Positions 1 to 64,000 of a stretch of DNA of 64,000 bases are shown piece by piece; position 1 is the first letter of the stretch; every line of letters begins with the position of its first letter. The stretch lies in contig OX387602.1 of NCBI GenBank assembly GCA_947568835.1, positions 18,527,021 to 18,591,020 of the forward strand. The letters are read 5' to 3'. The stretch is from Protonemura montana. Lineage: Eukaryota; Arthropoda; Insecta; Plecoptera; Nemouridae. The position numbers and the translations under genes were made by a program. Under the pieces are notes generated by a model. It was not told where the DNA came from and did no database searches. It worked only from the letters and a program-made list of their open reading frames with translations.

Positions 1-1814
1 GAATAAATATTATCATTTAATACGAGGCCGCCGGCTACAATATTGTTACCAGTTTTCGCTTTCCACTCGAGTTCGTTCAGTTAAACTTGAACGACTGTGG
101 AATCTTTCTCTCTGCTCGATTCTCGATCGGCGTATGTAAACAAATTTCACAAAAACACAGAAACTTGAAATAGACATTGAAGTTTCTGTTTAAGTTAATC
201 GTTTTCGTGAGGGTGTTTGGCTAGAGGGTAAGGATCGGATTGGAGCCGGGATGGGAATGGAAACGAGGGAAGAGACGCTTAAACAGATTTCTGCTAGGCA
301 GTGACGCTGACAGGCGAACGAGGCGAGAAAACGGACTTGACTTTCATCGTCGGGGAGGAAATAACTTTCAACACTTAGACGATCATTTCCTCGTGGCCTC
401 GTGGTTCTATTGAGGAGTCAATCTTTCGATGCGTACGACTGCGCTGTCGCGTGTTGTGATTAATGAACAAGGTATTGAACCTACGTCACCTGTATATCGA
501 AGATTCAGTTAGTGTTTAGAACGCCATGTGCGACGACACCGAACTTTCATGACATATCATGCCGGATTGTGCTAAGGGCGAGAAAATAATGTTGCGCAAA
601 AATCGATACGCATATTTTATTTATTCAATGAATCTCTTGCATATTTCGTTTGATGCATGTTCAAATTGCCGCATGTCTGGATTGAATCGTTTAATTCAAG
701 CCCACTCATTAGTCTCATTGAAACACTTTATTTCCCTGTTGAATAATTTAAATATTGGTTTGAATTGTTATGTTACTAAAGTGCAGTTTCGATAAATCCA
801 CTCGCGCTGAGGACCCAATAGTCAATAATTTAACAGCATACCACGAACACTACACGCTTCGATTGGCCAAGAATTTCTCAACCATGCACAACTCTGGCGC
901 CACTGCGGTCCAATCCAATGACCACACGCCGCTGGGAAGCAGCTAATCCCCGCAGATCGCGCCAACAACATCTTCAGCCAGCCAAGGACGCAATCTCGTA
1001 TCCTGCCCCACAATCGCATCGTCCGCAGGATCTGGACCCCCCGAAGGCGTGGTCCTGCAGGACTCCATTTCTATCAGCTTCCCAATCGCTAGGACCAAAC
1101 CAAAAAGCCGAGCAAATATTTTAGACTGAATCGACTAGGTTTTACCAATATTGGTTCGGCTTTGAAATCTCTATAAGTCGATTTCATCTTCCTTTTCATC
1201 TTATTCAATCCTTTTGGGGAAATAAAATAGAATAACTGTCGTCGTGAAAACCTATAGCAGCGCAAAGAAAGCCTATATATTTTAGACTTGCTTCTCATTT
1301 TCCTTTGGCGTCTGTATCCCAAGCCGCAGCTCCCGTGTGCTTTCCAAATACGGGCTCGACCACCTTTACCAATCTTTGCCGAAAAACAAACTAATAAAAA
1401 CCGCGATATTTCTTCCTGCCTGCTGACAGTTCGGCTTCGGGGACTGTGGCGTATGGTTTGGTCGCCGCACCGCACCGCACCGCGCCGGACCATTTCTCCA
1501 GCGGCTCGCTAGTATATCTCACACACACACCGCAACGACCCCATATTCTCCCTTATTAAGCTCGAAACGGCCGTCATAAAAAACACATTTCCCTTCAGCT
1601 TTTACCAAGATTTATTCAAAATTCGCTATACTATTTGATTCTGAATTTAAAATTCAAAACTTTTGTCGCGCTTCTACATTATTACGCATAGCTTTTCTTT
1701 CCGTCGCCCTTCTCCACTATAGCTCCTGATCGGCATCGTTCGCTTCCAACTTTTCAGCCAGCTGAGATCGCTGTCTTGTCTTCCGTTCCATTCGCCACGA
1801 CACGAGCTTCGATC
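1..1814. other. Intergenic, no gene recognised
   Basis: I see no exon or RNA gene I can support here. Short open frames on both strands (for example minus 1089-1493) have no family resemblance and no convincing splice or start context. A short CA run occurs near 1523-1532. Confidence 0.5.
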
Positions 1815-1994
1815 TCAGGCAATCAGGTCGGCGATCAGGTCGTCCCACGTCACGCTCCTCTGCCTACCAAGCATTGTTTCCGTACGTTGTAACGCGCGTC
1901 GTGTCGGGGCGATTCGATGGTCCGAGGTGGCGGTCGACGAGAACCCATCATGACCCTGTGCCGAAATGCTCAGTCTACAGATCCGTATTTTCAT
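1815..1994 (-). CDS. Possible small 59-aa ORF, unrecognised
   Basis: A complete minus-strand frame runs from an ATG at 1994 to a TGA at 1815-1817 and encodes 59 residues. It starts MKIRICRLSI and ends VTWDDLIADLIA. It lies in a locally GC- and CpG-rich patch that contrasts with the AT-rich surroundings. A second minus frame is also open across 1720-1860 (ending LEANDADQEL), so the open frames could simply follow from the base composition. I do not recognise the product. It could be part of a spliced exon or a chance ORF. Confidence 0.18.
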   Translation of the reverse strand: MKIRICRLSISAQGHDGFSSTATSDHRIAPTRRALQRTETMLGRQRSVTWDDLIADLIA

Positions 1995-4900
1995 GGGTGT
2001 TTAACAACGCATTGTTTTGGGAACGGGCGCCCTAAAGAGCATCACTCTATAAACAAGATCTGTCGATCGCCCAGTTCACACTGTGCACATTGATTTGTTT
2101 ATAAACGTTTTCTAGCCTAAAAATCTGTACCAGTAATTATAAAGCGGACAGTAACACTACAAATCCACGGCTTTGGAAGGGCGTTTTTCTGATTTGAACC
2201 CCTCCAACCTCTCTTTCGACAAGGATTATACTGATAAGTGACTGGATGGTCACCCATCCAACACTTGACGTCGTTGCTTGAAGTCGTTATCTGCAGCGAA
2301 TACCGGTGTTCCTAGCACGGTGAATTGTAACCACAGTACTGACCGATGGACGAGGTTTATACCCTGATCGATTAGCCTGGTTAGGGTAGCCTCATTAGGC
2401 TTGTTATCCTGGCGAAATCGCGGGCCAAAGGGTGATGAACCTTGATTCACACGTACACCAAAAATACGCATCGATCGCTCATTAGGAAGAGTGCGTGTGT
2501 CTTAGTCAATTTCGCTGTTAGCTTGTTCATTAAGAAAATGCGTGACCCCGTGCCCCATGCGTCTATTGTGGGCGCGAGCTGTCTGAAATATTGGGTCTAT
2601 ATTATTACTGTCCGAAGACGCTGCGGGTATAATTTTCTAACAATGGTGTTATTCCCTAAGGCCAGTTAATTAGGAATGAAATTTAATTTAAGGCATGGCG
2701 CGGCGGTTGTGTATTGTTGCCAAGATAATAACAAGTCGAGGCTGGAATAAAACTGACCCGTGAAATTGAATGGTCGGTTCCATTACAAACTGGTGCCAGC
2801 GCGGCGGGATTTATCGCATTTTCTATAAAAAAAAACTTTGATCGTGAAAAGTTGAAAGTAGCCCGCCAAATGTTGGACATCACAGCCTTTCAGTGGTAAT
2901 CTCGCCCACTTTTGTGGCCAGCATTCATCTCCTGGCAGAGAAAGGGACGGCACCTCCACCGGCACAACGCAGGTTGCCGCTAAGTGCCAAAAGGTGTGGC
3001 GTGAGTTTCAATTACGCAGAGTCCTCTGTATTTGTGTGTGCATAATAATTGTAAAAGCTACTACTAGGAAACGCTATGCATTATACACAATTACCTCAAG
3101 TGCATGCAAATATTCGCCAGCCATGGTTAAACACGCCACACCTGTCCGCAATTTGCAATTTATAATAATATTTATATTTTATATTTATATTGTAAACTGT
3201 TGTTCTATTTTAAATGGTGCAGGAATACAAGTTAAAAACAGCGCTCGCCCACTAAGTTATTAGTGTTGTGAAAATCGGCTGACCTTTGTCAGCTTCTATG
3301 CCAAGAATACATTTTAATCACGCAAATGGTTTCACAGCATTAGCCGATTAATAATACAAGTCAGTTTCAAGAGCATCGTAGGTCAGGGCTGCAAGGTCCT
3401 CTGCCTGCGAACGGCGATCTACTGCAGTTATATGCAGATAAGTGCTGGGATCTCGAAAGAGAAATTCTAATTAAAGCGACCGCACGAGGGTAGGAGATAA
3501 ACAAATCGAACCCGTGGTCTCCGGAGTATCGGGATCGATCACAATAAAACCTATCCCTGCACCGAAGACTCGGGATTATCCCTTTATTTAATTAATCCGC
3601 GGTAACGAATCGTATCTCGTAATAAATGCGCCGTACGCTACGACGAAAAGGCGGCGTCGACGAGGCGCACGTTCACATTTATAAATATTTCATGAGTCTG
3701 AAATGGGTCTGGACACTCGAGCATAATTCGAGAATTTCTATGTAATCCACACCTAAGATAGGGGTGAGGAAACAATAAAATGTACGTGTTAAGTTCTCAT
3801 ACATGTATTCATAGCTCACAGAAATAGGATGTCCACTTGGGGACCCTTGTTTTGTTGCATCATTCCAACGAATAAGATAAGGGTCTGGTGAAATAAAACA
3901 CAACCAAATTAAATTACCGAAATAAATTAAATTAGTCCCAAAGTCATGTAACATTTCTTCAGTTGACTCCGAATGAATTATGTTGCCTGTACTTAATGCT
4001 AAGTTTTCACTGGCGCTTGGTGGTAACATGGCAAGTACACTTGACAGTTGATCTCGATGCAAACAGTTTCATGCCACAAACAGTATTCCATTCACAATGA
4101 CCTTTGAAGTGGGTGTTGTTCGAACAACTTCTTGTTTGTCCACTGCTTGGGTGTCGAAGGGGCAAACATTTAACCCCGCCAGCAGCGCACATCGAAAAGC
4201 GTTCTCATGTCCTGTGACCTGCGGCCTGGGGCGCCACACACGAATGTGCGACCAAGATGGGGTCATGTATCAAAAGAATGGCCCATGCACCTTATCTACG
4301 TCTTGATGCTCAAAAATGTTGCGAAATGGAATGGGTGTAATCTATCATACGCAACAATAATTGGACTGGGAGCTTACAAAAGAATGCGCTACTTTGACAG
4401 TCCAATTTCATTCTTGTATCAACGAGCAGTTTCTGTGGAACGTAGCAACATTTTATCAACTCCCCACCTGGTAAGCACCTAGATTGAAAAAAAAACAGGT
4501 GGTTCTACACATGTATGCCAACGCAGAATACGATAAAAAAAAGAGGGTCTGGTCGTTCGAGCACGTTCCTCACAGACCGACGCTTGCTGCCGCATTGTTT
4601 CACCATTCCTAGCGATGACGGTGTACCGCCATGGACCATCGCATGCTGCGATCTGTGTTGTGCTGGACCACGCGCAATGAGGATGTTACCCGTAGATTAA
4701 TTAGAGCGCATCCGGTGTTGCCAAACTTCCGGGGTTAGAATAGCCGTAAGACATTTTGATGAGAACTCCTCCCACCCCTGCGACAATAATTAAGACCAAT
4801 TCGCTCAAGCCGATCGTATCGCTCCAGCATGTGAAATTAATTTCAAGATGGCAACAGCGGCGGTTTTCCGACGGGCGCGGTGGATACGGTATGGTCCATG

Positions 4901-7900
4901 AATGATGAGCTGTGTCAGGTCAGATGAAGGAGATGAGATGGGAGATTAGAAGATGAAACGAGGGAGGGAGAAGGGGAGTTAAAAACGAGTTGAGAAGAAT
5001 CTTAGATTAGTGGGTAGCTAGCTGTCACACACCCCAACGTAAAGCTTGGCTGGAAAGCAATCTTCCAAAAGGCTTCATTTTTTTAGCTGGCATGGCGTAG
5101 AATGAGGGTAGTTTGTGTTAGTAAACATTAGTGCAGAGTGAAGAAGGGGAGAAAAGTACCAAAGCCACTGAGATTAGGACAAAAACCAAAGTCTCCGCAC
5201 TATTTGCTCTTCTCTGTTGTAAAACGTGTTTATTTAGATGGCCTAGCCTAGTCTATAAAACATTGGATGTTGTTGGCAAAAAAATTAAAAACTGTCACAT
5301 CAATTGTGTGCACAGCTATTTATTATTCTAGAATTAGAATGCACCTAATTGCCCTAGGGTGCGACTGCTCGCAAAGAGGGTAAAATGCAACCCCCCTGAC
5401 GCTTGCTCGGTGCTCGGTGGCGAGATTTATATAGTTTTGTTTAAATTAAAAAGTCAACTCACGCTTTCCGTGGCATCGCGGCAGGCTAGCCGTCGAAGAG
5501 CAACTTGTTCCGTGCCTTCGCCATGCCTGGCCACTACGTGACGTTGGTGTACAACACTCGCTAGAACTATCCAGGAATCCGACTACTTGCTCATGCAAAC
5601 GCGGCTTCCAATAATTATATCCAATCAATACTGATTTACATTCTAACGGTTAAGGTAAAACATCTTCATCCTACCTCGCATCAGACCAATTTGACTGTAC
5701 GCCGCGCAAAATACGTGTAATTTCCGATCATACGACGGTTAAATAAAGGGTACACTTCTGAAAAACCTTTTCTCCTGAAATGCCTGTACGTGAGTAATGA
5801 AGCAATCGCTATGAGACGCAATATCCGAGAGATAAGATAAGTTTTTCAAACCAATAAACCATTATTATCCCAAGATTACTCACGAATCTTTCAAGGCAGT
5901 TCGTACATATTGCGATTTCAATGATTCCCAAATCGCTTTGCAAAGGTCCGGTCATTCAAAGATAATGAACACCATTCATTAGTAATGACGAGCAACTGCA
6001 CATCCCACTCGTGGCACTGCTGCTTGTAATTAGTCTCAATTTGTCCGCGATGCCAGTCCAAGAAATGCATGACGTAATTTCGCGGCTCGGAAAACGACCA
6101 GATAGACATGTTAGTAGTTAATGTTAATCGAATCTAAAAATCGTGGAGATGTACAAGCGGACATGAGTGTTGAACATGTGTCTCCGGACGGTTGCAATAA
6201 TTGTACTCGCGGAAATGACGACAGGCACACTGCAACTGGGGCTGCGGAAATTGCATTCGGCTGCACATGTGGTGAGAGAATGTAGGTGATGTGTATCGTT
6301 TGGTGGTCGATGCATGTATACGTGCCAAGTGCATGTGTCGCGAGTCGGTAGTGATACTGGGACGAACCCTCTGGACCATGAGCGAACTCAGGGACTGGAG
6401 TAATCTCATGTGCCCGAAGTTGGAGTGTGGGCGGCGTTGGCTTGGAGGTTTACCAAAAACAAACAGATAGATTCTCATTTCCACTAAATAGACTGATTTT
6501 CTTTATACGTTTGTCAGTTTCTACGGTTTCTGGCCAGAAATAAAGACGCCGCTAAAGTAAGATACGAGTCAAGGCTGACAGTTTCTCTTCGCGGTTATTG
6601 CTTTATCATTCGTGGTGGAGGAGCCTGGTTCGATATGATTTTAAAGTCCCAAATATCTTCGTGGTTTGTTTCAGACGATTCGAAAAAAATAACCCGGTGA
6701 GATGTAATCATCAGGCAAATGAAAAAAAAAATCTACACAATTAAAAAGTTCTGATACGTAAACCAATAATTATATCCATCGATACCTAGCCCAGACAAGA
6801 CAAGGCCATCGATGAATTCTTATCAAGGTTAAGATCATGGTGTCATGATGGTAAACCTGGCAAGAGTAATGCTCATCTTGTAAGGTAGTATAATTGCCCT
6901 GGGGCCTAAGGTGGTGCTTCAGTAACGAACCAAGAATGCATTTAATTATACAGGAATTTCATCTCGAATCTATAAGCTCAGCTCGTATCTATGACACGAG
7001 TTCACCACACTCCATCACGTTTTGCCATTTTCGCCTGCCCCTTTCCATGCTAAAAGTACAGCCCCAATCTTTTCTTACAGCAGAAGCGTCGACACAAATA
7101 TCATTCTTCCATTTTCTAGGCGAAATCTCGTGGATTATTAGCATCTGTGAAGCAACGCACGTGCGAACCCGCGTGGATATCTGGAACTCCTGCCCCCTTC
7201 GCCCGCCAAGGATTGGCATCGTTTGAGACGATTCGGAATCGATGAGCGATCACAGGCCGCGTTCAATTAGGTTAGAAACACAGACGGCGACGGTCTGAAT
7301 GGCGATGATTTCTGGTTGGAGGTGCTTCTCTTATAGATCCGGGTGGCTGGGGCCTCGTGTTCCCGCCTACACCGCCACCGACCTCACTACCCGCAACGGA
7401 AAGAAACGCTGGCTTTATATAAATGTACGCACATTTTTCTAGCATTACGTTTACAAGTAAAATCATGTAAATACGATGTTTCATCTCGTGAGGCGAGGTT
7501 TTCCTTGAATTGCATGCGATAAATCCTCACTGGCCGGTGCATGGCTTAGCACGGCTGGCATCACGACCTGCAGATGTGATGTAGAACTTGGCGACAAAGC
7601 CAATGCACCTCAGGCCACATATCTGTAGTTGCGGAAAGCGCAGGCGATTTATGAATATGTTGAGCACGAAATTATCGTTATTAACTGTTATTGTAACTAA
7701 ATTTAGTTCCCAAATCCTGTGATAACGCGGTTGACCGTTTCGCTGAATTCGAGGGGAAGTTGGTACATAAGGCAAACAAACTGCAATGGAAGTCGGCGAA
7801 GCCTGAGATAACATGATAAGAATTCTAGCGGATAGTGATAGACTATTCGACATGGAATGGAGTGCGAGAGACATAGAAAGACGGCGTTTAGAGCACAGTG

Positions 7901-9070
7901 ACGGAAGTGAGAAATTTCCTGAGCGCCTTGAATGCACTAGAACTGTAAACTATACAACTGAGTACAGGATCTTGGTAAACTTGCGTTCATTTCCATGCTC
8001 GCGCATATACATAGTCACTTTCGCAAGTACAAACTTAGTTTGGTTGGAACGAATCAAAATCCGTGACGCTTACGTCATTCGCGAGTCAGATTCAATTTTC
8101 GCGTTGAAAGGGAGCGAACGGTTGCCGTCAAAAGCGATTCGAACTTTCCGATGTGATATTTTAAATTTAGCCTGTTGAGAATTGAGATGCAAACGAATGG
8201 AGGTGGGAATTGGACTGAATAAGGGTGGTGGGAAGCTAGGGTGCCGCGAAGGGCGACAGGGGCGTAAGTGCCATGCCTCGTCAAATCAACCTGGAATAAG
8301 TGACTAATTTATCCCTGGGAATTCGACAAGGAGAAGACAAGGACGCCAGCGAGAGAGATCTTGATTCGCAAATGCAAATCTACCGCGATTGCAGAGTGCC
8401 AAGGTGCCCCGGGTTAAAGACAAGCATGGTAACACAAGAATTAACAAGAACAAGAGTCGGAACTATAGGAGACAGATTATCCATTAGAGGAACTCCCAGT
8501 GAGCGAGGAGATGGTGTTCAGCAAGACATACTCAGTCGTGTCATTGTTTTCGTCTCCCACCCGAATCTCTTTGAAAAACGAAGGAAATCTCTTGTCATGC
8601 TTCTACTACACAAACAGCCTCCAACTGTTTGCTCTCAATAGAAATAAGATGCTTCTAAGAAAAATTAAATTCTTAAAAGAAAGACGCGTGCGGCGTGTAC
8701 AAGCAAACAGAACCATCAATCCAATTATCTCACGAAAACTTTCTTAGAACTCGACGCATTTCGTAAGGCAGAGTGCCCTATGTGCTTCGGACACGGAATA
8801 GAAAGAGACCCACGATAGCACCATAAAACTTATCATTTATCAGGTGAACAAAAGACGTGCTTGCATAACAATCGGCTTGTCTGGTTTGTCATAAACTCAT
8901 ATCGTCACTTTCTGTGTCATTATCGATGAGATCCTTTCTAGAGAGTGACGGCAACGGCCATGGCCTGGCTAGCTCTCTGCGAAACTGCGAAAACGGAAAG
9001 ATGGTACCAACGGGTATGGTATTATTTCCTCAACTTCATGACTAGATTGTCAAAGTCTTTGTACCTACTC
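1995..9070. other. Gene-poor stretch, nothing nameable
   Basis: The longest open frames (minus 3679-4062, plus 7813-8178, plus 8300-8641) have neither recognisable motifs nor convincing splice context, and I treat them as chance. A minus-strand stretch near 2245-2275 reads like the 3' part of a 5S rRNA promoter (TTGGATGGGTGACC), but the rest of a 5S gene is missing. The segment may hold regulatory DNA or repeats that cannot be recognised without comparison. Confidence 0.45.
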
Positions 9071-9133
9071 GGAGGCGGCGGCGGTGGCGGCAACGGTGGC
9101 GGCGGTGGCGGCAACGGTGGCGGCGGTGGCGGC
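9071..9133. repeat. 21-bp GC-rich minisatellite (Gly6-Asn if translated +)
   Basis: About three tandem units of a 21-bp GGC/GGT-rich sequence, each ending in AAC. On the plus strand they would encode runs of six or seven glycines separated by asparagine. The containing open frame (8945-9328) shows no other protein-like feature, so I record the repeat rather than a gene. On the minus strand the repeat reads as GCC/ACC codons. Confidence 0.8.
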
Positions 9134-12100
9134 TTAGAATGCCTTAGGGAAGATTACCAACCGAGGATAATAATTCCTGCTTCCCGTTTCGCTCTTCCCG
9201 GGAATCAAGCCGCTCGGCCCTCGGGGCGAAGTTTGCATGGCGCTGGCTCATTAGGCCCTTTGTTGTGTCAATATTATAGTCAGCTGACAGGCAAATCCGA
9301 AGCCATAGGGATGAAAAGGATGCAGTAGTGAAACAATGATTCATCGTTGAAGATTCTTACAGGAAAAAACGGCTTTTCTAAATCAAGAATTATTTAGATC
9401 TATGCTATCAAAGACCTATGCTATCATAAAAGTGAACCAAAGCTGTCATCTTCACGATCTCCAATCTCGATTTTATAGCATATCTACTTATATACCTAGC
9501 ACGTGCAATACACAAGCACCTAAATCATGTATTATTTTCTCTGGCTTATAGCAAATCCCACGTCGACCGGGAAATTGATCGTATGATATGGGATCAGCAA
9601 GTTTACGATTTGGTTACTATTAAATGGTGTGGGATCAGTGTTACGATTTTAGGGTACATCCACCTCAAAACGCCGTAAACTAGGATCAAGGCTTCCACAG
9701 ATTTCTCTGTCGCAGATGCTCTCCGAATCGTTATTTCACATAAACAATCTAAAATGTTATAGCTAAGAAGGCCGCTGATGACCAATAAAAATATAAACTA
9801 TTATTATTAACTATACGACCTTATTCGCGGACCTTTAATGTGTTCATAGATCTAGGAATGGCGTTACATATTTTTATAATTTGCAGTGAGACCTGTCCCA
9901 GCACTGCTACAGTGGCTATTGCATGTCAGTCATGAACCGAAGATAACATGTGACGACATGTAACTTTCCTTATAAATCGATCAACATCAGATGCCATGAA
10001 CGCTGATCCATGCTGCTACTAGCATCAATAGCCTTCACGTTAGCAGGTTACTGAGACGAAATAATACCATCTCGTCGTCGTGAAAACCGAAGCAAGGCAG
10101 AGAAACCAGCAATATCCTATTGTCTGCATTTGATGACTTTTCCCACATAGAAAAGTGATTTTAAAAATTGTAAGTAAATATTTTTTCGTTGTCGATAGCT
10201 CGTGAAGCAATATTGATCCAAGCAACACAATGCGTTTCTCGTATATAGGTACACGTTGAACGTGTCTGTGATGATATGAATGATATGTTTGAATTTAATC
10301 CTGAATCTAAATATAAGCTAGGTACTGACTAAAAATCGTATCGACAAATAAAGATGTCCGAAAGAGAATGGCAACGTACTGCAAAAATCGACTGAAATGT
10401 CATTATTTCTCTTCCAGACAATAGGTTTGATACATAGCATTGATTTCGCGTTATAGTCATTGATCACTAGCATCTGCAAAAAAATGTTGATTCTTTTTAC
10501 ATCTCGTAATCAGCGAAATGTGACCATCGATAATTATCATCATCCTATGTTGCCCATCACGGCGTGGTAGACAGTGAATTGTCGATCCATAATCGATGAA
10601 TTTTGGCTCAAGAAATCAGTATAGAATCACCGTCAGCTGTAACAAAAATCCATTCTGCATCTCCCGAAGAGGTTTCAAAAAGATATTGCACATATAATTC
10701 CGCAGTGATGCGCCGAGGTAATTGAAGAGTGCAAAGAGTAGGGTCTTCCTTATTCAGAAGGAAAATGAGCTAAAATCATGACAGTTTAAAAAATACACAC
10801 CTTATAAGGCAACTGATATAAATTGTGGTTTATTGTACGTATACACATAACATTACATGGGTCGTCTTTACTACTTTACATATACGTGTAAAACAGAGTT
10901 AGTAAGACCATCATGCACGCAAACACTTTACAAAGCACGAATAAAACGACGATTTATAACACCAATCATAATCGGTTTGAAGTCCAAAATCGGGTAGTAA
11001 TTTTTCAAACGCATAATGTTGTTCCCCCGTTATTAACATCTCTTTCGGTTTTTATGACACTAATCTAACTTTCTCCTACATAATGGTCCATGATAGATAT
11101 GAAAGATGATAGTAAATTAACATTTTTTTTTAGTATCCTCCTATGGTATTTATATGATTATCACCTTTACATAGCCGGCTACCCAAATCTATTTGAAAGC
11201 AACGAGTCGAGGAAGTGAATTTAGATTTCAGACGGTTGAGAGTGAGGTGATATGCACGAAATTAACTTACTAGGCACAGTAAACCACACCTGATTAGTGT
11301 ATGAGACTGACCAACAGGCTCCAGCATTGACACGCCTTCCGGTCCTTCCCAATTTCCATATTTACCACTCATTAATGCTTTGCTAGTTGGCCTCAGGTGG
11401 GCCCATAGGGCTCACAAACACACAGAGTTGCTCAAAAACAGTTTAGGCAGTCTGCTCTGTGATGAGCGTTTTTTTTCTAGCGTTGATTCGCAAGGGATAT
11501 GAAGTGAAACTGTTGCACAACTTTCCTAATTTGAATTGCCAGTTGCCTGCCAGTGATTTGGGAAAATGATTGTTGCGAAATATCAACACCTTCCATTCGA
11601 GCCAGTGAAATGTGAAAATATAATTGCTGTACACTTTGGAAGCAGAAAACTACTTCCTGATAGATATGTATTCTAGAATATCTTGTGTTGTTTGTTGATT
11701 GTAATCATATAAAGGTCGAGAAATTACCACAGGGCCAGTTACACTAACAGTCAGTCTGACAGGTGGTATGTTAAAATGATAGCCATCGATTAGTCATTCT
11801 GATGGTCACCCCTGGATAAGATTCGTAGGGGTTTAAGTTCTTTGCTACGCATGCCCACACAGTCCCATTCATTAACATTTATTAATCAAACGAGGCCACC
11901 GCAGGAAATATGATTGAAATCAAGTAAATCTCGTTTAACTCCACGCCTATTTTATTTTATCCCATACCTATAATCACTCGAAAGCATCGGAAATAATTCT
12001 TATTTAATCACATTATGACATGAGGGCACAAAAAATATATAATTTTGCATATTTCATTAAAAACTAGATTGCATATTATAAAAAAAAAACTTTGAGCAAA

Positions 12101-14653
12101 TAAACATTTTAACTAATTTCAATCAAGTTAGCTGAGATCCAGAGACAGTTAATTACAATGGCGTAGCGTGGGCGCATGTCATTCAATTTTTCACGAGCAA
12201 CTCTGTAAGAGTTTGTAACGCGTAATTAGCATTTTACATCGAAGCCTAATAAGTCAGTTCTCCACCGTAATGTGCGTTGCCAAATCGAGCGAGCATGCGC
12301 TAACTGGACCACACCAAATTGACTGAATCGGTTAGATTTGAAAACATGCATTAGGTACAGGACACGTCATACTCATAACCATGAATGCACATTGCACTGG
12401 GCCGGAGTGGACTAAGATTATACCCACTGATCAAAAGCAAGTATTTGCAAGAGATAAAATTTATGATAAGTCATTTTCTAGTTTTCATTTAACTTGAAGG
12501 CAACTAAAGACGAGAACAATCGTATAAACCTATCGCGAGCCAAGATGAATTCAAAGGCGCTTGCTGTGAGATTAGTGCAATGGAGCGAACAAATTGTTCA
12601 TTTCTAATGCGTTGCACGTGATTATACCGAACCGCGACAAAGGGTTCAGACAGAACAGTTCGATGAATTGTGAGCCAGCACAATCTGAATCTTCTCGTCG
12701 GACTCTCGGAGAACAGAGAGTTTGAACTCTATGGCACATGGATGGACAGTCGCCTGGCTGACAAAAGACAATCGTAGGCAATCAGAAAAAAGAAGTTCTA
12801 GTACAACCATCGTAGGCGTGCACTTCGAGTAAAGGGAGAAGGGGGGCATTGTCCAGTATCCGACCTCTACTGCAACAACAACGGTCCCAAATTATAGTGT
12901 CCATGTACCGAAAATACATACAGGTCCAAACGTTGGGAAAGATCAAACCTAGCCTTTTTAAAATAGGGTTTGATGCGATATCCAACCCGGTCGAACTTGA
13001 GTTAGGAAAAGATATATGTCAGTCTCAATATTTTAATGGCCTTGATGGCAATACCAAAAAATAACCCATGTTGGCTCTCCCAGGCATGCCCTGACTATGT
13101 GGTACGCCTGATAACAAAATCAGAGTAACCTTTAGGACGAACGGAATTGCAAAAGCACGGCAATAGCAGCGTTCCAAGCGCCAATTGCAGCATCAATATT
13201 TGCCACAAGGCGGAACGGACCGGTATCTTTGTCAAGTATCAACAATACTTAGCACTTCGCTATATCAATTAAACGCCCACGTTTCGTGCGTCTGCCAAAA
13301 ATGATTCTCAGCCTAGAGGATTGACGAGGTTAAACCTTCGAGAAAGGAATGGGTTAAACTAGGTCTGGAACCAATATTATTCCAGGATTTAATGCGGCAC
13401 ATGCCATACTGAAAGAGCTGTGAACTTGAAGTCTGAATGACATTCAAATAAAAACGATTTTATTTTTATTTTATAGACTTATGGAAATGGCTTCGTGGAT
13501 CTTGAGACTATATCAAAATGGAATATGATGGTCTCATTTTTTTGGTATAAATGTCTGATGTCTGACGGCCTCTCTCAAATCGCTGTCAAACTCACTGTCT
13601 CATATTTCAAAGCGTACCAAACTTCCTTTTCATTGGGTGCGATGTAATGTCACTGCTTTACTCCAGACAACATTTTCGATAATAATTGAAAAACACCATA
13701 AGGTTGACCAGTCCTATCTAATTGAACAGAGCACCTCACTGATCAAATACACAATTCCTCCCCACATCATGCATCACACAAGTAACTCCCCTATACTTTA
13801 ATTGATGAGATTAGTCGACGGAGATAAAAAGATTAGTACACAATCGCACGCACTCACGCATCGACGCCGCGGCAATGGTATCGGTTGATGCCACCTGTGC
13901 CCGACCGACGCCCGACGCCCTGCCTTACTGTCATCCGGCGTCGTGTCGCGGTTTATTTGCGATGAGAAAAATCACCCTTACTAACGCGGATGACTAGGTA
14001 ATCTACCATAGAGTCGACGTAGTGAGTCAGACCGGCAGCATTTAAGTGGATAAAGGAAGGGATCGGTTTGGTAATGCAATGATTTTCGAAAAAGGACCGA
14101 CTTACACACCTATTGTTACCACCTGCCCCGAGTCATGCTGATGTCTGCCCCGGGGATCACGCCGCAAAGGATGATAAATGGTCTCCAAATTGATAAACAT
14201 GATAAAGAGCTAGAATACCACATGGTATGGGGCCCCTATCTGAAACCGGCCTCTGAATGAGGAATCTAGATAGAAAATGTGCACAAGCTACGCCTAGTTG
14301 AAGACTGGAAGAGCAGTAACAAAATCGAGGGAATTCAAAGAACACATGCGTGACTGCACAGCATTTTCCAATGGAACAATATGGCTCGGAGGCAAATTGA
14401 TATCCGAGAGACGTTTTACATGTGAAATTGCAATGAATATGGCCGGGGAAAAATTCTTAACTCATGGAAATATTATCGATCTCCATCTACTACATCAGAG
14501 CAATGAAGTAATGACAAACAATTTTTAAATTAAAATACACTAAAAAAATGACATTACATTACAGGTCACCTGTTGTCACTCGAAATGCCAGCAACATCTG
14601 ACACACATGTCCAAGGAAGGGTTGCTTCTATCGCTTGCCCTGTCACAGCCTAC
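9134..14653. other. Gene-poor AT-rich stretch
   Basis: No supportable gene. Base composition is AT-rich throughout, with a GC/CpG-richer island around 13850-13950 that could be a promoter or regulatory patch. Open frames are short and unremarkable. Confidence 0.5.
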
Positions 14654-14904
14654 CTGTGGAAGGTCATGGTAGACGAGCGTCTCGGCACAGACCGGGTTGA
14701 TACATGACTATGTCCCTCCGACAAATATCGCTGCAGTTTGTGCCTCGCGTGGACCGCCGTCGTCGGCGTCGGGGTCGCTGTCAGCTCAAGGTTCACGTCT
14801 AAATCCCAATCGAGTGTCACTTGCGGCTCCAGCATGCGATCACACCGCGGACGAGAGACCACTTCTGCACGGGCCGTCACTGCACGTCGCACACGCTTAC
14901 ACAC
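14654..14904 (-). CDS. Candidate 5' coding exon, unrecognised product
   Basis: An open minus-strand frame starts with an ATG at 14904 and reads 83 codons. It reaches a good splice donor at 14653 (CACAG followed by GTAGGC), leaving two bases of a split codon. The predicted peptide is basic and Ser/Thr-rich, and ends RSSTMTFH. The region is clearly GC-richer than its flanks, as expected of an exon. A plus-strand frame (14697-15158) is open over the same island, so composition alone might explain both. I could not find the downstream exon and do not recognise the protein. Confidence 0.3.
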
Positions 14905-16577
14905 AAGTCACTTCACTACTGACTGGCCCGCCTAGAACCTCCCTGCTGGCTGCCGCTCCATGTGACTTTGACGCCTGGTCCAACAGCCTTCTCTTCCACA
15001 ACCCGGCCCAGCACAACATTACCACTACGGACACGGACGTCGCGGGATCTAGCGGCGATTCACAGAACTCTCTGGTTTATCGGCTCCGCGCCAAGCTTAC
15101 GGATTACAGCTTGATTAAATGGAGTGCTGCGGGTGCCTTGACGATAACGGACATGTAGGCGGTTTTGTGGATGGTAGCGGTATCAGTCGGTAAAAGTAGG
15201 AACTGTTAGCGACGCGGTAGGAGCAGTGTGACGTCGTTTTTGGGGTTGAGAAGTGGTGGGGGGCATTTGAACTGCAATTGAAACTTGAATGATTAATGGG
15301 TTGCAGTCTGTACAAAAATCAAGCTGTCTTATGAAGTGGGTCGTGGACTGCGAATAAAGGGGCTGTTTCCTTGGTGCAAAACGAGCGGAAAAAATGTTGA
15401 GTGATAGAAACTGATTTTCGCGCAGCGCGTCAACCAACCTTTCGAAAAACAAATCTTAAATCACAGAATAAATCACAAAATCCTTCCACGTTTTTTGGTT
15501 GGCTTGTGATTTGATGAGAAAAACTTTTTCCACTTGGAATCATCCAATGGAAATAATGAGAGGGCAAGAAAGTCGAATAGCCAGGTTCAATGCCAACCAT
15601 TGGCAACCACAACCCGCCGACCACAACAAAACTACGCTACAGTAAACGTTAGCAAATGACCATGCAACTTTTATCCCACAACTCTTTCAATTTACCCAAT
15701 TCCTGTTCCGGTCGCGATTGCAAGACGAATGCACAGGGCAAGGCCGAGATCTTTGACGGAGAGCGTATCGCTCCGGAGCCAGTTAAAGCCAGTTCATGCG
15801 TTTCAAAGATTGCTAGAGAAGTGCGCTTCTGACTGACAGCTAAGATGAAACAATGCACAAACAATGGAGCAGAACAAGCTATCGAAGTCGACCCAGATAG
15901 ACACGATAAGAAATGTACACATTCATTTTATTACGAACAATATTTATTCAATTCATTTAACGAGTGAGATAGAATATATAAAGCATCTATCACTAACGTT
16001 ACACTGGTTCTATCACATGTTAGGCATTTATTATGTAGCATTGCGGTGGAGGAGAAATGCAGTCAAGTAGAAACGTATTTACAGGTAATGCAGTTAAATG
16101 GGGTTATCACGTTCACGTTCACGAACCACGGGCTTCTTGTTTGGGGGGAAGGATTTCCAAGTTAGCAAATTTGACCAAATATTTGAACGAATAGTGGACG
16201 ATACGATATCATCCAATCGTATACAGTGGAACTCAAATCAACGCGAGGATGTTAAGATATTTTTTTAGAATAGTAATTGCAAGTTAGTTTCCATCTCTCG
16301 AGATCTAAAGTTGGTATAAAAAACAATAAAGATAGACAAAACAAAAGTTTTCAATCAAATTAACAACACAAATATATCAAACAATAATAGTTACAAGAGA
16401 TAAAAGTCTTAAATTTAACAATTTTTTTTTGTTTGTTTTAATGACACAAATTTACCCTAAAATGACAGCAGCCCAGGATACTGGTCGCCGCTAGATCATC
16501 GTAATTAGATGACGATTAATAGTTTTGTTCTATCTGTCGTGGACTTGGCGTCGCGTGTTTGCGACGCCGAACGATGC
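14905..16577. other. Intergenic or intronic, no gene recognised
   Basis: The stretch has GC-rich flanks near 14.9-15.1 kb and is otherwise AT-rich. No splice-bounded coding frame was found that I would defend. Confidence 0.45.
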
Positions 16578-16771
16578 TCATCCTTCGACGGCGTTCAGCA
16601 TCCAGGCTGGACCAAGAGATGAGCCATTGTCCAGACGCGCAGACAAGCGAACACACTCGAATTCCGATTTGGCGTCGGACGGAACCGCGTCGGCGTCGAC
16701 AGCTTCCACTTCCGGTTCTTCATCTGCTCCTGAGGGCTGTTCATGACTTGACCGCGTAACAGCTAGATCAG
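16578..16771 (-). CDS. Candidate terminal coding exon, unrecognised product
   Basis: On the minus strand a strong acceptor (TTTATTTCCAG, at 16772-16782) is followed by a 194-bp frame that stays open to a TGA at 16578-16580. Only this frame is open: the other two meet stops within the first ten bases. It requires one base of a split codon from an upstream exon. The 63-residue peptide is acidic in its first half (EQPSGADEEPEVEAVDADAV) and ends NAVEG. GC content is well above the flanks. I do not recognise the protein, and the upstream exon was not identified. The plus-strand 73-aa frame over the same bases is probably its shadow. Confidence 0.4.
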
Positions 16772-18204
16772 CTGGAAATAAACAACATCACGATCAGAAT
16801 GGTAACCAAGAGAAAACCGGTTGCATGAAAGAAAAGAAAAAACGCTTTATAATACACGGCTAACAGCTGATTTGTACTATAAAGCAGCGTAAGACCATTG
16901 CATAAGCAATTGCATTAATTTTAAATCTATGTAGGTAGTATACCATGTACGCGAATGCATAAATGAAGTGGTACATTATAGCTCTTTGCTATTTTCTCAT
17001 TTCAAAATACAGGAAATAAAACAAATTACTTTCGTTTTCGAACAAATATCCTTAATGAGCAGATTTCTCGTATACTCTCAACCACACTCTACTGTCATTC
17101 TTTCCTAAGCGAACATTTATTTTTATCCCTAAGAATCAATCCGAATCGACCTGTGTCCACAATGGCATGCCCACCCCACCGTTCCCGAAAACAGAATCAA
17201 TCATTAAACTCCTTCTAAAACGCTCTCCCGAATTTAGCAGCCATCGATTACTGGCGCAAACTGCCAATCTGCTTTGCCTCTGGGTCACTAGCTCGCTGTC
17301 TCCCAGGGAAGTTAGTTCTGTCTCTCAAGATGACTCACATCCTTCCGGAGTGTCAGTTGACCCAATACGGTCATTGGCCCGAATCCGAATCCGCCTGACA
17401 TTTGTCAACAAAGCTGAACAAGGGAAAGTCTTCGTGGACCACACTGCTGCTACAGCATTGTTGGTCACGTTGCATTGCCGCACACTTACTAGTCTGGCAC
17501 TGTATGCAGATGAAACTGAATGAAACTCTAAACAGACCAGATGTGCTTGATCATGGTCGCCGACTGCTGGAGCTGGACCAACGGTAGCTTTAGTGGGCGT
17601 TGAACAGGCTAGCTCGACTCTTGCACGCGCCCCCTTTCTTAACTACACGACTTTCTTATCAAGCGACCAACACGACTAAAAGAAATATCACATAACGAAG
17701 ATAACATTAAATTTAACTACCTGGCAAGGCACTGAAAGACGTGTGCTTTCAGTAAATGTCGAGTGAACAATAGTCACGTTCTGCTTGTCTGATTTTTGTG
17801 ATAGTTCCGCGATTTTATTGTAACTTTTATGTCAACTGCTGGTATCAAAAAATGTGTTCGAACCGTCGTTTGAAAACCTGTCTGCACCCTACATAGCAAT
17901 TAAAGGTGTCATAAAAATGGTACGACAACTAGTAGAAGAAGCTGATAAAAACGCGTGAACCCCTCGCCTTTGCAAAAATATTCGGCGCACGCTGATGCCG
18001 ATGTCATGTTCCTTTTGTAAGGAATCAAGATATCAATGAACCGCGAACGCACCTGACATGCCGTTTCAGCTCTAACGTGGAAAACACGCCGACAATAAAA
18101 CATCCGCCACCGTTACTCAAATCTCACTAAATAAGCAATTAATTAGTCGCCTGCAGAGCTAGCCAAAGTACATACATTATCATAATTGGTTGACACTAAC
18201 TCAC
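16772..18204. other. Probable intron or intergenic; a few open frames
   Basis: Open frames of 60-120 codons occur on both strands near 17160-17590 and 17909-18103. None resembles a known family or is bounded by good splice signals. If the exon at 16578-16771 belongs to a transcript starting near 18.2-18.3 kb, this stretch would hold its intron and any middle exon. Confidence 0.35.
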
Positions 18205-18430
18205 CTGCTGCACTGCGCTTATATACAGCTGACTTCTGAAAAGTGACTGGCCGCTAGCTTTCTTCCAGCAGACAACGACGACTCGAAGAACTTGCTACTC
18301 GACTGCTATCTCACTGCACACTGTTTGGTTTGGTCTTAGCTGCGCGGCGGCGACGGCGACGGCGCTTGTACCTTCGTCACCCTCCCGCCCGCCCCGCTCG
18401 CCCGCCGGGGGCTCAGGGAACCCGTAGGGT
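18205..18430 (-). promoter_or_regulatory. Promoter-like patch with TATA box, minus orientation
   Basis: On the minus strand a TATATAAG box lies at 18218-18225, and a consensus donor (CAGCAG followed by GTGAGT) sits at 18205/18204. Upstream at 18340-18430 is a CpG-dense block of GGC/GAC repeats. An alternative reading is a leader exon that starts near 18325 (CAGTG initiator-like) and ends at the donor. Either would suit a transcript running left toward the candidate exon at 16578-16771. No transcript evidence is available. Confidence 0.35.
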
Positions 18431-21400
18431 GGTGGGAGACTGACCCAGTTTTAGCGCACAACGTGTGGGACAAGCAGGAATCGATTCCGCGACCAACACT
18501 CAGCTGTAGAGGAGGCTACCAGAGCCTACGGGGAGGCAACCAAAACCCAGGATCGCGAGAATTCGTGCGGGGGGTGTATATATTGATCCTATCCTATTCC
18601 ATATCATCATCATCGTCTCGCGCATCCCCTAGTATCTAGTCCGATGGGTCGAATGTCCTGACCGAGGGACGGTTATTGCACCGAGAGACGCTACTCGACC
18701 ATTCATTGACCGTTGTTGCTCGGGGTGGTTCAATTTCATTTCCCTGGAGAAACCGCGACAATTTCTCATCTCTGCTCGCCGTGGACGACCCCCTCCCTCC
18801 CCCCCACCATCAAATAGCAACGACAACCCTTTCACTTCGCTGCTATTTTAATTCGGTTCTATTTTACGACGTCGCCCGAACAGCGTCGCCGTCGCCGTCA
18901 CCGTCGAATAACAGGTCGGACGACGAGGGAATGATGTCGTTAGCGCTTAGGAGGAGTTAAATAAGTTAGAACACCGCACAACAAACTCAAGTAGCAATTT
19001 TCTGTATCCAGTTGCCACGCCGCTGACAGTTTTCGCGAAAGAAGTAATGGAAATAGCGTCATAAAGCATCAACAGTGGACGAGTGCTGAGTGCTGGCGTC
19101 AAACCCAAGACCTTCAAGCAGGAAGACGTTATACTGTGGGTGTTGGGAGCGGGGGGGGGGGGGGGGGGGGGGGGTATTCCATTAACCTTAAGTGCATTTT
19201 ATTCATTTCGAAATTCAAGAAATGCATTTTTAAACTTGTCAACGATGAGTTACGAGCTGTAAAGAAAACGAATGAGACGTCCTAAAGATAATAAAAGATA
19301 TATGTGCATTTCGGAGCCATTTTCTCCCATTCGAGTTGACAGCTTGCTTCAGTTTCGCATAATATTCCCTTATCTCTCACATCAATTATGCACTTCATTA
19401 TTCGCAGAAGATTATGTCGGGATGATTGGGATGTTGGGAGGGGGGGGGGGGGAGGAATGAGCCAATTCTAGGGCGGGCAAAATTTCCTCTTCCCTCCCCC
19501 CATTTCCCCCGACGCTCTGCGCTCCACCAGCATCGAACCCGGGCCGCAGCATAATATTGACCGACTCTGAGACCAAATACTACGCACTTCAAGCACTTCG
19601 CTGCTGCGTTCGCCAGAAAAAAAGAGTAAAGGAAATTGGAAATTGCTCATAAATAAACAATGCAAATGAAGTAGCGGGATTGAGGGTTTCCAAGTGGTGG
19701 AGATCAGCAGAGGCTGCCTATTGCCACGAACCACATTGACCGACACTGATTTTTCGAGTAAAAACCCGACTCGCAGCATCGTCGGTACGAATTTTAATTA
19801 GAATTTAGTGCGCTTCCCCTCCCAATGAAACGTCGGCTAATTAGGAGGACAAACGAGAAGCCGTTGAACGATGACGCTCAGCACGAGGTTAGTTTCAACA
19901 CACACGCGGGACGTGGTGCGTGGGACATCGAGGCGTCCTCGAGGGATTATTGCAATTAGTTCACTGGCTCGAACCACGGACTGGCAGGTCGATGTACCAT
20001 CATGACACCCGGTTGCTAATCAAAGGGCGGGATGGTGAAACCCTGTATGGATTAATTAAGTGTATATATAGCCTGGTGGCGAATGTCGAGATTCGTTAGC
20101 TTGAAAACGAAAAAATGTGATTTTACTGATGGAAAAATCTTTGTTTGAAACAATTCATTTGTATGTATGAGTTGGTAGGAGATAGAGTAGAAAAAGTGGG
20201 CCAATATTGAAAAGTTCAATTATAAAAATTATTATTATTTCCACGTTGGCTGTGTGGTTGGTGCCTTTATTATACATACGTCATATGCTTCCTTTTTGAA
20301 AAACGCTTCTTTTGGACTGAATTTTCTTTTACAGAAAATTCAACGTTCAATGTAAATTGCTCTCGTGCCTTCAAGAATCCATAAAACTTTCCCAGCAGAA
20401 TAACTCATGACGCTGATAGGTACTTATTATTACACAAACCTTACGATTTATATTCAAACGCTGCCACTAAAATCTCAATTCATGCACATTTCATGCACCA
20501 GGTTTCAAACACTCCTCGAGGAGTGTCAAGAATCAAACCCACGGCCCACGGCGTACATAACACATGGCGTCACCGAAGAGTTTGCCGATTTCTTTAAACA
20601 ATGCCCTGAGAAAACAGCTTAGCCATAAGAATTTTCTTTCCAACGGCCATGATCCGGCTTCTTAGGGTTTAAGAAAATTTGAGGGTTTTCTACAGTGGCG
20701 TCCAGCCAAATCTCGCTTCTCCACATCCGGGTCTCTACAGCCAAAAACTAGATTTTCAGCCCAATACGATGAGAATTTCTTTTGAGTCAAGCAATCGAAT
20801 CAAATGTTGTGCATGTGTAATTTTTATTCTTATAGCGACAAAAACTAAGTACAGTACGGTAAAGTAGGTATAGCCTGTTTACCCATGTGAAAAATCGCTA
20901 GATTTTTGAAGAATTTCAGGTGCTATCTGATACTTGCATATTCGTTGACAGTAATTTGGACAGCGTTTATTTTCGGTTTTTTTTTTGTTAAGTTTTGTGA
21001 AGTGTATAGAGAGGACCTCACAACGTGCAAGTCCATCACGCCACTGGTTTTCCATCCCTGTCTTGGCAAAGCCCGCTCATAACATAACACATAGATTCGA
21101 AATAGCTCCGTGTTGCTCTAGCCGCTTGGAAGTCTGTATAATTGTGCTTACAATAGTATGTGTAAGTTGTAAGTTCACCTCGTTAGATGCTCTGCCAAAG
21201 AATCGCAATTCACAGGAATTATTTCGGGAAACCTCCGCGCGCATGTTGAGTTTTTAGGCATTTAGGAAGCTGAACCCAAGTCCTGACACACACGGTAGTT
21301 TTTTTTTCTGCTGCTAGAAGAATCACTTTTCTATTTGTTTCTGACATTCGGAATGATCATAGACGGTGGGAATAGAAAGACGAACATGCTAGACATTCTT

Positions 21401-24400
21401 ACCATACACCGGGCCCAGAAATTCCCATGTACATTACAACATTTCGACAACATACATTTCGGATGCTATTTTGCTAGCTTATTATTTTTGTTCTAGAATT
21501 CGGTCTCTCGTATTTCAGCAAACGTTATGTTGATATAATGCGTAAAGACCAGCGGACATTCTTGATTGTACCACATAAATGATAGTGGCGATTAAAGATT
21601 GTAAACATCAAAAAGTTATTTTATGGGTGGCTTGAGCGGCCTGGTTTGAGGCATGTCCACAAGTTCATTTTAGTGTAGGTACAACAGAAAACTCTTTCTA
21701 AATAGTATGAGATGGTGAGTGCCTATTACACTTGCGATTGGCCCAAAGTCACAGCATTCAAAGAATGAGCCATCAAACTCAAAGATTAGAAAATGTGCTT
21801 TTATTCCTCGACCGTGAATTCAACGATATTTCTTTGGAGTTCAAGCAAAAGTCAAGTCCAAGGCTTTCCCTGGAAAATGTTGATGGAAATGTATCGCATG
21901 CATATCGTGCCATGTCACATGCATACCGCGACAAATTTCGTAAGTGCCAGAGTGACGTCCAATGCGTGCGTGCCATATTGCGTGATAACTGTCACAATCA
22001 CAGCACAGCGTAGCACGGAATCACCCTCGGCATCGCCCTCGACCGCACCCTTCCGTACTAAGCATCTACGCCATAACAGGTCACAGGTCAAAAAGCAACA
22101 ACCCTCTTCGGTTTGGTTCAAAAATAAAAAACAAAGGCTCTGATGTGCACGGGACATGAAAGGACCCGCGCGAAACGAATAAAAACCCAGAGATCGGCTA
22201 CGTTGGCGCTGCTATTCATCCTGCACCGCCATATGAATTATGAAAAATGCAAGATAGAAAGTTCCTTGGTCGCTTCATCTCCAACGAGGAAGATAAAATC
22301 GCGCGCGCCGCGACGCGATAGAGCAGCCTAAAGAGGGGAAAGTTTTAAGTAAACGGTTTTAATAAATTAGCTTGGGATTTTTAATTATTTAAACACATAC
22401 TCGACATACAGTTGACATTTTGAACAGAACTCGAGTTCGCTTCGCATACTGAACGGACAAAGAACACCCAGGTGGATTGAAATTTGAACTCCACTCGCGC
22501 GCAACAACTTCCTATTGACCGACTCTAAAAATAGCCGACGCAACTTTTAATCCAAAACGAGTAATAATTCATAGCTCAGCACGAGCAGTTATTTCCTAAA
22601 AGCGATTTCAATGTCTGATACCGCTTGAATGAGATCATTGCAGTAAACGCGCTCTCAAAATTATGCGAGGCGCACGGACCTCCGGTACCCAACCCCGATG
22701 ACTCTTTCACCATCCAGCTTCCGTTACCAAACGCAAAGTGTCAACGGTTGTCTACTCCGAGTCTTGGTAATGGATACCGTCGTAAGCGCAATCAGCCAGA
22801 CGCAAACAAAGACTCGGACCCCGCTCGGACGCTGTTGACAGCGACAGCGACGCAGAGTAATGCCCCTAAATAAAGTCATTAGGTCCACGAGGGCAATTCC
22901 GACGGGCGCGACACGGCAAGTGTGCTGCGCAAGGACACCAATCCGGGCGGTTGGGGCAAGGGTCAGGTTGCACAAGAAAACAACAGAAAATAGGCCATGC
23001 TCCAGTGAGTTGCGAGTTGTGACACTCTTTGGGACACGCGTGCGCGACGTAATGCGTGTCGCGTAAAAAGTGCGGACAAAGAATTGTGCGTGCCTTGACA
23101 TGAGTTCAAAAATTCATTACAAGATGCGTTTAAGTTGAAATTGATGATTTATCCTAGTTATAATAAAAAGCACGAGTTCTTATGTAGTGTATTTGAATAT
23201 AATTTGACCATTTGACCGTAATTGCTGGGCCTTATTACAGTATATTTTGTTACGAATTGAGATTGATTCACGCTTTTCGTATACAGCGACGTGGGACGGA
23301 GACGAAAGCGCGTCATCGATTTTGGGAATGGGACGAATCAATTTCAGATTTGTTATGATTTGCATCACGTGCTCGGTCACGTGTGCGCTAATCAGCTGGT
23401 GCATTGATCCCGCCACCGTTGGCGACCATACATGTGCTGTGCCACATGCAAGCAATGCTATTTGACCAGCAAAGCAACCAGTGTAAGCCACGGGGCTGTA
23501 GCGATCGCCACGAAGTCGACGGAAGTGTTGATACGCCGCCCCCTTCGGTACTTGCCCGACGTTTTTGCGAGCAGCACGCAACGGGGAATGCCACGCAAAT
23601 GTAGATGACGATCTTACCGCTCGACGTGTTTTCGTGTGGATTGTAATTACGTTTTCGCGTGGAACTGTACAACTATTTGCTCGAAAATGTGAATAATTTA
23701 TGTGGCCAGACGTAACTGGACATGCGGTTTGTTGGAATGAGTTAAAACGCCACCACCCACGGCATATTCGACGACATGGCGTGTAGGTGCTGTGGGTTTA
23801 GGATTAGGCATATTTATTATTTTTGGGATATTTATCTGCCATGTTCAACTGCAGACAAGCGAAGTGTAAGGCAAATTGGCACCATCCGGCCGGGTATGAG
23901 CGACGCAGCGGAACTGCAGGCGGCGTTGTGAGTTGGCACAATCTAGCTAACCGCCTCTCATTGATGGCTTTTGGTGGGCAATGGAGGCTGGAAAAGTGTG
24001 GCGAACGCTGATGACTGAGTCCAGGCCATCAACGAGCGACCAGGATATTAATAACTCACCCCTGCAGGGCGACGAAGAAGCGCGAGACCGACGGACCGCC
24101 TTCATCTCTGCAAAAGCAAACACAAGCTTGATCAAGATAGATTGTCAGAATACATTGATGTGGAGCACGTGTTTCGCAGTCTTCCATCGAGGAGCGGATC
24201 CAAATCGGAATAAATGTAGGAAAAATTAGGGACTTGGGATTCGCGTCGGGATTTGTGGGACTTGCTGTCGAGATGAGGATCTGCAATGCGACGCATGTGT
24301 AACGCTTGTGAAAAACGAAGGGCATGAATTTGCGTCGCGACGCGTCGTCTAGTCGAGATCGCAGAAGTTTTTTCGAGATGAACAATTTATTTTTATGTTT

Positions 24401-25084
24401 TATATTAGAGAACGCGCGACTTATAAATAACCGGCGCTTTGGAGAGTTAGGAACTCTTTCCGACGAGAAACCATCCGTGTCATCAAAGAGACAATCGCTA
24501 GCGGTTGTCAGACAATAGAACTGGAACCGACGGGGCTGGATTGACATGGAAACGCAGGAAGATTACGTCTGAGTGGCTGAGAATCGTGCCAACAGAGTTA
24601 ACACTACTTTATTACGTGTGGACGAAGACACGTTACATCGACCGACAACATGCAGATTAGGGGGCGTCAATGGGCTTGACCTACAATGCACCCAAAATCA
24701 AAAATATGACATGAGCTTATCGTTCCCAAAATTTTAAGGAAGTAAATGGTAGCCAAAATTTAACCGTCGTGGGATACTAAACTAAAAATGCAATCCAAAC
24801 ATAACGAAGATAGTAAAACAGACTACACATCTCGAAACTATCGGAAACTCTGCTTTGTTCATTTGGGTTCTCTTGGGTCACACGTGACATGATATCAATA
24901 TCACTCAGACTCTTCTTCCCTCCTACCCTCTTTCACCTACCCCAGTCCCATTACCTCACAAGCATAATCGATGATGCACCTAGCCAGACAAATCAGAAAA
25001 TGGACTCATAAAAGCGGTAAAGTTTGAAAGGCGCTTTGTGTAATTGCATGACCAAACTCTATGACGACGCAATGAGTGACTTAC
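18431..25084. other. Gene-poor stretch with poly-G tracts
   Basis: No nameable gene. It contains long G runs (19151-19174 and 19440-19452), a perfect 18-bp palindrome at 20509-20526, and tRNA-promoter-like fragments near 19520-19560 and 20525-20545 that may be old SINE debris. The longest frame, minus 24056-24547 (163 codons), has no recognisable domain. Confidence 0.45.
19151..19174 (+). repeat. Poly-G tract (24 G)
   Basis: Twenty-four consecutive G residues, preceded by TGTTGGGAGC. A second G run at 19440-19452 is preceded by almost the same bases (TGTTGGGAG), suggesting a related repeat. Such runs can form G-quadruplexes and are prone to length errors in sequencing. Confidence 0.9.
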
Positions 25085-25325
25085 TGAGAGAAGGGTCGTT
25101 TCGCGGCGGAAGATTTCAGGGGCGTCAGCGCCTCTAGGCTGGAAGAGTTTTGCACTTGGTAAGAGTATCTTTGAGGGCTAGTGGGCGTCGTGGGCTGACT
25201 CGCACTCCCTTTCAGAATACCGCCACTGAACGCCCGTTCCAGGCGTAATTTCATCGGAGTGCGCTCCTTTGGCTTTTTTCTTCCGAGTGCTAACACATCC
25301 ATTGCTCGCAGTTTGCTGATTATGA
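25085..25325 (-). CDS. Candidate coding exon, unrecognised product
   Basis: The minus frame opens just after an acceptor-like CTAACCAG (25326-25333). It contains an ATG at 25302 and reads 72 codons to a donor at 25084 (CTCTCA followed by GTAAGT), leaving two bases of a split codon. The peptide is basic, then Ser/Thr/Pro-rich, with RKKPKERTPMKLRLERAF followed by SQPTTPTSPQRYSYQVQ and ending AAKRPFS. This looks like the disordered phospho-rich N-terminus of a signalling protein. I cannot name the family. Its end phase matches that of the candidate at 14654-14904, compatible with alternative first exons of one minus-strand gene. Confidence 0.4.
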
Positions 25326-26690
25326 CTGGTTAGCCAATGCAAAACGGAGAGCAGGAAGCGCGGAGATTGCGAATAACACCGCATCCACTTCCTATTGTTT
25401 AGTTTCATTAAATAAGAATTTACCAAGACAGAGCTCAGAACCGCATTATTGTATATACGTGCGAGGTATGCCTTATAATATTACAGATATGTGGCGACGT
25501 ATGCACTTCCTGATACACGTCGGATCCTCATTACGTTTTCTCATATAATGCCAAATCCCCTTATCATCGGCGATACGTTATTTTGGTATTATTAATTTCC
25601 CACTCGTTGTCAATCGTTTCCATCTTTACCCACGAGGTAAGAAAAATGAGAAAAGGATGAGAGAAAATAAAAGGAAGGGGGGTTACCACAACAATTTCCT
25701 TATAATTTTTTCACCTCGGCCCTAGGGGCAATGACAATAAAAATTATTATTTTCCAAAAGACTCCGAGTCAGTGGCAAGGTTGGTGGTGGTGGTGGTGGG
25801 GAAGGGGGGGGGGGGGGGAGATAGGCCGCTTCCCTACCCCTCATACTCTGGTCTTTAAAAAAAATATTAGTACATTTTATTGCTCTTCTCCTTCCATTCC
25901 ATATGCCAATTTTCTAGCAGCAAACACACTAATAGATAATTAATTTTCTTCATTTACCCGACCAGCAGTGTTCGATTGAAAATCAATAATGGTATAGCTG
26001 CACAAAAACTAAAAACCAAAACTAAACTACTTGTAGCTAGAAAGGATTTGATGTTGATCAAATCACGGATTTCACGACGAAAGATTTCTTGAAGAATGAA
26101 GGGACGGGATAGAAATGCATTTGAAGAACTGGTTAAAAGAGTACCTATTCTAGAATCCAGAATCCAGAATCCAGAATTTCATTATTCCGGTATTCCAGTA
26201 ATTATTCTACTATGGCACTAGAGCAACTACAACAATACTAAAATAGGTAATAGGTTGTAGGCACTTTTCATTGAGCAAGGGAGAGACACTCCAGGGGCAT
26301 GTCAATAAGGGGAGGGGTAACTGCAACCCTCCGATAACTGGCCTCAACATTCATGTGTCGTAGTGCTGGTAGTATGTAGTTAAAAATAAGTCATCGGGCG
26401 GATCTGATCAGGAAAATGAGAGACACCAGTTTGAAGGTGTGCGCCCCGCACCGGTTAGTGTTGCCACAACTTTTTTACCATATACATTGCCATGCCCTTA
26501 CTAACCTGTGAAGTCTGGTTTCTGCTCAGTAATCGGACCCTATCGATTTTCAGTGGATGAAAACACTTTGTTGATACTCTTTCCACTATAGCAACATCAA
26601 ATACACGCTATTAAGGACATTAGACTACTAGAATTATTTTTAAGGGTAGTGGAGTAAAATTTTGACAGAACGCCACGATAAAGTTTCACA
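25326..26690. other. Intergenic, simple repeats only
   Basis: AT-rich with a GGT/poly-G tract at about 25782-25819 and a short tandem CCAGAAT repeat at about 26155-26177. No coding frame is supported. Confidence 0.5.
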
Positions 26691-26719
26691 CATGGCGTTG
26701 CGTCACATCCAGTGGTCAC

Positions 26720-26729
26720 ATCACGTGAT
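26720..26729. promoter_or_regulatory. Palindromic E-box upstream of cytochrome c
   Basis: ATCACGTGAT is a perfect palindrome containing CACGTG, the core bound by bHLH-zip factors (Myc/Max, USF and MITF/TFEB types). It lies about 120 bp upstream of the likely cytochrome c leader exon. The match is seen directly; its function is inferred. Confidence 0.45.
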
Positions 26730-26841
26730 CACAAATGGATCGGCCGGTAAGCGCTTGTAGTGACACCTAGCGGGTCTTAGTTCAACCGTTTTATTAATCT
26801 TGGCTTCAGTCGGTCGTTCCTTCGTTTTCGTCTGCTCAGTG

Positions 26842-26871
26842 AGAGTGGTGGTGAATTTTCGCAGAGGTAAT
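26842..26871 (+). promoter_or_regulatory. Probable cytochrome c start site and leader exon
   Basis: An arthropod-type initiator (CTCAGTGAG) near 26846 is followed by a short leader that ends at a donor (CGCAGAG followed by GTAATT) at about 26871/26872. The coding exon at 27354 is preceded by an acceptor (CTACCTTCAG, ending 27345), so a 5' UTR intron of about 470 bp is plausible. Confidence 0.4.
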
Positions 26872-27353
26872 TATAGTGGAATTTCACGTATTTTAGCATC
26901 ATCCTGACACTTATAAACCACTTGTTGTACTACGTCCGATAATCAGACAATAAGAAGTGTGCTTGTGGGTAGTTTCTAAGCTTTCGATCAATAATCTCCT
27001 TAAATATTGTACTGGTCCGCCAAATAATCGGGAGCAGGTGACCTATCCACGAGATTATTATTAGATCATTTTGTAACTTCACTTTACCCAATAACTTCCC
27101 AGCCGCTGCCAAGTGTTGGACATTACACGTAGGCTGCTCGCTTAGTTAAATAAGTTCGTCAATAACCTGCAATCGGTTCTAGGCCAAGGTACTACTTGCA
27201 TGCAACTCCCCATACGGGCTGATGCAACTATCCTATCCTTCCTTTAGAAGTGTGACAATTGTGAGTGAAGGTTACAATAGTTAACATGGACATCGCACTG
27301 TTCGTGCTAATTCATTATTTGTCATCAGGTAATCTCTACCTTCAGTCGCAACA

Positions 27354-27857
27354 ATGAGTGTACCAGCAGGAGATGTTGAGAAGGGAAAGAAGGTTGGTTG
27401 TAATTTCATTCGATCTGCAAGTTCAAAATAAATGTACACATATTGCTTTCATTGGTTCCCTTCCGTACTGCAGATTTTCGTGCAAAGGTGTGCTCAATGC
27501 CACACCGTTGAAGCAGGTGGCAAACACAAGACTGGACCCAACCTTAACGGGCTCATCGGACGCAAAACTGGACAGGGCGCAGGATTCGTTTACACCGACG
27601 CCAACAAGGCAAAAGGTGAGGCACCTCAGATTATGTACAAGATCGTGCTCAGATTGTGCTAGCTTACCAGGTGAAATCATTTTTGCTAACTATGTTACAT
27701 TACTCCATTAGGAATTACTTGGAACAAGGATACTTTGTTCATTTACCTGGAAAACCCAAAGAAATATATTCCCGGCACCAAGATGGTGTTCGCTGGACTT
27801 AAGAAGCCGCAAGAACGAGGAGATTTAATTGCGTACCTCGAGTCTGCCACCAAGTAG
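27354..27857 (+). CDS. Cyt-c: Cytochrome c (somatic), 3 coding exons
   Basis: Mobile electron carrier of the mitochondrial intermembrane space, passing electrons from complex III to complex IV; released cytochrome c also activates apoptosome assembly in many animals. Exons 27354-27392, 27474-27615 and 27712-27857 join in phase to 108 codons plus TAG. The heme-attachment motif CAQCH follows KIFVQR, and later blocks [28 protein letters not shown] and [15 protein letters not shown] (axial Met ligand in GTKM) are canonical. The [13 protein letters not shown] start carries the invertebrate N-terminal extension. An AATAAA at 28006-28011 lies 149 bp past the stop. The gene converges on the polymerase I gene, whose stop is about 450 bp away. 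I see no defect. Confidence 0.98.
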
Positions 27858-28005
27858 ACAGTTGTTCCTGACAACACTTAGTAGCCAATTTAACCTTTCA
27901 TCAAGGTCATGGAATGAAACCATTATACTGAGAACTAGCATCTAGTTTGTCATTGTAACTTTCTGTTGAGCACATAACTATTTTTTGAATATTTATTTTA
28001 ATGTA

Positions 28006-28011
28006 AATAAA
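28006..28011 (+). terminator. Poly(A) signal of cytochrome c
   Basis: An AATAAA hexamer lies in AT-rich 3' sequence downstream of the TAG. It is the first canonical signal after the stop. Confidence 0.6.
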
Positions 28012-28296
28012 TATAATTGAAATTAGCTATTTATTTTAATGGTGAGACCTGGTCAATGTATCACCGATCACTTCCGACTAGATAATTGTAGTGTTTTACC
28101 CTGCATGAGGTATTTAATACAATTATTTTCTTGATTATTTATCTGCCAATATTGTTATTCGATTTTAATGGTGTTTTGCTGGCCAATGCATTTGTGGTTA
28201 ATCGAGATACACGAACATTGTGAATGTCAAAAATATGATTGACTTTTCATGAGATAGATGAAAAATAAAATTGATCTTGAACGTTAAAAAGGTATG

Positions 28297-28302
28297 TTTA
28301 TT
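28297..28302 (-). terminator. Poly(A) signal of RNA polymerase I subunit
   Basis: AATAAA on the minus strand begins only 11 bases past the TAG stop of the polymerase gene, implying a very short 3' UTR if used. Further AT-rich candidates lie downstream. Confidence 0.4.
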
Positions 28303-28313
28303 TCTTTTTCCCT

Positions 28314-31300
28314 CTACGCCGTATCTGCGATCTTAATTGTGATTTTAATGTTAACTGCAGCCATTTGGTTGACGAGATAACGAAAGATATATGGTATTTC
28401 TATTTCTCCAACATCGCCCTTCTCCTGACAGAGCATGCACCAGCGGAGGGGAGGCGTAGTGCTTGACATCGGGATGACGTACGAGCTCAGAAGGTTGCCG
28501 CACTCCCGGCAAAGCAGCGCCTGAAAAGAGCCCATACTTCAATACTCATGTCACAACTCAAAATCATGGATCTAAGAAACAGGCTTGTTGACAAAAAATT
28601 TTAACTCTCGCCAAGGAATCAATTCAAGTTGACAGAAAATTAAAAAGCAGGGACTAAATGGCTAAGAGCATCAGATGCATTTCTTCTAAAACCTTCAGTC
28701 ACTTTCATGAAACAACAAATGTGTTATTTGCCCACTTGAAAAGATAGGCTGAGTAAAGCTTACTATTCAAGGGTTTCTTAATGTAGGTAATGTATTACAA
28801 ACCTTATCTTAATAGATCCACATTCTGATAGCCTATCCCAATAACCGATAGGCGATAAGGATCATCATGATAGTACAATGTCACACAATTTTAAAAGATA
28901 AAAAGAGTCCAAAAGCCAAAAAAGCATCTGAATCTAATCTTCAAATATGGTGGGTCCCTAAAGTTTAAACCTAGCTCACCGTGGTTTTGTCCGAGCAATG
29001 GAAGAGTCTGTCTTGCAGCAAGAACGATGCGCCGTGAGAGAGAAGCGAGTCACGCTCCATCTCTCCGAAGCGAACTCCACCGCCCCTTCGCCGGCCCTTG
29101 ACGGGCTGGTTTGTTTGGATATCAACCGGGCCAGTGCTCCGCACCTGCAAAAAAAAATATCAGTGAGGAAATGTGCATTGTAATATTTTACACAGGTACA
29201 ATGGAATAGGTCATGGAATGTGAGGGGAGATAAATTATATAGGCTAGAGTGGTTTTTGTGAGGAAATTATGATCTTTTTGATCTAGTAAATCTCTTCTAG
29301 TGCCATTGAAATTGCCACATAAGTGTATACTTCTTACATGTGACTACAGTATAAGCATTGAGTGTGCAGGTTATAGGTAGAGACAGAACGTTAATGCTAC
29401 ACTTTCTGCGTGAAAGATGGCTGCCAAATGACTACTTTACTGACAAAAATGCAGAGTACCGGAACATGCCGTTAAGTGGAGTCACTGTCGTATGAAATCT
29501 AATTTCGATATTTCTCGTAAGTTACGCACTATTGAGACTTTTCATGCTCAAATGATCTCCATCAATTTTTACCTCAACAATTGATTTACACGTAACGATA
29601 TTCAAAAGAGAATAACCTACGAGAAATATCAAAATTAAATTTCATACGACAATGACTCCACTTAACGGCGAGTTCCAGTACTCTACATTTTTGTCGGTAA
29701 AGTAGTCATTTGGAGGCCATCTTTCACGCAGAATGTCTAACATTAACGTTATGTCTCTACCTATAACCTGCACACTCAACGGTATAAGTGTGGCACGCAT
29801 AGAAGCAAGTGTTTTTGCATATCTGCATATAAGCATGTGCTTACGTGCAGCATATAATAATAATATTACTCATTAAGCACTGAACAGGTGAACAATATTA
29901 ATCAGCAGCAAATGCATAGACGCACCTGCCACTTGTCAGACACCATGTGCCGTAACCGCTGGTAATGCACCACCCCGAAGAAGATGGCAACGTTGAGTTG
30001 CCGGCCGTCTGTTCCACTGTACATTTTCTCTGTGCCGTAGTAGTTGTAGCCTCCTGAAAGGCATTGCAAGATGACACAGTTAAGTTACTTAGCAGTTTTC
30101 TGCAAGGTTCAGGTACAAATGGAGCCATCATGCACGACGTACCTGCTTCTAGCATTCTACCGAAGAAGTCGATTGCAGTGTCCTTCTCCGAGAACTTGAA
30201 TGGCGTGGCATCATGCACGAGGCCATGGACTGAAGCAGACTTTCCGGCCATGATCTCGATCATCATAGCTGAATCCAGAGTGAGGGAATCAGTTTTATGG
30301 CAGGCAGTTAACTAGGGAAAAAGTAAGCAGAGGAAGAAGCGCTACTTAACAAAAGGTGGGAGATATGGTGGAGCGAGATCACATTTTCTGGACTGATGGC
30401 ATTGTTGCCGAGTAAATAATTCAGGTAAGTTTTGCTCCCTACTTTCTAAACCAATAAATGTATGTATTTATCCAGGCTTTTGCCACCCTAATCAGCATTA
30501 ATGGCACAAAGCAACTTTAAAATTACTTGAAAAATCATTCAATTGTGCATGTGCAAAACGCATGTGCAAAAATCTGTTTATTCCGAGTGGTCATCAAATG
30601 CGCTCTTACCGATGGTCATACGGGATGGGAAGCCGTGAGGGTTGAACACGATGTCGGGGACCATCCCAGTCTCCGTGAACGGCAAGTCTTCTACTGGCCA
30701 CAGATGGCTGCAGATTCCCTTCTGCCCGGCACGGCTCGCAAACTTGTCACCAACCGACGCATTTCTCTGAAAGGTACAGGCCATCTTGGTGATTCAAACG
30801 TAGCGGGAAAGAATATGCACCATTTTTTTCTTTACTTTTATTTTTTCAGAAAATGTTTCAACTTTTAACAGTCATTAGTGTGTTAAAAATTAAAATCAGT
30901 TGAATTTCCTGAACAGTCGAATATGTTCGAGAAAAATGTAATTAATTTGAGTTTACAGGTAAATTGATTCAATCTTTAAAGGACTTTGTAGTTCACAATG
31001 ACTGTCGGGAGCTCACCTTGATGCGAAATGTGATGCAAGCTTTCTTCGTTTCTCCGCCGCAGATCTTAACAGTGTCGACGTACATAAGCTCCAAAGAATG
31101 GGACCGTTCATTTTTAAATTTTCCTGTTTCATATTCATAATAGCTACAAAAAAACACCATTCATAGAATTAAAGGATCAAGATTTTTGCTCTGTTAAGAC
31201 AGACACCTTGGAATGATTTTATAAACTGAAATCAATTAAAAGTACAGACGTAAATTGCAAAGTGTTAGAAACTGCATTTATTTATTATAGTGTTAAGCTC

Positions 31301-34300
31301 AGTTGCTGCCTTCTTCAACATTTGTTCAACTAGTAATCAAATTGGAAATAAGGTCTTTCTTTATGATATAATACAAATATGCCAATGCAGAAAAGAAAGT
31401 ACTAACCAGCAAATATAATCATTGTTGTTGATGGTAGCTCCCAGTCTGGGCAGTCCATCTTCATCCAGAGTTTCGCTCATTCCAGGATGTTCAGGATCAA
31501 GCCCGAAGTATGAATTCTGTTGAGATGCATCAAAATGTTAACGATATGAGTCCCAAGTAAGTTTTCAAGTGAATAAAAGGCAAAGTCCAGAACCAAAATC
31601 AACGTCCCACTTACCACAGTCACTTCAATCACCGATGTCTTGTACAAAGAACCGTGACCAAATCCTCTCTCGTAAGAAGACTTGTTTATTATCATTGCAT
31701 CCTCCATGTCATAGCCCTGAAATGTACAGTAATTTCTTTGTTAACTATTGCAATTGTGTATGGTTATCCCATTCCTTGAAACTCTGCTAAAGGGTTTCAT
31801 GGCCAAAGTAAAGTTCAGACACATTAAAATTTGAGTTAATCTCTGCTCAATCTCAGAACACAAATATTTTTTTTTTTTTTCATTTTTTACTCTGGTATAA
31901 ACTCACAACCTCAAAGTAAGTAACTAGAGCAGGTTTTGAAACCTGAGAAAAAAAAGTAGGAATTGCTTGTTGTTGGCAAAACAAAGACCAAGCAAAGGCA
32001 AAGTATAATGGGATAAACATTTTCGATTGTGTGACAAACCGTGTACGAGATAACGGCAACCATAGCGTTAGTGCCCATCGCAAAGTCATCCAGCTTCATG
32101 TTGTCATAATGGACCGGCCGGAAGAGTGGTGAGGCTGGAGTCTGCAGCCGGTACAGCTTGGTCTCCGACTGCCTATCCCACGTATGGCAAGGCGTGCCCA
32201 TCGTTTGCTTCCCCATCTGTCCAGACCAAACACACTGTTGATAACACCAATAGCCCTCAATGTTTTTGTGAGGGACTTATGTCACGTCTAGCGGACAGAC
32301 GCTCTTGTGGAGGTATCCCACGCAATGCCTAAAACTCATTTCATATCTACAAAGGACAGTTTTAACTTTACACAATCTGGGTTTAGGGGGCTCAGAAACC
32401 GCCCCATTCATTGGAAGATGCATATCAAAATTGCATATCAAAATTAACGATGTGAAATTATACAAAAAATGTACAGCTTTAGGAGAGAAGATAATACCTA
32501 AAAACAACTTCTCAGGCATAGAGAAAAGAGGGAATGGGGAGATGAATGTACTATAACCAAGCCAGAGACCTGCAAACAATAAAAAATTTGTATTTTCTTA
32601 GCCTTCGAATGAATGACTTTGCTTGTAAGGTGGGCGGTTACAAAGACAACAACTCTCTTAACCTGCAATTTAAATTTTCTGGATAAAACTTGAACCGGGA
32701 AGAAATGGACAAAAGGTAAGAAAAGCAAAAGGAAAAATGAATGATGTTTGTCGAAAAACACACCTGACACTGGTACATGTTACGGGGGCTCTGGTTGCAG
32801 TCAGGCATCGGGATAAGAGAGGCCAAATTGCTCAGGAATCCAGTCTTGGAGATCTCCATGTGCGTCGTGACGCCCTCGTGAGCTTCCTCTGGGATCACGC
32901 ACACGTCTAGGTACACCTGCAATCAAACAAAAACGATTTCAAGAACGAGCAACTTACGGACAGTGATCATTGGTAAAAGTCCACACTAAAAGTAAAGATT
33001 TAAGATACACTTGCCATTGCTAGTAATATCGTTGAGTGTAGATTATAGGTAGAGAAACAACGTAAATGTTACAGTCTCTGCGTGAAGATGGCCGTTAAAT
33101 GACTACCTTACCGACAAAAATGCAGAGTACCGGAACGTTACGTTAAGTGGAGCCACTGTCGTATGAAATTTAATTTCGATATTTATTGTAGGTTACTCGC
33201 TTTTTAATATCGTTACGTGTATATCAATCGTCGTCTCAAAAGCAAGTTAACCTACGAGAAAAACATCGAAATAAAAATTTAGACGACAGTGGCTCCACTT
33301 AACGTGATGTTCCGGTACTCTGCATTTTTGTCGGTAAGGTAGTCATTTGGCAGCCATCTTTCACGCAGAGACTGTAACATTGACGTTGAAACTCTACCTA
33401 TAACCTACACTCAACGGTAATATGTTCTATGGATTTTACGGAACTGAATGTTTTGGCTGGATTGAACATAGTGCGTCCTGTATCTATATTTTCTTCATTA
33501 AATTATGAACTCTCGTAATTGGCAGCACACTAAACAATGTCTTCATGCCTAAGCTGAATAATAATAATAAATAAAAATAAATAAATAAATAATAATAAAG
33601 TCTGATAACTTACCAGTCTGCTTTGGGAATAGACAACTTACATTTCTTGGTGAATAACCACTAAGCATTTTGATGGCAATTGTTATCCGACAAAATGTAA
33701 CTAAACCGCCATATTTGTACTCAACGTCTGCGCCACTAAACTAGCAGACCGACTTTACCTGTTCGAATGTGCCAACCATCTCCGCCTTGCCGGCAGCCAG
33801 GTTGGTGAGCGGCCGCATCATTCGCGCAGCGGAGGTGAAGAGGAACAGTCCGGGGAACTGCCCGCAATTGGTCTCACGTGGCACAAGCACAATCTCCGTT
33901 GTATGTGGCATCTGAGGGCAAACATATTTCATCTCATTTGTACCAGCTAGAAACTGCTACACTTTGGCAACTCTAGAAACATTTTACATCATTTTATACT
34001 GAGTTCTTTTTATGGCAAAGGCTTTACCTGAAATGTTACACAGAGATTTGACTTATGATGCAATGTGATTATGAGTATTAATGCTACTCTTCTGAAACAC
34101 TTTTAGAAGGTTGAGTCACACCAAACCTAACTACATCCTTCATTGATGAGCGCAGCCTTACTCCAAAAAAAATCAGCTGTGTGTGTTTTAGGATTTGCCT
34201 TTTTTGTGTGTTTTTGTTCGAGCTCTAGTGACCAAACGAATGATCTAATTTGAATGAAATTTGCAGAGCACACTCGAGTGTTCTCAACTTGGACCCCATG

Positions 34301-37300
34301 ATTTTTTTAGCAAAATTGGTGCAAAAGTTTTGAAACTTGTCAAAATGTTCAGATATCGTATTTAAACGTTTCTTTGACGTACTTCCAAAAGCATTTAATA
34401 TCTTTCACCAAGCTTATCAAAGTTGTGAAATACACCAAAATTAAGTAGTTGTGATGTTTTTGAGCTTGTATGTGTTTTCTGTCTATTTTTATTCACAAAT
34501 TTCGGGCTTAATTTCTGATTTTTGGCTGTTTTACTTTGAACAATAGTCTATACAATGGATCGGCGGCTTCAAATTTTATCATCCCAACATATTGCTACGC
34601 TCATCTTATAAGGGATTTCAAATTGCGTTCACAAAACCCTAGTACCTACACTTATCTAGCTTTTAGACATTGAAATTAAAAGACTAGCAACTTTGAGCTT
34701 AAAAAAACCATACCACTGAATCCAAACTAGTTTGTTGTCATAATCCTCTTTCCATAAAATGTGCAAGCAGTTTAAAGTGTTTCCATTTGGCCCTCCAAAA
34801 CAAGTTCTTAATTTTTCATATTCAGCAACTCTGATTGAATCCTCATTAAGCACACAATGCAAATACCTACACACTTTTCAACTACCCGATATTTTCAGTC
34901 AGAGAGTTTTGATTGACAAGAAAGTATTTCCTGGAGAAGTTGACATATTTCTCACTTTGCGAATCCCTCCGCCTCACCTCCACGCCGTCGACCTTGATCA
35001 TGCGTAGGTGTTGCGCAAATTTGACGACATCGTCATACGGCACATGCCCCAGCACTCGGCCATCAAGCGTGACGACGGCGCACTCAGCCAATGGCTGTGC
35101 TGGCGGCAGACCCAGTGGTGACATGCCCAGCGCCACCAGAAGCGTGGGTAGCCGAGCAAGCTGTTTGGGGTCAGGTGACGTTGTTATCACACAGTCCTTG
35201 GTCAGATGGTTGAGCAGGCCACATGGCGCCCCATCTGGAGTGTGCACCGGACATATAAAGCCTGTGACGGAAAAAAACACGACTTAAGACCATTACTTTA
35301 ATTAACACGACTTTAGGGGACCATAAGGCTGACTATTGACTGACTGATGGCGTAGACTTACTGACAAAAACCCAGTTCAAATAGTTTTTGTCAAAACTAG
35401 TGCTAAGGTTACATCAAGTAGACATGAGTCTAAAAATAATCTTGTAGGCTTACTATAAGGGTCTACAGACTAGATGTGGAATAAATAGAAGAAGTAGTTT
35501 TTTAGATTCATGACGATAATTCTTAGTTCTACTAATGTAACTGTGGTTTACATGAAGTTTGGCATTTGACAGTTACTTTTTCCATCCTGAACTAGCAAAG
35601 TCGTACTGGTAACTAAACGAGAATCAGCCTTGTTTTGTTGCTTCCCTATCCCATAACAAGAAACCATACTTTTTAGAATTGAATTAATTCTGTTTTACTC
35701 ACATTTTATGGCCACAAGAGACCACAACAACCCATAAAAAAAAAGAGAACTGATCCAAAATCTTGCAAAAGAAACCAATTGCTAAACTTATAATCAAAAC
35801 AATGTCAAGTGGATGGCCCTAGCAATGATAAGAAATTAACCCAGCATGCGCTCTACCATGTTCATAGAGAGCTATACATATAGCTACGCTGAACGATCAG
35901 TGCCCTGTGAGCAAGTATTTGGCACTCACCCCATGCGTCTGGCAGCAGCTGGCGAGCCTCTGTCGTTCTCATGGTCTGGAAGAAAGCACCGCGATGGATG
36001 GCTCGGAAATGCGACATGTAGCGCATGCGGTTGATGTTCTCGGCGACGATCACCAGCCCCGAGTCCTGCATCAGTCCGAGGCCGGTGCGGCTGCGGATGT
36101 TGCCCGTCGCCAGGAACAGCTCGAACGCGGCGCCCACTTGACCCGCACTTTTTGACAGATTATTGAAGTCGACTGAGGGAATCGGACGCCAGAGATTATG
36201 CAACAGTAAAGTTAGCTTTGTTTTAGTTGAGTAGAATCTGTCTATTTGCCTTCTCAATGGATCTAATTGACTTATTTGACTTATTTTACAATGTGCTCTG
36301 TTTGACAGATTTTTATCTGGTAAAAACCACTTTAAGCTAGCCTAATAAACTGAGAGATTATGAAAGTAAAATCCAAAACTGTCTTATTTCTATTCTCTGT
36401 ATTTCAAGAATGAATTTATGAAGATTCTTTATGCAACTTGATTCCTTTAAACTCATCAAACTCCGAGTATGGGAAAGCCCCTAAGAAATTATACAGGTGC
36501 TGGGGTGGGAGACGATACAGAACAGAAGAAAAATGGCGAGACCCTGCAACCTCAAACGGGTGGTAGACAGCCACCCGGGATGGGTAGAGTGGAGGACCAA
36601 ACAAGACCCTTCAAGAAAAAAGAACAACATAAGAGAGAGAGAGGAGCTAGAGGCGACGTGGGCAAATTCTTCCAAGTCAACAGGACCGTAAGGGAGTGGA
36701 ATGCCCTAAAGCCTGAACACAGAGCCAAAGGGCAGACTGTTGCCAGATTTAGAGAATGAATTTCTGACCAAAGTTAATTTCCAACCAAAGTTGTATAAGT
36801 ACTGTTATTTTTCCTAACATATTACTTAAAATGATCTACCAGGTAGTAAAACTAGTAATAATGGTAAATATATAATAATAGTAGTAATATAATAATAATA
36901 TTATATAAAATTATATGAAAATAGTCAGTACCCTAGAACAGTTTCTTACCACATACCATACCATGTACAATTGTAAGATGAAATAAAAATATCAACATAA
37001 TAGGTCACTTTTAGAGTTTTACTTACGCAGATTGAGTTTGTATGTCTGTCCCTTTGCAGTAGCCTTCTTCAAAATCGCATTACGTACAAAGAAGAGTGTA
37101 TCTTGCAGCTTCTCTTTGAGCAGCTGCTGATAAATATGGCCTCCGACAAGATTTTCATGCATCATGATGCTGTCGGCCCCTTCAATGCAGCTCTTGTCTT
37201 GCGCCACGGAGAACAGCTTTTGACACATCAGTACCAGTATGTTGAACTTTTCCTCGGGGTTGTGCACGTGGATCGCGATACACTTTCTAGAAAAATTAAC

Positions 37301-39572
37301 TTTTGGTTGTCAAACAATCTAGATTCTATGTTACCTTTAAGCCAAAAGTGCCAAATTCCAAAAATATTGAAACAAAAATCCCAAATGTTGATAAGTAATT
37401 GTGAAAAAAGGTAATTCACTAAGCTGAAAGTGGTGAGAATTTAATCCTAATAATGAATCCTAATAGTAATTGTAAAAATAGTAATCCTAAAAATAAAATA
37501 CATTTATTTGTTTGAGTTCTTAAGATAGGATATTGTTGATAAATGATAAAAATAATACACTATATTTTTGTCAGAAGGCATAGCAATGAATAAAGCATGC
37601 TAGAATTGTGATGCATTTCTTTGTGCAAAACTAAATAATTTTCCTGGCACTGTCATCCCCCTTGGTATCAATAAATAAGATTAAAATCTTCTGTATCTTG
37701 GTTATTTTTACTTACTGGGCTATAAATTCAAAGACCTCTCCATCTGTGGACCAATCTGCTACCAATGGAAACTTGAATTTGAACGTTTTTCCAACAAATT
37801 CTTTCGCATCTACGTGGGAGTTAATCCCTTCTTCGTGCAACTGTCGCAACATGTTTCTAACACACCTGGGAACAAAAAAACAGAGATTAGCAGCATTGAC
37901 AACTGTCAGAAATCAGAAAACACTGAAATGTACCCTTTACCCTTTTAAAAATAAAATGTATCTGGAAAAGCACTATTTAATATTGACTATGGTATTGATA
38001 GAAGTGTTATTTCCATTCAATTGTAAGCAGAGCAATCAAAATGTCAATTTTGGATGGTTGCACCAAGTGTGGTGTATGTGATGGGGAGTGATAACATTCC
38101 ATCCACTGTTAAGCAATTGATGTCTCTCAGTTCAACAACCAAAATTGCAATAAGGTGCACACGTTGGGTCAAAAATAAGTAATACAAAAAAACTGTCCTA
38201 CCCTTTATAATACAGGTCAGTTTCATATCCAGCGATCAGCTTACGGTAGATAAACTCGTCGGAGACATTCAGCAGTGATTTTAGTATAAGCACAAGAGGT
38301 GCAAAATACATGGACTTGTTGGAAGAAAACATGAGTGATGCTGTTCCATCGTTGACAAAATGCAGAACATTGGTCTGTTGGATAAAATAAATTGGCAGGC
38401 TCATAAAAAAAACTCATTCTCTACATGTTCAATAAATTTTAGACTTAATACATAAAAATAAAATGTAGGCTAAATTATTTGGATGAATTATGGTCAGCCT
38501 ATCAATATGGTAGTATTGAAATAATATTAATATTGGAATCATGGTAATAAAAGCCAATGAAATGTTGTGCATGTACAGAAACCGTACCGTTGATGTGTGA
38601 TCTACTCCAACGCAGCGCATGATGACGCCAACGTCTGAGAAGTTATCCCCTCGCTGTTTCCATGAGGTACGCTTCAATGAAACCGGATAGTTACGCCTCG
38701 TCATGACCAGCAGTCGTATTAACTTCTCCAGGCCTTTGATAATAAAGTATCCACCCCATTCTTGTTCATGCTCACCACGCTTCACCAGATCCGTTGGGCT
38801 CAGTTTGGACAAGTGACACAGGTCAGACTGCAATACGGTTAATTATTATAATCTTATTTTAGCCTATCACAGTGATTTATATACATGTTTTCACAAATTG
38901 CTACTGAAGTGGACATACCTTAACCATTATGGGTATATCACCTAAATCTCGTTTAAAAGATGCCATCTTGACGCCATTGACAGAACACGTAATATCTGCC
39001 GACAAACATCCCTTGTACGTAATCTTCCTCTGTCGGCACTCCGAAGGCCATATTCTCAAGTCCTTTGCACCTTTTGTAGAGCGCGGTAGCGCTGGTGGAT
39101 CGATGTGTGGATTCTGGAAATCAGTCCAAATTATTTACATTATTTTTAAGTTTTCTGCAAGCTGCATGGAGGCCACATGGTGTACATTCCCTTGCGGTAA
39201 ACAGAAAAATAATTTTTAATAATTTGATTCTTACTTACTTCAAGCCAAACCATGATTTTATCTCCGGAAGGAAGTTTAAAATGCATAGGCACCAAATCTT
39301 TAACTATGGCATATAATCCATCCCTTGCAAAATAATTGAACGAGTCCAAGTGTGGAGTGCCCAATGTTTGCAGCAACTACAGACAAAACATTAACCACAC
39401 ATTATTTCAAATACAATTAAATCAGAAGATACAAAAGTTATTTCCTGTTAAAGTAAAAGCGTAGATTTTAGTTATTACTTACATCGCTTTGTTTATTAGG
39501 TGGTTTTCCGAAATTTGATGTTAAATTCCGCATTGTCGGCTCCGACAACACGTTTCTTACGGTAGACGCCAT
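28314..39572 (-). CDS. Polr1b: RNA polymerase I second-largest subunit (RPA135/RPA2), 20 exons
   Basis: Forms, with RPA190, the catalytic centre of RNA polymerase I, which transcribes rRNA in the nucleolus. Exons in transcript order: 39483-39572, 39239-39376, 38919-39113, 38588-38827, 38202-38374, 37716-37865, 37027-37286, 35930-36172, 34978-35261, 33759-33911, 32764-32916, 32040-32216, 31615-31716, 31407-31516, 31017-31143, 30610-30766, 30143-30268, 29926-30053, 28980-29144, 28314-28520. All phases match, giving 1,125 aa, close to the human length of about 1,135. Diagnostic blocks are [59 protein letters not shown] and [13 protein letters not shown]. The C-terminal zinc site is CRECG with CMLCQ. 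RPB2 and RPC2 are less likely, given the [14 protein letters not shown] form and the tail. Introns carry two MITEs and a retroelement fragment. Confidence 0.96.
29349..29788. mobile_element. Palindromic MITE copy A with 7-bp target duplication
   Basis: A 426-bp element (29356-29781) whose two halves are inverted repeats of roughly 170 bp. It starts CATTGAGTGTGCAGG and ends with the near-complement CCTGCACACTCAACG. It is flanked on both sides by the direct repeat GTATAAG (29349-29355 and 29782-29788). It sits in a polymerase I subunit intron (between the exons ending at 29926 and starting at 29144) and has no coding capacity. A relative lies at 33030-33416. Confidence 0.85.
33023..33423. mobile_element. 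Palindromic MITE copy B with 7-bp target duplication
   Basis: A 387-bp relative of copy A (33030-33416). Its ends are CGTTGAGTGTAG and CTACACTCAACG, and its internal arms are shared with copy A (for example ACCGACAAAAATGCAGAGTA). It is flanked by GTAATAT on both sides (33023-33029 and 33417-33423). The middle of the palindrome differs from copy A. It lies in another intron of the same polymerase gene. Confidence 0.85.
33540..33602. repeat. AT-rich simple repeat (AAT/AAAT)
   Basis: A run of AATAATAATAAATAAA-type units in a polymerase I subunit intron. A second AT microsatellite lies at about 36850-36910. Confidence 0.7.
36469..36759 (+). mobile_element. 3' end of a non-LTR retrotransposon ORF (fragment)
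   Basis: Lies antisense inside a polymerase I subunit intron. A plus-strand frame ends with [16 protein letters not shown] followed by about 15 residues and a stop. An F-(x)n-R-T-V-R-(E/D)-W-N-x-L block just before the stop is typical of the C-terminus of reverse-transcriptase ORFs in several non-LTR clades. The upstream part is degraded or frame-shifted, so only the tail of an insertion is present, as expected of a 5'-truncated copy. The clade cannot be assigned by eye. Confidence 0.5.
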
Positions 39573-39924
39573 GATAATCAACCTGTTATGCGGACAGCCT
39601 AACTTCAAAAAGATGACGATAAACCAAACCACTCCGCAATAAATGTATGAGTATTTGCTAGGACTTATTTCACAAGTGAAATTCTTGACTTGCTCTTGAC
39701 CAAAGACCTCTTGACTTTATATTTTATACGTATTTTAAACTTCAAATGTCATCTCAATTTATAACCGATGTGCGAGTATTTGTGCCAGAGGTGCACACCT
39801 TAAGTGCGGATAGAATTCCAGAATTTGACAATCTTTGTTGACAACAGGATAACCTACAAAGTGCAAACCAGTGGAAATACTAACATTTGCAACAAGTACT
39901 TGACGTTGAGAATACATTGCTGAT
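39573..39924. promoter_or_regulatory. Divergent promoter between Polr1b and Arp5
   Basis: Only 352 bp separate the two start codons, which point away from each other. The interval must hold both 5' UTRs and both start sites. No TATA box is obvious. A shared bidirectional promoter is inferred from the spacing. Confidence 0.6.
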
Positions 39925-42900
39925 ATGAATATATTACAACTAAAAGATGCAAAGCCGACACCTGATATTATACACACTTATTCCAAACATGTGAGAGAAT
40001 CATCAACTCCATTAGTAATCGACAATGGTAAAGTAGCAAATGATACATTTTATTTTTATCGTTTTCATAGAGTTGATTACTACCTTGAGTATTAATTTTA
40101 CAATTGATTATAGGATCGTATCAATGTCGTGTGGGATGGGCTAATCAAAAAGATCCAATGATGGTCTTCAAGAATCTAATTGCCAAGCCGAGGAAAGAGC
40201 GCGGCAAGAAGGTAGGTAGGAGTCCAATTCCCATTATGGAATTTGGAATTGGTTCAAAATTTAATACTTGCATCTAGTACCTATGCCTCGATGCTTACTG
40301 TTCCTTAGTGTCCCTATCTGCTCGAGAAAATTCTACCAGAACATTTGGAATCTTGCACCCCAGATATAATATAAATAGTTCTAGAATTCAAGAAGAATGT
40401 CGACATAGCGTCATACAAATTTCCAGTCACTAAAGGTTTTTATTTTAAGGTGTGCCTCAAGCACGATAGAAAAAAAAAACTTCTTTGCTAAGAGCCCTGT
40501 GTGATGCTCAAAAATATCATCTGAGGCACTACATTAGATTATATTTGTATTTATTGCTGCAGACAGGTGCATCATGTTTGTGTGTGCTTTGATTACGAAT
40601 TTTTTTAAAAATAATAATAATAATCGAAAGAGTAAATAATAGCATCGACTAACTGGCTATTCAGTTGGTATTCAAAATATCCCATTAGAACCAGGGCTAC
40701 CTGTCATGTGTTATTCTGTCCGAAATTCATTTTCCACATTATCAGCTATTTGCTAATATTCAAAACTGATATCAAATCTGATATTCAAATCTAATATTTA
40801 TTTTCTACTCTCTTATCGTCTCAGGATGGTGAAACCGTGACTCAAGTCGGAAATGATATTTTAAATATAGAAGCCGTGAGATTTCAGTTGAAAACTCAAT
40901 TTGATCGGAATGTTGTCACTCATTTTGAGGCCCAGGAACAAGTTTTTGACTACATGTTTTCACATCTCAGTATCAATACTGAGGGAAAAGTGAACCACCC
41001 AATTGTCATGACGGAAGCCTACTTGAATCCCAATTACTGCAGGCAATGTATGAGTTTGACTATCGATACCCTTTTCTGCTGAGTAGCAATTTGTGGATAG
41101 TAAAATGTGACAATAGGCCACTAATTGATTTATTTGTTTTGTTCTAGTAATGTCAGAGCTGTTATTTGAATGTTACCGAGTTCCCAGTATTGCGTACGGA
41201 GTTGACGCTTTATTTAGCTTTCAACACAACAACCCTAAATGCAAGAACAGCCTGATTATAAATTGTGGCCAACACACTACTCATGTGATCCCGGTTGTGA
41301 ACGGAGCTGTAGATCACAGTCACAGCCGCCGTATTAATATGGGTGGTTTTAATATTGTCAACTATCTTCACCGTCTTCTTCAGCTGAAATACCCATCACA
41401 TTTCAATGCCATAACACCCAGCAGAATAGAGGTAACGTACTTCAAAAATGTCATAATTGAACATTATGAAACTATGCCTAGAAACCTATGGCTAGTGCCT
41501 ACCTTATGGCTAGAAACCTGCCTTAATATTTATTTTGATTTGTAACTTTTCTTCTTTGGCATTCTAGGAATTAGTGCATAGACAGAGCTTTTTTGCTGTC
41601 GACTATCAAGCAGAATTGCAGTTGTGGACAGATTCTGATCATTACGACAACAATGTGTGCCGATTACAACTTCCTTACGCTGTACCAATAATCACACCGG
41701 GCCTAACCCCTGAGCAACAAAAAGAGCGCAGGAAAGAGTTGGCACGCAGATTGACAGAGATAAATGCTCGCAAACGAGAAGAGAGGGTACGGACCATTTC
41801 ATTTGCAATTATATATATCTAAATTACAGTAGTAGGTAGTTATTATTTGCGTTTTTGTTATTCAGCTTGCAGAGGATGAGGAACAGCTGAATCAGCTCTA
41901 TGCAGTTCAAGATTTGCTTGATGAGGGAGAAGAAGAGGAATATCAGGTGATAATAACCTCATAATCCAAAAAAAAATTACTCGGTGTTTTTTAAAGATAT
42001 TTGGAGTTTTTTTTTTGGTTTTTATTAATTATTGTTGAGTACTATTTCAGAAAGCATTGGACACTTGGGAGCTCTCTGACATGAGTGATCTTCAAAAACT
42101 GATAACTACATTACAGCAGCGAATAGAAAGGACCAAACAGAAGATTGTGGCTGTGAACACTGCCGAAGATTCTATTTCAGAAGTACGTATATACAAAACA
42201 AGCAGACAATTTAGTTAAGGTATTGCACCGAGTCACCAGTTAAAACATGCCTGTTCCTAAAAGTCAATGCCTGATAAACTCCCCATTTCTCTTGCAGGAG
42301 CCAAAATTAAAGATTTTAAAAGAAGCATTTAGACCCAAAGATCAGGAAGACTTCGTCGCATGGATAACCAATGTGAAGCAAAAGAGGTACCTAGTATTAT
42401 TTTCTAGGTTGTTTTCTGCTAATGTGTTAAAAATCTATAAATGTAAGGCTCTGGTCTGCCAGGGCAAGCAAAGGTGCAAGTAAGATGCAACTTGCAAAGT
42501 GGTCTGGAGGCATTGGTAGTTAGTGGCATTGGCAATTAGTGAAATCTTATTTAAATTGCAAATGCTTGCCATAGACAGAGTACTTTATTATTAGGACACT
42601 GCTACCCTCTCAAAGATTTGTACAACAAAGATAGAGACTGGGGTTCATTTCCCCAATCGGGTAAACATTCTTAAGGTGGCAGGGGTTTTGATTTTTCTGG
42701 CGCTTCCACCAGGGAGCTGAAACCAGCAGCTGAATGATGAAAAGGAAGCTAGACTGAAAGAATGTGCAACCAAACTGGGATACGAACCTGGGACCTCCCA
42801 ATTGCCGGTCGGGTACTCTACCAACTGAGCTATCTGGGCACACATATTCCAGCTTTTGCAGGGTGGGATAAGGGATCCCTTCAGAAGGGGAAGAGACCGA

Positions 42901-44564
42901 GGCGACTCGTATGGAGGAGTTCTTAGCAACTCTAGAATAGGATGCTAATTTAACGGCCACAGGTCAGAATGGTCTGTCACTTTTCCTCGAATCCCGTGTT
43001 ATCTCGAAAGATTTACGGTTGTTGCATTTCAGTTCGGTTGCACATTTTTCCAATCTAGCTTCCTTTCCAACCTTTTAGGTGACAGAACAAGATGAGCAAC
43101 AGTAAAATGCATTGCCCAGGAAATTTGATCGGTTGTAAAAATGGATTTAAAAACTTTGCTCTGTGAATCCTATTCCATATCCAGTTAGATTTGTATTTAT
43201 AATAACTGTACCTTTCCTACTGTGCATTCCAATGCATGCCAACTGTGGTTGACTCTTAGGCAGGTTATCCTGGACCGGCGTGCAGCTCGAAGACAGCGAC
43301 GGCAAGACATGGCCAAGCGGCGTACGGCAGCGGCGCAAGAGCGGATGCGTCTCATCAGCCAGCTGGCGCGCAAAGACAAGCGCGGAGACGATAACTTCGG
43401 AATGCGTGACGAGGACTGGGATGTCTATAAGGCTATCAACAAGGTTAGTATGTTAATTAATGGCTTAAGTTATGAATGCAAAAATGACCAGCAGCATGGA
43501 ATTTTTCTGCCTAAATATGTGACTATATTCTGAAAACCTAATATAGGAGAAGCTTGCTTTAATTGTACAAGAAACAAGTTTTTAGCATAAATGAATTCAT
43601 CTTATGTTAATAAGATTTTTAGCAAACTGATTAGAATGCCAGTGTACCATATGACATCTTTGACCGTTTTATTCAAAATTATAAAATAAACTTTTACAAT
43701 GAAATCGGTTTTACCAATTGAAGAAGCCAAAGATTGCCCTGCCTTCAAAAATAGGCTAGCAGTATTCCTTACAGAAAAACAATTTTATAGCCTGGATGAG
43801 TTGCTTACACCTCATCTTGATGGAATTAACTAGTTGTATCCATGTACACACTGAAAACTTAACTTGATTTATAACTAGGAAATAGTTTAAAAAATTAAAT
43901 AAATAAATTATATACTTGAAACCAGTAACCAAATCCCGCTCCGTCCTAGGAAGGAGGTGATTCCGAGAGTGACGAAGAAGCCAAGCTGCTGGAGCTGGAA
44001 GAGGTTCTGCGACGTCACGACCCACACTTCGACGGTGCCGTATCATCAGAGGCGCCTGCCACAACAGCCGAGAGCCACCAGCTTCATGTGGGCGTGGAGC
44101 AGCTTCGTGCCCCCGAGATCCTATTCCAGCCATCCATGGTCGGCTCGATGGAGGCTGGCTTGGCTGAAGTTATCGAGTTTGTGCTTGCAAGATATCCTGC
44201 TGACGTGCAGATGTTGCTGGTCTCCAAGGTGTTTCTCACCGGCAGCTGTGCTCGGATGCCGGGTCTTGCCGAACGACTCAACAAGGAACTCATGGAGATG
44301 CGGCCATTTAAATCCAAGTTTAATGTGACTGTATCTAAGGATCCGTCTCTCGATGCGTGGTATGGTGCTCGGACATTCGCAGCATCACCAAACTTGGCTC
44401 AGAGCTTGATTACCAAGCAGGAGTATGATGAGCTGGGAGGAGAGTTTTTCAAGGAACACTTTGCATCAAATGTGTATCAATCTTCGCCCACTCCACTACC
44501 GGCAGTTGAAGTAGTTCAGCCGTTGGGGTTGGGAGTGGAGGAAGTTGAAATTGAAGCGTCATAA
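39925..44564 (+). CDS. Arp5: Actin-related protein 5 (INO80 complex), 10 exons
   Basis: Nuclear actin-fold protein that, with Ies6, couples INO80 ATPase activity to nucleosome sliding. Exons: 39925-40027, 40114-40211, 40825-41047, 41148-41431, 41568-41786, 41866-41946, 42051-42182, 42298-42386, 43260-43443 and 43950-44564. Phases match throughout, giving 675 aa. Actin-fold blocks include STPLVIDNG at the N-terminus, [39 protein letters not shown] and [11 protein letters not shown]. Between them lies a large charged insertion rich in E, K and R ([30 protein letters not shown]), the ARP5-specific insert, which separates it from actin and other ARPs. Exon 9 must start at 43260 to keep the frame. 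AATAAA follows at 44747. A tRNA-like repeat lies in intron 8. Confidence 0.95.
42768..42839 (-). repeat. tRNA-like sequence, probably tRNA-derived SINE head or tRNA pseudogene
   Basis: The minus strand begins GCCCAGATAGCTCAGTTGG, with a good RNA polymerase III A box (TAGCTCAGTTGG), and has a B box GGTTCGTATCC at 42778-42788. The acceptor and anticodon arms mostly pair (anticodon loop CCGGCAA), but the T stem has mismatches and position 33 is C rather than U, so it is not a functional tRNA. The following bases to about 42600 may be the SINE body. It lies antisense in ARP5 intron 8. Confidence 0.6.
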
Positions 44565-44913
44565 ATTTTGTGAATTTAGAAAATTTCAAGCATTTATTTA
44601 TGTCACTGTGAAATGGATATCTTTTTTTAGTTCATTTTGTGTCGTATCTCTTTTCATATTTTTTTAGGTGTTCTTTCAGGTTTTTTTGTCTTTAGGACTT
44701 GTGAAAATAGATCAAACTAATGTAACCTTGTCACATATTTATAATGAATAAACAAACATATAAACAAACAAACAAATACCTACCTTACAGACAAAATGAG
44801 GTTTTACCCTTGACAATGTACCGTTTTGATAGGATTAAGAGCATTTGAGCCAATTTACACTGAGCATTTTTATGGTTTTCAATCCTCTGTATTTTTGTTT
44901 TCAATTTTGATAC
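44565..44913. other. Convergent 3' region of Arp5 and the ferroportin-like gene
   Basis: 349 bp between the two stop codons. It contains the AATAAA for Arp5 (44747-44752), followed by a short AAACA-rich run. The 3' UTRs of the two genes must be short or overlap. Confidence 0.6.
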
Positions 44914-47597
44914 TTATAATTTTAACTCGTGGACTCTTCTTTTTCCTCTTTGTCGACATCGATGCAATAGGTTTGAAGGTAGTGAATGAAATATGACAAG
45001 GAACTGGAACAGGAACAGAAAATGAGCTTGGTAAGCACATGAGCATTTCCAGCTTGATGTTGCAAAAAGTGGGTGGCCATAGACAAACCCTAAGGTGACG
45101 AATGCAACGGAAAGAAGGATGAGGAGACCGAACTGAGAAGGGTATGGGAACAAGATCACAAGGATAGACTTGAGCACGTCCAAGAGCATGTTCAGACTTT
45201 CTTGCACACCACCAACTATCCCTCGCTTGTTCTCTGGTATTGCTTCTTGGTAAATCTGTGTTATCGTGATATCAGTAATCCATAGACCTGCAACGAAGTT
45301 CTGTCAGATTTCCTTACAATAGGTAAATATAAATACTGGATACTGTAGGGCATTAATATATGTAGCATATTATTAATAAATTATCAATAAATGTGAACTC
45401 ATTTACATCCCCTCTCCCAAACCACTATTTTCTTGCTTTCTGCAGAATTCACTGGCCAAATCCTGATTTATGTTCAAAAAGTCCTCACAAAGTCAAGACA
45501 CTAACTTATTTGTAAATTGTAAAAACAACACGTGACAATGTATCCAGCCTTGAAATAAACTGTGACAGTTATTTTGTGTTATTGTTTCACTTAATTAATA
45601 CAATTCGAATTGTCGATTGCAATCTTAAATTTCAAAATAAAATTCCTCACCAAATCTTGATGCAATGACTCCACTGAGAAAAGCAGAGATTGATTCTTTC
45701 GAAAGATTTGTTTTATTTGTTACAGTCGAGGGAGATGGTTTATACAGAGGGCTTAACGTGCTGCTATCAAAATCCGACCCAGGAAGCCATATTGAGTAGA
45801 TGCAAGGAATCAAAGCTAACATCTGTAAATAATTGTTTATATCATTTATTGGATAAGGAGCATAGCTGTTAATCAACATACAATGGCACCTTCAAAGTTT
45901 ATTCACAAATTTGTTGTTTAAAGACAACATGATCCTTTTTTGGGTGGTAGTGTTATGTAGCTTGACTCACCTCAAGTAACATCCCACAAATTCCAACTCT
46001 TCCTAGTCCCAACCAATTCCTCAGAAAAGGAAACAATAAAGCACCCATCATTCCCACGATAGCCGCTATTGCTTGAGACACTCCCATTGCCCACGTCGGT
46101 ACCGAAGTATTACCATGAGCTGCATAAGAATAATAAATGTTTTTAACCTCATGGTTTTAACCACTCCAGAGTATAGTTTCAAGAAAAGAGTAAAAGGCAC
46201 CAGTGGTTACAGCATCAAATCCAAGTACTGTCATGTACAGCAACGCCAGAGCGATACCAGCCATTCGAACAGGCTGCTGGAAGTACATGAGCCAGTCGGA
46301 AAAAAGGCAATAGAACAGTGTTTGACAGCATCCACAAAAAGTGTTTTTTTCCACTCGCGGGCAAACATCGTGACTCGAGAACTTTTCTATGCACGTAGTA
46401 AGATGCTTTTGCGAAGGAATCTTTGTCGACAGTGCCGGATTTTCTCTGTATATGAGCCATAGCAGTGTATATCTGCAATATGAAATATATAAATATATAT
46501 ATATATTTAATTTAGATAATCTTCTAAGAGCAATAGTAGATGTGTACATTTTTTGCTTACTCCACAAACATTGAGATGAAATTCCATGTACCAATAAAGA
46601 TCGCTCCCACAATATTGTTGGTTAACCCCATTAATAAACCAACTGTGAGAGGGGCTAGAATATGTGTTCCCAAATCAATCGATCGGAAAATGGAATTTAT
46701 CCCTGTAAAAAATACACATCAACAAGTTTTTGATAAGCACTGATATATAGGTAACTTGTGTTTCAGTCATCACCTTATATTTACATCATAGCATTCTCAA
46801 AGTTCATAGCATTCTCAATGTTTATAGCATTCTCAAACTTACATAGCATTTTCCTACTTAAGGTATTCAAACAAACTCATACCTACTTGCTAACTCATTG
46901 GTATCGCCTGCAGCCAAGACCACAACCCAATCCTTTTGTAGGATAATGTTGTTTGCTAGTGTAGCAATCCGAGAAATGCACGATGTTGTAATTGCAATTA
47001 CTTGAAGGATGAACAAGAACCAGTATGTCCACAGCAATTCTATTTCAGGTTTAAAAGCAATTGCACTTGCTATCGTTAAAGCACATATAGCCAGTAAAAT
47101 GTTTTGGGCTAATAGTGACCTTTGAGCAGCTAGAAAAAAAATGTAATTTAAAAATTAGTTTCTAAAGCATGGGTCTATAAATCATATTCGTTTTTTTGCA
47201 TTGCAATAATTTGTATAAAGATGTGCTCAAGCTGTGGGCAGTAGTGTACCTTGAAGTCTGGGGGTTCTGTCAACCCAACGGCCCACAGATCCTCCAAAAA
47301 TAACTACACATCCCGACAATGATAATGTGAATACCCCTGTCAGAGTAAGGTTATTTTTATCCGCACTTATGTCTACCATAAACAATCCTCCGGCAAACCA
47401 CCACATCCTGTCCCCCCAGGCCGAGAGCAGCTGCGAAAGATATACTTTCATTATTGGTTTCTTTCCTGAAACAAGGAATTAAGTGAAGTTAAGAACGTCT
47501 TAAGACTTTCAGTCACATCGTTAGATTTTATAAGTTGCAATACATCATACATCTCGAGTTTCTCGAGTTTAAAAGTAAAGGACTTACGAAAACTCAT
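44914..47597 (-). CDS. SLC40A1: Ferroportin/SLC40-family transporter, intact copy, 8 exons
   Basis: A multi-pass membrane protein of the ferroportin (SLC40) family, which exports divalent iron across the plasma membrane in animals. Exons in transcript order: 47588-47597, 47250-47465, 46887-47129, 46561-46702, 46201-46472, 45971-46119, 45651-45822 and 44914-45287. They join in phase to 525 aa (human: 571). Family blocks visible are SAWGDRMWWFAG, GRWVDRTPRLQ, LQKDWVVVLAAGD, FQQPVRMAGIALALLYMTVL, SGVIASRFGLW and NKRGIVGGVQESLN. By alignment with the human protein from memory, Asp39 is kept, but His43 reads Trp, Cys326 reads Ala and His507 reads Lys, so the metal sites are altered (see findings). 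The first coding exon is only 10 bp. The 5' part is duplicated at 53862-54517. A specific paralogue or transport substrate cannot be assigned. Confidence 0.9.
46787..46860. repeat. Short tandem repeat (about 20 bp, four units)
   Basis: Four imperfect units of CATAGCATTCTCAAAGTT type, with spacings of about 18-22 bp, in the intron between ferroportin exons 3 and 4. It lies about 80 bp outside the left breakpoint of the large duplication. Confidence 0.75.
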
Positions 47598-48306
47598 AGT
47601 TGATGGTGAGTCTGATAAACGATTTCAGGAAAGAAATATGTTGACACATTTGGTAACTATTATAAATATTATTACTTAATTTTCACTATATATTTTAGCT
47701 TAAGCTTGCGATTAAAATTATATAAATACATTTTTTGAGGAAACTAGCTACTTTTGACGCATGCAAGATACAAATTTAGAAAATTAAAATCCGATATACA
47801 AAAGTTATCACTCATTCCGCATTCCCATAAAACAATTCGTAATCTCCCACCATTGCTGCCATTAGTATTTTTTAACTCTGGGAATGTAATCCACCTTGCC
47901 GTGGTGCCTGTCACGTGCATGTGCTTTCAGCTCACCGCCTTCACGTTTTGAGTGCATGGCCACACTGGCCACACGGTTGACGGAAGCGCGCGTGACTATC
48001 TGTCGTAAACGAAATCAATAGTTGGTATCTTTGCCTCGTTTGATGATGTGTTCTATCAAGCAAGTGATTAGCACCTTCAAAATACCTTAATTATATTCTA
48101 CCATGAAATTATGCAAAACTTATCGAAGGCCGTTGTTGATAACTGAAATCAGCTTCTTTTCAAGGTACCTACCTACCTCATTCTCTTCCCAACACCTCTA
48201 AGATTAGGAACCAAAACCGAGATAGTTCCTTGGCATAATCATCTCCTTAGTATTGTTGTGCCAAATTTTTAGCACTTCATTCAAGTATAATCTATTTATA
48301 AATACA
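47598..48306. promoter_or_regulatory. Divergent promoter between ferroportin-like and cytidine deaminase genes
   Basis: 709 bp between diverging start codons. It contains a CACGTG E-box at 47912-47917 and a CpG-richer patch around 47930-47998, the likely start-site zone. The whole interval is repeated at 54518-55226. Confidence 0.5.
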
Positions 48307-49391
48307 ATGGACAATATTGCAAATAAAGCGCTCAAGAGCGAGCCAAAAGTTATTGCGTTTACATCTCTCGGTAAGTAAGAAATTTCTTGAAATGTCACAA
48401 TAAAGGAGGATTGCGTTATGCTGCTCAGATTTTTTTGAAATTTTTGGACTCTTTTCAGGGCACTTCTAAGTTTTGTCGTTTTCCCAGTGAATTCTTTTCA
48501 GAGTATCCATTCTGCTCAAAGGTTAAATCTGCAAAACCGTTTCATTTTTAACTTACTGTTGCAAGTGCTACTGGTGGTGTTATAGGGCTGCCATTGTCCA
48601 GTATTTATGTATTTGACCAGACATTATTTTGACTCCTAAAGCACATTTCTTGCTGGACCTGGCTTGACCAGGAAGGAGCACGCACACCAGGTAAAGTGCA
48701 TTACAACGGCATTACGTTATTGAGGAAGATCCTCACCCATGCAAATCTGCGTAAAATACCATATATCATTTGTTTTCAAAGGTATAGTTTTCTAAAAGAA
48801 AAACTGTTCGAACAGCTTAAAAAAATGGGTTGCCAACGCTATCCCCCTTTATTGAGTATATGGCTTCGACTAATGTAGCTGTTACTGACTTTATTCTAAT
48901 TTATTCTTTGCGAAAAGTTGTTTTCAACACTGACCAATATTCTATGCTTTGGAAATTAAGATTCTGATATACTAACTCAAACTATATCTTTTTTAGAAAG
49001 AGACGTTCAAGCGTTACTAAATGAAGCATCAGCGGCTCGAGAATTATCATACTCTCCATACAGCAAGTTTCCTGTGGGAGCAGCGATCAGAAGTTCCAAT
49101 GGCACAATTTTTTCGGGATGTAATGTTGAGAATGCATCTTATGGTCTTTCTATCTGTGCAGAGCGAACAGCATTAGTAAAGGCAATTAGTGTAGGAATTA
49201 AAACATTCCATTCAATTGCAGTTGTTGCCCATTTAGAAAACAACCCTAATTTTGTCGCACCCTGTGGAGCTTGTCGACAGTTTATTGCTGAGTTTGGCAC
49301 TGAAATTATTGTCTATTTATCCAAACCAGATTTAAAAGATGTTCAAATAACAACTGCTAAGGAGCTTTTACCATTCAGTTTTCATTTCTGA
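48307..49391 (+). CDS. CDA: Cytidine deaminase, copy 1
   Basis: Zinc enzyme of pyrimidine salvage that converts cytidine and deoxycytidine to uridine and deoxyuridine in the cytosol. Exon 1, 48307-48370, encodes MDNIANKALKSEPKVIAFTSL. Exon 2, 48997-49391, joins through a split Glu codon to give 152 aa, the usual length of the homotetrameric class (human 146). Active-site signatures: GCNVENASYGLSICAERTA provides one zinc Cys and the catalytic Glu of CAE, and PCGACRQF provides the other two zinc cysteines. The C-terminal KELLPFSF matches the family end. The intron ends in TTTTTTAG. A second, apparently identical gene lies at 55227-56311. AATAAA is seen at 49621. Confidence 0.95.
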
Positions 49392-51021
49392 AAAAGCATT
49401 AGTTTTAGTAGGTCTGCAATATTTGAATTAGGTTTTTTAACAATATGTTTTTAGAGTATCTTACCTTGTGTCAATGTCTGAATTTTTAGTACGTAATTAT
49501 TATTAAAGTCTACATGGGTACTTCATCATTTTATAACTGTAACTTGCAAACCACTATAGTGACAAAGATTTAAATGAACTTTGCTATTTTAGTCTCTTCA
49601 TAAATTTTAATATAAATTTTAATAAAAATTGATAGAAACAAACTAGACACTATCTGACAACCCCTACTTCTAAATCAGCTTGGTGTCTTAGGTATAAAGA
49701 GATTTTTCTTACAGTAATGCAAGAACTGTCTTACTGTCTTTACAGTAATGCAAGTCATGTAAGTTATTGAAAGGTACTCTATCTTGCTCTGTGTGAAACC
49801 AAGAATCACCAATGATTTTTGACATGCAAAAGCATCAGTTAAGTTTTGAGTAAGTTTAACAAAGTTTTACATATCAAGTTTTATAAAGATCTGAAAGGCT
49901 GTTGCCCTTCAGATATGAATATTTGTAGCATTGAGTTTAATGGTCAAGTTAAATGGTTAAAATAGAACATGAACTGGGGATGCATTACAATGTATGCTGC
50001 TGATAAAAATAGCTCATTAGTCATTGATGGTTGGTGCCAGAAGCCAAAATTATAAAAAGTAAGTAGGTATATATTATTATCGATTTATCTAGGTGCACCA
50101 TCAGCACTATAGTGCTGATGGTGTACCGACTGTATATTGATAGCCGCAGCGATAGCTCGTAACAATATTATGCCGTATGCTTGCAAAGTTCCATGGAAAA
50201 CACTGCTGGCTGTAGGATGGCAAGTGATCTGTGGTTGTATTCTATCTTAACTATGGGCCTTGTCCTTTATCAATATTTTTTCAGCTTAATCTTGAATCAT
50301 ATGACTGTTGAGGTGCGGCAGGGGCTCATATTTATTTATTGGGCTAGATAGACTCAATGTGGTAAGTTTTTATTGAGTCAACCTTCCTTTGATCTGCGCA
50401 TGTTAAGTATGCAGCGAGTGGTTTTGCAGGGTTTGTTTTATTTTATTTATTTATTTACCCACCTAAATTGACCATAATTAACCTTAATTGACCCAAAGAC
50501 TCTCTAGATTAATATTTTTCAGAATCTAAAATATCACCTCTTAACTATTTGAAAGAAAATGATACAGGAGAGTGTTCATGATACTATTTTACTTGGTTGC
50601 GACCTCTGTTTGGGTCATTTGAATCAATTTGAATGGTGGGCACCATATTGTTGGTAGGGTGGGGAATGTAGCTGTGTGTCTTCTCCATTGTGCAGTTTGT
50701 GATGGGAGTGGGAAGATGTCGGTTGTTTTTGGGTTACCGCGTGCATTTTGGTGATCGTGGTTAAAATCCATATTAAAAATATAAAATTATGATTAACAAG
50801 TGCACACGGTATTTATTTTCGTCCCAGAAATGTACTTTCTTTTAGAGGAGCATATGAAATGTACTTCTCAAAATCTATTTAGAGGTTAGCTAGGCTTATG
50901 ATGCCTAGGGTCTAGATTGCCAGATGATAAAACTGCGTTTTATTGAGTTTTAAACTCACTGTTGACCAAGTTGGATCAAACTCGAATAATCTTTTATTAT
51001 TTGATTGGTTGGTGACTAATT
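49392..51021. other. Intergenic between cytidine deaminase and TOR, copy 1
   Basis: About 1.6 kb, AT-rich, holding the 3' UTR of the deaminase and the TOR promoter. It includes a near-perfect 36-bp inverted repeat at 50092-50127 and a TTTA simple repeat near 50436-50458. No gene is seen. The minus 60-codon frame at 50589-50771 is not protein-like. Confidence 0.6.
50092..50127. repeat. Near-perfect 36-bp palindrome (hairpin)
   Basis: The arms GGTGCACCATCAGCACTA and TAGTGCTGATGGTGTACC are complementary except for one base pair, with no loop spacer. It could form a cruciform or an RNA hairpin. The same palindrome recurs at 57012-57047 in the second copy. Confidence 0.85.
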
Positions 51022-52729
51022 ATGTCAAATCCTCTCATGTCACAATTTGTGACGGGATTGAAGTCCCGTCACGCTGATGCTCGAACAAAAGCTGGACGAG
51101 ATCTATACCATTATGTCAAGACTGAGCTACGTGAAGTGTCAGTCGAAGAACTTACTGCTTTCATGGATGAGTTTAACCATCACATATTTGAGATGGTATC
51201 AGGCACTGACGTTAATGAGAAAAAAGGAGGGATTCTTGCCATAGGTGCGTACACGAGTTCAGTTCATTCACTTCGAATGTGCTACCTAGGTAGACACAGA
51301 CAGTTAATCATTTGTACTACCCATGTCATTTGGAATAAACATTCATTTTCTGCAGTATGTCTTATTGGTGCTGATGGAGGCAATATTGTAACGAGGACAA
51401 TACGCTTCGCCAACTACCTGCGGAACCTATTGCCATCAAACGACATCAGCGTCATGGAAATGGCTGCCATGACTGTCGGGAAACTGGCATTGGTTTCTGG
51501 GACATATGCTGCTGAATATGTTGAGTTTGAAGTGAAGCGAGCCTTTGAGTGGCTTGGAGGAGATCGCCATGAAGGAAAGAGACACGCTGCGGTAATGATC
51601 AGTCCTTTGTACCAAGAGTCATACCTTACCTAGTATCTTCTATATTTTCCTTACACAAAATATTTAATTGTTTCATACAATGTATGTTATTGTTTTATTT
51701 TTCGTTTCTCTACCCAGGTCCTTGTTCTCAGAGAACTGGCTGTGACCATGCCGACGTACTTCTTCCAACAAGTTCAGCAGTTTTTTGACCTAATATTCAA
51801 TGCTGTGCGAGATATGAAACCAGCAATTAGAGAAGGAGCTGTCGAAGCAATTCGAGCAGCATTGGTTGTTACAGCTCAGAGAGAAACGGCAAAACAAACA
51901 CAGAAGCCTCAGTGGTATGTTCAAAGTTAAAATACATTGAAAAAAAAAAGTCAATGATATAAATAATTGAGAAAAACTGTAAACACTACTAGATTCAGTT
52001 TTGGAGTAAAATATCTGTTTTAGATAGCAGTTCCTTTTGATTCAAATCATAGACTCTGCTTACATAGCTATTTGCAAAGTACATGTGCAAAGTAGTAAAA
52101 AATATTGGCCACCTGCTTAGGTACAAGCAGTCATACGATGAGGCGACCAGCGGGCTAGATGAGCTAGCAGCTCGTGAGAAAGGAGTAAATCGCGAGGACC
52201 GCGTGCACGGATCTCTGCTGGTTTTCAATGAGCTGCTTCGGTGCAGCAACGTGGAGTGGGAACGCAGCTACGAGGAGCTGCTTGACAAGCTACATGACCA
52301 GCAGGTGCAACAGTCAAGTGTAAGTGTCTATGATTATTCTCATCTGCATAAATGTTACATATTTTATTTTTTATTTGGAGCCTTAACAAGCTTCGTAGTT
52401 AAAAACAAGTTTTATTGGAGGAACTGTACTTGACTAGGAAAGAGACTGACTTGGTCTTTTCCCTCAAACAAAGAGACCAATCTCAGGTATCTGTGGCTTG
52501 GTCAAGATGGCCGTGCTCATTTTTTGGGGGTGGGATAATATTATCTAATACTATTAGTTTATAAGTTTATTATATTTTTATTAAATTTCTATTATTTATA
52601 CTTACATTTATTTGTACGTGGACAGCATAAGATATGTCATTAAAAAAGTTTTCAAACATTAGAAGTCAAATGTTTATACTTAACTAAATGATTAAAAAAC
52701 GGTTCTAAAATAGCAAGGCTGTGCAACCT

Positions 52730-52905
52730 GAAAAGGTCGTTAGAGGGTCAAGAAGAGTGGAAGGAATGAGAGGAGCTAAACTCAACAGGACAGGTTGGAT
52801 ACAATGTAAACTACAAGGGCAGTTGTATGCCTAGATTGCATTTTGAGGAAACAGAAAATGAACACATTATTTCCATCTGCCCCTTTTTTATAGAAATCAA
52901 TTCAA
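52730..52905 (+). repeat. Possible non-LTR retrotransposon fragment in TOR intron 4
   Basis: A short plus-strand frame reads LHFEETENEHIISICPFF. This resembles the zinc-knuckle-like C-rich tail (C-x-x-EETxxHxxxxCP) near the end of many non-LTR reverse-transcriptase ORFs. The surrounding frame is broken. The segment is also present in the second copy at 59650-59825. The call rests on this one motif. Confidence 0.25.
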
Positions 52906-53840
52906 TTGCCCATCACTCAGATTGAAATGTATTGAGTCCAAAAAAAAACAATCTTCAGACATCAATTAAATTTTTTTTGTTACGTGCGCAGGACGCCATG
53001 AGCTTGATGCCGCGACTGAAGTCTCCGCTGGTGTCCAAGTCTCAGCCAAACAAGGGCAGCCCAGTGGCAGCGGTCGTGTCACCGGTTGGAAACCCGCACG
53101 GCCCGCTGTTCGAGAGCACTGCATGTCGTCAACTCGTCACGGAACACTTCAGCTCTATCTGTGCCGAGGTGCTAAACCAGCGCGGTGTGCGCAACCCACA
53201 CATTCAGCACACGCTGTTAGCCATCCTGCCGAGACTGGCCGCATTCAACCGTGCAAAGTTCATTAAGGCGTGAGTGTTTGACTTATAATACTTAAATCGA
53301 TTCCTGTTGATATGTGGCATTATTTTCACTCAAGCTTGAAGCTCGTGAGTTTTTTTAATCCTTGGGAGACTAAAGACATGGTAAATGTCTTACCTTGACT
53401 ATGACTTGACTTTGCACCTGAATGATCTCAAATAGTATAAAAAACACAATCAGTAAACCATTCAGAAAACCTTTCCTTCCTTAAATGTTTAACAGTTGGT
53501 ATTATTGATGAATATTTAATATCTTAAGCAAAGGACAGTCTCCACTCTTTTATGCCTGGCAGTCAAAAATGTATTAAAGTTTGACTGAATGTGATTTTCT
53601 AGCTTCAACTAAGCTGATTGAAAAAATAAGCCAAACTTTGCATGAAAGACAAAACCTTGATTTCTTAGATCTTAATTTCTTGTGGAGGCTCTATATTTGT
53701 TTGAGAGTGGGATGTTTGTGTGTGCTGCAGCCACCTAAATGTGTCGATGCATTACCTGCTGACAACTCTGCGTGGCCGAGATCGCGATCGCAGTGCAGCC
53801 TTCACCACCATCGGCCTTATCGCAGTTGCCGTGGGCGACG

Positions 53841-53861
53841 TTGGGTTGCCGTTGCCGTGGC
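53841..53861. other. 21-bp spacer at the duplication junction
   Basis: Bases between the two 6.9-kb copies that belong to neither. They consist of GTTGCC/GTTGG units that repeat the last bases of copy 1 (GTTGCCGTGGGCGACG at 53825-53840). The spacer therefore looks copied from the adjacent end rather than random. Confidence 0.9.
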
Positions 53862-54517
53862 GATAATGTTGTTTGCTAGTGTAGCAATCCGAGAAATGCA
53901 CGATGTTGTAATTGCAATTACTTGAAGGATGAACAAGAACCAGTATGTCCACAGCAATTCTATTTCAGGTTTAAAAGCAATTGCACTTGCTATCGTTAAA
54001 GCACATATAGCCAGTAAAATGTTTTGGGCTAATAGTGACCTTTGAGCAGCTAGAAAAAAAATGTAATTTAAAAATTAGTTTCTAAAGCATGGGTCTATAA
54101 ATCATATTCGTTTTTTTGCATTGCAATAATTTGTATAAAGATGTGCTCAAGCTGTGGGCAGTAGTGTACCTTGAAGTCTGGGGGTTCTGTCAACCCAACG
54201 GCCCACAGATCCTCCAAAAATAACTACACATCCCGACAATGATAATGTGAATACCCCTGTCAGAGTAAGGTTATTTTTATCCGCACTTATGTCTACCATA
54301 AACAATCCTCCGGCAAACCACCACATCCTGTCCCCCCAGGCCGAGAGCAGCTGCGAAAGATATACTTTCATTATTGGTTTCTTTCCTGAAACAAGGAATT
54401 AAGTGAAGTTAAGAACGTCTTAAGACTTTCAGTCACATCGTTAGATTTTATAAGTTGCAATACATCATACATCTCGAGTTTCTCGAGTTTAAAAGTAAAG
54501 GACTTACGAAAACTCAT
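53862..54517 (-). pseudogene. Ferroportin-like gene fragment (5' exons 1-2 and part of 3)
   Basis: Duplicate of the start of the SLC40-family gene: exon 1 at 54508-54517, exon 2 at 54170-54385 and the first 188 bp of exon 3 at 53862-54049. The frame passes ATLANNII, crosses the junction and stops 12 codons later at a TAA inside the antisense of TOR exon 6 (about 53818-53820). Only the first few membrane helices would be encoded. The divergent promoter is retained, so transcription is possible, but transport is not expected from this fragment. Confidence 0.88.
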
Positions 54518-55226
54518 AGTTGATGGTGAGTCTGATAAACGATTTCAGGAAAGAAATATGTTGACACATTTGGTAACTATTATAAATATTATTACTTAAT
54601 TTTCACTATATATTTTAGCTTAAGCTTGCGATTAAAATTATATAAATACATTTTTTGAGGAAACTAGCTACTTTTGACGCATGCAAGATACAAATTTAGA
54701 AAATTAAAATCCGATATACAAAAGTTATCACTCATTCCGCATTCCCATAAAACAATTCGTAATCTCCCACCATTGCTGCCATTAGTATTTTTTAACTCTG
54801 GGAATGTAATCCACCTTGCCGTGGTGCCTGTCACGTGCATGTGCTTTCAGCTCACCGCCTTCACGTTTTGAGTGCATGGCCACACTGGCCACACGGTTGA
54901 CGGAAGCGCGCGTGACTATCTGTCGTAAACGAAATCAATAGTTGGTATCTTTGCCTCGTTTGATGATGTGTTCTATCAAGCAAGTGATTAGCACCTTCAA
55001 AATACCTTAATTATATTCTACCATGAAATTATGCAAAACTTATCGAAGGCCGTTGTTGATAACTGAAATCAGCTTCTTTTCAAGGTACCTACCTACCTCA
55101 TTCTCTTCCCAACACCTCTAAGATTAGGAACCAAAACCGAGATAGTTCCTTGGCATAATCATCTCCTTAGTATTGTTGTGCCAAATTTTTAGCACTTCAT
55201 TCAAGTATAATCTATTTATAAATACA

Positions 55227-56311
55227 ATGGACAATATTGCAAATAAAGCGCTCAAGAGCGAGCCAAAAGTTATTGCGTTTACATCTCTCGGTAAGTAAGA
55301 AATTTCTTGAAATGTCACAATAAAGGAGGATTGCGTTATGCTGCTCAGATTTTTTTGAAATTTTTGGACTCTTTTCAGGGCACTTCTAAGTTTTGTCGTT
55401 TTCCCAGTGAATTCTTTTCAGAGTATCCATTCTGCTCAAAGGTTAAATCTGCAAAACCGTTTCATTTTTAACTTACTGTTGCAAGTGCTACTGGTGGTGT
55501 TATAGGGCTGCCATTGTCCAGTATTTATGTATTTGACCAGACATTATTTTGACTCCTAAAGCACATTTCTTGCTGGACCTGGCTTGACCAGGAAGGAGCA
55601 CGCACACCAGGTAAAGTGCATTACAACGGCATTACGTTATTGAGGAAGATCCTCACCCATGCAAATCTGCGTAAAATACCATATATCATTTGTTTTCAAA
55701 GGTATAGTTTTCTAAAAGAAAAACTGTTCGAACAGCTTAAAAAAATGGGTTGCCAACGCTATCCCCCTTTATTGAGTATATGGCTTCGACTAATGTAGCT
55801 GTTACTGACTTTATTCTAATTTATTCTTTGCGAAAAGTTGTTTTCAACACTGACCAATATTCTATGCTTTGGAAATTAAGATTCTGATATACTAACTCAA
55901 ACTATATCTTTTTTAGAAAGAGACGTTCAAGCGTTACTAAATGAAGCATCAGCGGCTCGAGAATTATCATACTCTCCATACAGCAAGTTTCCTGTGGGAG
56001 CAGCGATCAGAAGTTCCAATGGCACAATTTTTTCGGGATGTAATGTTGAGAATGCATCTTATGGTCTTTCTATCTGTGCAGAGCGAACAGCATTAGTAAA
56101 GGCAATTAGTGTAGGAATTAAAACATTCCATTCAATTGCAGTTGTTGCCCATTTAGAAAACAACCCTAATTTTGTCGCACCCTGTGGAGCTTGTCGACAG
56201 TTTATTGCTGAGTTTGGCACTGAAATTATTGTCTATTTATCCAAACCAGATTTAAAAGATGTTCAAATAACAACTGCTAAGGAGCTTTTACCATTCAGTT
56301 TTCATTTCTGA
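55227..56311 (+). CDS. CDA: Cytidine deaminase, copy 2
   Basis: Exon 1 at 55227-55290 and exon 2 at 55917-56311, predicting the same 152-aa protein as the copy at 48307-49391, with the same CAE and PCGAC zinc motifs. It is the only complete gene doubled by the tandem duplication, and it retains its own divergent upstream region (54518-55226). I saw no base difference between the two genes, so both are predicted to be functional if the duplication is real. Confidence 0.93.
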
Positions 56312-57941
56312 AAAAGCATTAGTTTTAGTAGGTCTGCAATATTTGAATTAGGTTTTTTAACAATATGTTTTTAGAGTATCTTACCTTGTGTCAATGTCTG
56401 AATTTTTAGTACGTAATTATTATTAAAGTCTACATGGGTACTTCATCATTTTATAACTGTAACTTGCAAACCACTATAGTGACAAAGATTTAAATGAACT
56501 TTGCTATTTTAGTCTCTTCATAAATTTTAATATAAATTTTAATAAAAATTGATAGAAACAAACTAGACACTATCTGACAACCCCTACTTCTAAATCAGCT
56601 TGGTGTCTTAGGTATAAAGAGATTTTTCTTACAGTAATGCAAGAACTGTCTTACTGTCTTTACAGTAATGCAAGTCATGTAAGTTATTGAAAGGTACTCT
56701 ATCTTGCTCTGTGTGAAACCAAGAATCACCAATGATTTTTGACATGCAAAAGCATCAGTTAAGTTTTGAGTAAGTTTAACAAAGTTTTACATATCAAGTT
56801 TTATAAAGATCTGAAAGGCTGTTGCCCTTCAGATATGAATATTTGTAGCATTGAGTTTAATGGTCAAGTTAAATGGTTAAAATAGAACATGAACTGGGGA
56901 TGCATTACAATGTATGCTGCTGATAAAAATAGCTCATTAGTCATTGATGGTTGGTGCCAGAAGCCAAAATTATAAAAAGTAAGTAGGTATATATTATTAT
57001 CGATTTATCTAGGTGCACCATCAGCACTATAGTGCTGATGGTGTACCGACTGTATATTGATAGCCGCAGCGATAGCTCGTAACAATATTATGCCGTATGC
57101 TTGCAAAGTTCCATGGAAAACACTGCTGGCTGTAGGATGGCAAGTGATCTGTGGTTGTATTCTATCTTAACTATGGGCCTTGTCCTTTATCAATATTTTT
57201 TCAGCTTAATCTTGAATCATATGACTGTTGAGGTGCGGCAGGGGCTCATATTTATTTATTGGGCTAGATAGACTCAATGTGGTAAGTTTTTATTGAGTCA
57301 ACCTTCCTTTGATCTGCGCATGTTAAGTATGCAGCGAGTGGTTTTGCAGGGTTTGTTTTATTTTATTTATTTATTTACCCACCTAAATTGACCATAATTA
57401 ACCTTAATTGACCCAAAGACTCTCTAGATTAATATTTTTCAGAATCTAAAATATCACCTCTTAACTATTTGAAAGAAAATGATACAGGAGAGTGTTCATG
57501 ATACTATTTTACTTGGTTGCGACCTCTGTTTGGGTCATTTGAATCAATTTGAATGGTGGGCACCATATTGTTGGTAGGGTGGGGAATGTAGCTGTGTGTC
57601 TTCTCCATTGTGCAGTTTGTGATGGGAGTGGGAAGATGTCGGTTGTTTTTGGGTTACCGCGTGCATTTTGGTGATCGTGGTTAAAATCCATATTAAAAAT
57701 ATAAAATTATGATTAACAAGTGCACACGGTATTTATTTTCGTCCCAGAAATGTACTTTCTTTTAGAGGAGCATATGAAATGTACTTCTCAAAATCTATTT
57801 AGAGGTTAGCTAGGCTTATGATGCCTAGGGTCTAGATTGCCAGATGATAAAACTGCGTTTTATTGAGTTTTAAACTCACTGTTGACCAAGTTGGATCAAA
57901 CTCGAATAATCTTTTATTATTTGATTGGTTGGTGACTAATT
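56312..57941. other. Intergenic between cytidine deaminase copy 2 and TOR
   Basis: Copy of 49392-51021, including the 36-bp palindrome at 57012-57047. It contains the promoter of the full-length TOR gene. No additional gene is seen. Confidence 0.6.
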
Positions 57942-60900
57942 ATGTCAAATCCTCTCATGTCACAATTTGTGACGGGATTGAAGTCCCGTCACGCTGATGC
58001 TCGAACAAAAGCTGGACGAGATCTATACCATTATGTCAAGACTGAGCTACGTGAAGTGTCAGTCGAAGAACTTACTGCTTTCATGGATGAGTTTAACCAT
58101 CACATATTTGAGATGGTATCAGGCACTGACGTTAATGAGAAAAAAGGAGGGATTCTTGCCATAGGTGCGTACACGAGTTCAGTTCATTCACTTCGAATGT
58201 GCTACCTAGGTAGACACAGACAGTTAATCATTTGTACTACCCATGTCATTTGGAATAAACATTCATTTTCTGCAGTATGTCTTATTGGTGCTGATGGAGG
58301 CAATATTGTAACGAGGACAATACGCTTCGCCAACTACCTGCGGAACCTATTGCCATCAAACGACATCAGCGTCATGGAAATGGCTGCCATGACTGTCGGG
58401 AAACTGGCATTGGTTTCTGGGACATATGCTGCTGAATATGTTGAGTTTGAAGTGAAGCGAGCCTTTGAGTGGCTTGGAGGAGATCGCCATGAAGGAAAGA
58501 GACACGCTGCGGTAATGATCAGTCCTTTGTACCAAGAGTCATACCTTACCTAGTATCTTCTATATTTTCCTTACACAAAATATTTAATTGTTTCATACAA
58601 TGTATGTTATTGTTTTATTTTTCGTTTCTCTACCCAGGTCCTTGTTCTCAGAGAACTGGCTGTGACCATGCCGACGTACTTCTTCCAACAAGTTCAGCAG
58701 TTTTTTGACCTAATATTCAATGCTGTGCGAGATATGAAACCAGCAATTAGAGAAGGAGCTGTCGAAGCAATTCGAGCAGCATTGGTTGTTACAGCTCAGA
58801 GAGAAACGGCAAAACAAACACAGAAGCCTCAGTGGTATGTTCAAAGTTAAAATACATTGAAAAAAAAAAGTCAATGATATAAATAATTGAGAAAAACTGT
58901 AAACACTACTAGATTCAGTTTTGGAGTAAAATATCTGTTTTAGATAGCAGTTCCTTTTGATTCAAATCATAGACTCTGCTTACATAGCTATTTGCAAAGT
59001 ACATGTGCAAAGTAGTAAAAAATATTGGCCACCTGCTTAGGTACAAGCAGTCATACGATGAGGCGACCAGCGGGCTAGATGAGCTAGCAGCTCGTGAGAA
59101 AGGAGTAAATCGCGAGGACCGCGTGCACGGATCTCTGCTGGTTTTCAATGAGCTGCTTCGGTGCAGCAACGTGGAGTGGGAACGCAGCTACGAGGAGCTG
59201 CTTGACAAGCTACATGACCAGCAGGTGCAACAGTCAAGTGTAAGTGTCTATGATTATTCTCATCTGCATAAATGTTACATATTTTATTTTTTATTTGGAG
59301 CCTTAACAAGCTTCGTAGTTAAAAACAAGTTTTATTGGAGGAACTGTACTTGACTAGGAAAGAGACTGACTTGGTCTTTTCCCTCAAACAAAGAGACCAA
59401 TCTCAGGTATCTGTGGCTTGGTCAAGATGGCCGTGCTCATTTTTTGGGGGTGGGATAATATTATCTAATACTATTAGTTTATAAGTTTATTATATTTTTA
59501 TTAAATTTCTATTATTTATACTTACATTTATTTGTACGTGGACAGCATAAGATATGTCATTAAAAAAGTTTTCAAACATTAGAAGTCAAATGTTTATACT
59601 TAACTAAATGATTAAAAAACGGTTCTAAAATAGCAAGGCTGTGCAACCTGAAAAGGTCGTTAGAGGGTCAAGAAGAGTGGAAGGAATGAGAGGAGCTAAA
59701 CTCAACAGGACAGGTTGGATACAATGTAAACTACAAGGGCAGTTGTATGCCTAGATTGCATTTTGAGGAAACAGAAAATGAACACATTATTTCCATCTGC
59801 CCCTTTTTTATAGAAATCAATTCAATTGCCCATCACTCAGATTGAAATGTATTGAGTCCAAAAAAAAACAATCTTCAGACATCAATTAAATTTTTTTTGT
59901 TACGTGCGCAGGACGCCATGAGCTTGATGCCGCGACTGAAGTCTCCGCTGGTGTCCAAGTCTCAGCCAAACAAGGGCAGCCCAGTGGCAGCGGTCGTGTC
60001 ACCGGTTGGAAACCCGCACGGCCCGCTGTTCGAGAGCACTGCATGTCGTCAACTCGTCACGGAACACTTCAGCTCTATCTGTGCCGAGGTGCTAAACCAG
60101 CGCGGTGTGCGCAACCCACACATTCAGCACACGCTGTTAGCCATCCTGCCGAGACTGGCCGCATTCAACCGTGCAAAGTTCATTAAGGCGTGAGTGTTTG
60201 ACTTATAATACTTAAATCGATTCCTGTTGATATGTGGCATTATTTTCACTCAAGCTTGAAGCTCGTGAGTTTTTTTAATCCTTGGGAGACTAAAGACATG
60301 GTAAATGTCTTACCTTGACTATGACTTGACTTTGCACCTGAATGATCTCAAATAGTATAAAAAACACAATCAGTAAACCATTCAGAAAACCTTTCCTTCC
60401 TTAAATGTTTAACAGTTGGTATTATTGATGAATATTTAATATCTTAAGCAAAGGACAGTCTCCACTCTTTTATGCCTGGCAGTCAAAAATGTATTAAAGT
60501 TTGACTGAATGTGATTTTCTAGCTTCAACTAAGCTGATTGAAAAAATAAGCCAAACTTTGCATGAAAGACAAAACCTTGATTTCTTAGATCTTAATTTCT
60601 TGTGGAGGCTCTATATTTGTTTGAGAGTGGGATGTTTGTGTGTGCTGCAGCCACCTAAATGTGTCGATGCATTACCTGCTGACAACTCTGCGTGGCCGAG
60701 ATCGCGATCGCAGTGCAGCCTTCACCACCATCGGCCTTATCGCAGTTGCCGTGGGCGACGACATCAAACCCTTCCTACCAAAGATTTTCGAGATCATCAA
60801 GTTCTCTTTGCCCTCGAAAGTATGCTAAATTACAAAGCATGCATTTTTTAAACTAGGCCAACAATCTGCTTTTTTTTGCTTCACACAATTTCTTCACAAT

Positions 60901-63900
60901 TTGCTATGCTGTACAATTTCTTGCTGTTAGCTGCAAGGTTTTTCAAAACCTGGGCTTTTAAAAATCAGTCTCACTTACAATGTACAAGAAATATTACTAG
61001 ATGTCAACATTTTGGGTCTAAATTTAATTTTTAAGTTGCAAATTATAAGTTGAAATTTCCCCAAAGATAAAAACACGATTCTTCCATATAACATTTGGAG
61101 ATGATTTCAAACCAAAATGTCTCGAGGAAAAACGTCTTTCAATGAGAGGCAAAGACATTGATTTTTTTCTGTCAAAACACATTAAGTAGCTTAAGAAACT
61201 TCATTAGCATCAATATTAATTTCCAAAAAAATTAAAAAGCACGCTCAGTGTTTCCAACTCATAGCCTGTTATTTCAGGAGACACCGAGCAAAAAGCGCGG
61301 CCTGATGCTGGAGCCGGCCGTGTTTGTGTGTATAACACTACTAGGCCACGCAGTCAAGAAGACAGTGCGGGACGATGTACACGAGCTGCTCGAGCCGATG
61401 CTCGCCACTGGTCTCAGCGCGTCTCTCACCACCGCCCTGCGCGAGCTGGCCACAAACATACCCTCACTCAAGAAGGATATCTCGGAAGGTGCGTTGGATT
61501 TCCAAAAGACCCGAAATTATAGCTGGCCCGTTACGCGTTTATTTTTTATATTCATCTGTTGTGTGAGAAAAAGTGACTGATACCTTAGAGAAAAGAATGA
61601 TAATGGGTTAGGTAGAGCCGTATAAGTATAGAGCGATCTTCTGCCAGAAAAAATTGTTGTTGTTCTGGAATCACGCTAGAGCACATGCCGGGCGGCGAAT
61701 TTGACGGTAGCGCCAGTCATTTTAGCGTGATTGCTAGTAACTTTTTGTGCATAAGTCGGACTTTGAGACTTGGCCGGGACTACTTGGCTTGAGGTTAACT
61801 AAGAAATAAATTCTTTGGGTCGAGCCTGTACATCTGGCTGGCTCGGAAGGTTTACTATTTTTAGAAACCCATAATCACAAATATCTGTTATCTTTTTGCT
61901 TTGCAGGCTAGCGAAGTACTAGGCCCGGTTTTACCAACGTTTTCAAATACTAGCTGGGAATGTTTTCGGTAAAAGTGACCGTTAGTCACAATTAGGGATG
62001 CATCCGGGTACCCAGTTTCAATACCCGGTTCCTACCCGGTTCCTACCCGGTTCCTACCCGGTTCCTACCCGGTTCCTACCCGGTCCCCCCCCCCCCACCC
62101 CCCACCTAACTGCCATCGCAGTTAGTCGGCTTATAGTGCGGTTCACAATATACCACAGACGCCATTCGAGTCGACTCGACTGTCAAGTGTCACTGATGTC
62201 TGAAATCGCGCCAAGACTCTAGCGGCGAGTCAGCTGTTTGGGTGGAGGGGTAGTGCGACTGGTAGTGGAAGCTGTACAGGTCGGGAGGAGGGTGGGGATT
62301 CGAGCGGCCCATCGGCTGCGTGGTTAGAGAGGTAGGGCGAGTGAGGTCACGCTATACCGTCCGGGAGCTGAGAGGGGAACTTCGCCGCAGTGATTCAAGC
62401 TAGCGTGGCAGGGTACAGCGGTGTAAATTTTTTGACGAAAAAACAAACAAAACCCGGATCCCAAACGTTGGAACCGGGTTCGTCATTACCCGGAAGCGAC
62501 CCGGGTACCCGGGTATGCGAAGGCATCCCTAGTCACAATGCGTTAAAAATTATTCCTCACAAATTCATTATTCTTCACCTAAAAGATTTCTTTAATTATT
62601 TTTGAAGTCAACCTAACGACTCGGCAGTTGATGTGCTTTTTGGTGGCCATCATTGCAATGCAGTTTATTAGAGTGCCGAAGTCATCATACACAAATTGTA
62701 GGCAAGACAATGATGTCAACTTATTGATGATCATGCCTAGTTTGGAGGATACTCTTATCATTCCCGATAACTGAGAAGAGTTCCATGATACTGAGCGTCG
62801 AATTGAGATTATCGATCTTCCTGGCCACGATGCAGCAACTTATTCTAATATGCGTTCTCTTAGCAGCATGACCGTCCTGTGTCACGAGTGGTATTGGCAA
62901 TAGCAAAAAAGTCTTTATGCATTAGATTGGCGTTAGATTTTTACATTAATCAGCCTTTTTAACGTCAAAATTATTGTTCTATGAACGGCGTTTATCTGTC
63001 AGATTTTCCCTGCCCTGTCGCTTCGACAAGTCAGTTGGATAAGCAACACAGGTTCGCGTCTAATACCTGCTCGGAGGAACAAAATCAAATTCCTTTCCCA
63101 CCTTTGCCTCGGGGACACTTTATGTTTCCTGTACCTAAAGAAACTAATTCGCACTTATTTGTGACAGCAACTGAAGGGATCGGATTATTGCTGTTGATTA
63201 TATGCTATTTCATAAGTCACAATTTTATAACATAAAACTTAAAAAAGCCGTCATCCAGAAACCCACCAAAATTGCTCGGATTTCGATTTATGTATTTATT
63301 TTTTAATTAGATGCAGAAAGAAAATATCTATAAAAATTAATTTTTTCGTTTATAGCATAAAATTAAAGAACCTGAGTGAGCCTGATGTTAAATGTCTCTT
63401 AAGATTAAAAGGAACCGTCTTCCTCGTTTCTTTAAAACAGTCCATGGAATCATTAGAATTGATTTGGTATCGTCTCACTCAAGTGGTTTTGTCAAGCCAG
63501 CTTGAAACTGATGAAAAGAATGGTTGCTACCCGTTTCTAAAAATAGCACACCTTTTTCGCTACCTGGCAATCGCTAGCCCGTCGACAGGCTCACAAATAC
63601 CGAATATTCTAACAGCCTGAGGTGAGTTGGTAACGCATCTCATGTAGTTGCTTGATGTGCCACTAAATCCACCATTCGCTACCTGCTAGTACCCCAAACG
63701 ACTGCTGCGATCATAGTGTGATTCCAAAGAAAGTCGAGAAAACCGGCCGAAAACTTAACATAGACTATACGGCTCTACCCTACTCATTCTTTTCTCTAAG
63801 CTGATGCCATTGTGTGAGAATGATATACTCTAGGGTAGAAAAGGACTTCGTGACTGAAATGTTTTTACACGAATTTGGTGAGATTTCTTTAATTTCATGT

Positions 63901-64000
63901 CAGCAATTATACAGGTTAGATGAAAGTGGCAGAATTCCTCTTCTTTGCAAGATATTGTCATACTGTGCTTTAAAATGTTATCCAGTAAAATTTGAGCCAC
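57942..64000 (+). CDS. Tor: TOR serine/threonine kinase, N-terminal part (runs off right edge)
   Basis: TOR is the PIKK-family kinase at the core of TORC1 and TORC2, controlling growth, ribosome production and autophagy. Visible exons: 57942-58164, 58276-58511, 58638-58834, 59041-59239, 59912-60189, 60651-60819 and 61278-61488. They join in phase to about 504 residues of an expected ~2,500. The frame follows the N-terminal HEAT repeats: ELREVSVEELTAFMDEFNHH, RFANYLRNLLPSNDISVMEM, AAEYVEFEVKRAFEWLGGDR, NREDRVHGSLLVFNELLR, LAILPRLAAFNRAKF and DVHELLEPMLATGLSASLT, all close to vertebrate mTOR. The start is the first ATG (MSNPLMSQFVTGLKSRH) and aligns with the family start. Intron 1 is only 111 bp and in frame. 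The donor at 61489 opens an intron that fills the rest of the window and holds a transposon remnant. Confidence 0.95.
61985..62539. mobile_element. hAT-type MITE with 8-bp target duplication
   Basis: Element 61993-62531 (539 bp). Its termini are TAGGGATGCATCC and GAAGGCATCCCTA. It is flanked by perfect 8-bp direct repeats GTCACAAT at 61985-61992 and 62532-62539. TAGGG-like ends with 8-bp duplications are the hallmark of hAT transposons. Subterminal CCGGGTACCC motifs occur in both arms. It holds an 11-bp tandem repeat and no transposase, so it is non-autonomous. It is nested inside the older 61584-63800 element. Confidence 0.85.
62022..62087. repeat. 11-bp tandem repeat (TACCCGGTTCC), about six units
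   Basis: Nearly perfect tandem copies inside the left arm of the hAT-type MITE, running into a C-rich tract at about 62085-62102. The unit resembles the subterminal ACCCGG motifs of the element. Confidence 0.9.
63356..63620 (+). pseudogene. Transposase-like C-terminal exon remnant
   Basis: After an acceptor (TTCGTTTATAG) a frame of 87 codons runs to TGA at 63618-63620. It passes through LKNLSEPDVKCLLRLKG and NGCYPFLKIAHLFRYLAIAS. The last part resembles the YPxLxxLAxxYLxIPxxS region of the hAT C-terminal dimerisation domain, but lacks the usual SER-x-FS continuation. It lies between the inverted repeats of the 61584-63800 element, so I read it as the remains of that element's transposase. 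The rest of the coding region is degraded or missing. Confidence 0.4.

What the first reader, a model, noticed from the sequence alone, without database searches (positions are those of the whole stretch)
46942..60760. Direct tandem duplication of 6,899 bp with both breakpoints inside coding exons
Copies at 46942-53840 and 53862-60760 (offset 6,920) looked identical in every stretch compared, including introns and homopolymers. The breakpoints fall in ferroportin exon 3 and TOR exon 6, yet the arrangement keeps one intact version of each broken gene at the outer ends, as expected of a true tandem duplication. Lack of divergence means either a very recent event or an assembly artefact.
Basis: partly seen in the sequence, partly recalled or inferred. 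Interest (0 to 1): 0.78.

Follow-up and report, generated by a model that had tools for sequence, protein, structure and literature searches.

The report
Recent exact 6.9-kb tandem duplication
A stretch of 6,899 bases in an arthropod (probably insect) chromosome appears to have been copied head-to-tail very recently, doubling one small gene and leaving two gene stubs at the join, where the scar looks like ordinary error-prone DNA break repair.

Summary
Confirmed to the base: 46942-53840 and 53862-60760 are identical at 6,899 of 6,899 positions, directly repeated, with a 21-nt spacer that belongs to neither copy. Breakpoints lie in ferroportin coding exon 3 and TOR coding exon 6; the outer versions of both genes run on past them. 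The unit holds one complete cytidine deaminase gene, now doubled. At the middle junction two stubs face each other: TOR (414 native residues + 8) and ferroportin (138 + 14).

The new evidence is the spacer: 20 of its 21 bases are covered by 8-mers found within 50 bp of the breakpoints, reached by 0 of 2,000 shuffles, 0 of 2,000 window 21-mers and 2 of 2,000 GC-matched 21-mers. Such patchwork filler is a footprint of polymerase-theta-type end joining; the genome encodes a theta-like polymerase. A templated scar without an N gap argues against an assembler error, but reads and depth could not be examined. Best reading: a genuine, very young, perhaps still polymorphic duplication of an ordinary kind, probably near-neutral or mildly harmful. 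Interest low to moderate.

The parts
46942..53840 (+). Copy 1 of the 6,899-bp unit (C1:18573962-18580860)
   Evidence: identical to copy 2, 0 mismatches; coordinates
53841..53861 (+). 21-nt junction filler TTGGGTTGCCGTTGCCGTGGC, a patchwork of sequence found beside the breakpoints
53862..60760 (+). Copy 2 of the unit (C1:18580882-18587780)
53825..53834 (+). Probable template of filler 53845-53852 (8 nt) and 53851-53860 (10 nt), same orientation, 6-15 nt inside the TOR-side end
46923..46930 (-). Possible template of filler 53841-53848 (8 nt, reverse complement), 12-19 nt outside the ferroportin-side breakpoint; a 10-nt alternative lies at 47271-47280
44917..47597 (-). Outer ferroportin gene, apparently intact (coding exons 1-3 in copy 1 and across its edge: 47588-47597, 47250-47465, 46883-47129; further exons in the left flank)
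   Evidence: Pfam FPN1 on separate exons (profile positions 284-365 not matched); splice sites
53817..54517 (-). Ferroportin stub from copy 2: 138 native residues + 14 junction residues, stop TAA at 53819-53817
48307..49391 (+). Cytidine deaminase, copy 1: exons 48307-48370 and 48997-49391, complete ORF
   Evidence: PDB cytidine deaminase E 1.3e-38, Pfam PF00383, splice model
55227..56311 (+). Cytidine deaminase, copy 2 (identical)
51022..53866 (+). TOR stub from copy 1: exons 1-6, 414 native residues + 8 junction residues, stop TAA at 53864-53866
57942..64000 (+). Outer TOR gene beginning in copy 2, reading on past the breakpoint and out of the window (FRB domain at C1:18698276-18698970, same strand); not checked exon by exon

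Best explanation
A genuine, very recent germline tandem duplication. Two double-strand ends about 6.9 kb apart (one in ferroportin exon 3, one in TOR exon 6, on sister chromatids or after a copying step) were joined head-to-tail by polymerase-theta-mediated (alternative) end joining, which left a 21-nt patchwork filler copied from sequence beside the breaks. Shown: identity, orientation, single junction, filler templating, outer genes running on, inner stubs, complete doubled cytidine deaminase gene, and a theta-like polymerase gene in the genome. Inferred: germline origin, polymerase theta as the enzyme, youth, and the functional effect (doubled cytidine deaminase dosage plus two non-functional stubs; most likely near-neutral or mildly deleterious).
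For: Exact 6,899-bp identity with abrupt ends. The junction matches over its whole length once in the genome; its halves recur only at the outer copies. Filler coverage 20 of 21 by 8-mers within 50 bp of the breaks, against 0 of 2,000 shuffles, 0 of 2,000 window 21-mers and 2 of 2,000 GC-matched 21-mers; the template at 53825-53834 fits two successive stretches. No N in the window or in 170 kb of flank. Outer TOR reads on past the breakpoint and an FRB domain follows on the same strand; outer ferroportin exon 3 ends at a GT donor and further FPN1 exon matches follow. A-family polymerases with best matches to theta (E 7.8e-32) and nu (E 1.2e-40) are encoded. In C. elegans helq-1 mutants tandem duplications depend on POLQ-1 and carry occasional templated insertions (PMC8654963, section 12); loss of polq-1 suppresses tandem duplications in brc-1/brd-1 worms (PMC7368036, abstract passage).
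Against: No reads, depth or second individual were available, so an artefact is not formally excluded. The theta signature rests on one junction, and k-mer length and distance were varied over seven settings after the spacer had been seen (all seven are in the report). Ten-base matches alone are weaker: at 50 bp, 7 of 2,000 shuffles, 18 of 2,000 window 21-mers and 8 of 2,000 GC-matched 21-mers reach the observed value, and at 1,000 bp the best single 10-nt match is reached by 37 of 500 shuffles and 76 of 500 window 21-mers. The nearest template of the first filler piece lies just outside the unit, on the far side of the ferroportin break, not in the end that was joined, so a simple two-end model needs the other end or a sister molecule as donor. 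Zero divergence could also reflect gene conversion.
Confidence: 0.82

Rival explanations
1. Assembly artefact: two overlapping or haplotypic contig ends were laid in series instead of being merged.
For: Zero divergence over 6.9 kb including introns. A published survey found false duplications in long-read assemblies too, part of them on one scaffold (PMC9516828, passages).
Against: [quoted passage not shown] A 21-nt spacer patched from bases beside the breakpoints is not what an unmerged overlap would be expected to produce. Allelic (heterotype) false duplications should usually show differences; there are none in 6,899 positions.
Confidence: 0.1
2. Replicative template switching (FoSTeS/MMBIR) rather than end joining of two broken ends made the duplication; the same scar could follow.
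For: The filler carries short copies from both breakpoint regions, one in inverted orientation and from outside the unit, which serial template switching can also make.
Against: Very short pieces (8-10 nt), two of them from one template within 16 nt of the joined end, fit iterative theta priming better. This is a judgement, not a test.
Confidence: 0.2
3. A 6,920-bp extrachromosomal circle formed by end joining and then recombined back into the homologous locus.
For: The arrangement is exactly what integration of a circle containing the 21-nt junction would give (geometry).
Against: Needs an extra step and leaves no distinguishing mark; nothing here points to it specifically.
Confidence: 0.05
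4. Older duplication kept identical by gene conversion or unequal exchange.
For: Identity alone cannot separate youth from conversion.
Against: Identity runs to the very last base at both ends, where conversion tracts would be expected to fade, and introns are included.
Confidence: 0.04

Closest known systems
Polymerase-theta-dependent tandem duplications in C. elegans helq-1 and brc-1/brd-1 mutants (PMC8654963, section 12 and passages; PMC7368036, passages)
   Same: Kilobase-scale direct duplications (about 100 bp-10 kb in helq-1; 1 kb-1 Mb, mostly about 10-20 kb, in brc-1/brd-1); occasional templated insertions at the duplication junctions; patchwork filler at deletion junctions of helq-1 mutants.
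   Different: Here a single natural event in an unidentified arthropod reference; no genetic test of dependence.
Segregating tandem duplications of Drosophila yakuba that cut across gene boundaries (PMC5460883, passages)
   Same: Duplications that copy whole genes and pieces of neighbours; 1,004 of 1,116 there captured genes or gene fragments.
   Different: Here both cut genes point outwards from the unit, so the junction gives two 5' stubs facing each other and no 5'-to-3' chimeric gene.
False (heterotype/homotype) duplications in assemblies (PMC9516828, passages)
   Same: Adjacent duplicate on one scaffold.
   Different: No gap, no divergence, templated junction filler; depth untested.

Membership tests
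Tandem (head-to-tail) segmental duplication | Two adjacent copies in direct orientation | tested here: met
Tandem (head-to-tail) segmental duplication | One novel junction only; outer junctions ancestral, shown by genes that read on across them | tested here: met
Tandem (head-to-tail) segmental duplication | Supported by reads or depth as two physical copies | not testable with these tools
   no reads held
Polymerase-theta-mediated end-joining scar | Insertion templated from sequence close to the joined ends | tested here: met
   20 of 21 bases covered (k=8, 50 bp), 0 of 2,000 shuffles; settings chosen after seeing the spacer
Polymerase-theta-mediated end-joining scar | Terminal microhomology at the junction | tested here: inconclusive
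   identity extends 0 bases beyond each end; with a filler present, priming microhomology at each switch is at most a few bases and cannot be told from chance
Polymerase-theta-mediated end-joining scar | Dependence on POLQ | not testable with these tools
   a theta-like gene is present (best match); dependence not tested
Duplication by non-allelic homologous recombination | Long homology between the two breakpoints and no inserted bases | tested here: not met
   21 inserted bases and 0-base overlap; none of the other 21 of 22 repeat pairs at E<=1e-20 touches a breakpoint (homology too short for that threshold would be missed)
False duplication by the assembler | Assembly gap between the copies | tested here: not met
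   no N
False duplication by the assembler | Haploid-level read depth or discordant linked reads | not testable with these tools
   no reads held

The most novel reading that the evidence does not exclude
The duplication is a young allele under selection: the second complete cytidine deaminase raises pyrimidine-salvage capacity, or the 422-residue TOR N-terminal stub is translated and acts as a partial competitor in TOR signalling, so that a single theta-type repair event created a new regulatory allele at a growth-and-iron locus.
Probability: 0.04. Interest if true: 0.5.

Novelty: new member of a known kind. Interest (0 to 1): 0.25.

Why it matters
It is a base-resolved, probably natural example of a young tandem duplication with a patchwork templated scar: one data point for how gene duplicates arise outside model organisms, and an example of weighing a real duplication against an assembly error by its junction when reads are not at hand. 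It also warns annotators that one TOR model and one ferroportin model here are truncated stubs.

Tried and rejected
Species: the mitochondrial contig C34 (15,885 bp), TTAGG repeats and the mitochondrial tRNA order (ancestral insect/crustacean order as I recall it) point to an arthropod, probably an insect. The other stonefly and mayfly notes in the listings have other sizes (listings only). A search for the genome size in print gave one unrelated paper. Species left unidentified.

There is thus no genome-wide rate.

Whole-unit genome search listed only four short matches (83-87% identity, within query 5766-5836) and missed the two real copies, so it was not used for counting; the shorter queries were used.

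RNA families in 40000-64000 at E<=1: a tRNA, and a mir-1012 match below its gathering score; no iron-responsive element was reported. Non-allelic homologous recombination rejected (filler present, no homology seen). The 10-nt template at 47271-47280 (330 nt inside the left end) is a possible alternative source for the first filler piece; at that distance its support is weak. A third A-family polymerase match (C4:16451248) was not identified. A paper search on ferroportin in insects listed 8 of 855 papers, none of which holds the word ferroportin.
Full report
The observation. The two segments are identical at all 6,899 positions at an offset of 6,920, and identity ends abruptly at the stated coordinates. 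The 21 bases between them (53841-53861) belong to neither copy. In the own genome (258,480,905 bases, 34 contigs) a 220-bp query over the junction gives three scored matches: itself over its whole length, and one for each half, exactly at the outer copies. A 501-bp query holding the main cytidine deaminase exon matches twice, both times here. In 234,000 contiguous bases around the locus, without any N, 22 repeat pairs were found at E<=1e-20; this one is 6,899 bp long and the next is 812 bp.

The genes. TOR (plus strand) was spliced by hand at GT/AG sites; exons 1-5 are 51022-51244, 51356-51591, 51718-51914, 52121-52319, 52992-53269 and exon 6 starts at 53731. The 414 residues up to the breakpoint match mTOR chain 5h64_A, residues 21-444, at E 9.6e-126. 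Ferroportin (minus strand) has coding exons 47588-47597, 47250-47465 and 46883-47129, matching Pfam FPN1 at E 3.6e-31. In a genome-wide FPN1 search the 6 matches found all lie at this locus, the exon for profile positions 3-69 twice; profile positions 284-365 were not matched, and one match runs over a TAA. Cytidine deaminase (plus strand, exons 48307-48370 and 48997-49391) is complete inside the unit and matches solved cytidine deaminases, best E 1.3e-38.

What the arrangement does. Ferroportin and TOR both point outwards from the cytidine deaminase gene. In a head-to-tail duplication the outermost versions therefore keep their downstream parts: ferroportin of copy 1 continues into the left flank, and TOR of copy 2 reads on past the breakpoint; an FRB domain lies on the same strand 107 kb to the right of the window (C1:18698276). 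I did not check the rest of TOR exon by exon. At the middle junction the two cut genes face each other. TOR of copy 1 ends after 414 native and 8 foreign residues (422 aa, stop at 53864); ferroportin of copy 2 ends after 138 native and 14 foreign residues (152 aa, stop at 53819-53817). Neither is an in-frame fusion with the other gene. The simplest prediction, by inference, is that the stubs are degraded or inert and the only whole-gene gain is a second cytidine deaminase.

The junction. The spacer TTGGGTTGCCGTTGCCGTGGC is a patchwork. Its bases 5-12 and 11-20 fit two successive copies of GTTGCCGT(GG) at 53825-53834, 6-15 nt inside the TOR-side end; its bases 1-8 are the reverse complement of 46923-46930, 12-19 nt outside the ferroportin-side breakpoint. 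A longer alternative for the first piece is the reverse complement of 47271-47280, which also takes in the last two bases of copy 1. I measured how many of the 21 bases are covered by k-mers occurring within D of the breakpoints, against 2,000 shuffles / 2,000 random window 21-mers / 2,000 GC-matched 21-mers (all seven settings run): D50 k7, 20 covered, reached by 1/1/3; D50 k8, 20, 0/0/2; D50 k10, 10, 7/18/8; D100 k8, 20, 0/0/1; D400 k8, 20, 1/31/1; D400 k9, 18, 1/10/4; D400 k10, 18, 0/1/0. Settings were chosen after seeing the spacer. An earlier best-single-match test was weaker: best match 10 nt, reached at D 50 by 3 of 500 shuffles and 6 of 500 window 21-mers, at D 100 by 6 and 11, at D 400 by 2 and 37, and at D 1000 by 37 and 76.

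Mechanism. [quoted passage not shown] In helq-1 worms, POLQ-1-dependent tandem duplications of about 100 bp to 10 kb show microhomology and occasional templated insertions (PMC8654963 section 12), and 14% of theta-type products in helq-1 mutants are patchworks of several stretches (passages). The present genome encodes an A-family polymerase whose best match among solved structures is polymerase theta (C4:4555857-4558099; E 7.8e-32) and another whose best match is polymerase nu (C13; E 1.2e-40); these are best matches, not trees. I therefore favour theta-type end joining of two ends 6.9 kb apart, with replicative template switching as the main mechanistic rival. The first filler piece, whose nearest template lies outside the unit, is the part that a simple two-end model explains least well.

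Real or artefact. PMC9516828 (passages) lists the marks of false duplications: haploid-level depth, gaps between the copies, discordant linked reads. Only the gap could be tested, and there is none. An unmerged overlap has no reason to carry a filler patched from bases beside the breakpoints. The mitochondrial contig begins at tRNA-Phe, which I recall as the convention of a long-read mitochondrial pipeline; this hints at, but does not show, a long-read assembly. I put about 0.1 on an artefact.

Age. With no difference in 6,899 positions, the 95% upper bound on age is 3/(2 x 6,899 x mu): about 217,000, 72,000 or 36,000 generations for assumed rates of 1e-9, 3e-9 or 6e-9 per site and generation (rates assumed). 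It may be far younger, and may be heterozygous or private to one population. Gene conversion would loosen the bound.

Comparison and verdict. In D. yakuba 1,116 tandem duplications were identified, 1,004 of them catching genes or fragments, with 66 whole-gene duplications and 76 chimeric genes, and whole-gene copies rarely changed expression (PMC5460883, passages). The present case is a new member of a known kind with an unusually legible scar. Species is unidentified: TTAGG repeats occur 7,938 and 7,633 times (forward, reverse) as a 25-mer, against 1 and 0 for the reversed control; the Nemurella pictetii assembly was compared by its published statistics and rejected.

Noticed in passing
G000:C4:5760925-5777755 (L004, L006) and C34 (L005): Nuclear COX1-bearing stretches nearly identical to the mitochondrial contig: 7 differences in 4,338 bp for L004, 3 in 2,434 for L006; L004 and L006 identical over 2,434 bp. 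Their COX1 matches lie 15,886 bp apart, about one mitochondrial genome length (15,885), as expected of a recent head-to-tail mitochondrial insertion, or of mitochondrial sequence assembled into a chromosome.
   Followed up: partly
window 29358-29779 and 33024-33422: Two self-complementary elements of about 400 bp (81% and 83% identity to their own reverse complements) that are also 75-78% alike: foldback-type repeats.
   Followed up: no
window 46786-46850: 18-bp tandem repeat, 3.6 copies, 91 bp left of the left breakpoint, in a ferroportin intron; could mark a fragile spot.
   Followed up: no
window 62022-62084: 11-bp tandem repeat TACCCGGTTCC, 5.7 copies, 100% matches, in the TOR gene region right of copy 2.
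   Followed up: no
C1:18669745-18670556 and 18678282-18679091 (outside the window): 812-bp inverted pair at 99.0% identity, about 8 kb apart.
   Followed up: no
window 41129-44561: Actin-family gene pieces (Pfam Actin, E 3.2e-10 and 3.5e-22), likely an actin-related protein gene, left of ferroportin; a tRNA-Ala lies at 42766-42839 minus.
   Followed up: no
window 34885-35283: Exon matching RNA polymerase second-largest subunit domain 3 (PF04565, E 2.6e-11), minus strand.
   Followed up: no
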